This document shows, piece after piece, positions 1-64,000 of a stretch of 64,000 nucleotides of DNA (positions within the stretch are counted from its first letter, which is position 1; each line of letters opens with the position of its first letter). Source of the DNA: Lunularia cruciata. Taxonomy: Eukaryota > Streptophyta > Marchantiopsida > Lunulariales > Lunulariaceae. The notes beneath the pieces are model-generated. The model made no database searches. It was not told where the DNA came from and worked only from the letters and a program-made list of their open reading frames with translations. The stretch covers positions 625,001 to 689,000 of the forward strand of contig OX419756.1 of the NCBI GenBank assembly GCA_948567375.1, given 5' to 3'. The position numbers were made by a program, and so were the translations under genes.

Positions 1-416
1 TGAGGGGAATCATTTGTGTAGAGCTAGATTATGCAACTCTAGGAGCTCTTTGGAGGCCAAGAAAAACACAATAATAGGCTACCAAACACTTGGAGTATCA
101 TAAAGTAACAATAAACTATAAGATTAAGTACCTTGTTCATTTGAGACTAGTGCGATATTGTGCCTTTTAAGAAGAGTAGAATATTGCTCACAATCACAAT
201 TGTCAAGGCAATAGGACCTTGGAATTCCTACCTCTACTTCATTTGTGCATTCTCAGATACAATGTGCAGTACCTTATTGTCCAGTTGATCTCATAGGATT
301 ACAAAGCTTGCATTGTAAAGAAAATACTTAGACAGCCAGAGTGTCTAACAACATTATTTTGGAACCAATTGTATTAAAGAGTTACCAAAGCTAATAATTG
401 ATGATTTTATCTATTT
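1..416. other. AT-rich DNA without recognised feature
   Basis: No ORF of note, no repeat match to the rest of the window and no RNA gene recognised. It precedes the first family-B LTR. Confidence 0.5.
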
Positions 417-421
417 GTAGT

Positions 422-724
422 TGTATTCTTCCAAGGATAGGAGACCTTCCAAGAGAAACAGAGGAGAAGAAGCACAAAGCTTAATACAATATAAAGAGTA
501 TCCCTTCAAAGGATGTAACATCTTTTTGAGGCCTAATTCACCTATTTAGGCCTCCAAAATTGGCTCTAAAGTTTTTAAGCTATTTTTGGCTCTTGCATTA
601 TTAGTAGAACTACTCTTTTGGTGATACCTCTATCTAATCTACTTAGCCCATCATACACAACATCCTTCCAGATGTTACAAAACTATTTTCACCTCTAGAT
701 ATATATATAGCTATTGGTATTACA
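422..724 (-). mobile_element. Solo LTR, family B, short divergent copy
   Basis: This 303-bp sequence starts TGTATTCTTCC and ends GGTATTACA. It is flanked by a perfect 5-bp target site duplication GTAGT (417-421 and 725-729). From about 521 to 724 it aligns base for base with gaps to the last third of the solo LTR at 3214-3957, and its first 40 bp resemble that LTR's start. It therefore looks like a family-B LTR with an internal deletion of about 440 bp. The minus orientation is inferred from the TATA-like box in the better copy at 1980-2716. No internal region or partner LTR is present. Confidence 0.8.
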
Positions 725-729
725 GTAGT

Positions 730-1974
730 GAACCAAAGGTGTTGACTCTTACCTCTTCTAAGAATCAATTTGCTCAAGAGATTAAATAAAAAACAAAAGA
801 CTATAATCCTTGTGATACATTATATTAGCTTTAATCATCTTCAACTTGTATCCTTGTAGGACCAATTTATTCTTACCATATTCTTGAAAATTTGAACAAC
901 CCTTGTTAGTTATAAACATCTTCAAACAGAAAAAAATTATCATAAGTTGTTCACACAAAAACTAGAGTTGTCAGACTTGAGAAGTATATGAAATATAAGG
1001 AAATTTTCAATTTATTTATATTTATATTTTCTAATCTATACAGTCATCAAATATAGATATATAAATATGTATAATCACATATATATATAGAATCCTTTTA
1101 AATTCTTTTGAAGATCTCATTTACAAGAGTTAAAGAGATTAAATAATTACATGAAATATTATAATCCAACATCCAAGTTATGGATACAATGATCTCAATC
1201 AATTAAGGACACAAATCAACAAATATTAATTCAACCTTTGAGTTATAAATCCATTGATATGAACCATAGAGTATTTCAAATTGAGATATATTAATCTCTT
1301 GATAGTTACTTTGATGTTAATTTTCTTAAAAATTATGACCAATGATAATCGTTTGAAGATGAATAATTATAAAGAAAAGCTCATATAACAAAGAGAATAA
1401 TACTGGTATTTTCTATAAGGAAAATTTTTGGTACACCTACATATAACAAACCTTTCTTGGAAAAATTTGGGAATTTCTTGATAGTGAAATATGTTCTCTT
1501 TGGCAACATTTATTTAGGGGTTTTGTTTGATAACATTCAATGTTCAACAATAGATCAAATGATACAATGAAGGTGATGTATTTTAATTAATATAAAATGT
1601 TATCAAATTCAAAGATGGCCAAAAGAAATAAAAAGATATATGCCATAATACTCTTTATATACCTTTATTCTTAGGGAAATTCTGAAGCTTCCTTAGATAT
1701 ATATATATATATAAAATTGAATTTGTTTTAGCTACTTATCTTCCTTATAATAGTATTTTTTATAACAAAATATAGGGTACTCTCTTATTATGTCTAGAAA
1801 TAGTATTGTTATGGCAACCCAATGTAAACCAAAATGTGGTATAACAGCAAGAGATAGATCATGCACTCAAGGATATATGTAAAAAATAACTACATTTGAA
1901 AAGAAGTATCACAACTTGTAGTTCTTTATTGTTAACTATTTAAGCTTTTGGCCAAGAACTACTCCCTACAGAGT
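730..1974. other. AT-rich spacer, nothing recognised
   Basis: Very AT-rich DNA with short (AT)n tracts (for example near 1080 and 1697-1713). I see no coding region or repeat-family match. Confidence 0.5.
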
Positions 1975-1979
1975 GTAGT

Positions 1980-2716
1980 TGTAATACCAAGAGTTAGCCA
2001 TATGATCTAGATGTGAAATTTGGTTGGGTAACATCTAGAATGATGTTATACATGATGGTCAAAATAGATAAGATAGAAGAATCACCAAAAGAGTACTTCT
2101 ACTAATAGGGCAGAAACCGAAATAGACTTGAGAACCTTAGAATCAATAGCTAGACATATGATTTAAAGGTGAGAATTGGTTTGGTAACATCTGGAATGAT
2201 GTTACACATGATGGACTAAACAGATCAGAAGAGGTATCACCAAAAGGGGACTTCTACTAATAGAGTAGGAATCAAAATATGCCTGAAATCTTTGAAGGTA
2301 ATTTCGGAGGCCTAAACGGATGAATTAGGCCTAAAAAATGTGCAAATTGCCCCCCAACAGAAGAGAGGCTAGCCTTCCCTTCCCCTTGCTTTGTCTCATC
2401 GAGAGCTTTCCAACGGTACCTTACTCACGTGATTATAAGATTCCTATAAGAAGATTCCCTAAAAGATTCCCTCCGGTCAAAGCTTATTTGACCAACCAGA
2501 TAGGACCTAGACCAAACATGTCACCCATCCAAGTAAGTAATCCAAGGGTGGAGCTTGCTGACATGTCACCTATCTGTGTCCCTAATCCTATGGTGGAGCT
2601 TCCTTGGAGGAGACCCTCTTTGTCTATATAATAAAGAGAAGGTGCTCCGTTGGGGCATCGATTGTTTGAGTGTGCAATCTGTGTTTTCTCTCTTCTCTTG
2701 TCCTTGGAGTATTATA
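1980..2716 (+). mobile_element. Solo LTR, family B
   Basis: The LTR is 737 bp, starts TGTAATACC and ends GAGTATTATA (the canonical CA end has decayed to TA). It has a perfect 5-bp TSD GTAGT at 1975-1979 and 2717-2721. It is the inverted partner of the LTR at 3214-3957. A TATA-like box (CTATATAA, about 2619-2628) followed by a pyrimidine-rich stretch suggests that transcription would run on the + strand. Short ORFs inside it are LTR sequence, not genes. Confidence 0.9.
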
Positions 2717-2790
2717 GTAGTTTCACCCCTATGGCACACTATGAAAAATGGATAACTAAGAAGATCACTTTCACTAAGTATAAGCTCTAG

Positions 2791-3989
2791 TGACACACCA
2801 TTTGTAGTGTCGCATCTAGATTGCTCGGACATTGGAGTTGCGGTGAGAGTAGTTAGAGTTATTTCAGTAGTTTCTCAGAGACTACTTTCCGATGGTCAAA
2901 TTTTGTGTTTGGGGTACTAACTTCATGGTGAGGCCCACCATCACTTTGCACCGCTTGCACCGTCGAGTGTGCCGTCAGTGAGACCATTAGGGTTTCAGAG
3001 CTAGCTTGAGTCTAAGGGTATACTTTCAAAGTGTAGCTCTAGAGAGCTCACTTCTTTGATTTTGAGCCTTTGAGTTCTTGGCTATGGTGGCCAAAGGCCG
3101 GCAATCGTCACCTGGATTCTCTTAGCTAGAATGGGTGTGGCTTTACTGTAATCAATGCTTAGTTGTTTGCAATTTATAGAGTGATAGATCAAGTATTGAT
3201 ATGAGTTGAGTGGTGTAATGCTCCGAGGACAAGAGAAGAGAGAAAACACAGATTGCACACTCAAACATTCAATGCCCCAAGGGAGCACCTTCTCTTTATT
3301 ATATAGACAAAGAGGATCTCCTCCAAGGAAGCTCCACCATAGGATTAGGGACACAGATAGGTGACATGTCAGCAAGCTCCACCCTTGCATTACTGACTTG
3401 GATGGGTGACCTGTCTGGTCTAGGTCCTATCTGGTTGGTCAAACGAGCTTTGACCGGAGGGAATCTTTTAGGGAATCTTCCTGTAGGAAACTCAGAATCA
3501 CATGAGTAAGGTACCATTGGAAAGCTCTCGACGAGACAAACCAAGGGGGAGGGAAAGCCAGCCTTTCCTCTGTTGGGGGGGGGGGGGAATCTGCACATTT
3601 TCAAGGCCTAATTCATCCGTTTAGGCCTCCAAAATTGCCTTCAAAGATTTCAGGCATATTTTGGTTCCTACTCTATTAGTAGAAGTCCCCTTTTGGTGAT
3701 ACCTCTTTCTGATCTGTTTAGTCCATCATGTGTAACATCCTTCCAGATGTTACCAAACCAATTCTCACCTTTAAATCATATGTCTAGCTATTGGTTCTAA
3801 GGTTCTCAAGTCTATTTCGGTTTCTGCCCTATTAGTAGAAGTACTCTTTTGGTGATACTTCTATCTGATCTATTTTGACCATCATGTATAACATCATTCT
3901 AGATGTTACCAAACCAAATTTCACATCTAGATCATATGGCTAACCCTTGGTATTACAAGTGGATTCAAGAGTTGTAAACAATCTAATTA
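2791..3989 (+). repeat. 5' terminal block Y of PM copy A (split by solo LTR)
   Basis: Block Y is 450 bp once the inserted LTR and one TSD copy (3214-3962) are removed. It runs from TGACACACCATTTG to ...CAATCTAATTA and is followed directly by the leader (CATCAAAGAAGTGAGG). The same block is found at 19043-19492, 28981-29405, 29504-29638 plus 33433-33741, 41448-41898, 42587-43036, 53505-53955 and 59858-60307. No X block precedes or follows it here, unlike at the 3' ends. Confidence 0.85.
3214..3957 (-). mobile_element. Solo LTR, family B, inside copy A terminal repeat
   Basis: The LTR is 744 bp, from TGTAATGCTCC to GGTATTACA, with a perfect 5-bp TSD AGTGG at 3209-3213 and 3958-3962. It is the reverse-complement counterpart of 1980-2716. 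A 13-base G run (about 3575-3587) replaces six Cs at the matching site of the other copy. It lies inside the Y block of A, so it inserted after A. Confidence 0.92.
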
Positions 3990-5255
3990 CATCAAAGAAG
4001 TGAGGTCAAGGGGAAATTGAGTGCATGAACTTTGAGTGTTGGTGGTATCTCCAAGCTCGGTGGATCGTTGGTAGTTTGATTGAACTTCAGTTTTTCCCTA
4101 GTGTGCAAAAGTTCATTGCTTGATGCAGATTCGGTAGTAAGGTAGACGATGTACAAAAGTGCTAGCCAATTTTTGAGTAGTGGTTGTGATTTTGAGCTTA
4201 GAAGGTGAAGGCAGGACCAATGTGTTGCAAGTTGGGCTCAAAAAGTCAAATTGAAGATGGAGTTGGGAAGCTATTCTTGTGAATTTGTGATTTGGAGAAA
4301 CTCGTGTTTTCAATTTGGCTCGAGTGAAGAGTTAGGGGAGGATTTGGCGGTCAACCAAATTTAGGGTTTACATCAGATTTTATGTCAGATTTTGTTGGAG
4401 TTTACCTCAAAATTTGGCCAGATTTGGAGGAGTTCCCTGGTTGGCCAGATTTGGAAGAGTTTTGCCAACTTGGAGGAGTTTTGCAAGTTTGGAGGAGTTT
4501 CACCAAATTTTGGAGGAGTTTGAAGTGGCAAGAAGAAAGGCCTCATTTCGGCATTTTGGGGCTTTGAGGCATACGGCTGTGGGCTATGAGAGGCTATGAA
4601 GGGCCAACAAGCCAGCTTGCTGGCGTGAGGCTAGCTAGTTTAGAGTAGAGCTTGGTCGTCGGTTGGAAAAAATCTACCCATCCTGCTAGATTGTGTGCAA
4701 TAGGGTTTGATCACTAGATCTCTTGTTTCTAAACTGGTGCCCTAGCTAACTGGTCCACCCTCACTTGTTGTCCTGGTGATTGTGCCACTATTATCTATAC
4801 ACTTGTAGCTTTGGCTAGGAGAGGTAATTTGATCCCATTCTTGGTGATCCTAGTAGCTTAGGACTTAGATACAAACTTCTCTTATGTCAAATGCCAAATG
4901 GTAGCAGAGTCAATCTTGTGTTGTTTTTATGGGATGGAGGGTTTTCATTTAGATTCTTGTGATTGTACCCCTCCATTCTCTACTTCCTGTTTGTGCACTA
5001 TGTTTGTCTGAGGTGCCCTGACTTTTGAGCTTTGTTGGTGCTCTAGTGTGCTCTCGGTAGTGAGGCTAGAGTGATGACCAATCAGACTACCTTTGTTTCT
5101 CTCCGGTGAGGCAAGAAGTGATGACTTGCAGATCGTAAGAGTGCGTGTTGTGAAAGTAGGTTACAAGTTGCCATTTCTCCTAGTGCAATTATCTTTGTTA
5201 GAATTACATTAGTGGGCGGTGTTCCATGGGTATTGGCACTTGGTGATGTTGGCAC
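3990..5255 (+). other. 5' leader of PM copy A, first part
   Basis: Untranslated leader between the Y block and gag. It matches the reverse complements of about 27800-28980 (copy C) and 40430-41447 (copy D), and + strand 53956-54622 (copy E). It holds an iterated motif of the TTTGGAGGAGTTT type (about 4415-4525), five to six imperfect copies. The short ORFs here are in this repeat and are not conserved. The leader is cut at 5255 by T1 and resumes at 11957. Confidence 0.75.
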
Positions 5256-5947
5256 TGTGAGCCGGCCTGTCTCTCACTCAGGATGAACCTCTGATGGCTA
5301 TTATGGTAGCGCACCATGGACTAAGAAGGCAAGGAACCCCAACTCCATCATACTCCTCCAAGGCTAACACTCCAAGACTCAAGACATTGCTCACTAGAGA
5401 ACTCAATAAGAGAGAGATAGTTGCAAATGAAAGGATGATGAGTACCTCCTCACCCCTTGTTTATATACTTGTGAAATAGTTACGTACCAAAGTTACTAAT
5501 TACCGTAGTAACTCAAGTTACTAGACTAAAAGTCAAGTAAAGTCAAAAAGTAGAAAGGAATATCCATTCACATGGGCATATTCCCCTAAGCATGTGGTCT
5601 TATCTTGACCCAACCACTAAAGCAAGGATTCCTTCACATGGGCTATCCTTGGACTAAAGAAGAATCCAAAACAAAAAGGCTTGCGGGCCCAAGAGTTCTC
5701 AACTCTTTCCCCAAAGCCAAACACCTAGGAATAATACCAAGTCAACACACTAAAATCCAAAATAGTGGTGCTCATCTTTTCTACTTCCTCTAAAGTAAGG
5801 TCCCATCTATCTTAACTATGACTAACTTTAGCTAACCATGACTAATATAGGACCATCCTATATCTCTATATAAATAATATCTCTTAAGTACTTGTAATAC
5901 CAAGCTAAATATCACAATACCACACACATGCACAAATGGGTGTTACA
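5256..5947 (-). repeat. T1 3' LTR (complete)
   Basis: The LTR is 692 bp and reads TGTAACACCC to GGCTCACA on the minus strand. It is the same length as, and closely similar to, the solo LTR at 20620-21311. A TATA-like TATATAAA lies near 5465-5472 (minus). The purine-rich tract just upstream in element sense (GTCCGGGGGTAAA, about 5948-5960) is the likely polypurine tract for plus-strand priming. A 61-codon ORF antisense to the LTR also occurs in the solo LTR with few changes, but resembles nothing I know. Confidence 0.92.
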
Positions 5948-5995
5948 TTTACCCCCGGACTAAGTTTTCACTTTGTCCTCAAAGTGAAGGTCTCT

Positions 5996-8900
5996 CTACC
6001 TTCTATGGTACATCTTCAAATTATCATGGTTAATTCTATCAAAGTGTCTTCCTCCCAACTCCTTGAGATCATAAGTGTAATTTCCCCACACCTTCTCTAC
6101 TATGAAAGGTCCAAAGTACTTAGGCAAAAACTTCTTTTGCACTCTCTTGAATCGAATGGAATCAAACAACATTACCCAGTCACCTTCTTTGAAAGGCTCC
6201 ACCTTCTTCTTGCCTTGCCTCTTGTCATAGCTCTCCTTTTGTTTCCTTTGGGCTTGCTCCACTCGAACCATAGCAACTGCTCTTGCCTCTTCCAACTCCA
6301 TGAGTTGATCCTTCCTTGACTTCTCTGCATCACTTCCTTGTGCTTTCTTCAATCTCCTATGAATGCTTTGGAAGGTAGGAAGATCAAAGTGAATAGGTAA
6401 GGTAGACTCAATACCATACACCAATTGAAATGGAGAATATCCAGTGGAAGTTTTCATGGTTGTCCTATACTCCCACAAAACTGCATGAATCCTCTTGTCC
6501 CAATGATGTTTAGCCCCCTCCATTTCTGCATCTTTGGCCAACATCATGCACAAGGTCTGATTGGTTCTCTCTGCCAAGCCATTGGAATTTGGCTTATAGG
6601 ATGTAGTTACTCTATGTGTGATAGAGAAATGTCACAGCATGGCTGTAGTAATGCTTCCTGTAAACTCTCCTCCTCTATCAGAAACCAACTCCAAAGGGCA
6701 TCCAAACCTAGTGATAATGCGTTCATAAAGAAATCTACCCACTTCATCTTCATTCTTGTCCCTCAATGGTCTAGCCTCAACCCACTTGGTAAGGTAATCA
6801 GTAACTACCACAATGTACCGATTTTTCCTTGGGGTTCTATTGAGAGGACCTACAAAATCAATTCCCCACTTCTCAAAAGGTCCTAGCAATGGAATTGATC
6901 TAAGTGGTGGAGTGGATGTAGACTTTCTAGCAAAAGCTTGACAAACATGACAAGTTTTGCAATAATCAAGACAATCCTTGAAAATCCCTCTCCAATGGTA
7001 ACCTGCATCTAGAATCTTGAAAGCAGTCACCTTTCCTGCAAAGTGTCCTCCACATACTAAACCTTCATGAAACTCCTTTATGAGTAGGATAGACTCTTCC
7101 TTACCCACTGCTCTTCGAAGTAGACCATCTGCTCCTTGGTGAAAAAGAATATCCTCCACCATTGTGTAGGGTCTAGATCTTGCTGCAAGGGCCTTCCTCT
7201 CCCTAGCATGCATCCCTTCTGGATAGTTACCTTTTGTCACAAAATCCACAATCTCCTTGTACTCCATTGGAACCTCTTGAGTGACTGAGATTGTCATGAG
7301 CTCCTCATCCGGGAAGGAATCATCCACTGGCTCGTCTCCATCATGATCATAGACTCTAGATAATAAATCAGCATTTGCATGTTTCTTTCCTGGCCTATCT
7401 TCAATGGTGTAGTCATACTCAGACAAGAGTATCATCCACCTTGCTAGTCTCCCTTCAACATTAGGCTTGTTGAAGATGTACTTCAAAGCCTTGTGATCCG
7501 TGACAATGGTGGCTTTCCCTCCAATCAAGTAGTGTCTAAACTTCTTCAGACCAAAGATCACTGCCAACCCTTCTCTCTCCGTGACAGAGTAGTTCTTCTC
7601 TGCTGAAACCATCTGCCTACTAGCATAAGCTATTGGATGATCATGCCCATCTTGGTCTAATTGACTAAGAGTGCATCCTATAGCTACATTAGAAGCATCA
7701 CTGTAGAGGATGAAAGGTTTACTCCAATTAGGTTTAGCAAGAATTGGAGCTACAACAAGGGATTGCTTGAGCTCCTCAAAAGCTTTGAGAGCCTCCTTGT
7801 CTTCCAAAATCATCATGTAATCTACACCCTTCTTCATGTAGATGGTCAATGCATAAGCCTTGTTGGAAAATGAGAAGATGAACCTCCTATAGTACCCAAC
7901 CATTCCCAAGAATTGGCGTAACTTTGTCAAGCTTGAAGGGAATGGAAGGTCTGAGATTTTCCTCACCTTCTCAGGATCAACTGCTATTCCATCCTTGGAG
8001 ATGATGTGCCCCAAAAGTAGACCTTCTTCACATCCAAAAATGCACTTCTCTGGGTTGAGTGATGCATTTGCCTCATCCAAGCATTGCAAGACTTTGATTA
8101 GGTGCTCAAAGTGCTCCTCCTTGCTCCCATAGACACAAAAGTCATCAATGAAATCTCTCACAAATTTCCCAATGAAAGGTTCAAATACCTTGTTCATGAA
8201 CCGTTGGAATGTGGCTGGAGCATTGCAAAGCCCAAAAGGCATGACCCTGAAAGCATAAGTTCCCCAAGGTGTGGTGAATGTGGTGAGTTGTTGATGCTCT
8301 GGTGCAATCTTGATTTGGTTATATCCACTATAACCATCTCCAAAACTGTACCTCTCATGACCTGCAACCTCCTCCAAGATCTCATCAATGAATGGCAATG
8401 GGTAGTAGTCCTTCTTGGTAACATCATTGAGCTTCTTGTAATCCACACATACCCGAAGCTTGCCATTCTTTTTCTTCACAATGACAATTGGAGACACCCA
8501 TTCTGAATTCTCCACCTCAAAGATAAATCCAGCCTCCTTGAGCTCATCAATCTCCTCCTTCACAACCAAAGATATTGGTGGGCTAATGCGACGTTGCTTT
8601 TGGCGGATTGGTCTTGCATGTGACTCTACCTCTATCTTGTGCTCCTCCAAGGTGACTTCCTTCAAATCCTTGTAACTAAAAGCAAACACATGGATGAACT
8701 TGCGGAAAATCTCCTCAAATCTCACCTTCTCCTCCTAGGTAACATTTGGGCCATACTTGAGGGTAGATAACCTTCTCTCTACCTCCTCAAGTGTCAATGG
8801 TGATTTATCTGGGTCCTTCAAAACCTCTGGCTTAGGTGCAAAATCCATAGCACACAAAGGATACACATCTGAATCAGATTCAGATTCATCCTCCTCCGTG

Positions 8901-9811
8901 GAAGTCTCCTCTTCCATGCTTGTGTCCACACCTGAAGCTCCTTCTTCAGAATCTGATTCCCAATAATCAGAAGATGGTGTATCTGAATGTGAAGTGTTGG
9001 TGGTGTTAGTCACAGGAACAATGACTCTATGGTTTGATGGCCCAATCCTCAAGTACCCTTTGTGCCATCGATCAGTTGTGCGTGCTGCTCTCAACCATGG
9101 CCTCCCAAGAAGTAAGTCATAGCTTGAATCCTTCAAGACTTGGAAAGTCATGAGATTTTGAACTCCCATAACTGAAACTACCACCTTATCCATCACCCCT
9201 ACTGGTCGAACTTGTTGCTTGTTTGCCATGCTCACCACAAATGTTGAAGGTCTTGAGGGTATCATACCCAACTTCTTCATCAACCTTTCTGACATGGCAT
9301 TCACTGCTGATCCTCCATCAACCAATGCATCCTTGATGTTGTGACCATTCACTCTCACATCAATCTTGGAGGCATATTCACAAGCTTCCCATGGTGCTGG
9401 CTTGGCATCCACCACCCCCATTGATATTGGAACTTTTGCCTTCTTCTTCTTCTTGCTCCTTGTAGAACTCAAACCACCTCTAAGCTCCTTTCTCAAGGTA
9501 GGGTTCAAAGCAATTAATTGGCCCACTATGATGTTAGCCTTGTGACTACCAACATCCTCCAACACATTGTAGTTCCATTGTTGCTTTGAGATCAAGAAGT
9601 CCTCCATCCCCAACTTCTTCCTTGGAGTCTTTGTTGTTGATGGTGTTGAGGTGCGAGTGCTCCTAGTAGACATAGGAGTATCCTTGCTTGAAGTAAATCC
9701 TTGAGAAGAGTGAACATCCTCTGCAAAACGAGCTCTCTTCTTCTCTTGTGCCAAAATTAAGACCCTTGGAGTTTGAGCACTCTCCCTTCTCATACTTGCT
9801 CTCAACCACAT
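5996..9811 (-). pseudogene. pol: T1 pol: protease, RT, RNase H, integrase in one frame with two stops
   Basis: One reading frame runs from 9811 to 5996, broken only by TAG at 8735-8737 and TGA at 6632-6634. The aspartic protease region (about 9450-9000) has the motif LVDGGSAVN. RT follows the TAG: PIVIVKKKNGKLRVCVDYKKL, then the FIDDF box near 8143-8157 in place of YxDD. RNase H (about 7730-7350) has LYSDAS and TDHKALK. Integrase has the HHCC finger (CKTCHVC) and DFVGP, SDRGGEF and LAERTNQ, so D, D and E are all kept. It ends in a GPF module without a chromodomain. The TAG could be a readthrough signal or a mutation; the TGA inside the integrase is inactivating. Confidence 0.9.
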
Positions 9812-10814
9812 CTATGGATGCTATCCCCTTACCTTTGTTGGGATTAGGAGCCACTTGGGTTTCACTACCTCCCTCTTTCCTTCTATTGGCTCCCTCATAA
9901 CCCCTTCCTCCATGGTAAGTGGAATTTGGGCAATTCCTTTGGATATGGCCTCTTCCTCCACAACCAAAACAATTTCTATCATTGAAATTGTTGGCTGGTT
10001 GGCCTCCTCTATATGGATAGTTTCCATAACTCCTAGGCCCTCTCCCTACATTCTGATCCACCTCTCTCTTCTCCCATAGTTGCACCACATTGATCTTGAG
10101 ATCCGCAAGTTGTTTTGTGATGGTTTGGAGTGGATCTTTTGGTGGAGGTGCAAGAACTGGAGCAACTACTACTTGTGGTGCAACCCTTGTCACCAAAGTA
10201 TCAGAAGTTCCACCATACTTGTAGCCTTGAGGAGGATGCACAACCTCCTTCACCACCAAATCACTCTCATCCCCTTCCAAACTCTCCTCCATACAAATTG
10301 TGATCTTGATAGCTTCAACCTTGGAAGAAGGTTTCTCATATCTCACCTTGCTTCTTATTTGTGGTCTCAATCCTCCCACAAAATTCTTGGTGAGCATGGT
10401 CCCTATGCCAATCATTGTAGTCTCCACATCATCCCCACCCTTCCTCAACACTATGCGAAATCTGGACTCCAACTTTTCCACTCTTTCCACATAGACCCTC
10501 ACTTTCTCTCCATCTCCTTGCTTGAGAAATGTAACCTCACTCATCAATCTCTCATAACTCTCATCAGGAAGAAAGTTCTCAATGAGTGCTGAAGTCAAAG
10601 TCTCCCAAGACTCCTCTTCCCCCTCTCTCCTCTCTCTCTTTTGGTATTCTGACTCATACCATGTAAGTGCTGCATCCTCAAAGAAATCTGGTAATAATGA
10701 GGCCCACTCATTCTTCCTCCTCTCATTGTTTCCTATGCAAGCTCTCTTGAAGTCTCTCACAAAGGCCTCCACATCTTCTCCATCCTTGCCAAAGAAAACC
10801 GGAAGTTTCCCCAT
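9663..10814 (-). CDS. gag: T1 gag (capsid-nucleocapsid)
   Basis: A 383-codon ORF whose N-terminal half has the Ty3-type retrotransposon Gag capsid pattern: MGKLPVFFGKDGEDVEAFV, then DAALTWYESE and RVYVERVEKLESRF. A basic, Gly/Arg-rich nucleocapsid follows, with one CCHC knuckle, CFGCGGRGHIQRNC (about 9930-9990). It overlaps the pol frame by about 150 bp in another frame, so pol would need a frameshift. Its last 40 or so codons may be out-of-frame tail beyond the real shift site. It would form the virus-like particle and bind element RNA. The start ATG at 10814 follows an AT/pyrimidine-rich stretch. Confidence 0.88.
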   Translation of the reverse strand: MGKLPVFFGKDGEDVEAFVRDFKRACIGNNERRKNEWASLLPDFFEDAALTWYESEYQKRERREGEEESWETLTSALIENFLPDESYERLMSEVTFLKQGDGEKVRVYVERVEKLESRFRIVLRKGGDDVETTMIGIGTMLTKNFVGGLRPQIRSKVRYEKPSSKVEAIKITICMEESLEGDESDLVVKEVVHPPQGYKYGGTSDTLVTRVAPQVVVAPVLAPPPKDPLQTITKQLADLKINVVQLWEKREVDQNVGRGPRSYGNYPYRGGQPANNFNDRNCFGCGGRGHIQRNCPNSTYHGGRGYEGANRRKEGGSETQVAPNPNKGKGIASIDVVESKYEKGECSNSKGLNFGTREEESSFCRGCSLFSRIYFKQGYSYVY

Positions 10815-11048
10815 CTTAACCCCTCACTATCTTTCTTTTCTCTCAATTTTTTTTTCTCTTTTCTTTTCTCTCACTCTATTACTAATAGAGTATATACATG
10901 ACTAACACCATCTGAGAATAATCCACTCTAGGGAACACAAAAGGTTCAGGTTGCTCCAAGATTTCTATAGCAACATCAAATCCTAGAGTGCATATTAATC
11001 TAACTCTCATGGATAGTTTATCCATAAGTTGAAAGATTATCTCCATCA

Positions 11049-11546
11049 CTAATCTTGAGAACTAGCTGATGAAGGTGGTAGTATTTCTGTAGCTGTACTA
11101 AGACTCTCTCCAAGATCCTTCACCAAAGTTTCCAAAAGTGCTTTTACTCCACTACACTCATGTCCTTTTGGAAGTCCTTCAACTCCACAAACCTCACACA
11201 ACTCCTTGGTCTTAGATCTTCTCCCTCCCAATCTTGGTGAAGAAGGTCCAACATGCAAACCCAAGTCAAGTAAGCCTCTCCTTTCCCTCAATCTCTTGCT
11301 CTCAAAGGTCAATGGACATAAAATTGCCTTATGTCCCTTCTCTCCACATAGAAAGCACTTAGACTCACTCTTTCCTCCAAGTGGTGTAGGTTTTTGGATC
11401 CTCTCAACACTCTCTTCAAATTCTATTGTAAACTCTCTTTTCCTCAAATCCACCCCTACAATCACCTCAAACCCTTGGGGAACCTTGCATAATCTCAATT
11501 TCCACTCTTGATGACCCTCCATGTTCCCCAAGATGAATCTAAACAC
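11049..11546 (-). CDS. T1 extra zinc-knuckle ORF upstream of gag
   Basis: A 165-codon ORF in the T1 leader, about 235 bp upstream of gag and on the same strand. It carries a clear CCHC knuckle, CFLCGEKGHKAILC, and a second Cys/His cluster CEVCGVEGLPKGHEC, followed by a Ser-rich tail. Upstream frames (to about 11683) look like further coding sequence in another frame, so the protein may once have been longer. It lacks the capsid motifs seen in the gag at 9663-10814. It could be an accessory nucleic-acid-binding protein of T1, a duplicated nucleocapsid or captured sequence. I do not recognise the family. Confidence 0.6.
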   Translation of the reverse strand: MFRFILGNMEGHQEWKLRLCKVPQGFEVIVGVDLRKREFTIEFEESVERIQKPTPLGGKSESKCFLCGEKGHKAILCPLTFESKRLRERRGLLDLGLHVGPSSPRLGGRRSKTKELCEVCGVEGLPKGHECSGVKALLETLVKDLGESLSTATEILPPSSASSQD

Positions 11547-11875
11547 TCAAACATGCTTTTTGTTGATCTCAAACTTCTCATGCATGAGATCTCCACTCTG
11601 CAGAATTGACCCTTCCTCACAATGTCACTCAAATCTCCCAACCAATATGTCACAATTCTATGAAATTTTCCACACTTGATCACAACTCCAGGGCGTCCCT
11701 CCCTGCAAAATTTCAGATCTTTTCATTGAGCCATTTGGCCTAGAAACCTTTTTATTCAGCACCCATATTTCAGATTTGGTCTGAAAACCACCCCCCTCAC
11801 TTCAAAAACTCATAACGCCCTGCGCAAAAACGATCTCTCTCTAATTTTTTTGGCAGCAGGTAGGATACAATGCAC

Positions 11876-11952
11876 TGAATAATATCTCTTAAGTACTTGT
11901 AATACCAAGCTAAATATCACAATACCACACACATGCACAAATGGGTGTTACA
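11876..11952 (-). repeat. T1 5' LTR remnant (first 77 bp)
   Basis: The sequence reads TGTAACACCC on the minus strand at 11952 and matches the complete LTR for about 75 bp, then diverges into leader DNA at about 11876. The outer end and TSD are intact, so the loss is internal to the element: U3 downstream sequence, TATA box, R, U5 and probably the primer-binding site are gone. Confidence 0.85.
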
Positions 11953-11956
11953 GCAC

Positions 11957-12050
11957 TTGGTGATGTTGGCACTTGGTGGGGTACGTGCGGTTGCGGTTTG
12001 TCATTGCATTTGGTGGTTCCAATTTATGGTTGCAGTTGTGGTTACTTTGT
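11957..12050 (+). other. 5' leader of PM copy A, last part
   Basis: After T1 the leader resumes with the TTGGTGATGTTGGCACTTGG region that is also present, inverted, near 27780 and 40385. It leads into gag. Confidence 0.7.
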
Positions 12051-13700
12051 CATGACGGAGTTTGTTGGAGATTCTAGAGGAGTTAGCCCTACACTATGCA
12101 GTGGGTTTACTTGAAGTGGCACTTAGGATCAACTTATATCTCAAGTCCTAGTGAGGGAGAAGATTGATACTAAGTTGGAGTTTGACATAGGAGCTAATTC
12201 AATTGAGAGTGCACTTGGTGTGTCTGTACCGTTATTGTGGGACATGGATGAGATTTATGGGGCTTCCAAAGGCCCTAGGCATTACTCTGGTATAGTGGGT
12301 ACCATTGAGTTGGATGACTTCATCTAGGAGTTTGATAGTTGGTGTGATCTGCAGCAGATGCGGAATCCAACTTTGTTTACGCCCTTCATAGCATGGAAGG
12401 GGTTGTTTCAACATCTGTAGGATCCGCCAATGGATGACTACCATGAGTTTAAGAGAGCTCATTTGGAGGAGATTGAGTTATGGAGACCATATTGGTCTTC
12501 AAACTATGTCTCTATCACTTCAGGCTTGGTGGCCAAGAGTAGATTGGCTATACCTACAAGTTCTAGCTTGAGAAGTGTAGGTGGAGCTAGTGGAGGTGCA
12601 CTAGCCGGAGATAGTGCTACTATGAGTGGAGGTACCACTACAAGAGGTGGTGTGGTACTGGGGTTTAACCCTATGGTGGAGTTCTTCTAGTGTTTGAGGT
12701 AGAACTACCAGGGAGTGCAGACTGATAAGTTGAGGAGCTTGCAAGAGTTCTAGCGGAAGGTTGGAGAGAGCCTACGCCAGGCATATACTCGCATGATGCA
12801 GTTTCACTCAAGGAGTTACTAAGGCCCAGGCAGTTTAGTTTTGGTATGGGATACATGACAAGGAGTTGCGACGTAGAGTTTGTGATGCTATGCTATTACA
12901 TGCTACTTTGCTTACTTTGGAAGTGGTCTTTGGTTTGGCAGAGCATATTGAGCTCAACATGATGGAGGAGAGGGTGGTGACATTTGGATTTATTAGGGAG
13001 ACCTCATCCACAAATATTACTTCTTCTAGAGTGTAGCAGAGTGCACCACACCCAGTTGGTTTTTGAGGACAAGGTGGACAACCCAGATCCTATAGAGCGA
13101 GTGGAGGGCCTAGTGGAGCTAGACCCTTACCTTCATTTTTGGATCAACAACAGCCAGTGAGTAGTGGTGTTGCTTGTTGGACTTGTGGTGGACCTCACCA
13201 TAAGAGAGAGTGTACTCAAGGTAGTAGACCTGATACCTCTAGTGCATCATTGCTAGCATAGAGGTAGTGTGAGCACTACCACAGATTTGGTCAAACTAGT
13301 GATTGGTGCTTTGACTTACACCCGGAGGTACAGAGTGGTAGGGCTGCTATGGCAGGTAGTAAAGGAGCTCCAGTTCATGGAGGACAAGGTGGTAGAGGCG
13401 GTGGTAGAGGATCTACACCTAGTAGAAGTGCAGTACCTGCCCTTACTTCTAATACAACTATGGTTACTCAGATTGTGCAATTGGAGTAGAGAGATTGACT
13501 AGTATGGCCATTGCTTAAAGGAGATCAGATTTGGTTGCTGAGGCTTCCACCTCATATGCTGGTGATAGAGATGCTTTGGACTTCATGTGCAAAGCAACTC
13601 AGGTGGATGCATATGTAGTAGTGACAAGGAGTGCAATACGTGCTCCAAAGCCTAGAGGAGCATTAGTGGAGTTGGACCCACAGAGAGGAGAGGTTGGGGG
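12051..13700 (+). pseudogene. gag: PM copy A gag
   Basis: Broken Gag matching copies C and D. Readable segments include GTIELDDFI, MDDYHEFKRAHLEEIELW and GFNPMVEFF, a leucine/arginine-rich capsid part, and two zinc knuckles. The first is near 13170-13210 (CWTCGGPHHKREC). The second is the block after 13265, degraded here but CX2CX4HX4C in C and D. A Gly/Arg-rich linker and a short coiled-coil-like segment follow. Several stops are TAG where the other copies read CAG (for example 13034-13036). The family start codon is uncertain. Confidence 0.75.
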
Positions 13701-13895
13701 ATAGGTAAGACTTCCCCAGTCTTTCACGCTATTTAAGGCATTGCAAACAACATCCATGGCTCCTAGACGTCCCAGTGCAAGTGTGGTAGGTGGTGATGGA
13801 GTGCATGACTGACTACTTGCTAGTTAGCCACTTGCTACTACACAAACTAAGTCTAGCATAATGTTGGGGCGGCTTAGCTGATTATACGGTGCCCT

Positions 13896-14520
13896 TTGTT
13901 TTCAGCCAATGATATGTTTACATTGAGAGTTGACCCAACCCCAATGTTCTGGTTGGCTGCCATGCTTTATGAGAGTAAGGATGATGCGGTTCCTACTACT
14001 AGAGCAGAGATGGTTGATAGTGGAGCTGACTTGGTTGAGGAGCATGGGTTCCGTTCAGTGACCAATGGTTTATGGCAAGCAGCAGTGGCTAGACTAGAGG
14101 AGCTGCCAATTAGACCGGCCTTTCTGAGAGCACGGTCTACACCTTGTGTCGTCCTATTGGATAACCAGAGGGGGATTTTCCTTTTGGTGGGACCTTCAAG
14201 GAAGGTCTATACACCATAGAGAGTATTGTTAGACTCTGGTGCGTAGCCCCTTATGTTGGGGAAGGCTGCAATTGTTGGTCTGGAGTTATGGAAGACCAAT
14301 GTAGAGAGGTGTCCATTTCAGATCCAGACATCTCTAGGTGGTGGTTCAACATAGTACATCACACATGAGGAGCTTGATGTCCGGGTTCAGCCTGGTCATC
14401 CAACTAATAGCTTGGTGGTGAGAGCTCAAGCTATTGCAACAATAGCTGAGTCATACAATGTGCTAGTTGGAGGAGCAGTGTTATACCCCATGGGTTTCAG
14501 GATTGACTATTGGGAGGAGA
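13896..14520 (+). pseudogene. PM copy A aspartic protease region
   Basis: Contains a conserved stretch with SANDMFTLRVDP, then the retropepsin-like core VLLDSGA (about 14224-14244; DSGA catalytic loop), and the C-terminal VLVGGAVLYPMGF (about 14460-14500), which fits the second hydrophobic strand of the fold. It would cleave the polyprotein. It lies between gag and the methyltransferase-like domain, as in C and D. Confidence 0.7.
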
Positions 14521-14869
14521 CAACATCCTATAGACCAGGTTGGCAATTTGATGAGGGACAGGTATGCCACCTACCATTATGCTTCAGTAGTGGCAGTCTT
14601 GGCTCACTACAATCCGGGACTATGGTAGCATCAATTTTAGCTTTCAATGGTGTAGTTACTTGGCTTGGTGATTTATTGGAGGGGAATGCCCATGCAGAGG
14701 ATACTCTAATACCAGAGGAGATCACTTGGATTTGGAGTATGAGTGGGATTGTTCAATCTACCTTGGATGTTCCATTGTGGAGTTCAGAGGAGGCATTGTA
14801 GCAGCATGTAGATCAGTTGGTGCAGCAAGCTTGGAGTGGAGCCTTTGTACCATCAAGAGATGAGTGTGA

Positions 14870-15960
14870 GGATGAGCCTCCAAAGTCAATTACTTTGACA
14901 CCTTTGGATACCACACTCATTGCTTGGTAGTATCCAATAGAGGAGATATGTCTATTGGAGTTGTTTGGTGGGATAAGCACCAAACTAGCCATGGTATTGT
15001 AGGCGGGTATACAAGTATAGAGGTACTTGTATGTAGACAGAGATGAGTCTACTAGGCAAGTCTCTCTACATCATGTGACACACTTGGCCTATCGGTATCC
15101 AAAGTTATCACCAATGTCAGTAGTCAAAAGGTTACCAAAAGACCTTACCAACAAATATTTCCTTACTGGGGGTGCATGATCTGGAGAGTTATGGGCCTAT
15201 TTACTTGGTGATTTTTGGATGGCCATGTCAATGAAATTCACATACGGGCCAAGGTGGGGTCTTCAAGATCCTTGTTCTAGTGTGTTTTGGGAGATGTTAC
15301 GGATACTACAACATCTCTAGGTTCATCAATCTGTTTCTCCAACTAACCTTTTGGAGAATGTTCCTTTGATGGGTGATTCTTGCACCAGAGTAGTGGCAAG
15401 TACACAACAGGTCCATTCTTTGATGGGACCTGTTGTATTATTAGATGCAGCCAGAGTAGGATCACGGGCTCATTGTCTTTGTCTTTGGTAGACAAACCTC
15501 TTACCCATAGAGGTTTTATAGCGTGCATATGATAGGATTCAGCGACTTGGCCACATCCTTGTTGATGACATCTTGGATGTTGGGCGTCAGTCTTAGACAG
15601 TGGTAGTGGCTGATAGGTCACCTATGGCAGTGGTGAACCTAGTTAGATAGCCTAGAGCCGCATTTCCCCCACTCATGAGGTTTCCAAGCTCTCATGCTTT
15701 TCAAGAAGGAGGACTTGGACTTGTTTGGGACTCATAGTTACAATAGTTGGTGGAGCCCAATGCTGATGAGGGAGAGCGGGTGATGGGGTTTTTCACTGGT
15801 ATTATTGTTGTTCCAACAATGTCAAAGGCATCCAAGCGTTAGGTGTTAGATCTGGCTATGGACCTGAACTGTTTGACCTGGATTATGAGCCTTGGCTTGG
15901 CAGAGTAGCGTAGGATGCACTTGATAGGCATCACCACTTGGACACTTGTGAGCCTTATGC
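14870..15960 (+). pseudogene. PM copy A C5-cytosine DNA methyltransferase-like domain
   Basis: Translated motifs in order: LLELFGGIST (motif I, S-adenosylmethionine site; about 14957-14986); FGWPCQ (motif IV, catalytic Cys; about 15212-15229), then a degraded GL.DP....VFWEMLRIL helix; FLENVP (motif VI, 15349-15366); DAARVGSRAH...LW.TNLLP (motif VIII, about 15445-15495); ERERVMGF (about 15768-15791); and AMDLNCLTW (motif X region, about 15855-15885). Order and spacing (about 300 residues) fit the DNMT3-like catalytic domain size. This copy has TAG/TGA stops, including one just after PCQ. The closest family is inferred by eye. Confidence 0.78.
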
Positions 15961-16329
15961 CGATCAAGACAATTCAGGCACATGCTAGAGGCGACGGACT
16001 GAGTGGATATGGTATTCTTGGGACACAACCAATAGCTACTAGGGAGAGTGGTCTACTTAGAGTCCATCTAGGTGAGCGTGGGCTACTTGGATAACACCCT
16101 TGGTCCACTTGGAGTGCAAGTAGAGGATGTGTGGAGCTTGCAGCTAGAGTGGAGGGAGTTTTTAACACAAAGGTTGGGACTTCTAGTGGTCAAGTGCATG
16201 ACACTATTGCTCCCAAGGGCCCAATGTAGCAGCTAGTCAGTATGTCTTCCACTACTACTACAATTATAGAGGATACTTGGGAACTAGATCTTGGACCAAA
16301 GCTTACTAGAGAGGATTGACGGAGGGTTT

Positions 16330-17700
16330 GGAGGTTCTTGAGGAGCCACATAATTTGTTTTGCCTTCAATATGAAGAATTGCTCTGAAAGGACCTGGTAT
16401 ACGGATTGAGTTGACTAGCAATATATCACTTATTTGATGTCCATCAGTGATATAGAGAGAACATTGATTTAGAGTCGGAGTAGCAACCTTTTTGAGGCTA
16501 GTTTGGTAGAGATCTCACATGGAGAGTATGCATCAGCTACATTGATGCTAGCCAAGAAGGATATGCATAGAAACTACAAAGATAGGCAGATATGTGGAGA
16601 TTACTGTCCTATCAACCAATAGACCAGGGCTGATTGTTATGCCATGCCTACATTGGAAGAGATTTTTGATACAATTGGGCATGCAAAGGTCTTTAGAACT
16701 TTGGATCTTTGAGGGAGATATCATCAGTTGCTGATTAGGGAGGAGGATAAGTCCAAGACAACATTTTGGGCTATTAATCCTCACAAAAAGGATGTGTTAT
16801 ATCAGTGGAGGTTCTTACCGTTTGGGTTAAAGTTTGCTTACCGTTTGCTCCTATTGAGTAGCAAAGAGTCATGGACAAGATCCTAGTTGGATTGGATTTT
16901 GCTCGGTGCTATATTGATGACATTTTGATCTATAGCACTATTGTGGAAGAGCATGAGAGATAGTTGTTGGAGGTGTTTGAGAGGTTGAAATCTCATGGAC
17001 TCAAATTACATCATGGAAAGTGTAGGTTCTTCTATGAGCAAGTTTAGTATTTGGGTCACACTATCTACCTTGGAGGACTTGGTGTTCAGTAGACCAAGGT
17101 GGAGGCTATTGCACGTATTCCTTGGCCTACAAATGTGAGTAGAGTGTGAGCATTCCTTAGGTTGGTAAACTTCTATCGCCGCTATGTTGGAGGATTTAGT
17201 GCCATTGCCAAGGCTTTGACAAAGTTGACCAAGCTTACATATGAGTGGTGTTGGGGAGATGAGCAGGAGAGAGCTTTAGGGCTTTTGTAGGGTTTAAGGA
17301 GAGGTTTACATCTGCTCCTATTTGGAGGAGACCGATCAGAGGATGACCATTTCAGGTTCATATTGATTGGAGTATGTTGGGGCTTGGAGCGGTGCTCACC
17401 CAACATGATGATGAGGGGAAGGAGTTTATGGTGGCCTATGCTAGTTGCTCCAAAAATTCAGTGGAGGTGAAGTATAGTTCATATGAGGGAGAGTGCTTGG
17501 TAGCAATTTGGGCAGTAGCACATTTTGGATGTTACCTATTTGGTAACTCCTTCACTCTCATCAATGATCATCAGCCGTTGAAGTGGTTGATGGAGTCCGA
17601 CAAGCTTTCAAGGAAGCTTGCATGATGGACTCTGATTTTATAGAAGTATGATTTCACGGTTGTTCACAGACTTGGAGTGGTGAACCGTGATACAGATGGG
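16330..17700 (+). pseudogene. pol: PM copy A reverse transcriptase and RNase H
   Basis: The RT palm is recognisable with CYIDDILIYST (about 16907-16940, Y-x-DD box). The preceding block ends in LPFG and is followed by LGHTIYLGGLGVQ. RNase H follows: [35 protein letters not shown] and DHQPLKWLM. Numerous stops and indels are present, for example a small duplication around 16822-16845. The same block is better preserved in F. Confidence 0.82.
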
Positions 17701-18924
17701 TTGAGTAGAAACCCATGTCCAAACCAGCAAGATCAGAGTGGAGCACGTTGGCATAATGAGACAGATGAGGAGATGGTGCCAGGTTGGCATGTATCTACCT
17801 TTCTCTGTATATTTTTTGAGGCTTTGGTGGTATCTCTCTCATTGCATACAAGAGGAGTTATTGAGATCATAGATCCAAAGAGTGAAGATATTGGTACAAT
17901 TCAGCGAGACATTCATGATGATGTCTTAGTGATGGACTATCTTTGCACTAGTCTTGTGGGTGGCACAGTTGGGGCAAAGGAGAGAGACCATGTTCTTCAA
18001 CAAGCCAGACGGTTCAGATTGGAAGGCAAACACCTTTTGCCTATATGGGAAGATGGTAGAGTACAAGTAGTACCACTTCCATCTTAGAGACCATAGTTGG
18101 TCCATGTTGCACATGAGGAGCTAGGATATTTTGAATAAAAGCGTACATATAGCTTACTCCAGAGTCATTATTGGTGGCATGGTATGCAGACCAAGGTACA
18201 ACAATTTGTTGCCAGATGTGTGGTTTGAGACCAAGTTAGAGCATCATTCAATGCTTCTACACCACAATTACACCCATTACCTATCATGGGATTGGGTTAC
18301 CATTGGATTTTGGACTTCACTTGACCTTTATTGTTGACTATGAGACATCATTGGTATGTCTTGGTGATGGTGGAGCACTTCTCCAAGTGGATTGAGTTGG
18401 TGGCACTTGCTGATAAGTCTAGTGAAGGGACAACTTACTCGTTCCTGGATTGATTTCTTAGTCATTTTGGTGCACCAGCTGAGGTTTTGACTGATCAAGG
18501 TACATAGTTCTTGGGGGAGTTTTAGGTCTTGTGTGACAAGGCTTTGATTGATCATTGTACTCCATCTTGAGATCACCTTGAGGCAGATGGCTTAGCAAAG
18601 AGAGTGGTTCAGATGGTGAAGAGAGGATTGCAAAAGTATGGTTTGCAAAGAGGCCACTTGGGAGATTGGGATCTCCATTTACCTTGGTTGGCCATGAGCT
18701 ATCAATTCAGCCGGCAAGCCTCCTTAGCATCCTTCTCTCCTTACTTCCTACTCTATGGACAAGATCCAAATTTACCTACAGCCATTAGTCAAGATGCTAC
18801 TATAGTTTTGGACTTGAATGACCCAAATGTATGGATGAGCGCATGTTCTTAGCGGGTAGAGATCTTTCAAAGGGTGATGCTTATGACCTTAGAGAACTTG
18901 GCAATTGGTCAGCATAGAGATACT
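17701..18924 (+). pseudogene. pol: PM copy A integrase, first part
   Basis: Connector then integrase: a degraded HHCC finger (about 18110-18230), catalytic core with VEHFSKWIELVAL and VLTDQGT, and the third position region ADGLAKRVVQ (about 18585-18614). There the expected Glu of the DDE triad (Glu in C and D, LAER) is read as Lys. The C-terminal part continues to 18924, where the C-D insertion splits the frame, and resumes at 41903. Confidence 0.82.
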
Positions 18925-19600
18925 TGTCGTGCATATTGTTGTGCGTATATACATTGCTATACAACATACATTGCTATCAACATCATATACTACAAAAGCA
19001 CAACTCACACATAAGTCATACATAGACTCTAAAGTGCCACAATAATCAGATTGTTTACCACTCTCAACTCAACTCAACTCAGATCATTACTTGATCTGTC
19101 ACTCTATAAACTGCCAACAATTGGGCACTAATTACAATCAAGCTACACCCACTCAAGCATAGAGAATCCAGGTGACACTCGCCGGCCTCTGTCCACCATA
19201 GCCAGGAACTTGAAGGCTCAACATCAGAGAAGTGAGCTCTCTGGAGCTCACTTTGAAACTATACTCCCTAGACTTGAGCTAGCTTTGAAACCCTAAAGGT
19301 CCCATTGACGGTACACCAGATGGTGCGAACGGTGCAAAGTGACAGTGAGCCCCACCGTGAAGTCAGTACCCCAAACACAAAATCTGACCGTCAGAAAGTA
19401 GTCTCTGAGAAACTGCTGAAATAACTCTAACTACTATCACTAGAACTCTAGTGTCCGAGCAATCTAGATGCAACATTACAAATGACGTGACAACTATTGT
19501 GCGTATATACATTGTTACACAACATACATTGCTATCAACATCATACACTACAGAAGCACAACTCACACATAAGTCATACATAGACTCTAAAGTGCCACAA
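18925..19600 (-). repeat. PM copy C 3' repeats X-Y-X with polypurine tract
   Basis: In element sense: purine tract GCTAGAGGGGCGA (19613-19601), X1 (19600-19493; starts TTGTGGCACTTTAG), Y (19492-19043; starts TGTCACGTC, ends CAATCTGATTA), X2 (19042-18925; same start as X1, ends GCACGACA). X2 lies inside the TSD, so it is part of the inserted unit. The 5' end of the family has only Y. Confidence 0.85.
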
Positions 19601-19768
19601 TCGCCCCTCTAGCTAGCGGTTAGGTCCCTCTTACTCTAGATAACCATCTACTCTGAGTATATGGTAAACCCTCTAATGGGCAAAGATCTGGATACCGGGT
19701 GCTATGGAGCCCCATCGTTAGTACCCTATCTGCAATCTATACCATATAAAGAATGAACTAGCTATAGG

Positions 19769-19935
19769 TCAAATACATCTAGGACATAACCATTGTCCCT
19801 GAGGAACCACCGTGAGGGGAGGAGTCATACATAACATATGCCATCCTCTCAAACAGCTATCACACACTAACATAGTAGCGGCTCCACCAGAAGAGCCACA
19901 TAACATACACCTCAAGCCTGCATGTACAAGTGCCA
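19769..19935 (-). pseudogene. PM copy C PHD finger (polyprotein C-terminus)
   Basis: The last about 55 codons of the pol frame form a C4HC3 PHD finger: CMLCGSSGG, then MLVCDSCLRGWHMLC and WLCPRC, directly before the stop. All eight zinc ligands are present in this copy. It follows the integrase in the place where chromoviruses carry a chromodomain. PHD fingers commonly bind histone H3 tails, so a role in choosing chromatin for integration is plausible, but this is inference. Confidence 0.88.
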
Positions 19936-22042
19936 AGCTTGGGTCCATAGTACCATCAATGTTTGGGAGGTGGCATGATGCACAATTGTGCACATGATCC
20001 TTCCAAACAACACCATCATGTCCTTCCAACACAAGGACTCCAGATGGCAAAACCTCACGCACTCTCAAGATAGTGTGGCTTGTCGAAACATCAAGTGTTG
20101 TCGGTGCTGTCTACTATAGATATACATAGTCGCTTGGATGAAATCGACGGATCAAGGGTCTATAACCTCCTCCTCAAATGGTAGCATAGCGTAAAGTATC
20201 TCTATGCTGAGTAATTGCCAAGTTCTCAACGGCCATTGGCATCACTCTCCAAAAGATCTTTGCCCGCTAAGAACATACGCTCATCCATAAATTAGGGCCA
20301 TCCAAGTCCAAAACTAGAGTAGCATCTCGACAAATGGCTACAGGTAAATCTGGATCTCGTCCATAGAGTAGAAAGTACGGAGAGAAGGATGCTAAGGAGG
20401 CTTGCCGGTTGAAACAATAGCCCATAGCCAACCAAGGTAACTGGAGATCCCAATCTCCCAGGTGGCCTCTCTGCAAACCATACTTTTGCAATCCTCTCTT
20501 CACCGTCTGAACCACTCTCTCTGCTAAGCCATCTGCCTCAGGGTGATCTCGAGATGTAGTACAATGATCAATCAAAGCCTTGTCACACAAGACCTAAAAC
20601 TCTCCTAAGAACTCTGTACTGTAACACCCATTTGTGCATGTAAGTGGTATTGTGATATTTAGCTTGGTATTACAAGTACTTAAGAGATATTATTTATATA
20701 GAGATAAAGGATGGTTCTATATTAGTCATGGTTAGCTAAATTTAGTCATATAGCTAAGATAGAGGGGATCGTACTTTAGAGGAAGTAGAAAAGATGAGCA
20801 TCACTATTTTGGATTTTAGTGTGTTGACTTGGTATTATTCCTAGGTGTTTGGCTTTGAGGAAAGAGTTGAGAACTCTTGGCCGCAAGCCTTTTTGTTTTG
20901 GATTCTTCTTTAGTCCAAGGATAGCCCATGTGAAGGAATCCTTGACTTAGTGGTTGGGTCAAGATAAGACCACATGCTTAGGGGAATATGCCCATGTGAA
21001 TGGATATTAGTTTCTACTTTTTGACTTTACTTGACTTTTAGTCTAGTAACTTGAGTTACTACGGTAATTAGTAACTTTGGTACGTAACTATTTCACAAGT
21101 ATATAAACAAGAGGTGATGAGGTACTCATCATCTTTTCATTTGCAACTATCTCTCTCTCATTGAGTTCTCTAGTGAGCAATGTCTTGAGTCTTGGAGTGT
21201 TAGCCTTGGAGGAGTATGATGGAGTTGGGGTTCCTTGCCTTCTTAGTCCATGGTGCGCTACCATAATAGCCATCAGAGGTTCATCCTGAGTGAGAGACAG
21301 GCCGGCTCACAGTACCCTGATCAGTCAAAACCTTAGTTGGTGCACCAAAATGACTAAGAACTCGATCCAAGAACGAGTAAGCTGTCCCTTCACTAGACTT
21401 GTCATGAAGTGCCACCAACTCAATCCACTTAGAGAAGTGCTCCACCATCACCAAAACATACCAATGATGTCTCACAGTCAGCGGTAAAGGTCTAGCAAAG
21501 TCCAAACTCCAACGGTAACCCAATCCCATGATAGGTAATGGGTGTAACTGTGGCGTAGGAGCATTGAATGATGCTCTTACTCGGTCACAAACCACACATC
21601 TGGCAACAAACTGTTGTACCTTGGTCTACATACCACACCACGAATAATGACTCTGGATTAAGCTATACATACGCTTTACTCCAAAATGTCCTAGCTTCTC
21701 ATGAGCATGACGGACCAACTGTGGTCTTTGTGCTAGAAGTGGTACTACTTGCACTCTACCATCCTCCCATACACACAAAAGGTGTTTGCCCTCCAATCTG
21801 AACCGTCTGGCTCGCTGAAGAACATGGTCTCTCTCCTTGGCCCCAACTGTGCCACCCACAACACTAGTGTAAAGATAGTCCATCACTAAGATATCATCAT
21901 GAATGTCTCGCTGAACTGTACCAATATCTTCACTCTCTGGATTTGTGACTTCAATAACTCCTCCTGTATGCACAGAGAGAGATACCACCAAAGCCTCTGA
22001 GAATATATAGAGAAAGGCCAATGCATGCCAACTTGGCACCAT
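19936..22042 (-). pseudogene. pol: PM copy C integrase (split by T1 solo LTR)
   Basis: N-terminal finger near 21600-21720 (HAHEKLGHFGVKRMYSL, RCVVCDRV), then core WSLDFARPLPL, VEHFSKWIELVAL, VLTDQGT; after the LTR, ADGLAERVVQTVKRG with the catalytic Glu kept (about 20520-20560). A C-terminal module leads into the PHD finger. The frame is interrupted at 20620-21311 by the solo LTR and by at least one point stop. Confidence 0.85.
20620..21311 (+). mobile_element. Solo LTR of T1 family inside copy C integrase
   Basis: The LTR is 692 bp, TGTAACACCC to GGCTCACA, with a 4-bp TSD GTAC (20616-20619 and 21312-21315) that restores CTCTGTACCCTGATC as read in copy F. It has the same length as the T1 3' LTR at 5256-5947. 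A TATA-like TATATAAA lies at about 21099-21106. It marks a second T1-family insertion that later lost its body by LTR-LTR recombination. Confidence 0.94.
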
Positions 22043-22129
22043 CTCCTCATCTGTCTCACCATGCCAACATGCTCCGGTCTGATCCTATTGGCTGGGACAT
22101 GGGTTTCTACTCAACCCATCGCATCACGG

Positions 22130-23480
22130 TTCACCACTCCAAGTCTGTGAACAACTGTGAAATCATACTCCTATAAAATCAGAGCCCATTGTGCAAGCTT
22201 CCCTGAAAGCTTGTCGGACTCCATCAACCACTTCAGTGGCTGATGATCAGTGATGAATGTGAAGGGGTTACCAAATAGGTAACATCAGAAATGTGCTACT
22301 GCCCAAACTGCTGCCAAGCACTCTCCCTCATATGAACTATACTTCACCTCTGCTGAATTGTTGGAGCAACTAGCATAGGCCACCACAAACTCATTCCCCT
22401 CATCATCATGCTGGGTGAGCACCACTCCAAGCTCCAACATACTCCAATCAGTATGAACCTAAAATGGTTGTCCTCTGATCGGTCTCCTCAAAATAGGAGC
22501 AGATGTCAACCTCTCCTTGAGCTCTACAAAAGCTCTCTCTTGCTCATCTCCCCAACACCACTCATGTATAAGCTTGGTCAGCTTTGTCAAGGCCTTGGCA
22601 ATGGCACTAAATCCTCTAACATAGCGGCGATAGAAGTTTGCCAACCCAAGGAATACTCGCACTCTGCTCACATCCGTAGGCCAAGGAATACGTGCAATAG
22701 TCTCTACCTTGGTTTGCTGAACACCAAGTCCTCTAGGGTAGATAGTGTGACCCAAATACTCAACCTGCTTGTGGAAGAACCTACACTTCCTAGGATGTAA
22801 TTTGAGTCCATGAGATCTCAACCTCTCAAACACCTCCAACAACTGTCTCTCATGCTCCTCCATAATAGTCCTTTAGACCAAAATGTCATCAATATAACAC
22901 TGAGCAAAATCCAATCTAGCTAGGATCCTATCCATGATCCTCTAGAACTCAACATGAGCGTTATTTAACCCAAACGGTAAGAACTACCACTAATATAACA
23001 CATCCTTGCCGTGAGGATCAATAGCCCAAAATGCTATCTTGGACTTATCCTCCTCCTTGATTGGCAACTGATGATATCCCGCTCAAAGATCCAAAGTACT
23101 AAAGACCTTTGCATGCCCAATTGCATCAAAAATCTCCTCCGCTGTAGGCATGACATACCGATCAGCCCTGGTCTGTCGGTTGATAGGACGGTAATCTCCA
23201 CACATCCGCTTATCTATGTAGTTGCCATGCATATCCTTCTTGGCTGGCATCACTGTCGCTGATGCATACTCTCTATGTGAAATCTCCACCAAACCAGCCT
23301 CAAAAAGGTTACTACTTTGGCTCTGAATCAATGTCCTTCCCATGTCACTATAGCGATAAGGACGTCGGAAAATTGATGTACTGCTAGTCAGATCAATCCG
23401 TATACCAGGTCCTTTAAGAGCACCCAAATCCTTCATACTGAAGGCAAAACAACTCGTGTGGCTCCTCAAGAACCTCCAAA
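22130..23480 (-). pseudogene. pol: PM copy C reverse transcriptase and RNase H
   Basis: RT begins with SCFAFSMKDLGALKGPGIRI and EYASATVMPAKKDMHGNY, CGDYRPINRQT, LDL.AGYHQLPI, then CYIDDILV (about 22880-22905) and LGHTIYPRGLGVQ. RNase H follows with [35 protein letters not shown] and DHQPLKWLMESDKLSGKLA. Several stops break the frame, among them one right after the YIDD box. Confidence 0.87.
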
Positions 23481-23880
23481 CCCTCCATCTTTCCTCTCTA
23501 GTAAGCTTGGGTCCAAGATTTGGCTCCCAAGTATCCTCTGTAACTGTAGTAGGAGTGGAAGACGTACTGATTGGCTGCTACACTGGGCCCTTGGGAGCAA
23601 TAGTATCATGCCCCGACCACTAGAGGTCCCAACCTCTATGTGAAAAACTCCCTCCACTCTGGCTGCAAGCTCCACATGTCCTCTAGCTGGATCTCATGTG
23701 GACCAAGAGTGTAATCCAAGTAGCCCACGCTCACTTGGGTGGACTCCAAGTAGATCATTCTCCCTAGTAGCTACTAGATGTGTCCAAGAATACCATGCCC
23801 ACATGGTCCATTTCCCCCAACATGTGCTTGAATCGTCTTGATAGGCACAAGGCTCACAAGTGTCCGAGTGGTGATGCTTA
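23481..23880 (-). pseudogene. PM copy C linker between methyltransferase and RT
   Basis: Low-complexity linker with short repeated units of the type GLLGVHPG / GLLGLHPW (seen cleanly in F at 63712-63993), then a VELAARVEGVFH segment and TIAPKGPV. I recognise no domain. It could be a flexible tether or contain a protease cleavage site. Confidence 0.6.
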
Positions 23881-24940
23881 TGAAGTGCATCCTACGCTGC
23901 TTTGCCAAGCCAAGGCTCACAATCCAGGTCAAACAATTCAGGTCCATAGCCTAACCTAACACCTGATGCTTGGGTGCCTCTGACACTATTGGAACAATGG
24001 TAATACCAGTGCGAAAACCCATCGCCCGCTCTCTCTCATCGGCATTGGGCTCCACCAACTACTATAACTATGAGTCCCAAACAAGTCCAAGTGTTCCCTC
24101 TCGAAAAGCATGAGAGCCTAGGAAACTCATGAGTGTGGAAAATGTGGCTCTAGGCCATCCAACTAGGTTCACCATTGCCATAGGTGACCTATTAGCCACT
24201 ACCACTGTTTGAGACTAATGCCCAACATCCAAGATATCATCAACAAGGATGTGGTCAAGTCATTGAATCCCATCATAAGCATGCTGTAAAACCTCTTTGG
24301 GTAAGAGGTTCATCCACCAAAGACAAAGACAATGAGCCCGGGATCCCACTCTGGCTGCATCTAACAATACAGCAGGTCCCATCCAAGAATGGACCTGATG
24401 TGAACTTGCCACCTCTTTGGTGCAAGAATCACCCATCAAAGGAACGTTCTCCAAAAAGTAAGCTAGAGAAACAGATTGATGAACCTGGAGATGTCGTAGT
24501 ATCTATAACATCTCCCAAAACACACCAAAATGAGGATCCTGAAGACCCAATCCTCTACCAGCACGTGTATGTCCCTGACATGGCCATCTAGAAATCACCA
24601 AGTGAATAGGCTCATGTCTCTCTAGGTCATGCGCTCCCAATAAGGAAATGTCTGCTAGTAGGACCTTCTAGTAACCTCTAACAGCTAACATCGGTAATAA
24701 CTCCAGATACCGATAGGCCAAGTGTGCCACATGATGTAGAGAGACTTGTCTAGTAGTCTCATCTCTCTCTACATACATGTACCTCTGTACTCGGATACCC
24801 GCTTGTAACACCGCAGCTAGTCCGGTGCTGATCCCACCAAACAACTCCAATAGGCATATCCCCTCTATTGGATACTCCCAAGCAATGAGTGTGGTATCTT
24901 GAGGTGTCAAAGCAATCACCTTTAAAGGCTCATCCTCAAA
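23880..24940 (-). pseudogene. PM copy C C5-cytosine DNA methyltransferase-like domain
   Basis: Motifs in element order: CLLELFGGISTGLAAVLQAG (motif I, near 24815-24855), then YVERDE (acidic residue after strand 2); RWPCQGHTRAGRGLGLQDP (motif IV, catalytic Cys codon 24578-24580), then VFWEML.ILRHL; FLENVP (motif VI, ENV codons 24443-24451); GPAVLLDAARVGSRAHCLCL then WWMNLLP (motif VIII-like); a target-recognition-sized stretch with FPPLM; ERERAMGF (about 24020-24045); and AMDLNCLTWIVSLGLA (motif X region, about 23900-23955). The arrangement of about 300 residues resembles DNMT3-type enzymes. It sits between protease and RT in the polyprotein. A stop sits after WEML and others occur, so this copy is not active as it stands. 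Arg in the CLCL part of motif VIII seems lost. Confidence 0.82.
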
Positions 24941-25319
24941 CTCATCTCCTGATGGTACAAAGGCTCCACTCCAAGCATGCTACACCAATTGATCTGCATG
25001 TTGCTGCAATGCCTCCTATGAACTCCACAATGGAACATCCAAGGTAGATAGAACAATCCCACTTGTACTCCAAAGCTGAGTGATCTCCTCTTGTATTGGA
25101 GTATCCTCTACATGGGCGTTGCCCTCTAACAAGTCACCAGGCCAAGTAACTCCACCACTGAAAGCTAAAACTGATATTGCCATGGTCTCGGATTGTAGTG
25201 AGCCAAGACTGCCACTACTGAAGCATACTGTTAGGCGACATACCTGTCCCTCACCAGACTGCCAACTAGGTCTATAAGAGGCTATCTCCTCCTAATAGTC
25301 AATGCTAAAACCCATGGGG

Positions 25320-25720
25320 TATAACAATACTCCCCCAACTAGCACATCATATGACTCAGCTATTGTCACAAAAGCCTGAGCTCACACCACCAAGCTATCA
25401 GTTGGATGACCAGGCTGAACCTAGACAACAAGCTCCCCACATGTGATGTACTGTGTCAAACCACCACCTAGAGATATCTGGATCTGAAATGGACACCTCT
25501 CCACATCGATCTTCCGTAACTCCAGACCAACAACTGCCGCCTTCCCCAACATAAAGGGCTGCGCACCAGAGTCTCTCAAGACTCTTTGTGGTGTATAGAC
25601 CTTCCTTGAAAGTCCCTCCAAACAAAAAATCCCCTTCTAGTTATCCAATAGGACAACATCAGGTGTGAACCGCGCTCTCTCAAAGGCCGGTCTAGCTGGC
25701 AACTCCTCCAGTCTAGCCGC
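25320..25720 (-). pseudogene. PM copy C aspartic protease region
   Basis: VLRDSGAQPFMLGKAAVVGLE gives a D-S-G-A catalytic loop about 70 codons after the conserved TPDVVLLDN. The strand VLVGGVLLYPMGF closes the fold (about 25310-25350). It lies directly upstream of the methyltransferase-like domain, in the same polyprotein order as in A and D. Confidence 0.75.
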
Positions 25721-27740
25721 TATTGCTTGCCATAAACCACTGGTCATTGAATGAATCCCATGCTCCTCAACCAAGTCAGCTCCACTATCAACCACCTCTG
25801 CCCTAGTAGTAACAACCGCATCATCCCTACTCTCACAAAGTGTGGCAGCCAACCGGAACACTAGGGCTGGGTCAACTCCCAATGTAAACATGTCATTGGC
25901 CAAAAACAAAGGACGCCGCATAATCAGTTGAGCCGCCTCCAACATCATGCTAGACTCAGTTTGTGTAGTAGTAGGTGGCTGACTAGTAGGTTGCCCATCA
26001 TGTACTCCATCACCACCTACCACACCTGCACTAGGACGTCTAGGAACCATGGATGTCGTCTGCAATGCCTCAGATAGTGTGAAAGACTAGGGAAGTCTGA
26101 CCTGTCTCCCAACCTCTCCTCTTTGTGTGTCCAGCTCCACTAATGCTCCTCTAGGCTCTAGAGCACATACTGCACTCCTAGTCACTACTATAGATGCATC
26201 CACTTGTGCTGCTCCGCACATGAAGTCCAAAGCATCTCTATCACCAGCATATGCGGTGGAAGCCTCAACACCCAAATTTGATCTCCTTTGAGCAATAGCC
26301 ATACTAGCCAATCTCTGCTCCAACTGCTCAATCCGAGTAGCCATAGCTGTGTCAGAAGTAAGGGTAGGTACTGCACCCCTACTAGGTGTAGATCCTCTAC
26401 CACCTCATCCTCCATGAATTGGAGCTCCTCTACTACCTACCATAGCAAAACTACCACTTCTTAACTCTGGGTGTAGGTCAAAACACCGGTCACTAGTGTG
26501 ACCAAATCTGTGGCAATGCTCACACTACCTTTGTGTTGGCTATGATGCACCCGAGGTATCAGGCCCACTGCCTGGAGTACACTCTCTCTGATGGTGAGGT
26601 CCACTACAAGTCCAACAAGCAACACCACCACTCACTGGCTGCTGCTGACCCAAAAATGAAGGTAAGGATCAAACTCCACTAGGCCCTCCACTCGCTCCAT
26701 AGGATCTGGGCTATCCACCCTGTCCTCAAAAACCAATTGGGCGTGGTGCACTCTATTGCACTCTAGAAGAAGTCACAACTGTGGATGAGATCTCCCTACC
26801 AAATCCAGATGTCATCACTCTCTCCTCCACCATGTTGAGCTCAATACGCTCAACCAAACCAAAGACCACTGCCAAAGTAGGCAAAGTAGCATGTAATAAT
26901 GTAGCATCATGAACTCTACGTCACAACTCCCTATCCAATATCCCATACCAAAACTGGACTGCCTGGGCCTCGGTAACTCCCTGAGTGGAACTGATCAGCC
27001 GCCTCGTGCGAGTGTATGCCTCGCATAGGCTTTCTCTAGCCTACAAGCTCCTCAGCTTGTCAGTCCGCACTCCTTGGTAGTTTTGCCTCAAACACTGGAA
27101 GAACTCCACCATGGGGTTAAACCCCAATACCACACCACCTCCTATAGCAGTACCTCCACTCGTATTAGCACTATCTCTAGCTAGTGCACTTCCACTAGCT
27201 CCACCAACACTACTCGAGCTAGAACTTGTAGGTACAGCCGATCTACTCTTGGCCACCGAGCCTGAAGTGATGGACACATAGTGTGGAGACTAATACTGTC
27301 TCCATAACTCAATCTCCTCCAAATGAGCTCTCCTAAACTCATGGTAGTCATCCATCGGCGGACCCTCCAGATGCTGAAACAACCCCTTCCATGCCATGAA
27401 AGGTGTGAACAAAGTTGGGTTCCACATCTGTTGCAAATCACACCAACTATCAAACTCTTGGATGAAGTCATCCAACTCAATAGTACCCACTATACCAAAG
27501 TAACACCTAGGGCCTTTGGAGGCCCTATAAATCTCATCCATGTCCCACACCAAGTGCATTCTCAACTGAATCAACTCTTGTGTTGAACTCCAACTCAGAG
27601 TCAATCTCCTCCCTCACTGGGACCTGAGATACAGGCTGATACCGAGCACCACTCCAAGAAAACCCACTGCGTACTATAAGGCTAACTCCTCTGGAATCCC
27701 CAAAGAACTCCGTTGTGACCAAGTAACCGCAACAACAAAC
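25721..27740 (-). pseudogene. gag: PM copy C gag
   Basis: Capsid part about 27700-26780: DMDEIYRASKGP, GTIELDDFIQEFDSWCDLQQ, MDDYHEFRRAHLEEIELWRQ, GFNPMVEFFQCLRQNYQGVR and RTDKLRSL. Nucleocapsid has two knuckles: one near 26595-26625, and CEHCHRFGHTSDRC (CX2CX4HX4C, about 26480-26521). A coiled-coil-like segment follows (IEQLEQRLASMAIAQRR), then FMCGAAQVDAS and a Pro/Ser-rich stretch up to the protease. Serine-rich low-complexity tracts lie in the middle of Gag. Frameshifts and stops interrupt it. The exact start codon is not clear. Confidence 0.78.
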
Positions 27741-28980
27741 CCAAACCACCAACTGCAACCGCAAGTCACAACCGCAAGTGCCCACCAAGTGCCAACACCA
27801 ACTAAGCACCACCCATCAATGCAACTCTAACCGTGATAACTACACTAGGAGAAAGGGCAACTTGTAACCTACCATCATAACATGCACTCTCACGGTCTGT
27901 AGGTCATCACTTCTTGCCTCACCGAAGAGAAACAAAGGTAGTTTGACTAGTCATCACTCCAGCCTCACTACCAAGAGCACACCAAAGCACCAACACTCAG
28001 AAGTTAGGGCACCTCACACAAACGTGGTGCACAAATAGGAAGCAAAGAATGGAAGGGGTCCAATCACAAGAAATCTAAATGAAAACCCTCCATCTCATAA
28101 CACAACACAAGATTGACTCTACCACCGTTTGGCATATGACATAAGAGAAGTTTGTATCTAAGTCCTAAGCTACCAGGATCACCAAGAATGGGATCAAACT
28201 GCCTCTCCTAGCCAAAGCTACATGTGTATAGATAACAGTGGCATAGTCACTAGGACAATAAGTGAGGGTGGACCAATTGGCTAGGGCACTAGTCTAGGAG
28301 CAAGCGATCTAGGGGTCAAACCCTATTGCGCACAATCTAGCATGAAAGGCAGATTTTGCTAACCAATGACCAAGATCTACTCTAAACTAGCTAGCCTCAT
28401 GCCAACAAGCTGGTTTGCTGGCCCTTCTAGGCCTTTGTAGCCTCTCATAGCACACAGCCCTATGCCTTGAAGCCTCAAAATGCCAAAATTCAGTCAAATG
28501 AGGCCTTTCTTCTTGCCACTTTGAGCTCCTCCAAATCTGGCCAAAATCTAACATAAATCCCAACCAAAATCTGACATAAACCCTAAAGTTGGTGATCCGC
28601 CAAATCTCCCACTAACTTTCCACTCAAGCCAAATTGACAACACAAGTTTTTCCAAATCACAAATTCATGAGAATAGCTTCCCAACTCCACCTTCAATTTG
28701 ACTTTCTGAGCCCAACTCGTAGCAAATTGGTCTCGCCTTCACCTCTTGAGCTCAAAATCACAACCAATGCTCAAAATTTGCTCCTTCTTTGCTCAAAATT
28801 TGGCCAACGCTTCTGCACATAGTTTGCATAACTGCCAAATTTGCATCAATTGAACAAGCTTCTACACACTAGGGAAACACCAAACTTGAATCAAGCTACC
28901 AATGATCCACCAAGCTTGGAGATACCACCAACACTCAAAGTTCTTGCACCCGATTTCCCCCTGACTTCACTTCTCTGATG
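27741..28980 (-). other. PM copy C leader
   Basis: Untranslated leader between Y and gag, homologous to 3990-5255 and 53956-54622. Copy C keeps only a short part of the TTTGGAGGAGTTT-type iteration (about 28520-28560), less than A and E. Confidence 0.7.
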
Positions 28981-29503
28981 TAATCAGATTGTTTACCACT
29001 CTCAATTCAACTCAACTCAACTTAGTACTTGATCTGCCACTGTATAAATTGCCAAGAACTAGGCACTGATTACAATCAAGCCACACCCACTCAAGCATAG
29101 AGAATCCAGGTGATGTTTGCCGGCCTCTGTCCACCATAGCCAGGAACTCGAAGGCTCAACATCAGAGAAGTGAGCTCTCTGGAGCTCACTTTGAAACTAT
29201 ACCCCCGGACTTGAGCTAGCTCTGAAACCCTAACGGTTCTACTGACGGCACACTCGACGGTGCAAATGGTGCAAGTCAGTACCTCAAACACAAAATCTGA
29301 CCTTCGGAAAGTAGTCTCTGAGAAACTGTTGAAATAACTCTAACTACTATCATTGGAACTCTAGTGTTTGAGCAATCTAGATGCGACACTACAAATGACG
29401 TGACAATATATATATCACTACATAATATACATTGCTATCAACATCATACACTACGGAAGCACAACTTACACATAAGTCATACATAGACTCTAAAGTGCCA
29501 CAA
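28981..29503 (-). repeat. Junction of copies C and D: C 5' Y block next to D terminal X2
   Basis: In element sense D ends with X2 (29503-29406) and C begins at once with Y (29405-28981, TGTCACGTC to CTGATTA, followed by CATCAGAGAAG). There is no spacer, TSD or host DNA between them. Confidence 0.85.
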
Positions 29504-29638
29504 TAATCAGATTGTTTACCACTCTCAACTCAACTTAGATCAATACTTGATCTGTCAATCTATAAACTACCAACAACTAGGCACTGATTACAATCAAGCC
29601 ACATCCACTTTAGCTAAGAGAATTCAGGTGATGCTCTA

Positions 29639-30450
29639 TGACAACTCGGCAACTATAACTTTTGCGGGAAATAGGTAAGTAAAGTTTGTTCTTGAAGAGA
29701 TATGATTTAGAATTGGCCAAATACAAAGCAAAGTAACAATCTTCAGTTCTTCTTGGTTGCGTCTTTAATCTCTCAGGTAGAAACTACACCCAGAACAGAG
29801 TAACAAGCACTAATTGGCAGTCTTATCACAAATTAACACTTCTTAATCACAACTCCATCAAATCTTTCCAAACAATCTTGATTATGATGATTTAGGCTCT
29901 CCCAAAAACGGCAATTCATTGCAAAATGACTTTGCCTTAGAATTGTGTTCCACCCCTCCACTGAAGGCACAACTTCCTCGATCTAAATTGCTTCATATCA
30001 ACTTTGCGTTGCACTCACAAATGCAGAATACTACTAACACTACAATTCCTCTCAGATTTGTCCAGGCATTGTTCCGATTGCACTTCACTCAGGATCAAAC
30101 ACACAAATGAAGATTAAGGTTGCAGAATCCAACATCCAACAAACACACTGATTTTCAATTCAAAATTCTCCCAACACTCACAAACACAAACACAATGTTG
30201 ATACTCAAAATTAAGCTCAAACGACAAGCACTGCTTCACAACACTTTGCTTTATCTATTCTCAGAAATTATGAGCACTGAACAACATAAGACTGCAAATG
30301 CCACTCTTAAATAGTGAAGCAAACTACAGTTCTAACAACTAAACTATTCCCTAACAACTCTTCCTACCTGCAGATCTGAAATAACAATGCACCTCTTCAT
30401 ATCTACCTCTTCAAATCTCAAAATCTGTTACTAATCCAATCTGATGTCTA
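29639..30450 (-). repeat. H1 3' LTR
   Basis: 812 bp, collinear with 58519-59331 (813 bp) over its whole length. Element-sense end is GAGTTGTCA; the start has drifted to TAGACATCAG (TGACATCGG in H2). Confidence 0.82.
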
Positions 30451-30472
30451 CTTCTTCCTTGGCTTTCAATCC

Positions 30473-32874
30473 CTATCCCGAAGTAACTTCACTCACTATT
30501 ACTCTGTCCTTGGGTTTCATAACTCTTAACTCCTCTACTAATTTTAACATTTCTCTTTCCTGATTTGCAATTCCACTAGTAGGTAATCCATCTAAACCTT
30601 TATCTCCCAACCCACTCTTCTCTAACATCTCCAATGGTAACTCTGAAGTCTTTTGCACTCCTATGTCATCTACTTTGGGTTTTGCTCTTACATCCTTCCA
30701 AAGTTTATCTATCTCTAATTTCACTAAGTCTAATCTAATTGTGATATTGTCTTCTACTTCCAATATCTTTCTATCTACACGAGTTCTGAGACTGATAAGT
30801 AAAGCATTCAAATCTTTATCCTTTGCATTTCTCCTCCTCGTCTCTTGCACCAACAACTTCAACTCATAAAGTCTCGTTTCTTCAATTTGCACGCTTGCTT
30901 TTGTACTCAATGTTGCATTCATCTTGATCACAATCTCCTTCAATGGCTCCAATCTCATTCTTGTCTCCCATTCTCAATCTACAAGCCAATCTTCTCTGTA
31001 CATTGCTAATTCCGCTTTGAACTTGGCTTTCACAGTCTCCTTCTCCTTCTCCTTCTGCATAATCTTCTCCTCTAGATTGCAAAGTAACTCTCTCAATCTT
31101 TTTTCCTCTTTGTATCTTGTTGTCAACTCTCTTTGCCAGAGCTGCTTCTTCTCTTCTACACTTTCCATCACTCTATTGAGCTCTTGCTCTTTCTCTGCTA
31201 CTTCTGCATAGCATGGATAATTTCTAATCTCAAATCAACAAACTGCTACTTCAAGATTTCATACTCAGCCACTTGCCTTTCCCTCACTATGTCACTCTGT
31301 TCTATGAATCCATCTCTATTCCTCGCTTCTTTCTTCAAGTTCTCAATCACTTGATTCTATACTACTGCATCTACTCGTAGTACTTCCTTTTCCTCCTCAC
31401 CTCGGATTATACTCTTCTTTAACTCCGAGTTCTCTTCTTCCAACCAAGCTAACACCTGCAATACAGTCTTCACCTCCGGACACTTTGACTGCATCTTCTT
31501 CTTCCTATGCTCTAACTTCACCAACAACAGGCACACAACCTCCCATAGATACTCTACTCCTTCACTTGCATTTATTTCGACTCACGGACTTATCTCCTTC
31601 TTCACCTCTTCCTCACTTGACACTCATCTTCTAAGCCACAATCGCCTTATAGGAATGGATTCTTTGCTCCCCGAACTTTCATCCTCTTCTTCTCTTACCT
31701 TACTCAGCCCCACTCCACACTTTGCCTTTTGTCTGGAACAAACTCCCCTTTGAATTGAACCTCTTTTCTCCTCTTGTTCTGGAACTTTGTCTTCCAGTTT
31801 TGAGTTACCTTTCTCCTCCGTCTCCATCTTGTCTTCCTCCTCTTTGGGTACCAATTTCATCTCCACACCATCATTGCTATCACTACTTGTGTCTCCACTC
31901 TGCAGTGTGAACTCGGGTTCTTCCTCCCTCTCCGAGTCTTTGGACTTGCACTCGGCTTCTCCTTCTGACTCTTCTTCCGACAAATGTGATTACCACCAAC
32001 TCTTTCCTCGGGTTTACCCTTCTAGCCTTCTAAGGTCTTGCTTTCTCTACTTCTTCTTCTCCTTGTCGGCTTCTCTTCTTTGACTTTGGAGTGCTCACTT
32101 CCAACTGCATACGCTGCCCCATGTGCGTGTAGTACTCATCATTGCTCCTGATTTGAAGAATGTATTGCTGCTCCTCTGTATCAACATCTCTTCTTAAGTC
32201 GGGATGGAAATGGGACACCATCTTATTTTGCTCCGCCGCATTGAGCAAGTTCAGCCCCAGATAGAAATGGGCTGCAAATGGCACATTGTAATGTGGAGGC
32301 AACTTGTCCTGCAAATTCCACACCATCTATCTCATCCTCCCATGAAGACACTTTGCCCAATTAATTGGCTCTCCTACAAACATCTTATGGAAGAACACTG
32401 CTTGGTGCTTCATCACATAAGCTATTCTCTCCGGCTTCTAGATTGCCATTAGAGCACTCATGATCCCTCTCTTGATAGGATCCTTGTAGCTCTCCATTTT
32501 GTAGTCATTCTTGGTGCGCTTCGAAAGAAGGCATCTCTCACTTCTTGGGTTTCTTTGGCTACTTCCTCCTTCCCCAAGAACGTGGCACTATGCTCTGCGC
32601 CTACTTCTCTCCCAAGTACTAACCTCCAATCCGACTCTATCCATTGAGCCGGATTTCCTCTCTTCCCTTCTTCCTCAGGGCCATCTAGACACTTACTCTC
32701 AGTGATCTCAGTCATGAACCCTAGAAAGCTAACATTCCAATTCCATGCCAAGAATGTGATCCAAAGCCTGCTCAAGACCTCAATTCTTGCAATCACATCT
32801 AACTTCCAAATTGCATAATTTCTCACTGCAAATTTGGAGTTCTTCTTCCCACCTCCCATCTTTCTCTCTTCCAC
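30473..32874 (-). pseudogene. H1 coiled-coil / gag-like protein (broken)
   Basis: Fragments in at least two frames line up on one strand: 32874-32458 (KFAVRNYAIWKLDVIARIEV), about 32430-32030 (QAVFFHKMFVGEPINWAKCL, then RQQ-like coil), 31983-31624 (very acidic, Glu/Ser/Lys-rich), 31171-30974 and 30958-30473 (heptad-rich helices, for example LRTRVDRKILEVEDNI and VKLEIDKLWKDV). It reads as an N-terminal folded part, an acidic disordered middle and a long coiled coil. No zinc knuckle, protease or RT is seen. It may be a structural Gag-like protein of a non-autonomous element. The family is not recognised by name; relatives lie at 59332-59729 and about 44800-46420. Confidence 0.6.
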
Positions 32875-33741
32875 TCTGGGCTAGGGACTATTCTTCCTAT
32901 TGATTCCCGGATTAACTCTCTCAACTTCCTCTCAACACACCAATGCGTCTTTGACTATACTTTCCTTCTCACGATCTCCTACAAGACGACTTCTTAACAG
33001 GGATGGGAAATTGCTTGTCATTGCTTTGTCTTTAGACCAATTTTTATAAAGTCGTGCCTTCTCCATCTTTCTTCAATTTGAGTTTCTACCGAGAAATCAC
33101 ACCTCTTGCATGCTCTTGCTCTTGTCACTGTCAAGTGTCCTTCACACATATGACCGCCATTTTTGAATGGTACCTTCTTGAATGTCTCGCCCCAAAGGAA
33201 AGTTGTTATATTATCCTCGCCTCAGGTTGAGCACCCCTGATACAAAGACTCCTTACTTTGGGTTTTATGCTGACATGGCAATTCCGAGTACCTCGCCTTA
33301 TGACCCGAAGTCACATTACCTCGGGTTACATCCTGGGGACACTTCTCTTTGCCTTCTTTGGCCATATAGGCACAATATGACTTCTCTGTACACTTCTTCT
33401 TCAAAATTGAGAAAAAAACAAAAATGTGGGTACCACACGCTTGCCGGCCTCTGTCCACCATAGCCAGGAACTCAAAGGCTCAACATCAGAGAAGTGAGCT
33501 CTTTGGAGCTGCACTTCAAAAGTATACTCCCAAGACTCAAGCTAGGTCTAAACCCTAATGGTCCTGCTGACGGTGCAAATGGTGCAAAGTGATGGTGGGC
33601 CCTACTGTAAAGTTTGTACCCCAAACACAAAATCTGACCGTCGGGAAGTAGTCTCTAAGAAACTGCTGAAATAACTCTAACTACTATCACTAGAACTCCA
33701 GTGTCCGAGCAATTTAGATGCAACACTATAAATGGCATGAC

Positions 33742-34060
33742 AGTTGTTATGCGTATATACATTGCTACACAACATACATCGCTGTCAACATCATACACTA
33801 TAGAAGCACAACTCACACATAAGTCATACATAGACTCTAAACTGCCACAATGCCCCCCTAGCTGGCGGTTAGGTCCCTCTAACTCCAGATAGCCATCTAC
33901 TCTAAGTATATGGTATACCTTATAATGGGCAAAGCTCAGGAGGCCGGGTGCTATGGAGCCCCATCGTTAGTCGCATATCCGCAATCTATACCATATAAAG
34001 AATAACTAGCTATAGGTCAAGTAAATCTAAGATATAACCATTGTCCCTGAGGAACCACCA
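33742..34060 (-). repeat. PM copy D X1 block, polypurine tract and 3' UTR
   Basis: X1 is 33850-33742 in element sense, preceded by the tract and the approximately 200-bp 3' UTR also seen in A, C and F between the PHD stop and X1. Confidence 0.78.
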
Positions 34061-34300
34061 TGAGAGGACGAGTCATACATGCCATATATCATTCTCTCAA
34101 ACAACTATCACACACTAACATAGTAGCAGCTCCACCAGAAGAGCCACATAACATACACCTCAAACTTGCACGTACAAGTGCCAAGCTTGGGTCCATAGTA
34201 CCATCAATGTTTGGGAGATGGCATGGCACACAATTGCGCACATGATCCTTCCAAACAACACCATCACGTCCTTCTAACACAAGGATTCTAAATGAAAAAC
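34061..34300 (-). pseudogene. PM copy D PHD finger (broken)
   Basis: CMLCGSSGGAATMLVCDSCL is intact, but a frameshift follows LRE and the last Cys pair reads as Tyr/Phe-type residues in the continuing frame (WLYLRF). The zinc site is therefore lost in this copy. Confidence 0.82.
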
Positions 34301-35450
34301 CTCACGCACTCTCAAGATAGTGCGGCTTGTCAAAACATCGAGTGTTGTTGGTGATGTCTACTATAGATATACAAAGTCACTTGGATGAAATCGACGGATT
34401 GAGGGTCTATAACCTCCTCCTTGAATGGTAGCATAGCATAAAGTATCTCTATGCTGAGCAATTGCCAAGTTCTCAAAGGCCATTCACATCACTCTCAGAA
34501 AGATCTCTACCCGCTGAGAACATGCACTCATCCATACATTGGGGTCATCCAAGTCCAAAACTCAATAGCATCTCGACAAATGGCTGCAGGTAAATCTAGA
34601 TCTTGTCCATAGAGTAGGAGGTAAGGAGAGAAGGATGCTAAGGAGGCTTGCCAACTGAACCAATAGCCCATGGCCAACCAAGGTAACTAGAGATCCCAAT
34701 CTCCCAAGTGGCCTCTCTGCAAACCATACTTTCACAATCCTCTCTTCACCATCTAAACCACTCTCTCTGCTAAGCCATCTACCTCAAGGTGATCTCGGGA
34801 GGTAGTATGGTGATCAATCAAAGCCTTGTCATACAAGACCTGAAACTCCCCCAAGAACTCTGTACCCTGATCAGTCAAAACCTCAGTTGGTGCACCTAAA
34901 TGACTAAGAACTTGATCCAAGAATGAGTAAGTTGTCCTTTCACTTGACTTGTCAAGAAGTGCCACCAACTCAATCCACTTGGAGAAGTGCTCTACCATCA
35001 CCAACAAATCCCAATGATGTCTCACAGTCAGTGATTAAGGTCCAACAAAGTCCAAACTCCAACGGTAACCCAATCCCATGATAGGTAATGGGTGTAAATG
35101 TGGCATAGGAGCATTGAATGATTCTCTTACTTGGTCACAAACCACACATCTGGCAACAAATTGTTGTACCACGGTCTGCATACCGTGCCACCTATAATGA
35201 CTCTAGAGTAAGCTATATGTACGGTTTACTCCAAAATGTAGCTCCTTATGAGCATGACGGACCAATTGTGGTCTCTGTGTGGAAGTGGTACTGCTCGCAC
35301 TCTACCATCCTCCCATACACACAAAAGGTGTCTGCCCTCCAATTTGAATTGTCTGGCTTGCTGAAGGACACGATTTCTCTCCTTGGCCCCAACTGTGCCA
35401 CCCACAACACCAGTGTGAAGATAGTCCATCCTTAAGACATCATCATGGAT
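34301..35450 (-). pseudogene. pol: PM copy D integrase
   Basis: Core with VEHFSKWIELVALLDKSSER, VLTDQGTEFLGEF and DGLAERVV (catalytic Glu kept, about 34760). N-terminal finger and connector regions (35100-35450) are frameshifted. The C-terminal module is present up to the PHD finger. Confidence 0.83.
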
Positions 35451-35649
35451 GTCTTGCTGAACTGTACCAATATCTTCACTCTCTTGATCTATGACATCAA
35501 TAACTCTTCATGTATGCGCTAAGAGAGATACCACCAAAGCCTCAAAAAATATACAAAAAAGGCATATGCATGCCAACCTGGCACCATCTCCTCATTTGTC
35601 TCACCATGCCAACGTGCTCCAATCTGATCCTATTGGCTAGGATATGGGT

Positions 35650-37020
35650 TTCTACTCAACCCATCTGCATCACAGTTCACCACTCCAAGTCTATGAACAA
35701 CCGTGAAATCATACTCATGTAAAATCAAAGCCCATCATGCAAGCTTCCTTGAAAGCTTGTCGGACTCCATCAACCACTTCAGCAGCTGATGATCAGTGAT
35801 GAGAGTGAAGGGGTTACCAAATAGATAACATAAAAAATGTGCTACTACCCAAACTGCTGCCAAACACTCTCCCTTATATGAACTATACTTTGCCTCCGCT
35901 GAATTGTTGGAGCAAAGAACATAGGCCACCACAAACCCCTTCCCCTCATCATCATGCTAGGTGAGCACTGCTCCAAGCCCTAACATACTCCAATCAGTAT
36001 GAACTTGAAATGGTCACCCTCTGATCAGTCTCCTCAAAATAAGAGCAGATGTCAACCTCTCCTTGAGCTCAACAAAAGCTCTCTCTTGCTCATCTCCCCA
36101 ATGCCACTCCTGTGTAAGCTTGGTCAGCTTCGTCAAGGCCTTGACAATGGCATTGAATCCTCTAACATAGCGGCAATAGAAGTTTGTCAACCCAAGGAAT
36201 GCTTGCACTTTGGTCACATCCGTAGGCCGAGGAATACATGCAATAGCCTCCACCTTGGTTTGCTGAACACCAAGTCCTCCAGGGTAGATAGTGTGACCCA
36301 AATACTCAACCTACTCATGGAAGAACCTACACTTCCCAAGATGTAACTTGAGTCCATGAGATCTCAACCTCTCAAACACCTCCAACAATTGTCTCTCATG
36401 CTCATCTACATTAGTGCTATAGACTAAAATGTCATCAATATAGCACCAAGCAAAATCCAATCCAGCTAGGATCCTATCCATTACCCTTTGGAACTCAACA
36501 GAAGCATTCTTTAACCCAAATAGTAAGAACCTCCATTGATATAACACATCCTTGCCGTGAGGATCAATAGCCCAAAATGTTGTCTTGGACTTATCCTCCT
36601 CCTTGATCGGCAACTGATGATATCCCGCTCAAAGATCTAGAGTACTAAATAGCTTTGCATGCCCAATCGCATCCAAAATCTCCTCTACTGTAGGCATGGC
36701 GTACCAATCAGCCCTGGTCTATCGGTTGATAGGACGGTAATATCCACATATTTGCCTATCTATGTAGTTGCCATGCATATCCTTCTTGGTTGGCATCACT
36801 GTCGCTGATGCATACTCTCCATGTGAAATCTCCACCAAACTAGCCTCAAAAAGGTCACTACTCTGGCTCTGAATCAATGTCCTCTCCATATCACTATATC
36901 GATAAGGATGTTGAAAAATTGGTGTATCGCTAGTCAGCTCAATCCGTATACCAAGTACCTTCAGAGCACCCAAATCCTTCATACTGAAGGCAAAGCAACT
37001 TGTGTGGCTCCTCAAGAACC
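35650..37020 (-). pseudogene. pol: PM copy D reverse transcriptase and RNase H
   Basis: RT from SCFAFSMKDLGALKVLGIRI; CYIDDILVYST near 36415-36450; LGHTIYPGGLGVQQTKVEA. RNase H with AYVLCSNNSAEAKYSSYKGE and DHQLLKWLMESDKLS. Fewer stops than copy A. Confidence 0.86.
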
Positions 37021-37510
37021 TCCAAACTCTCTGTCTTTCCTCTCTAGTACGCTTGGGTCCAAGATCTGGCTCCCAAGTATCCTCTGTAACTGTAGTAAGA
37101 GTGGAAGATGTACTGACTAGCTGCTACACTGGGCCCTTGGGAGCAATAGTGTCATGACCCCGACCACTAGAGGTCCCAACCTTTGTGTGAAAAACTCCTT
37201 CCACTTTGGCTACAAGCTCCCAGAAAGGAAATATTTGCTGGTAGGACCTTCTGCTAACCTTTGACTGTTGACAATGGTAAGAACTCTAGATACCAATAGG
37301 CCAAGTATGCCACATGATGTAGAGAGACTCACCTAGTAGTCTCATCTTTCTCTACATACAAGTACCTTTGTACTCATATACCCGCTTGTAATACCGCAAC
37401 TAGTCCGGTGCTAATCCTACCAAACAACTCCAATAGACATATTCCCTCTACTGGATATTGCCAAGCAATGAGTGTGGTATCTAGAAGTGTCAAAGCAATT
37501 GACTCTAGAG
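37021..37510 (-). pseudogene. PM copy D truncated methyltransferase and deletion joint
   Basis: Motif I (LLELFGRISTGL, about 37405-37440; second Gly changed to Arg) and the following strand are present. At about 37215 the sequence jumps from just before motif IV to the linker segment found downstream of motif X in C and F. Motifs IV, VI, VIII, IX and X are gone. The deletion removes about 1.1 kb relative to C. Confidence 0.82.
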
Positions 37511-38260
37511 GCTCATCCTCACACTCATCCCCTGATGGTACAAAGGCTCCACTCCAAGCCTAATGCATCGACCGATCTGCATGGTGCTGCAATGCCTCCT
37601 TTGAACTCCACAATGGAACATCCAAGGTGGATGGAACAATCCAACTTGTACTCCAAATCCAAGTGATCTCCTTTGGTACTAGAGTATCCTCTGCATGGGC
37701 GTTCCCCCTCCAACAAGTTACCAAGCCAAGTAACTGCACCACTGAAAGCTAAAACTGATATTGCCATGGTCACGGACTGTAGTGAGCCAAGACTGCCACT
37801 CTTGAAGCGTATTGGTAGGCAACATACCCATCCCTCACCAGACTGCCAACCTGGTCTATAGGAGGCTATCTCCTCCCAATAGTCAATGCTGAAACCCATG
37901 GAGTATAACACTGCTCCTCCAACTAGCACATCATATGACTCAGCTATTGTCGCAATAGCCTGAGCTCTCACCACCAAGCTATCAGTTGGATGACCAGGCT
38001 GAACCTAGACAACAAGCTCCCCACGTGTGATATACTATGTCAAACCACCACCTAGAGATGTTTGGATCTGAAATGGACATCTCTCCACATCAATCTTCTG
38101 TAACTCCAGACCGACAACTTCAGCCTTCCCCAACATAAGGGGTTGCGCACCAAAGTCTAACAAGACACTCTATGGTGTATAGACCTTCCATGAAGGTCCC
38201 ACCAAACAAAAATCCTACTCTGGTTATCCAATAGGACAACACGAGGGGTGAACCATGCTC
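37511..38260 (-). pseudogene. PM copy D protease region
   Basis: Includes VRAQAIATIAESYDVLVGGA and YSMGFSIDYWEE, homologous to the protease-end and spacer of A and C. The catalytic loop near 38130-38160 reads close to LDFGA rather than LDSGA, so the catalytic Ser/Thr neighbour is probably altered. Confidence 0.7.
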
Positions 38261-40330
38261 TCTCAAAGGCCGGTCTAGTTGGCAACTCCTCCAGTCTAAC
38301 CGCTGCTGCTTACCCTAAACCACTGATTGCTGAATGGATCCCATGCTCCTCAACCAAGTCAACTCCACTGCCAATCACCTTTTCTCTAGTAGTAGGAACC
38401 GCATCATCCCTACTTTCACAAAGCATGGTAGCCAACCGGAACATTGGGGCTGGGTCAACTCCCAGTGTAAACATGTCACTGGTTGAAACAAAGGATGCCG
38501 CATAATCAATTGAGCCGCCCCCAACATCATGCTAGACTCAGTGTATGTAGTAGCAGGTGGTTGACTAGCGGGAAGTCCATCATGTACTCACTCTATCACC
38601 ACCTACCACACCTACACTAGGACGTTTAGGAACCATGGATGTTGTCTGCAATGCCTCAGATAGCATGAAAGACTAGGGAAGTTTGACCTATCTCCCAACC
38701 TCTCTTCTCTATGGGTCCAACTCCACTGATACTCCTCTAGGCTTTGGAGCATGTACTGCACTCCTAGTCACTGCTGCAGATGCATCCACTTGTGCTGCTC
38801 CGCACATGAAATCCAAAGACTCTCTATCACCAACATATGAGGTAGAAGCCTCATCGCCATAGCCATACTAGCTAATCTCTGCTCCAACTGCTCAATTTGA
38901 GTAGCCATAGTTGTATCAAAAGTAAGGGCAGGTACTGCACTCCTACTAGGTGCAGATCCTCTATCACCACCTCTACCACCTTGTCCTCCATGAACTGGAG
39001 CTTCTCTACTACTTGCCATAGCAGCCCTATCACTTCGTAACTCCATGTGTAGATCAAAGCACTGGTCACTAGTGTGACCAAATCTATGGCAGTGCTCACA
39101 TTGCCTCTGTGCTGGCTATGATGCACTAGAGGTATCAGGTTTGCTACCTTGAGTACACTCTCCTATGGTGAGGTCTACCACAAGTCCAACAAGCAACACT
39201 ACCACTCATTGGCTGCTGCTGACCCAAAGATGAAGGTAAGGGTCTAGCTACACTAGGCCTTCCACTCGCTCCATAGGATCTAGGCTGTCCACCCTATCCT
39301 CAAAAACCAACTGGGTGTGACACACTCTGCTGCACTCTAGAAGAAGTCACAACCGTGGATGAGGTCTCCTTACCAAATCCAGATGTCACCACTCTCTCCT
39401 CCACCATGTTAAGCTCAATATGCTCAGCCAAACCAAAGACCACTGCCAAAGTAGGCAAAGTAGCCTATAGCATCATAAACTCTACGTTGCAACTCCCTAT
39501 CCAATATCTCATACCACAACTAGCCTGCTTGGGTCTCAATAACTCCCTGAGTGAAACTGATCAGCCGCCTCATGCGAGTGTATGCCTCACGTAGGCTCTC
39601 TCCATCCTTCCACTAGAACTCCTACAAGCTCCTCAGCTTGTCAGTCCGCACTCCTTGGTAGTTCTACCTCAAACACAAGAAGAACTCCACCATGGGGTTA
39701 AACCCCGGTACCACACCACCTCCTGAAGCAGTACCTCCACTCGTAATAGCACTATCTCTAGCTAGTGCACCTCCAATAGCTCCACCAACACTACTCAAGC
39801 TAGAACTTGTAGGTACAGCCAATCTACTCATGGCCACCAAGCCTGAAGTTTAAGAGACAAAGTTCAGAGACCAATACTGTCTCCATAACTCAATCTCCCC
39901 CAAATGAGCTCTCTTGAACTCATGGTAGTCATCCATTGGTGGACCCTCCAAATGCTGAAACAACTCCTTCCATGCCATGAAAGGTGTAAATAGTCGGGTT
40001 CCGCATCTGTTGTAGATCACACCAACTATTGAACTCCTAGATGAAGTCATCCAACTCAATGGTACCCATTGTACCAGGGTAACGCTTAGGGCTTTTGGAG
40101 GCCCCATAAATCTCATCCATGTTCCACAACAACGGTGCAGACACGCCAAGTGCACTCTCAACTGAATGAGCTCCTATGTCAAACTAAAACTCGGAGTCAA
40201 TCTCCTCCCTCATTGGGACTTGAGATACAAGCTGATACTGAGTACCACTCCAAGTAAACCCACTGCATACTATAGAGCTATCTCCTCTAGAATCCCCAAA
40301 GAACTCAATCATGACAAAGTAACCGCAACC
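38261..40330 (-). pseudogene. gag: PM copy D gag
   Basis: Capsid segments FTPFMAWKELFQHLEGPPMD and YHEFKRAHLGEIELW, then the GFNPMVEFF region. Second knuckle CEHCHRFGHTSDQC near 39060-39105, followed by a Gly/Arg-rich linker and IEQLEQRLASMAMA. The upstream part (about 40184-40320) reads MIEFFGDSRGDSSI...PMREEIDSEF, which may be the true N-terminal region of the family Gag. Confidence 0.76.
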
Positions 40331-41447
40331 GCAAATTGCAACAACAAACCGGAACCACAAACTGCAACCGTAAGTACCCCACCAAGTGCAAACATCACCA
40401 AGTGCCAACACCAACTAAGGACCACCCACTAATGTAACTCTAACCAAGATAACTACACTAGGGGAAAGGGCAACATGTAATCTGCCATCACAACATGCAC
40501 TCTCACGGTCTGAAGGTCATCATTCTTTGCCTCACCAGAGAGAAACAAAGGTAGTCTGACTAGTTGTCACTCCAACCTCACTACCAAGAGCACACCAGAG
40601 CACCAATGCTCAATAGTCAGGGCACCTCACACAAACATGGTGCACAAACATGAAGTAGAAAATGGAGGGGATCCAATCACAAGAAATCAAAATGAAAACT
40701 CTCCATCTCATAAAACAACACAGGATTGACTCTACCACCATTTGGCATTTGACATAAGAGAAGTTTGTATCTAAGTCCTAAGCTACCAGGATCACCAAGA
40801 ATGGGATCAAACTGCATCTCCTAGCCAAAGCTACAAGTGTATAGATAACAATGGCATAGTCACTAGGACAACAAGTGAGGGTGGACCAGTTGGCTAGGGC
40901 ACAAGTCTAGGAACAAGAGATCTAGAAGTCAAACCCTATTGTGCACAATCTAGCAAGATGGGCAGATTTTGCCAACCAATGACCAAGATCTACTCTAAAC
41001 TAGCTAGTCTCACGCAAACAAGGTGGCTTGCTGGCCCTTCTGGCCCTTCTAGGCCTTTGTAGCCTCTCATAGCCCATAGCCCTATGTCTCAAAGCCTCAA
41101 ATTGAAAACACTGGTTTCTCCAAATCACAAATTCACAAGAATAGCTTCCCAACTCCATCTTCAATTTTACTTTCTGAGCCCAACTCGCAACAAATTGGTC
41201 TTGCCTTCACGTCTTGAGCTCAAAATCATAGCCATTGCTCAAAATTTTCTCCTTTTGTGCTAAAAAATTGGCCAGCGCTTCCACACACTATCTGCCTAAC
41301 TGCCAAATCTCCATCAAATAAGGAGCTTCTACACACTAGGGAAAAATTAAACTTCAATCAAACTACAAAAAATCCACCAAGCTTGGAGATACCACCAACA
41401 CTCAAAGTTCTTGCACCCAATTTCCCCCTGATTTCACTTCTCCGATG
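40331..41447 (-). other. PM copy D leader
   Basis: Homologous to the leaders of A, C and E but shorter. Most of the TTTGGAGGAGTTT-type iteration is missing (between about 41095 and 41105 relative to copy C). Confidence 0.7.
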
Positions 41448-41898
41448 TAATTAGATTGTTTACAACTCTCAACTCAACTCAACTCAAATTAGTACTTGAT
41501 TTGTCACTCTATAAACAACCAACAATTGGGCACTGATTACAGTCAAGCCACACCCACTCTAGCTAAGAGAATCCAGGTGACGCTCATCGGCCTCTGTCCA
41601 CCATAGCCAAGAACTCGAAGGCTCAACATCAAAGAAGTGAGCTCTCTAGAGCGGCACTTCAAAAGTAAACCCCCTTGACTCGAGCTAGGTTTGAAACCCT
41701 AATGGTCCCACCGATGGCACAATTGATAGTGCAAATGGTGCAAAATGACGGTGGGCTCCACCGTGAAGTCAGTACTCCAAACACAAAATCTGAGTGTCGA
41801 GAAGTAGTCTTTGAGAAACAACTGAAATAACTCTAACTACTATCACTGGAACTCCAATGTCCGAGCAATCTAGATGTGATACTAAAAATGGCATGACA
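41448..41898 (-). repeat. PM copy D 5' Y block
   Basis: 451 bp, TGTCATGCC to CTAATTA in element sense, with the outer end directly at the TACT target duplication. No X block lies outside or after it. Confidence 0.87.
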
Positions 41899-41902
41899 TA
41901 CT

Positions 41903-42160
41903 TTACACTATGCTACCATTCGAGGAGGAGGTTATTGACCCTCGATTTCATCCAAGAGACTATGTATATTTACAATAGACATCACCAACAACACTTGATG
42001 TTTTGACAGGCCGCACTATCTTGAGAGTGCGTGAGGTTTTGCCATCTGGAATCCTTGTGTTAGAAGGATCTGATGGTGTTGTTTAGAATGATCATGTGCG
42101 CAATGCCACCTCCCAAACATTGATGGTACTATGGACCCAAGCTTGGCACTTGTACATGCA
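41903..42160 (+). pseudogene. pol: PM copy A integrase, last part
   Basis: Continuation of the A frame after the C-D insertion: YATIRGGGY-type segment, then RTILRVREVLPSGILVLEG (about 42010-42065) and the conserved NIDGTMDPSLALVHAGLR before the PHD finger. One indel is present between about 42095 and 42110. Confidence 0.8.
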
Positions 42161-42165
42161 GGCTT

Positions 42166-42312
42166 GAGGTGTATGTTATGTTGCTCTTCTAGTGGAGCTA
42201 CTACTATGTTAGTTTGCAATAGCTATTTGAGAGGATGGCATATGGCATGTATGACTTCTCCCCTCATGATGGTTCCTCAAAGACAGTGGTTATGTCCTAG
42301 ATGTACATGACC
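42166..42312 (+). pseudogene. PM copy A PHD finger
   Basis: RCMLCCSSSGATTMLVCNSY then LRGWHMAC and WLCPRCT, stop. One zinc ligand of the second pair is changed (Cys to Tyr), the others remain. Confidence 0.85.
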
Positions 42313-42466
42313 TATAGTTAGTTCATTCTTTATATGGTGTAGATTGCAGACAAGCGACTAACAATGGGGCTCCATAGCACCCGACCTTCTAATCTTTGCC
42401 CATCATAAAGTATACCATATACTTGGAGTAGATGGCTATTTGGAGTTAGAGGGACCTAACCGCCAA

Positions 42467-43140
42467 CTAGAGGGGCGATTATGTCACTTAAGAGTCTATG
42501 TATGACTTATGTGTGAGTTGTGCTTCTATAGTGTATGATGTTGACAATGATGTATATTGTGTAGCAATATATATACGCATGATAGTTGTCACCCCATTTG
42601 TTGTGTCACATCTAGATTGCTTAGACATTGGAGTTACAGTGATAGTAGTTAGAGTTATTTCAGCTGTTTCTCAAAGACTACTTCCCAACAGTCAGATTTT
42701 GTGTTTGGGGTACTGACTTCACGGTGCGGCCCACCATCACTTTGCACCATTTGCACCGTCAAGTGTGCCATCAGCAAGACTGTTAGGGTTTCAAACCTAG
42801 CTCAAGTCCATGGGTATACTTTCAAAGTGCAACTCCAAAGAGCTCACTTCTTTGCTATTGAGCCTTTGAGTTCTTGGCTATGGTGGACAGAGGCCAACGG
42901 CGTCAGCTGAATTCTCTTAGCTAGAGTGGGTGTGGCTTGACTATCATCAATGCCCAATTTTTGGCAGTTTATAGAGTGCAGATCAAGTATTGATCGGAGT
43001 TGAGTGGATTCAAGAGTTGTAAACAATCTGATTATTATTGCACTTTAGAGTCTATGCATGACTTATGTGTGAGTTTTGCTTCTATAGTGTATGATGTTGA
43101 CAGTGATGTATATTGTGTAGCGATATATATATGCATGACA
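42467..43140 (+). repeat. PM copy A 3' end: purine tract, X1, Y, X2
   Basis: CTAGAGGGGCGA (42467-42478), X1 (42479-42586), Y (42587-43036; TGTCACCCC to CTGATTA), X2 (43037-43140; ends GCATGACA). Same X-Y-X order as in C, D and F. Confidence 0.85.
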
Positions 43141-44800
43141 ATAACTATTTCCTAAAGGTGGTAGTTCAATCAACCCCAAAATGGCTACTACATAATGAAG
43201 ACCTCAACTCTAGAGAATATGTACTATCCTTCCTCGGAGGCACAACTCCAAAAACTCTTTGCATTGATGAAATTATTTGTCTTTGCTCTTGTGGTGCTAT
43301 CTAACAATATTGTTCATTTATGATCCATGGAGGCATTACTTTGCTCCTTTAGAACTCCGAAGGATTTTGCACCCTAGTCACAAGTACTAATGATCACTCA
43401 CACTTAGTCCCTAGTGTTCCTACTACAAATTTTCTTCACAATCACTCTATGAAAGCATGCATCAATATTGTGAATTAAGCAAAAGCAACAAAGAGCTTTT
43501 GTCCCTTTTGCTTTATTCATATTCAATGCAAATGATTCAATGAATTATTTACAACTAGATTAAGGCTTAAATATTTTTTCCTACTCAAAGCCAAAGAAAT
43601 CTAACGGTTGAAGGATTCCAAAGATCTTCTTGGCTCATCCTTGTTGTACATTAACAATCCTATATTTGTTAAGAGAAATTTGAAACTTGGAATTTGAGAG
43701 CAATGGGAATCCAAATCTAGCTATGAGATAGAGCAAAATTCAGAAATTTATAATCTGATCAAGAAAAATATCCATGGAAATTACACCAAATTTCATATGG
43801 TTTGGCAAATATTTGCCTATGTCCATAATTGCACAATTTTTATATTCATTCTTGAACTATTGATCAAGAACTATCAAAGTTTCAATTGACGACAAACTCT
43901 ATAAAGATATATGCACTTGTACTTGCACTTACCTAGTTTTGGAATGTGGTGTGCCAATTGATCAGGTATCTTATCCTTGATTTTTTGGTACAAAGTGATA
44001 TACATCACCTCACAAAGTTCCACAAGTGCAAGCCATTTCTATAGCTTCCATAGTCTTGGAGCCTTCTTATAGCCATGCTTATAGCTCTTGCAATAAGATC
44101 CTGCATCTCTTGCATGACACATTTGTCTCAAAGTTTAGTTGGACATAACTTCCTTTCAAGAGCTCCTTTTTCCATGATCTTAGTGTATGTAGAAAGCAGT
44201 TAAGAAGGCAATTCTGATGAGATAATGCACACCTTATTTTCATATGTATTCACAAAGGAATCAATTCCAACATGAATTGACTTTCTATATACTCTTGTAA
44301 ATAGAATCCCGTAATTTGAAGATTTATCTTGTACTGACTCTTCTACATCTCCTACAATATTTGACCCATAGAGCATTCTTGTAATTAATTAGACTCCACA
44401 CTTAACAATATTTTTGTCTTATCCTTCTCTAGTCACATGTTATTTAATAAAATACCTTATATGTGTTAGGGAAGGTATCAATTCTTCCCAAAGACAACTT
44501 GCAGTTTTTCCGTTTGAAGACTTACCACTTTAAAGGTATCTACAAAGGTCTTACAACCAAAAAGAATATCTACAACTACAAAGAACCTCTTTTGCAAAGA
44601 TCTTCAGACTAAGGTACTATTGCAAAGAATTACCTTTGTCCCTACAAATCCTAATACGGAGTTTGGTTCTTTCCTTGTAGTTTGCAATTTATAAAGCTAA
44701 GGTATTGCAAGATTTGGTAGACTTTCTAATTGGTCCATCTTCTCATGTTTGTACTTCTTCTCTTACAATTTTTGGACCTATACCTTCAGCTTGTGTAACG
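43141..44800. other. AT-rich DNA, nothing recognised
   Basis: No coding region or window repeat recognised. Part could belong to the end of the decayed H-like element that follows, but I cannot show an LTR there. Confidence 0.4.
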
Positions 44801-45870
44801 TTGTCTTTGTCATCTTACCTTGAGTTGCCTCTTTCATCATAGCCACCAATTGATCTTAAAATTTTTTTGATCTTTTAGAGGTTCTTTGACTTTGTTTGTT
44901 TAGTATTATTGCTCAAGGCTAAAAATTCCTTAGTCATCTCTTCTATCATTTGAGGTTGGTTTGTTGCACTCCAGTTCTTCTCCTTCACAAGTTCTTGGGA
45001 TGGACTTTGTAGTTGGGTGACCACTTCCTTCCTATGTTTGGTCATTTGTACTTCCAAGGTGACCATTCTTATCTTGGTGGTTTCTAATTCTCTTAAGATG
45101 CTAACAATATTTTTATCTCTCACCTTAAGAGGCTCTTTGTACCCTTATTGCTTTTGCTTGTGTTCAAGCCAAAGAGCTCTCAAGTCTTCATGCAGCTTTA
45201 AAAATTCTTCTGTGTGTTGAGGCTAATCTACCACAAGGGAGTTATGGTGCTTTATTTTATAGTTCTCTTGCATGAGTGCATTTATCTTCAAGTACTCCTC
45301 CTTGTACAAATTCCAGTCCTTTTCTACATCTTCCTCCCACTTATCTTGCTATGCCTTCATTACGGACAAATTCATATGCAATCTTTGACAAGTAAGGTGT
45401 ATACAGTTATATCTCCATAAGATTTTTGATGTTGAAGCAAGATTGTCTCTATCAATTAAGCATTGGTTTTACCAAATTGAAATGAAAATTGAGCCATCCA
45501 TCACCAATGCTCTTTGTACTTAGGTAATTTCTTCTTCTTCTCTCTACTGCACTCCACTTCAAAGATCTTTGTCTTTATTTTCAATATTGACCTTCCATCT
45601 GGTCTCTTCTTCTTCTATCTTTGCTTTGGCTTCTTTCTATTCTTTGGCTTTGTTTTCTTGAATTGGGTTGAGCGGCTCCCCAGTCCAAAGTTGTGCTTCC
45701 TCTTCTTGATTATCTTTGGCCTAGTCTTCTTGATCCACAACTTGCTCTTTGGAATTTGGTGCATCTTTGTATTGCTCTTGTTCTTTGGATTTAGATGTTG
45801 GCCCTTGTAAGGTAAAAGAGTTGTCTTCCTCTTCTTCTTCTTGCCCTTCTAAATCTTATGCTTCTTTCTC

Positions 45871-45942
<72 letters not shown>

Positions 45943-46420
45943 TTGAGTGTTCTTCCTTAGTCTCTTGGTTGGGTTTCAAGATCTTGATGATATCAATCTC
46001 TTCTTCTTGATTTTGGTAAATCCCTCTTTATCTACCAATTATAAAAATTCTTGGTTTTTGCATATTTTGCATGTACAACTTGATAGTTCCAAAAGATTGA
46101 CTTTCCTTTGGGTTGCAAAGTGAAATACCCAACGGAGTGATAGTGGCTTTAGAACTTCCTTCTTTCTTCTTTGCTTAGCAAGTTTGTTGCCATGTAGAAG
46201 TGGATGGAAAAAGGAGATAGTTAGGTTGCTCTGCTGTATTCTTTGAACTCTTTGATCATGCTCCTTGCCTACAAGTTGAAAATTTGTGACCAATTCACCA
46301 CTTCTCCTTAGTACATATACTCAAAGAAGACGGCCTGGTTATTGTTGATGTAGTTGGTTCTCTATGGTCTGAATAGTTTCATGACCACTTCTACAATTAC
46401 CCTTTGGACTAGGTCTTTGT
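44800..46420 (-). pseudogene. Decayed H-like coiled-coil coding region
   Basis: On the minus strand, a QAVFFEYMY.GE.VNW-like segment at about 46290-46380 parallels QAVFFHKMFVGEPINW of H1. Next comes a Gln/Asn-rich part ending in FFHPLLHGNKLAKQ, a long Gln/Glu/Lys-rich stretch, and a helical heptad-rich fragment (VSILRELETTKIRMVTLEVQ) at about 45123-44875. The order and spacing are like H1 but the frame is heavily broken. It is proposed as an older member of the H family. Confidence 0.45.
45873..45939. repeat. (AT)n microsatellite
   Basis: About 33 uninterrupted AT units. Apparent Tyr-Ile ORFs on both strands are products of this repeat. Confidence 0.97.
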
Positions 46421-47500
46421 AATTGCACATTCTTTAGCCATTGTTGATAGATCTCTTCTCTCCAAATGAATCTATGATAACAATATTCACTGCTTTATCT
46501 ACATTCTTGAACTTGGTATCAAGGATGATGCCCCTAATTTGAGTTGCATCCAAATTGAGGATATTTCTCTAGTTCTCTTTTGTTTATGCAAAGCGTTCAC
46601 TTGAAGGTCTTTCCACCATACTTGTCATTTCTTGGATATTCTTACATCACTAAGTTCCTTATTATAGAGCAAGAAAGAGAGATTCTTGCTCTAGATCCAC
46701 TACCTCTTGCAATAGATTGCACACTTGTTTACTAATATGGCATGGAGAATTACCTCCCAAGATCTTTCTCATAGGTTTGAAAGTGAAAATTTTGTTCTTA
46801 TTAAGCACAAAGGACATAATTTGGACAACTAAAAAGGTTGCAAAGGATTTTAAATAATTGTAAAGATCTAGGATTACTACTTGCTATTTTGGGTTCAAGA
46901 CTAAAAACTTTTAGCAAAAAATGAAATTGCTTGATACGCACTTGATTTATAGCTAGGGTTTTTCAATCAATAGATGAGTAGCCATTATCCACACATGCAA
47001 GCTCTTTGATGAACACCAACAATCCTTAGTGGTAGTTCTTTATCTCGGTGATGATATAGTCAAATTGGTGTACCATCTTTGGGTTTGGAGTACCTTTGTA
47101 CTTGAATTCTTTGCCTCCAACCATTCTTTTGATTTGACATCTTCAAGATCATCCTTTAAAGTATATTTGTTTTTGTATTTGTTCTGCATAGAGCTCCTCT
47201 TACTTGACCTCTTACTTGAGAGCTCAAGTAAGAGGTTTTCTTTCTTGAACAAGCAATTATTCTACCATTTCTCAAAACCAAAAAAAGAACAACTTCTGCA
47301 AAAAAATCAGCATTGCAATTATGCTTTTCTATCATAATTAAGGCTAAAATCTTATAGATTTAGTTTTGATGATCTTTTTATCTGGTTCTATAATTTTTTT
47401 AGCAATATACTAATGCCATTTAGTACTAATTTCAAACCCTAATAAAATTTGAAGATGAATTCTCATAATGAATGTATCTTTCAAAATAAAGATATATAAC
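46421..47500. other. AT-rich DNA, possibly upstream part of the H-like relic
   Basis: A 70-codon lysine-rich minus-strand fragment (47252-47040) with a short direct repeat (TCAAGTAAGAGG twice near 47203-47235) is seen. No firm assignment. Confidence 0.35.
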
Positions 47501-47525
47501 TTGATAAAAATATTATTTACAGGAA

Positions 47526-47618
47526 ATATATATGTATATACATACATACATACATACATATATATATGTATATGTGTATATATGTATATACATACATACA
47601 TACATACATATATATGTA

Positions 47619-47685
<67 letters not shown>

Positions 47686-47698
47686 CTCTCTCTCTCTA
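47526..47698. repeat. Compound microsatellite: (ATAC/ATGT)n, (AT)n, (CT)n
   Basis: Two ATAC tetranucleotide blocks (about 47540-47558 and 47590-47610) separated by ATGT/AT runs, then about 33 AT units to 47680 and a CT run to about 47697. Confidence 0.95.
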
Positions 47699-47749
47699 AC
47701 TCTTATTAAACCTTTAGTAATCTATCTTGATATTATAAATTTGAGTTAG

Positions 47750-50700
47750 CAATAAGTAATATAACTTGTATATGTGTGATAGCAAGGTCTTTCAAGTTGG
47801 AGATGCCTAACTAAGTTGATAAAATACAGAATTATTAGGATGAAATTATTTTTCACATCAATGTATATACTACTTATACTATTACTTGTATTACTTACTA
47901 TTACTTATACTACTCACCTCTTTTTTCCTCTAGCCTTGGAGTTTTAGGAAGTGATGGACACTATGTTTGACCCATTTGTAAGGGAGTGTGCAAGAGCTTA
48001 TCATATTGGACAATGGGGGTAACCACTCTCACTCTCATATTTTGTAGCATATTTTAGACAACATGTGTCCAAGCTTTATAGAGAGCATTGGCTAGTGCAA
48101 TACATAAGAGAGCAATCACACTAAATGATGCTTATTTGGATACTCATGTACTTTGTAGACCTTACAACTGGCATAGCTTGGATATCTTAGGTACGGTAGG
48201 GAAGATTTCTCATATTGATACTATTGGGGCTCAGCCTCATTTTACCTCTTTTGTCTCTCCCTTGCATAGCTTGATGGGGTCTTTCCATCCTTATTGTGTT
48301 CTATGTGTTGTATGCCTTTCACTACTTATAATATTATATTTTCTCATGTTCATATGGACCTCTAAAGCATCTACTTGCTCCATATATCATCATGCTGCAG
48401 AATGAATAAATTCTATAATATAATATGAGGTGTTTCAGTCTTTTTAGCGAGTACTCATTTAGATTCCCAAAAGGCATTATGTGGATATTGTAAAAGTTTG
48501 ATGTTTGTTAAGAACAAATTTTGTACAATAAATGCTATAGTTGTAAAGAAACTATAGATCACCTCTTCTTATGTGATCTCTATATACTTTATGGCTAAAG
48601 GGTATGAATTAAATTTTGAATGAGTACTTGAATTTGAAATTTAAACAAGCATCACTTTCCTAAAAATGTATTTTCTCTTGCTCTTTTGCAATGTAATTCA
48701 AGCATTTGGTCCAAAGACAATAGTTTCTTATCTTGCTTTGCCTTGATAAATATTAACATTTGGTGATAATTTGAAGAGTTGAGTTGAAATGCCACACAAT
48801 GTCAGCATTAGAACATAATATTTGAGATAGAAGAGATGTGGAGCATTGGAGTCCTTAAAGTGGGAACAAATTAAACATGAGGATGTTATGAGTTGAGCTC
48901 AATGATGATGGGATTGGTGAATATTGGAGTGAATAATATAAGGCTAATATTGTTGAGGTGGTATGATTTGCTAAACAAGGGTAGATTTTACAAACAAAGA
49001 CTTACATATCATAAAGTACATGTTTTTTATTAATTAAAATAATTTATTTGCACTCTTGTGTCTTTTAAATAGAGGACAAGGATATATATGGATTCATTTT
49101 TCATATTATTAGATCTCATAAAAATTCATCCTATATTTAGTGTAGGGAAAAACGGAACCTAATTTAAATTTAACTTGCATGTGTAACACAATGTTTAAAT
49201 ATTTGGGATATTAGATTTGCATCTATTATGCTATTTATAAATATAGTGCTCAAAACCATTTTAGCCAAGCTAGGAGAGAAACTAAAATGGTCTAATAAAG
49301 ATGAGAGAGTTATAATTTCCCATGCTTTCTTTGCTAGAGGAATCACAACTTGCATAGTATTCATGAATGAGTCTCTTTTCACTTTGGGATAAAGGCTTGA
49401 AATTGCTTGTGAAACATATTCTAGGTAAAAACTATGTTTTTCAATAATTATCAAGTGCTTTTTCATGAAAAAATGGTAAATTATTTATTTTCATAACAAA
49501 GATACCAATTGCTTTTAATCTTCAATATTTCAAATTTTTACCAATTGCTGTTACACTAAAATGTAAACTTGTGAATGTGTATGATTATTTGCGTCCTTTC
49601 ATTAAGTGAAAAATTTGAAAAAGTTGCCTTATTCTTACTGACTGTGTTGATTTTTGGACAAGCTTGTCACTATTTTGAAGCAAATCAATATATACTTGGT
49701 ACTTTGGATATATTCCATTGAGACTCTTAAAACCTTCCTTCAAGCAAGCCTACACCATGATAAACATAAACCTAATAACCCTTACCATATGGCTTGAGCC
49801 CTTGTACGTGATGAAAAATATGCATTTATTTAAAAATCTAGACAATTTCTTTGTGAGAGCTTAGCATGCAATTCAAGTTTTTGGATCTTTTATGGTAGAT
49901 TAGTTGCAAATTATTTTACAAAAAAAGTATTTAAAGAATCTTACATATGTAGAAAACGATGAAGCTTTTGTAATTGATGTAGATTTGGTAGACTAAATAT
50001 GAGAGTTATTAAGAAGCTAAGGAAGAAAGAAGATCAAAACTAACATAAGACGCTTTAGCACTCAAGTGCAAACCAAGAGAATCATTTTCTCTTTGAAAAT
50101 AAAAATAAAAATAAATCCAAGAATTCCTCATTTTATTTTAGTGTGTTCTTACATATTTTCTTGTAATTACTTGAGTATGTTTGTTGTTGGTTTGGGATAT
50201 ATTAGAAGTTCTTCTAGTGTTAATTTTGTTGTTGTTAGTTATTGCTTGTTGTTGTTAGTAGGTGATATCTCAAAATTAAGTTGTAAAAAATCACCATCAA
50301 AGGATGCATAAAGAGGTGCAATTTTCAGTTGAAGGGAAAGCTATTGAACATTTCATTTAAGAGTTGAATCCACACAAGAGCATTAATAACAAGGAAGAGA
50401 AGGAAAGGAGGAGGGGATTACCTTTTCTATTATGTATTTGTTGGGTGAAGAGTATTTTTTTTAAATTATAAGAATACTTTATAATATCTTGAGTGAATTT
50501 AAAGCAATTGATGATGAAATTGAGAAGTACAATCATGAAGACCTTGTTAGGTATAGAATATGTACCAAGGTACATGATTAGGTTGGTTTCATTCCATTCA
50601 TGATGACATGATGGATACTAAGTGTGTATGAGGATGGATGGACAAATTGTTTAAAATTATATGCATATGTGTGCATCACAATGCACACTACTATAGAATT

Positions 50701-53504
50701 TCCTTTTGATATGCTTTGATTGAATATAATTTTAAGAGTAGCTGTGAATGGGCTAGTATCTCTTCTTATGTTACATCCATCACCATGTGTAATAAGCATA
50801 AAGAGTTAAAGAGGTATTGACCAAAGGAGCTTACCACAATCATATAGGGATCAAAATTTTCTTAGCACCAAGCTTCTTATCCCTACATGCAACAACCTAC
50901 TCCTACCCATGCCCATACCCTCTCTTTTTATAAGCCATGGCTACTCAATAAGTAGAGGGAGAGGTGCATTGCAGTATTAATTGTTTATAAACCATCTCTA
51001 AAAAACCCATTCATGGCTGAGCATGATAGATCATGTCTTTCCTTGTTGCAATCACAGTCCACCAAAAGTGCTTTAGCTATCAACCAATTGGAGAGGGAAA
51101 CTTCTTTGGTCCAAAGGGCCAAAATCTATAGGATTTCTTTTGGATGTGCTTTGATTGGATATACTTTTTAGAGTAAGTATGAATGAGCTAGCTTCTCTTC
51201 TTCCACTACATCCATCACCACATGCAATAAGCATATAGAGTTAGAGAGGTATGAAAGGCATAGAAAACAAGTGTATCACTAGAGCAAGAGAGAGGAATAG
51301 TAAAGGTAGAATATATTTCATAGGGGGTTGTAATGGAGGTGGAGATTGAATTAGTTAAGATAGATGTTATTGTCTTACATAAAGAGAGATTATGTAAAGT
51401 AATGAATTGGCTAGTCTTGAGAAGTTCTAAATACAATAGGTGATTATTATGAGGATTATGCTAGGAGAAGTATAAATTGGTCTAGATCAATACAAGCCTA
51501 CACATACTATTAGGATTTAAACTATTGATATTACCAAGTTCATTTGTAAGACACTTAAGACACGTAGTGTTAGGATGTAGATCAATATGAATGAGCATGA
51601 GATGAAGACAAAAATATTTTCATTGTTATCTATGGTTGTGAGATAGAGACTCAATATGAGACATTTAAAGTAAAGCAGAATGTATAAGTTTAGAGGTGGA
51701 GAGTTGAATGTTTGAAACATAGATTTTTGCATCCTTTATCCTCTTAATGATCTTCCACTTCTACATCCTACATTTGATAGTGAGATTGAGATACTTTAGG
51801 AGAGGAGGATGAGTTTGAGAGATGAGGTAGGATATCTTAAGGATGATTATCTTTTATTAATAGTTTATTGAGTCCAAAAAGTGGTTTGAGGAGAAAGATA
51901 ACTATTCTAGATATTGGATGTAAGAGTTCATAGCATATTGTATGAGTTAATTGATGGACAAATAGAGCATCTTCTTAATCCCATGTATGAGCAAGGTTTC
52001 TTTTGGAAGGGATATGATGTGATCTAAGTTATATTCATAAGTCAGGTATGTTTTCATTGAATGATTGCTACTTTCAAAGATTGAAAGGTTATAACTTAGA
52101 CCTTCTTTTGCTATTTATAAGGTAGTGATACCTCAAAGACTATAAGTTGATATTTTTGTGATTAAGAGATTTAGCCATTGAGTTTTACAAAGAGAAATAG
52201 ATATTTTTTGTCTTACTCAATATAATACTAATCCATATGAGAGTTTTGCAAAATAATTTCAACATAAAACTTTGCATGTATATGTAGATTTATAGTCTAA
52301 TATAAATTAATTTCCTCTTTACATACTAAACATAAAACCTTATTAAAGCACATCCATCATAAAGAGGAATTTGTTACATAAAAATCTTATTTATTTATTT
52401 ATATTATAAAATTTTGTCCACATTTATAAATAGTTGCTATGTTCATTTTATATCTTTTGCAATCACAAACATATATTTCTTTATTAATATATCTTGTGCA
52501 TTTACAAGTCCCTCCAAAATATACAAGAAAATACAACAGAACATGGGGAAATACAAGCACACAACAAAAAATATGTTCAAATACCAATGCACTCCAAAGT
52601 GCATCTCATGCAATTAACGCATACTGATATAAACTAGTGTATTCCAATCTTAAGTATTCCCAATAACTAAGCTTATGTATTAGCTTTTCCTTGCACTCTT
52701 GAAGAGCCCTTGGATATCTAAGACTAAATATTTGTTGGGAGGTTTTAAGTATCTAATTTGTAGCTTAGAACCAAGGCTTGTAGTAAGCAAACCTTATTGA
52801 CTAGCATATACTTCAATATACAAATACAAAAATTAATGTACTTTATGGTCATATATACTTTATCAAAAAATTTACAAAACTCCCAAAGCAAGTCAAATAA
52901 GAATATTTTCTATTGATATAAAGGACTAGAGTTCTTATTGCCTTCCATAAGGATCATTGTACGACTATGGTGAATTTAAGCACAAGGTTTGAAGATTTGT
53001 ATGATAAGCCAATTGCAAAGATTGCAAACTTTTTATCTTTTTTAAGATGGACTAATGCCTTAATTCAAAAATTCTTGAATTTGAAAGGAAATTATTCTAA
53101 TTCCCAAGGAAGAAGTACTTAGGGTTGCAAGTCAATTAAAATAGTTAACTTGCTATTTTATACATGGAACAAGTTCTAGTATTTAATACTATGTTGGATA
53201 GCTTGCTTGAGCCATATGTGGGAATTATGCTTCATGTAAAATTTTAAAGCTGATAGCTTGAGAGTGGTTTCTTATCTCAAAGTGCAAGGTTGCAAAGTTT
53301 GGCGGACCTAGGTGCATACAAGAACATCTACTAGCATACACAAGCAACTACAAATATCTAGTGCAAATGAGCAAATCCAAAAGTAGCTCCTTGTGCATAT
53401 ACATAGATACTAGCATATATAAGTGTAAAAGCTTTAATTTGATTACAAATTGGATACTTAGAAACATCTTATTCATAAAAAATGATAAGATCTTAGATTT
53501 ATAG
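47750..53504. other. AT-rich intergenic DNA, nothing recognised
   Basis: About 5.7 kb without a supported gene, LTR or repeat shared with the rest of the window. The two stretches near 50690-50810 and 51125-51245 resemble each other (each has TTTCYTTTKGATRTGCTTTG and a following CCATCACCA...AATAAGCAT), which suggests a short old direct repeat. Small ORFs here have no recognisable content. Confidence 0.45.
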
Positions 53505-54622
53505 TGTCATGCCATTTGTAGTGTCGCACCTAGATTGCTCAGACTCTAGAGTAATAATATTGGTAGTCAAGAGTATTTTAGAAGTTAGTCATAAGTTACT
53601 TGTTGAAGGTCAGATTTCATGTTTAGATTACTAACTACATGGTGGGGCCCACCGTCACTTGCACCATTTGTACTGTTGGCTGTGCCGTCAATGGGACCAT
53701 TAGGGTTTGAGACCTAGCTCGAGTCCAAGGAGTATAATTTTGAAGTGCAGCTCTAGAGAGCTCACTTCTTTGATGTTGAGCCTTCGAGTTCTTGGCTATG
53801 GTAGACAAAGATTGACGCGCATCACCTGGATTCTCTTAGTTAGAGTGGGTGTGGCTTGACTATAATCAATGGTCAATTATTGGCAGATTATTGAGTGATA
53901 GATCCAATACTGATCTGATCGAGTGTGATTCGGGTTGTGTAAAAAAATTGATTACATCATGGAAGTGAGGTCAGGGGAAAATTGGGTGTAGGAATTGAGT
54001 GTTGGTGGTATCTCCAAGACTTGCTGATCATTGGTAGCTCAATCGGAGTTCTGATTTTCCCTAGTGTACAGAAGCGTGTTTGATTGATTTAGATTTAACA
54101 GTAAGTCAGACGGTGTGTAGAAGCGCTGGCCAAATTTGAGTAAAGAGAAGCAATTTTCAAGTGGTAGTTGTGATTTTGAGCTCAAGAGGTGAATGTAAGA
54201 CCAATTTTTTGCAAGTTGAGCTCAGAAAGTGAAATTAGAGGTGGAGTTAGGAACACATCTTTGTGAATCTATGATTTGGAGAAACCCGTCATTTCAATGT
54301 GGCTTGAATGGAGAGTTAGTAGAGGATTTGGCGGTCAGCCAACTTTAAAGACTTATGTCAGATTTTACATCAGATTTTAGTTGGAGTTTACTTCAGGTTT
54401 TGGCAAGATTTGGAGGAGTTTTGCTTGAGTTGGAGGAGTTTCACAGATTTAGAGGAGTTTTGCCAAATTTGAAGAGGGTTCAAAGTGGAAAGAAGAAAGG
54501 CCTCATTCGGGCGTTTAGAGGTATCAAGACATAGGGTTGTGGGCTATGAGAGGCTAGAAAGGCCTAAAAGGGCCAACAAGCCAGCTTGCTTGCATGAGAC
54601 TAGCTAGTATAGAGTAGATTTT
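53505..54622 (+). mobile_element. PM element copy E, 5' end only
   Basis: Y block 53505-53955 (TGTCATGCC to ATTGATTA), then leader 53956-54622 with the TTTGGAGGAGTTT-type iteration (about 54405-54475). The leader is cut by G at 54623 and does not resume within the window. Like A, C and D, it starts with Y and has no X block outside. Confidence 0.85.
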
Positions 54623-55047
54623 TGTAACAATATGGAGTTTAGCGATGTAGTTAGTAAGGCTAACAAAGTAAAGAATAAGCCAAATTAGCCTAGAATATTC
54701 TAGAAGTATCTAGGAAGCTTCTTGGGAAGCTTCCCAACTAGTTAACTTGCACACCAAATAGGTAGCTTCTAAAAGGAAGCTTCTAGATGCTTCTCACTAG
54801 CTTAGCTTGCACGCCAAGTAGGTGGCTTCTAGAAGGAAGCTTCTTGAGGAGCTTCCTAGTTAACTTAGCTTGCACTCTAAGAAATCAGCTCGATGAAGCT
54901 TCTTGAGAAGCTTCTCAAGGGCTTTGTATGCTACTTATAAATACCGAACCCAAAGCTCATGCTAGGCATTTGGAGTTTTCCTTCATTCAAGTGTCCAAAT
55001 GTGAGTTTCCATTCTCCTATTTCTCTCTTCGGTCTTGGTCTTTTACA
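54623..55047 (+). repeat. G 5' LTR with promoter elements
   Basis: TGTAACAATATGG to CTTTTACA. A TATA box TATAAATA lies at 54936-54943. Upstream, three imperfect repeats of about 60-65 bp (54715-54905) carry GAAGCTTC palindromes. Confidence 0.85.
54693..54926 (+). promoter_or_regulatory. Cluster of heat-shock-element-like sites in G LTR
   Basis: GAATATTCTAGAA at 54693-54705 is a perfect three-unit nGAAnnTTCnnGAAn site. TTCTAGAA at 54827-54834 is a perfect two-unit site; GAAGCTTCTTGAG (54836-54848) and the GAAGCTTCTTGAGAAGC stretch near 54895-54912 are close matches. All lie upstream of the TATA box. Heat-shock factors bind such arrays; function here is not shown. Confidence 0.6.
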
Positions 55048-55048
55048 T

Positions 55049-55060
55049 TGGTATTAGAGT
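55049..55060 (+). other. G primer-binding site
   Basis: TGGTATTAGAGT, one base after the LTR, resembles the initiator-Met tRNA complement TGGTATCAGAGC with two changes. Confidence 0.75.
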
Positions 55061-55069
55061 AGGAATGGG

Positions 55070-56250
55070 ATGGATGGAATTTATGGACCACCAAATCCAC
55101 TTCCGCCAAACTATTGGGATTTCCATGTCCAAATATTACCCAAGCATCGTTTCACACAATTCATCACCTTGCACTTTGTGCAGGATTTTCTACATATGAT
55201 CACCATGTTTGAGAAACCCTTGATACTTCCGGTCGTAACTTATGGAGAACGGTGGACGTGTTGCATCTATGTGCTAATAAATTAGATAAATTAGGAGTAG
55301 TGGGATAGAGTAGCAGCTATGGCGGTAATATTAGACATTATCCTTACGATGTAGCAACAAATTGAACACCTTACTTGATTGTTGGATGAACAAGATCAAC
55401 AATGACGAGAACATATAGAGAGAGTGCCAATTCAAGATGGAGAAGATCGCATTTGATTTCCAAAACCCAAGGTGTTTGAAGGCAAGAATCTTTTGGGCAT
55501 AGTGGAGAATTTTGTGTTTGACTACGAACATTACTTTGAAGCTACCAGTCTCCAAGATGAACGGAAACAGATTCTCTTGGCCTCTAGCCAATTAGATGGT
55601 GTGGCAAAACTTTGATGGCAATTTTGAGTGGAGCAAGCTGAATGATAGATTGTTGCACCACTTTTGACATGGGCAGAATTCAAGGATGCAATATTGGGTT
55701 TGTTTCAAACTATAAATGCCACCCGTGCCACACAAGATAAATTGGCAAAGTTGAAGCAAGTTAGCTCAGTAAGGAGCTACATCACACAATTTCAAAACAT
55801 CATCATGCAGATTCTAGATATACAAGAAGATGAAGTTCTAGATTGATTTGTGTAGGGATTGAAGTCACAAACCAAATTGGAGGTGACCATGCAGGAACCA
55901 AAAAATGTAGAAGAAGCCATGCAATTGGCTGAGCGCTTTGATTTCTTGGTTGCGACAACTTGGTCTCAACCTCGACCTACCAGTACACTATGCATGGGTG
56001 GAAGAAGTGGCACCAATGGAGATTGATGCTATCCAACGGAGACCACTTGGTACAACAGATAGAGAAAGATTACAACAAAATGGAGGTTGTTTTTATTATT
56101 ACTAAGTTGGACATCATATTGTTGAATGCACACTTAGGAATGAGCGACCTCGACAAGTCGCCCAGATGGAGTTTGTGGAATAGAATGATCAAGGAAATGA
56201 GGAATCCTAATAGGAAATTTTGAGCCGCCTATTGGGAGCTTGATTAGTTC
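55070..56250 (+). pseudogene. gag: G gag
   Basis: Broken Gag with PKVFEGKN-like and TWAEFKDAILGLFQTINATR segments, KLKQVSSVRSYITQFQNIIM and a degraded knuckle ending GHHIVEC (about 56085-56130; the first Cys is kept, the second reads Tyr). The start ATG near 55070 follows the primer-binding site by about 10 bp, so a short leader or a lost upstream part is likely. Confidence 0.75.
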
Positions 56251-56269
56251 CAATAGGATTGAAGGCTCG

Positions 56270-56590
56270 ACCTATGCGAGTTTGCTTCACTTGCAAGGTA
56301 TGATATCTAATTGGGGTTGTAGGATTTTGGTTGATTCTAGAAGTTCAAAGAATTGCATGTTTATGCAAGTAGTAAAGGAATTGGTATGGAAGTAGTTTGA
56401 TGATGGCGGATGATAGAAAGAGTTATGCATTCTGCACCTCGCATCTTGTAACCTTCAAAATTGGGAAGGAGTATTTGGAGTGTATGAGGTTTGTAGTGGC
56501 ACCTCTATACTATGATATCATTCTGGGTCTACCTTGGCTTGAATGTCATAAGGTTCAATTTGACTGGATCTGACAACAAATTCAAGTATA
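56270..56590 (+). pseudogene. G aspartic protease
   Basis: ILVDSRSSKNCM (expected DSG; Gly changed to Arg) and DIILGLPWLECHKVQFDW mark the two halves of a retropepsin-like protease. Stops occur in between. Confidence 0.72.
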
Positions 56591-56624
56591 AAATCAAGGT
56601 AGGAATTTCTAATTAGGTTGTCTG

Positions 56625-56830
56625 GCACCTCTGAGTAAGATACCTAAGAATATCCAGTCCCAAGATGGGAAGTTTGTCAAGAAGGTAGACATAGAGCAAA
56701 CCTTGAAGGGAGATGCGTCCCAAATGAGAAGTTTGCCAAGAAGGCATCCATGGAGCAAGCTTGGAAGAGAGATGAGTCCCTGGAAGGGAAGTTGGTTAGT
56801 AAAGCAACCATAAAGCAAGCATTGGAGGAA
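56625..56830 (+). repeat. Three tandem coding repeats between G protease and RT
   Basis: Three imperfect units of about 60-69 bp, each encoding a variant of GK-(F/L)-(V/A)-(S/K)-K-(A/V)-x-x-(E/K)-Q-(A/T)-L/W-(K/E). They lie in the protease-RT spacer. Confidence 0.7.
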
Positions 56831-56959
56831 AATAAGTTTTTATTCGTGGTGTGGATCAAGCCGATTGCACAAGAACAATCTAAGGAGGGCCAAGAGCCTC
56901 ATCAAGCAATGGTTGATCAGATAGTTCAAGAGTTTGCGGACATGTTTTTGGGTGATCTG

Positions 56960-58260
56960 CCAAAGGGATTACCCTCCAATTGAGGTATGCCCTTCAAGAT
57001 TTAGTTCTTGCCAAGAAGTACTCTAGTGAGTAGATCGATCTATTGGCTTTCACCAAAGGAGTTGGAGGAGTTGCAAACAACACTTACAGAGTTGTTGGAG
57101 AAGGACTTCATATGACATAGTACCTCTCCTTGGGGACAACCGTTTCTATTTGTTCCAAAGAAGGATAGAAGACTTCATTTTTGTATTGATTACCGTGGGC
57201 TCAATAAGCAAACCATGAAGATTGCATATCCCTTGCCTCGGATCGATGACTTGCTTGATCAACTAAGTGGAGCACGTTACTTTTCCAAGTTGGATCTTTG
57301 CAATGGCTATTGGCAAATTCCTACTGATAGAGAGGATGTGCAAAAGACTACCTTTCACACAAGGTATGGGCATTTTGGGTGGAGGGTTCTACACTTTGGA
57401 CTCATTAATGCTCTAACGATCTTCATGGATCAGATGCATTGGGTCTTGGATAGATTATTGGATTGGTCAGTGGTAGTGTTCTTGGATGATATCTTAATCT
57501 ATAGTAAGACAGGGGTAGAACACATGAATCATGTTTGAGAAGTCCTAAGATGACTACGACAATGGAAATTTTACTGCAAGAAGTCAAAGTGTGCCTTTTG
57601 GCAGAAGGAGGTTACCTTCTTGGATCATAAGATCTCATCAGAGGGGATCAAGATGGAAGAAGAGAAAATCAAGGCCATTATTGATGGGCCTACCCCAAAG
57701 GATGCTACAGAGGTATGGACGTTCAATGGATTGGCCAGTTTTTATCAACAATTCATCCACTATTATGCTCATGTGGCTGCACCATTGACTAACCTCTTGG
57801 GAAAGAACTTGAGCTTCCAATGGACCACCAAGCACAAAGAAGCATTCCAAAAGTTAAAGCATATGTTGTCTTCAAGACCCATTCTTCAACCATTTGATCC
57901 TCAACTACCTTGTGTGCTTGATTTTGATGCTTCTAACTTTGCAATTGGAGTTGTGTTGCAACAAGAATTCCTAGAGGAACTACCTCCCATTGTATTTGTG
58001 TCTCGCCGACTAAATACAACTGAAAGAAATTACTCTGATTGAGATCGGGAACACCTTGCAATGGTATATGCCACCAAGGTATGGAGGCATTATCTCTTGT
58101 AGAAACAAGTGATCATGAAAATTGATCACAAGCCATTGTTCCAGACCTTACATTTGGAACACATGAAGTGTCAACATCATCGATGGGAAGAGCAACTCTA
58201 AGTTTTTGACATCAAACTTGAGTACAAAGCAGGTTGGTTCCATGTCATTCCTGATGCTCT
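56960..58260 (+). pseudogene. pol: G reverse transcriptase and RNase H
   Basis: RT: FVPKKDRRLHFCIDYRGLNK-like start, YPLPRIDDLLDQLSGARYFS, KLDLCNGYWQIP, VVFLDDILIYSKT (about 57470-57512). Then LGHKI-like and NGLASFYQQFIHYYAHVAAP. RNase H: LDFDASNFAIGVVLQQE, VSRRLNTTERNYS and DHKPLFQT. Several stops and frameshifts. Confidence 0.85.
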
Positions 58261-58276
58261 ATCACAACAACCTAAT

Positions 58277-58518
58277 TTGAAGTCTCTTCCTCTCATCACG
58301 GCGACAATTACAATGGTGTCAATTGACCCCAAGGTCCATAAAGATTTTTGGTCAGCTCTACAACAAGATCCCTTCTTCCAAATGGTACATGGTTATCTGA
58401 CAGTAAGCAATAAGGAATACCACACCTTCTCCTTCAAGGAAGGCCTTCTATTCCATGCAGACCGGATCTATGTTCTAGCCAAAGGTGATCTCCGACTTGT
58501 GCGCCTTCAAGAAGCCTA
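58277..58518 (+). pseudogene. pol: G integrase, N-terminal end only
   Basis: SALQQDPFFQMVHGYL, FKEGLLFHADRIYV and RLVRLQEAYD match the connector just before the integrase zinc finger of Ty3/gypsy pol (normally ending EAHD). The rest is displaced by H2. Confidence 0.72.
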
Positions 58519-59755
58519 TGACAACCTGACAAATATCACTTTTGCGGCAATCGGGTAAGTAAAGTTCATTCCCGTAGAGATATGATTCAGAATTGGTCAA
58601 ATACAAAGTCAAACAGTAACATGTAGTTCTTCTTGGTTACGTCTTTAGTCTCTTAGGTAGAAACTACACCCATAAGAGAGTAATAAGCTCACAATCTTGA
58701 CAACTTGTCACAAATTCACACACCCATAATCACAACATAGAAAATTCTGTCCAAACAAATCTTGATTGTGATGATTCAAATTCTCCCAAAGACGGCACTT
58801 CACTATAAAATGACTTTGCCTCAGAATTGTGTTCCACTCCTCCACCAAAGACACAACTTCCTTGATCAAAATTGCTTCACATCAACTCTACACTGCACTC
58901 ATAAATGCAAAATACTACCAACACTACGATTCCTCTCAAATCTGTCAAGGCATTACTTTGATTGTACTTCACTCAGGATCAAACACATAGAATGAAGATC
59001 AAGGCTGTAGAATCCAACATCCAACAAGCACATTGACTTGCACTTTGAATTTCTCCACACACTTACAAGCACAAACACAAAGTTGGTACTCAAAATTAAG
59101 CTCAAGCGACGAGCATTGCATCAACACTTTGCTTTATCTATCTTCAGAAATATGAATTCTGAACAACATTTCATTGCAAATGCTTCCCTTAAATACTAAA
59201 GCAATCGACAATTACTAACAACTATACTGTTCTACAACAACTTTTCTAACCTGCAAATCCAAAATAACAACGCAACTCTTCATATTTTCCACTTAAAATC
59301 TCAAAATTGTTTCTACTCCGATCCGATGTCAACCTCCTCATTGGCTTTCAATCCCGATGATCTTCCTATCACTTCTCATTCTTTGGGTATATCTGATTCT
59401 ACCAAGTCTTTCACTATTTCTACTACTTCTTCTCTAGGAACCACAATTGAGGTCATGGGTAATCCATCTACTTCTTTATCTCCTGACCAACTTTTCTCTA
59501 ATGTCTCAAATGACAAGTCCAAAGACGCCAAAATTTCTACTTCTATAACATCAGACTTTGCTACTATCAATTCTTTTACTAATTCTACTATATACTCATC
59601 AAGAATTGTAATTGAAAGCATGGGTACACTATCTACGCCTTCAATTTGTAACCCACTTTCCCATAATCTCTCATGTAATAGACCTGAAGACACACTTCTT
59701 GTCTGATTTTGCACTTTGGGTTCATTCACTACTACTATTTCTCTTCTAATTTGTT
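58519..59755 (-). mobile_element. H2: second copy of H element, truncated
   Basis: LTR 58519-59331 (TGACATCGG to GGTTGTCA in minus sense, 813 bp), then a purine tract (ATGAGGAGGT) and about 420 bp of the 3' coding end. It is cut at about 59755 by the terminal X block of copy F. It lies in the integrase region of G. Confidence 0.8.
59332..59729 (-). pseudogene. H2 coiled-coil protein, C-terminal fragment
   Basis: 117 codons open, with LDLSFETLEKSWSGDKEVDG and LPMTSIVVPREEVVEIVKDL parallel to LPLEMLEKSGLGDKGLDGLP and TSGIANQEREMLKLVEELRV in H1. This shared C-terminus supports a real protein family. Confidence 0.65.
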
Positions 59756-60598
59756 GTGCGTATATACATCGCTACACAACATACATCGCTGTCAACATCA
59801 TACACTATAGAAGCACAACTCACACATAAGTCATACATAGACTCTAAAGTGCCACAATAATCAGATTGCTTAACACTTTCAACTCAACTCAACTCAGATC
59901 AGTACTTGATCTGTCACTCTATAAACTGCCAACAACTGGGCACTGATTACAGTCAAGCCACACCCACTCAAGCATAGAGAATCCAGGTGATGCTCGCCGG
60001 CCTCTGTCCACCATAGCCAGGAACTCGAAGGCTCAACATCAGAGAAGTGAGCTCTTTGGAGCTCACTTTGAAACTATACTTCCCTGGACTCGAGCTAGCA
60101 CTGGAACCCTAACGGTCCCGCTGACGGCACACTCGACGGTGCGAATGGTGCAAAGTGACGGTGGGCCCCACCATGAAGTCAGTACTCTGAACACCAAATC
60201 AGACTGTCGGAAAGTAGTCCCTGAGAAACTACTAGAATAACTCTAACTACTATCACTGGAACTCCAGTGTCCAAGCAACTAGATGCGGAACCACAAATGG
60301 CGTGACAGCTGTCGTGCGTATAACATCGCTACACAACATACATTGCTGTCAACATCATACAACTCACACATAAGAAGCTATAGAAGCACAACTCACACAT
60401 AAGTCATACATAGACTCTAAAGTGCCACAATCGCCCTCCTAGCTGGCGGTTAGGTCTCTCTAACTCCAGATAGCCATCTACTCTAAGTATATGGTATACC
60501 CTCTAATGGGCAAATATCAGGAGGCCGGGTGCTATGGAGCCCCATCATTAGTTGCCTGTTTGCAATCTATACCATTTAAAGAATGAACTAGCTATAGG

Positions 60599-61852
60599 TC
60601 AAGTACATCTAGGACATAACCATTGTCCCTGAGGAACCACCGTGAGGGGAGGAGTCATACATGCCATATGCCATCCTCTCAAACAACTATCACACACTAA
60701 CATAGTAGCAAATCCACCAGAAGAGCCACATAACATACACCTCAAGCCTGCACGTACAAGTGCCAAGCTTGGGTCCATAGTACCATCAATGTTTGGAAGG
60801 TGGCATGGCGCACAATTGCGCACATGATCCTTCCAAACAACACCATCACGTCCTTCTAACACAAGGACTCCAGATGGCAAAACCTCGCGCACTCTCAAGA
60901 TAGTACGGCCTGTAGAAACATCAATTGTCGTCGGTGCTGTTTGCTGTAGATATACATAGTTGCCTGGATGAAATTGACGGATTGAGGGTCTATAACCTCC
61001 TCCTTGAATGGTAGCATAGCGTAAAGTATCTCTATGCTGAGCAATCGCCAAGTTCTCAAAAGCCATCGGCATCACTCTCCAAAAGATCTCTGCCCGCTGA
61101 GAACATGCGCTCATCCATACATTGGGGTCATCCAAGTCCGAAACTACACTAGCATCTTGACGAATGGCTGCAGGTAAATCTGGATCTCGTCCATAGAGTA
61201 GAAAGTATGGAGAGAAGGATGCTAAGGAGGCTTGCCGGCTGAACCGATAGCCCATGGCCAACCAAGGTAACTGGAGATCCCAATCTCCCAAGTGGCCTCT
61301 CTGCAAACCATACTTTTGCAATCCTCTCTTCACCGTCTGAACCACTCTCTTTGCTAAGCCATCTGCCTCATGGTGATCTCGGGATGTAGTACGATGATCA
61401 ATCAAAGCCTTGTCACACAAGACTTGAAACTCTCCCAAGAACTCTGTACCCTGATCAGTCAAAACCTCAGCTAGTGCACCAAAATGACTAAGAACTCGAT
61501 CCAGGAACGAGTAAGCTGTCCCTTCACTAGACTTGTCAAGAAGTGCCACCAACTCAATCCACTTGGAGAAGTGCTCCACCATCACCAAAACGTACCGATG
61601 ATGTCTCATAGTCAGCGGTAAAGGTCCGGCAAAGTCCAAACTCCAACGGTAACCCAATCCCATGATAGGTAATGGATGTAACTGTGGCGTAGGAGCATTG
61701 AATGATGCTCTAACTCGGTCACAAACCATACATCTGGCAACAAACTGCTGTACCTCGGTCTGCATACCGTGCCACCAATAATGACTCTGGAGTAAGCTAT
61801 ATGTATGCTTTACTCCAAAATGTCCTAGCTCCTCATGAGCATGACGGATCAA
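60599..61852 (-). CDS. pol: PM copy F integrase with C-terminal PHD finger
   Basis: A 417-codon open stretch, part of a longer polyprotein. HHCC finger: HAHEELGHFGVKHTYSLLQS and RCMVCDRVRASF. Catalytic core: WSLDFAGPLPL (Asp 1), VEHFSKWIELVALLDKSSEG, VLTDQGTEFLGEF (Asp 2), then HEADGLAKRVVQTVKRGLQK, where the expected Glu is Lys; C and D read LAER. C-terminal module: SIRQFHPGNYVYLQQTAP and ILRVREVLPSGVLVLEGRDG. PHD finger C4HC3 with all eight ligands: CMLCGSS, VCDSCLRGWHMAC, WLCPRC, stop at 60599. If the Lys reading is right, strand transfer by this copy should fail. Confidence 0.88.
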   Translation of the reverse strand: MIRHAHEELGHFGVKHTYSLLQSHYWWHGMQTEVQQFVARCMVCDRVRASFNAPTPQLHPLPIMGLGYRWSLDFAGPLPLTMRHHRYVLVMVEHFSKWIELVALLDKSSEGTAYSFLDRVLSHFGALAEVLTDQGTEFLGEFQVLCDKALIDHRTTSRDHHEADGLAKRVVQTVKRGLQKYGLQRGHLGDWDLQLPWLAMGYRFSRQASLASFSPYFLLYGRDPDLPAAIRQDASVVSDLDDPNVWMSACSQRAEIFWRVMPMAFENLAIAQHRDTLRYATIQGGGYRPSIRQFHPGNYVYLQQTAPTTIDVSTGRTILRVREVLPSGVLVLEGRDGVVWKDHVRNCAPCHLPNIDGTMDPSLALVRAGLRCMLCGSSGGFATMLVCDSCLRGWHMACMTPPLTVVPQGQWLCPRCT

Positions 61853-62068
61853 TTGTGGTCTCTGTGATGGAAGTGGTACTACTCACACTCTACCATCCTC
61901 CCATACACGCAAAAGGTGTCTACCCTCCAATCTGAACTGTCTGGCTTGCTAAAGAACACGGTCTCTCTCCTTGGCCCCAACTGTGCCACCCACAACACCA
62001 GTGCAAAGATAGTCCATCACTAAGACATCATCATGAATGTCTCGCTGAACTGTACCAATATCTTCACT

Positions 62069-62779
62069 CTATGGATCTGTGACCTCAATAACTCCTCCTC
62101 TATGCGCTGAGAGAGAAACCACCAAAGCCTCTACAAATATACACAGAAAGGCCAATGCATGCCAACCTGGCACCATCTCCTCATATGTCTCACCATGCCA
62201 ATGTGCTCCGGTCTGATACTGCTGGCTGGGACATGGGTTTCTACTCAACCCATCTGCATCACGGTTCACCACTCCAGGTCTGTGAACAACCGTGAAATCA
62301 TACTCCTATAAAATCAGAGCCCACCATGCGAGCTTCCCTGAAAGCTTGTTGGACTTTATCAACCACTTCAATGGCTGATGATCAATGATGAAAGTGAAGG
62401 GGTTACCAAATAGGTAACATCAGAAATGTGCTACTGCCCAAACTGCTGCCAAGCACTCTCCCTCATATGAACTATACTTCGCCTCCACTGAATTGTTGGA
62501 GCGACTAGCATAGGCCACCACAAACTCCTTCTCCTCATCATCATGCTGGGTGAACACCGCTCCAAGCCCCAACATACTCCAATCAGTGTGAACCTGAAAT
62601 GGTCGTCCCCTGATCAGTCTCCTCAAAATAGGAGTAGATGTCAACCTCTCCTTGAGCTCTACAAAAGCTCTCTCCTGCTCATCTCCCCAACACCACTCCT
62701 GTGTAAGCTTGGTCAGCTTCGTCAAGGCCTTGGCAATGGCACTAAATCCTCTAACATAGCGGCAATAGAAGTTTGCCAA
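62069..62779 (-). pseudogene. pol: PM copy F RNase H and connector
   Basis: RNase [61 protein letters not shown] after a frameshift or stop near 62420. The connector carries VNRDADGLSRNPCPSQQ, the usual Ty3 end-of-RNase H pattern. Confidence 0.82.
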
Positions 62780-63500
62780 CCCAAGGAATGCTCACACTCT
62801 ACTCACATCCGTAGGCCGAGGAATACATGCAATAGCCTCCACCTTGGTTTGCTGAACACCAAGTCCTCCGGGGTAGATAGTGTGACCCAAATACTCAACC
62901 TGCTCGTGGAAGAACCTACACTTCCCAGGATGTAGTTTGAGTCCATGAGATCTCAACCTCTCAAACACCTCCAACAACTGTCTCTCATGCTTCTCCACAG
63001 TAGTGCTATAGACCAAAATGTCATCAATATAACACCGAGCAAAATCCAATCCAACTAAGACCCTATCCATGACCCTCTGGAACTCAGCAGGAGCGTTCTT
63101 CAACCCAAATGGTAAGAACCTCCACTGATATAACACATCCTTGCCGTGAGGATCAATAGCCCAAAATGTTGTCTTGGACTTATCTTCCTCCCTGATTGGC
63201 AACTGATGATATCCTGCTCGAAGATCCAAAGTATTGAAGACCTTTGCATGCCCAATCGCATCAAAAATCTCCTCTGGTGTAGGCATGGCATACCGATCAG
63301 CCCTGGTCTATCGGTTGATAGGACGATAATCTCCACACATCCGCCTATCTGTATAGTTGCCATGCATATCCTTCTTGGCTGGCATCACTGTCGCTGATGC
63401 ATACTCTCCATGTGAAATCTCCACCAAACCAGCCTCAAAAAGGTCACTACTCCGGCTCTGAATCAATGTCCTCTCCATATCACTATATCAATAAGGACGT
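62780..63500 (-). pseudogene. pol: PM copy F reverse transcriptase
   Basis: DAIGHAKVFNTLDLRAGYHQ, FWAIDPHGKDVLYQWRFLPF, APAEFQRVMDRVLVGLDFAR, CYIDDILVYST (about 63005-63037), LGHTIYPGGLGVQQTKVEAI. The active-site Y-x-DD is intact. One stop lies near 63308 (the TAG after NRQ-like region), and another separates RT from RNase H. Confidence 0.87.
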
Positions 63501-63559
63501 CGGAAAACAAGTGTGTTGCTAGTCAGCTCAATCCGTATACCAGGTCCCTTAGAGCACCC

Positions 63560-64000
63560 AAATCCTTCATACTGAAGGCAAAACAACTTGTGTGACTCCT
63601 CAAGAACCTCCAAACCCTCCGTCTTTCCTCTCCAGTAAGCTTGGGTCCAAGATATGGCTCCCAAGTATCCTCTGTAACTATAGTAGGAGTGGAAGACGTA
63701 CTGACTGGTTGCTACACTGGGCCCTTGGGAGCAATAGTGTCATGCTCCCGACCACTAGAGGTCCCAACCTCTGTGTGAAAAACTCCCTCCACTCTGGCTG
63801 CAAGCTCCACACGTCCTCTGGCTGCATCCCATGTGGACCAAGGGTGTAATCCAAGTAGCCCACGCTCACCTGGATGGACTCCAAGTAGACCACTCTCCCT
63901 AGTAGCTACTGGATGTGTCCCAAGAATACCATGTCTACTTGGTCCACCGCCCCCAGCATGTGCTTGAATCGTCTCGATAGGCACAGGGCTCACAAGTGTT
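63560..64000 (-). pseudogene. PM copy F post-methyltransferase linker
   Basis: PIETIQAHAGGGGPSRHGIL, ATRESGLLGVHPGERGLLGL and VELAARVEGVFHTEVGTSSG. The matching segment in C and A lies directly after methyltransferase motif X, which predicts a methyltransferase just past 64000. Confidence 0.7.

Follow-up and report, generated by a model that had tools for sequence, protein, structure and literature searches.

The window, a 64,000-nucleotide stretch of the Lunularia cruciata genome, contains copies of a Gypsy-type retroelement which carries a C5 DNA methyltransferase (MTase) domain of the DNMT3 class. We consider this identity virtually certain. DNMT-carrying retroelements have been known from algae since 2018 (de Mendoza et al., 2018, PMC5890265); the present family is of the same kind, with a different layout. 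The family is large and has been active recently. The copies in the window are old and broken, and young copies with open reading frames reside elsewhere in the same genome.

Identity of the methyltransferase domain

A sequence-only reading had proposed a cytosine MTase between the protease and the reverse transcriptase (RT) of one copy, here called copy C. Its parts are positioned as follows, A and B denoting terminal repeats.

18936..19601, minus strand: 3' end, with B2 18936-19040, A2 19043-19495 and B1 19497-19601 (by comparison with four young copies)
19775..19930, minus strand: PHD finger at the end of pol, zinc ligands intact, stop codon directly after (PF00628, E 4.8e-9)
20465..21565, minus strand: integrase, interrupted by an insert of about 0.7 kb
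22282..23577, minus strand: RT/RNase H region
23518..23637, minus strand: conserved stretch with UAG and CARYYA (TAG CAG CCA), between MTase and RT
23783..24967, minus strand: DNMT3-class MTase domain, decayed, in one frame, with motifs I, IV, VI, VIII and IX-X (motif reading, PF00145 scan, homologues, tblastn)
25124..25564, minus strand: aspartic protease region (tblastn with the protease of Marchantia P0093)
26780..27541, minus strand: Gag (tblastn with the Gag of P0093)
28981..29400, minus strand: 5' repeat A1, in a stretch about 86% alike to the 3' repeats

In translation the MTase motifs read LELFGG (24850-24833), WPCQ (motif IV, 24586-24575), FLENVP (24457-24440), DAARVG (24361-24344), ERERAMG (24037-24017) and AMDLN (23950-23936). 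All proposed motifs were thus recovered in canonical order, in a single frame of the minus strand, and the domain is collinear, though decayed, between protease and RT. Positions 24967-23783 align with the MTase domain of another copy at 84% identity over 395 residues (tblastn). Ten in-frame stops within the 412 codons read identify the copy C domain as a pseudogene. Its raw translation, with X at the stops, matches PF00145 weakly (E 0.0071; 16.2 bits at a cut-off of 22). The profile match which the sequence-only reading had suggested as a check was obtained with the relatives: nine of ten scanned passed the cut-off (the exception being P0060), as did eight of 12 further, mostly more distant ones (P0116, P0123 and P0178 scored below it, P0131 was not listed). 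A protein search with the MTase domain returned 91 homologues at E<=1e-3, the best at 1.7e-142, and because of this a chance match is excluded.

Profile and fold comparisons give DNMT3 as the closest class for the non-permuted catalytic domain. The canonical order rules out a DRM-type permutation, in which motifs IX-X precede motif I. Pfam scans of P0093, P0174 and P0176 showed no ADD or PWWP companion domains; these are not obligatory, as DNMT3s without them are mentioned in a recent survey (PMC12344493).

The host possesses MTase genes of its own. Five pieces (L074-L078) were found, two DNMT3-like, two DRM-like and one CMT-like; L074 has the permuted motif order in one frame, L075 has IX-X in a neighbouring frame. 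The host DNMT3 and DRM genes share the catalytic family with the element MTase, yet the host pieces and DNMT3A show only 25-32% identity over alignments of at least 120 residues, compared to 34-80% among eight element domains. All 32 tested element rows fall on one side of a branch (SH-aLRT 96, 117 columns).

The family in the window and in the genome

Three more copies were delineated in the window.

12244..18925, plus strand: copy A, with Gag 12244-13042, protease 14247-14681, MTase 14838-16025, UAG stretch 16167-16289, RT 16230-17532 and integrase 18274-18654; without 3' end
34035..40120, minus strand: copy D, with Gag, protease, RT, integrase and PHD finger; MTase reduced to 37550-37215
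60602..63999, minus strand: copy E, with PHD finger, integrase, RT, UAG stretch (63774-63652) and the final codons of the MTase; truncated where the window ends

Copy D retains the first 112 of 396 MTase residues, the remainder having been lost by a deletion private to this copy. That copy D represents an MTase-less subfamily was considered and rejected: its deletion junction could be matched at a single place in the genome, with three mismatches allowed at most. A 3' fragment of a further copy lies at 41891-43143 (plus strand), with a PHD finger at 42149-42307. About 6 bp separate the 5' repeat of copy C from an A-tail plus a piece of B (29407-29631), as though a further element ended right there. 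The insert in the copy C integrase (20620-21313) is 96.7% identical to 5254-5947 of the window.

Another Gypsy-type element extends over 5996-10823 (minus strand) with long open frames of 700, 358, 386 and 211 aa and is strongly depleted in CpG (o/e 0.11). A third kind of RT at 57008-58087 (plus strand) is 33% identical to that of the MTase-carrying family. Positions 1979-2714 and 3216-3958 form an inverted repeat, its arms being about 740 bp long and 94% alike. Rfam yielded no match in the window at gathering thresholds.

A search of the host genome (565.8 Mb, including the window) with the decayed MTase of copy C scored 101 places, 100 of which, all but the query itself, match it at 81-85% identity. 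The assembly also includes a plastid contig with matK, beside which frames resembling chlB and psbA were read by eye; bursts of Ty3/Gypsy elements are described for Lunularia cruciata (PMC9985172). Genome counts of 14463 and 50661 denote loose first-look candidates, not copies. Of 30 fetched loci picked by the MTase, one of them copy C itself, 14 were stop-free over the 396 compared codons; copies with an open frame therefore exist, as the sequence-only reading had thought worth checking. To avoid choosing copies by the MTase itself, an RT-based search was used (97 scored). Every one of the 30 fetched RT-picked copies, one of which is the source of the RT query, carries the MTase at no fewer than 1186 of 1188 bases, hence the domain is kept by other members of the family. 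Gapless over all 1188 bases were 26 of the 30, and 13 of these 26 had no stop.

At the 5' end of four young copies host DNA is followed by repeat A (about 450 bp) and the internal sequence; at the 3' end the order is B (107-108 bp), A, B, host DNA. This A-coding-B-A-B arrangement was present in all four, in place of the two identical full LTRs of Ty3/Gypsy elements. The element begins with TG and ends with CA. Three of the four were examined by eye for target duplications, and 4-bp duplications were read (TCTA, GAGG, GAGG). The distance between A1 and A2 in the young copies is 0.0085-0.0199, corresponding to an age of about 0.4-1 million years if a rate of 1e-8 per site per year is assumed. 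Copy C, with ends only about 86% alike, is for this reason an old insertion, far older than the young copies.

Open reading frames, the UAG and the PHD finger

In open-frame copies Gag, protease and MTase form one ORF, with open frames of up to 1448 codons; in copy C the three also share one frame. The sequence-only reading was correct in assigning the MTase to a Ty3/gypsy element, but the domain is not inside pol: in intact copies it terminates the Gag-protease ORF, ahead of a conserved UAG. The first stop after the 396-codon MTase stretch lies 67 codons on in 24 of 30 loci; it is UAG, and the RT resumes in the same frame. TAG followed by CARYYA was found in all 62 distinct copies (64 of 64 rows, i.e., 60 loci and the four window copies, where L001 equals copy C and L031 equals L030). 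The hexamer is CAGCCA in 60 rows, CAGCTA in two, CAACCA in one and CAATCA in one; because the dominant C>T/G>A decay leaves an R an R and a Y a Y, the information resides mainly in the invariant UAG and in the C and A positions. In plant RNA viruses, CARYYA after UAG is described as the type I readthrough signal (PMC5382211, PMC2754532). P0093 from Marchantia (1278 aa) and P0003 from Calypogeia end about 75 residues past the MTase. In P0174 and P0176 MTase and RT are contained in one uninterrupted protein, thus the stop is not universal. From these sequence features it appears probable that readthrough of the UAG yields pol.

The second ORF, pol, often comprises 1037 codons. According to Pfam scans it encodes RT, RNase H and an rve integrase with H2C2, i.e., the domains of Ty3/Gypsy; no tyrosine recombinase or phage-type integrase, as expected for DIRS, was found in these scans. 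In the window copy pol ends directly behind the PHD finger. The PHD finger which had been suspected along with the DNMT is real and occupies the far C-terminal end of pol. For the PHD finger of Marchantia P0060 the nearest solved relatives include CHD4, PHF12, DPF2/3, ATXR5, KDM5B and PHF21A, several of which read the unmodified H3 tail. In P0119 a Tudor-like domain is located behind the PHD finger.

Relatives and domain order

The homologue search named Marchantia polymorpha, Riccia sorocarpa, Calypogeia fissa and Sphagnum as sources of relatives. Two further searches, in each of which scoring was confined to the 8000 candidates with the most words in common with the query and one of which gave the best 120 of 159 matches, contributed Gag-PR-MTase proteins of Marchantia, proteins of Mesostigma viride and Closterium, and a large number of metagenomic proteins without a name.

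Two domain orders exist. The first is PR-MTase-RT-RNaseH-INT(-PHD), the second RT-RNaseH-MTase-INT-PHD; fragments comprising only PR-MTase or only MTase-INT were assigned to whichever order they fit. In a tree built from 70 rows (DNMT3A plus 69 elements, 51 rows with known order, four fragmentary rows of 73 left out) a single change explains both. The second-order group (12 rows and two unlabelled) stays together with an SH-aLRT of 100, in a part of the tree which carries a warning of long branches. An earlier FastTree placed P0177 beside the first-order group and likewise needed one change. Accordingly, the MTase moved within the polyprotein once, or a related MTase was acquired a second time.

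The Cys of motif IV, the Glu of ENV and the Arg of motif VIII are near invariant over the family. Motif IV reads WPCQ in the bryophyte relatives. Glu stands in place of the motif IV Pro in 12 of the 69 non-gap rows, and this in both domain orders (among them P0116, P0117, P0123, P0131 and P0174-P0176). Glu as a mark of the second order was rejected: four Glu rows are first order, six second order (or MTase-INT) and two unlabelled, and five second-order rows have Pro.

The MTase domains of Calypogeia, Marchantia and an unnamed source (P0003, P0004, P0093) share 78-80% identity, and Sphagnum fallax P0139 groups among them. Such a likeness over deep splits could mean horizontal transfer.

Decay and selection

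Among the singletons of the 26 gapless RT-picked copies 92 of 114 are C>T or G>A. The C>T rate per site is 0.31 at CG, 0.25 at CHG and 0.085 at CHH. This points to a footprint of ordinary plant-type methylation of the copies; it does not tell which enzyme was responsible. Extra methylation of the MTase family was considered, and no sign of it was seen: young copies have an o/e of 0.50 in their MTase stretches, a weaker CpG depletion than the 0.11 of the single other Gypsy element of the window used for comparison.

In the same 26 copies the singletons divide into 34 synonymous, 68 non-synonymous and 12 stop changes, near the neutral expectation of 31.4 : 73.6 : 9.0. Variants common to two copies are 8 : 19 : 4, those common to at least three 9 : 11 : 0. 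Within the host genome, these counts do not establish purifying selection on the MTase, nor do the subfamily differences, which were too few. Pairwise dN/dS is 0.31-0.50 by quartile in 29 copies picked by MTase protein similarity, a choice which favours few protein changes, and these values are for that reason not counted as evidence. From the preserved domain among distant relatives we infer that purifying selection has probably acted on the MTase.

Comparison with known elements

In chromoviruses, another group of Gypsy elements, the integrase bears a chromodomain. They likewise possess a histone-reading module behind the integrase; in the element described here a PHD finger takes the place of the chromodomain and an MTase is added.

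The closest known case is KnitGypsy-Dnmt3 of Klebsormidium nitens (de Mendoza et al., 2018, PMC5890265), in which Gypsy domains and a Dnmt3-class, non-rearranged DNMT are also joined in a polyprotein and for which text and legends describe a DIRS-like repeat structure (A-coding-B-A-B). Gypsy pol, Dnmt3-class DNMT and repeat order are accordingly all shared, on the K. nitens side by description, and the kinship in kind with captured DNMTs of charophyte algae, suspected from the start, holds. Protein searches gave no match named K. nitens, most matches being without a name, and the kinship is compared by description. The present family differs in its bryophyte host with 101 scored places in one genome, in the MTase which ends the Gag-protease ORF before UAG-CARYYA, and in the PHD finger which closes pol. 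The main text of PMC5890265 mentions neither a PHD nor readthrough; some of this layout may already be drawn for K. nitens in its figures or supplements.

SymbioDIRS-Dnmt3 of Symbiodinium, in the same paper, similarly combines a Dnmt3-class DNMT in a retroelement with split repeats and two domain orders in one kind. It is a DIRS element with a tyrosine recombinase, whereas the element here has an rve integrase core with H2C2. The A-coding-B-A-B order is given there for SymbioDIRS-Dnmt3, and a legend describes the K. nitens element as a DIRS repeat structure with Gypsy domains; the authors regard the Gypsy and Symbiodinium elements as unrelated (PMC5890265). In yeast the SymbioDIRS domains were active on CG; the K. 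nitens Gypsy and SymbioLINE domains gave no methylation in the same test, a result termed inconclusive by the authors (PMC5890265).

A 2025 survey, citing the 2018 paper, mentions DNMT3 members in retrotransposons of streptophytes and dinoflagellates, written as LTR Copia and DIRS (PMC12344493). Elsewhere methylase-carrying transposons are stated to be absent from land plants, with tracheophytes being named (PMC6338049); for bryophytes this does not hold. Judged by titles and abstract starts, the open-licence PMC papers listed, in one search 15 of 55, include none that treats bryophyte retroelements with a DNMT or a PHD finger in elements of this sort. Within the literature covered, several features are new. 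The family occurs in several bryophytes, the model liverwort among them, and young copies with open frames exist in a genome of bryophyte type. The MTase closes the Gag-protease ORF ahead of a stop of the leaky type, pol is closed by a PHD finger, and the place of the domain changed within one lineage.

Possible mechanism and alternatives

How might such an element operate? Most ribosomes would stop at the UAG and produce Gag-PR-MTase, so that the MTase would enter the particle at Gag-like amounts; a minority would read through into pol. The packaged MTase would methylate the new double-stranded cDNA at CG, and the cDNA would come to resemble host DNA. The PHD finger, of a type whose members recognise the tail of histone H3 in its unmodified form, would direct integration into chromatin lacking H3K4 methylation. 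After integration the host would methylate and silence the copy, which would decay by C>T. As a whole, this explanation with Gag-PR-MTase, readthrough pol, cDNA marking and PHD steering has in our view an even chance of being correct. PHD targeting of integration could equally well be right or wrong. Marking of the element's own cDNA by Gag-PR-MTase is the mechanism we prefer, tentatively and with some doubt.

Alternatively, the MTase might mainly act in trans on host chromosomes or other copies, and not on its own cDNA, as self-limitation or to silence competitors. The resemblance of the PHD finger to H3-tail readers would fit, the CG and CHG bias of the decay means that copies are methylated in the genome, and host-wide effects and self-restraint are discussed by de Mendoza et al. 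(PMC5890265). Nevertheless we consider action in trans unlikely: fusion to Gag-protease would put the enzyme into the particle, not the nucleus, and the DNMT3-, DRM- and CMT-like genes of the host can explain the decay.

Similarly improbable is that catalysis was lost or changed and that the domain serves as a nucleic-acid-binding or RNA-methylating module in the particle. The Glu in motif IV, occurring in both domain orders, and the inconclusive yeast result with the K. nitens domain (PMC5890265) would agree with this, but WPCQ in the bryophyte relatives and the near invariant Cys, Glu and Arg argue for a retained activity. That the MTase is a passive passenger without benefit, spread by the activity of the element, is very improbable despite the neutral-looking variation within the genome, since the domain stays open, with its catalytic residues preserved, in relatives that share 34-80% identity, all 30 RT-picked copies keep the MTase and the deletion in copy D is private.

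Building on cDNA marking, one may imagine a single ancient Gypsy lineage, from streptophyte algae to bryophytes, with a coupled DNMT3 writer and PHD reader: the writer, packaged as Gag-PR-MTase at a dose like that of Gag, would premark the cDNA, the reader would pick the landing chromatin and each copy would be born with a chosen epigenetic state. In its entirety this picture is rather unlikely to be correct.

Significance

Retroelements are usually victims of DNA methylation; here is a family which carries a DNMT3 in streptophyte algae and bryophytes. As it is present in the laboratory liverwort Marchantia polymorpha, the question of 2018, why a DNMT is retained by retroelements, can be put to the test in a genetic model. 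The MTase ahead of the UAG, together with the PHD finger, provides concrete and separable hypotheses on dose, packaging and targeting.
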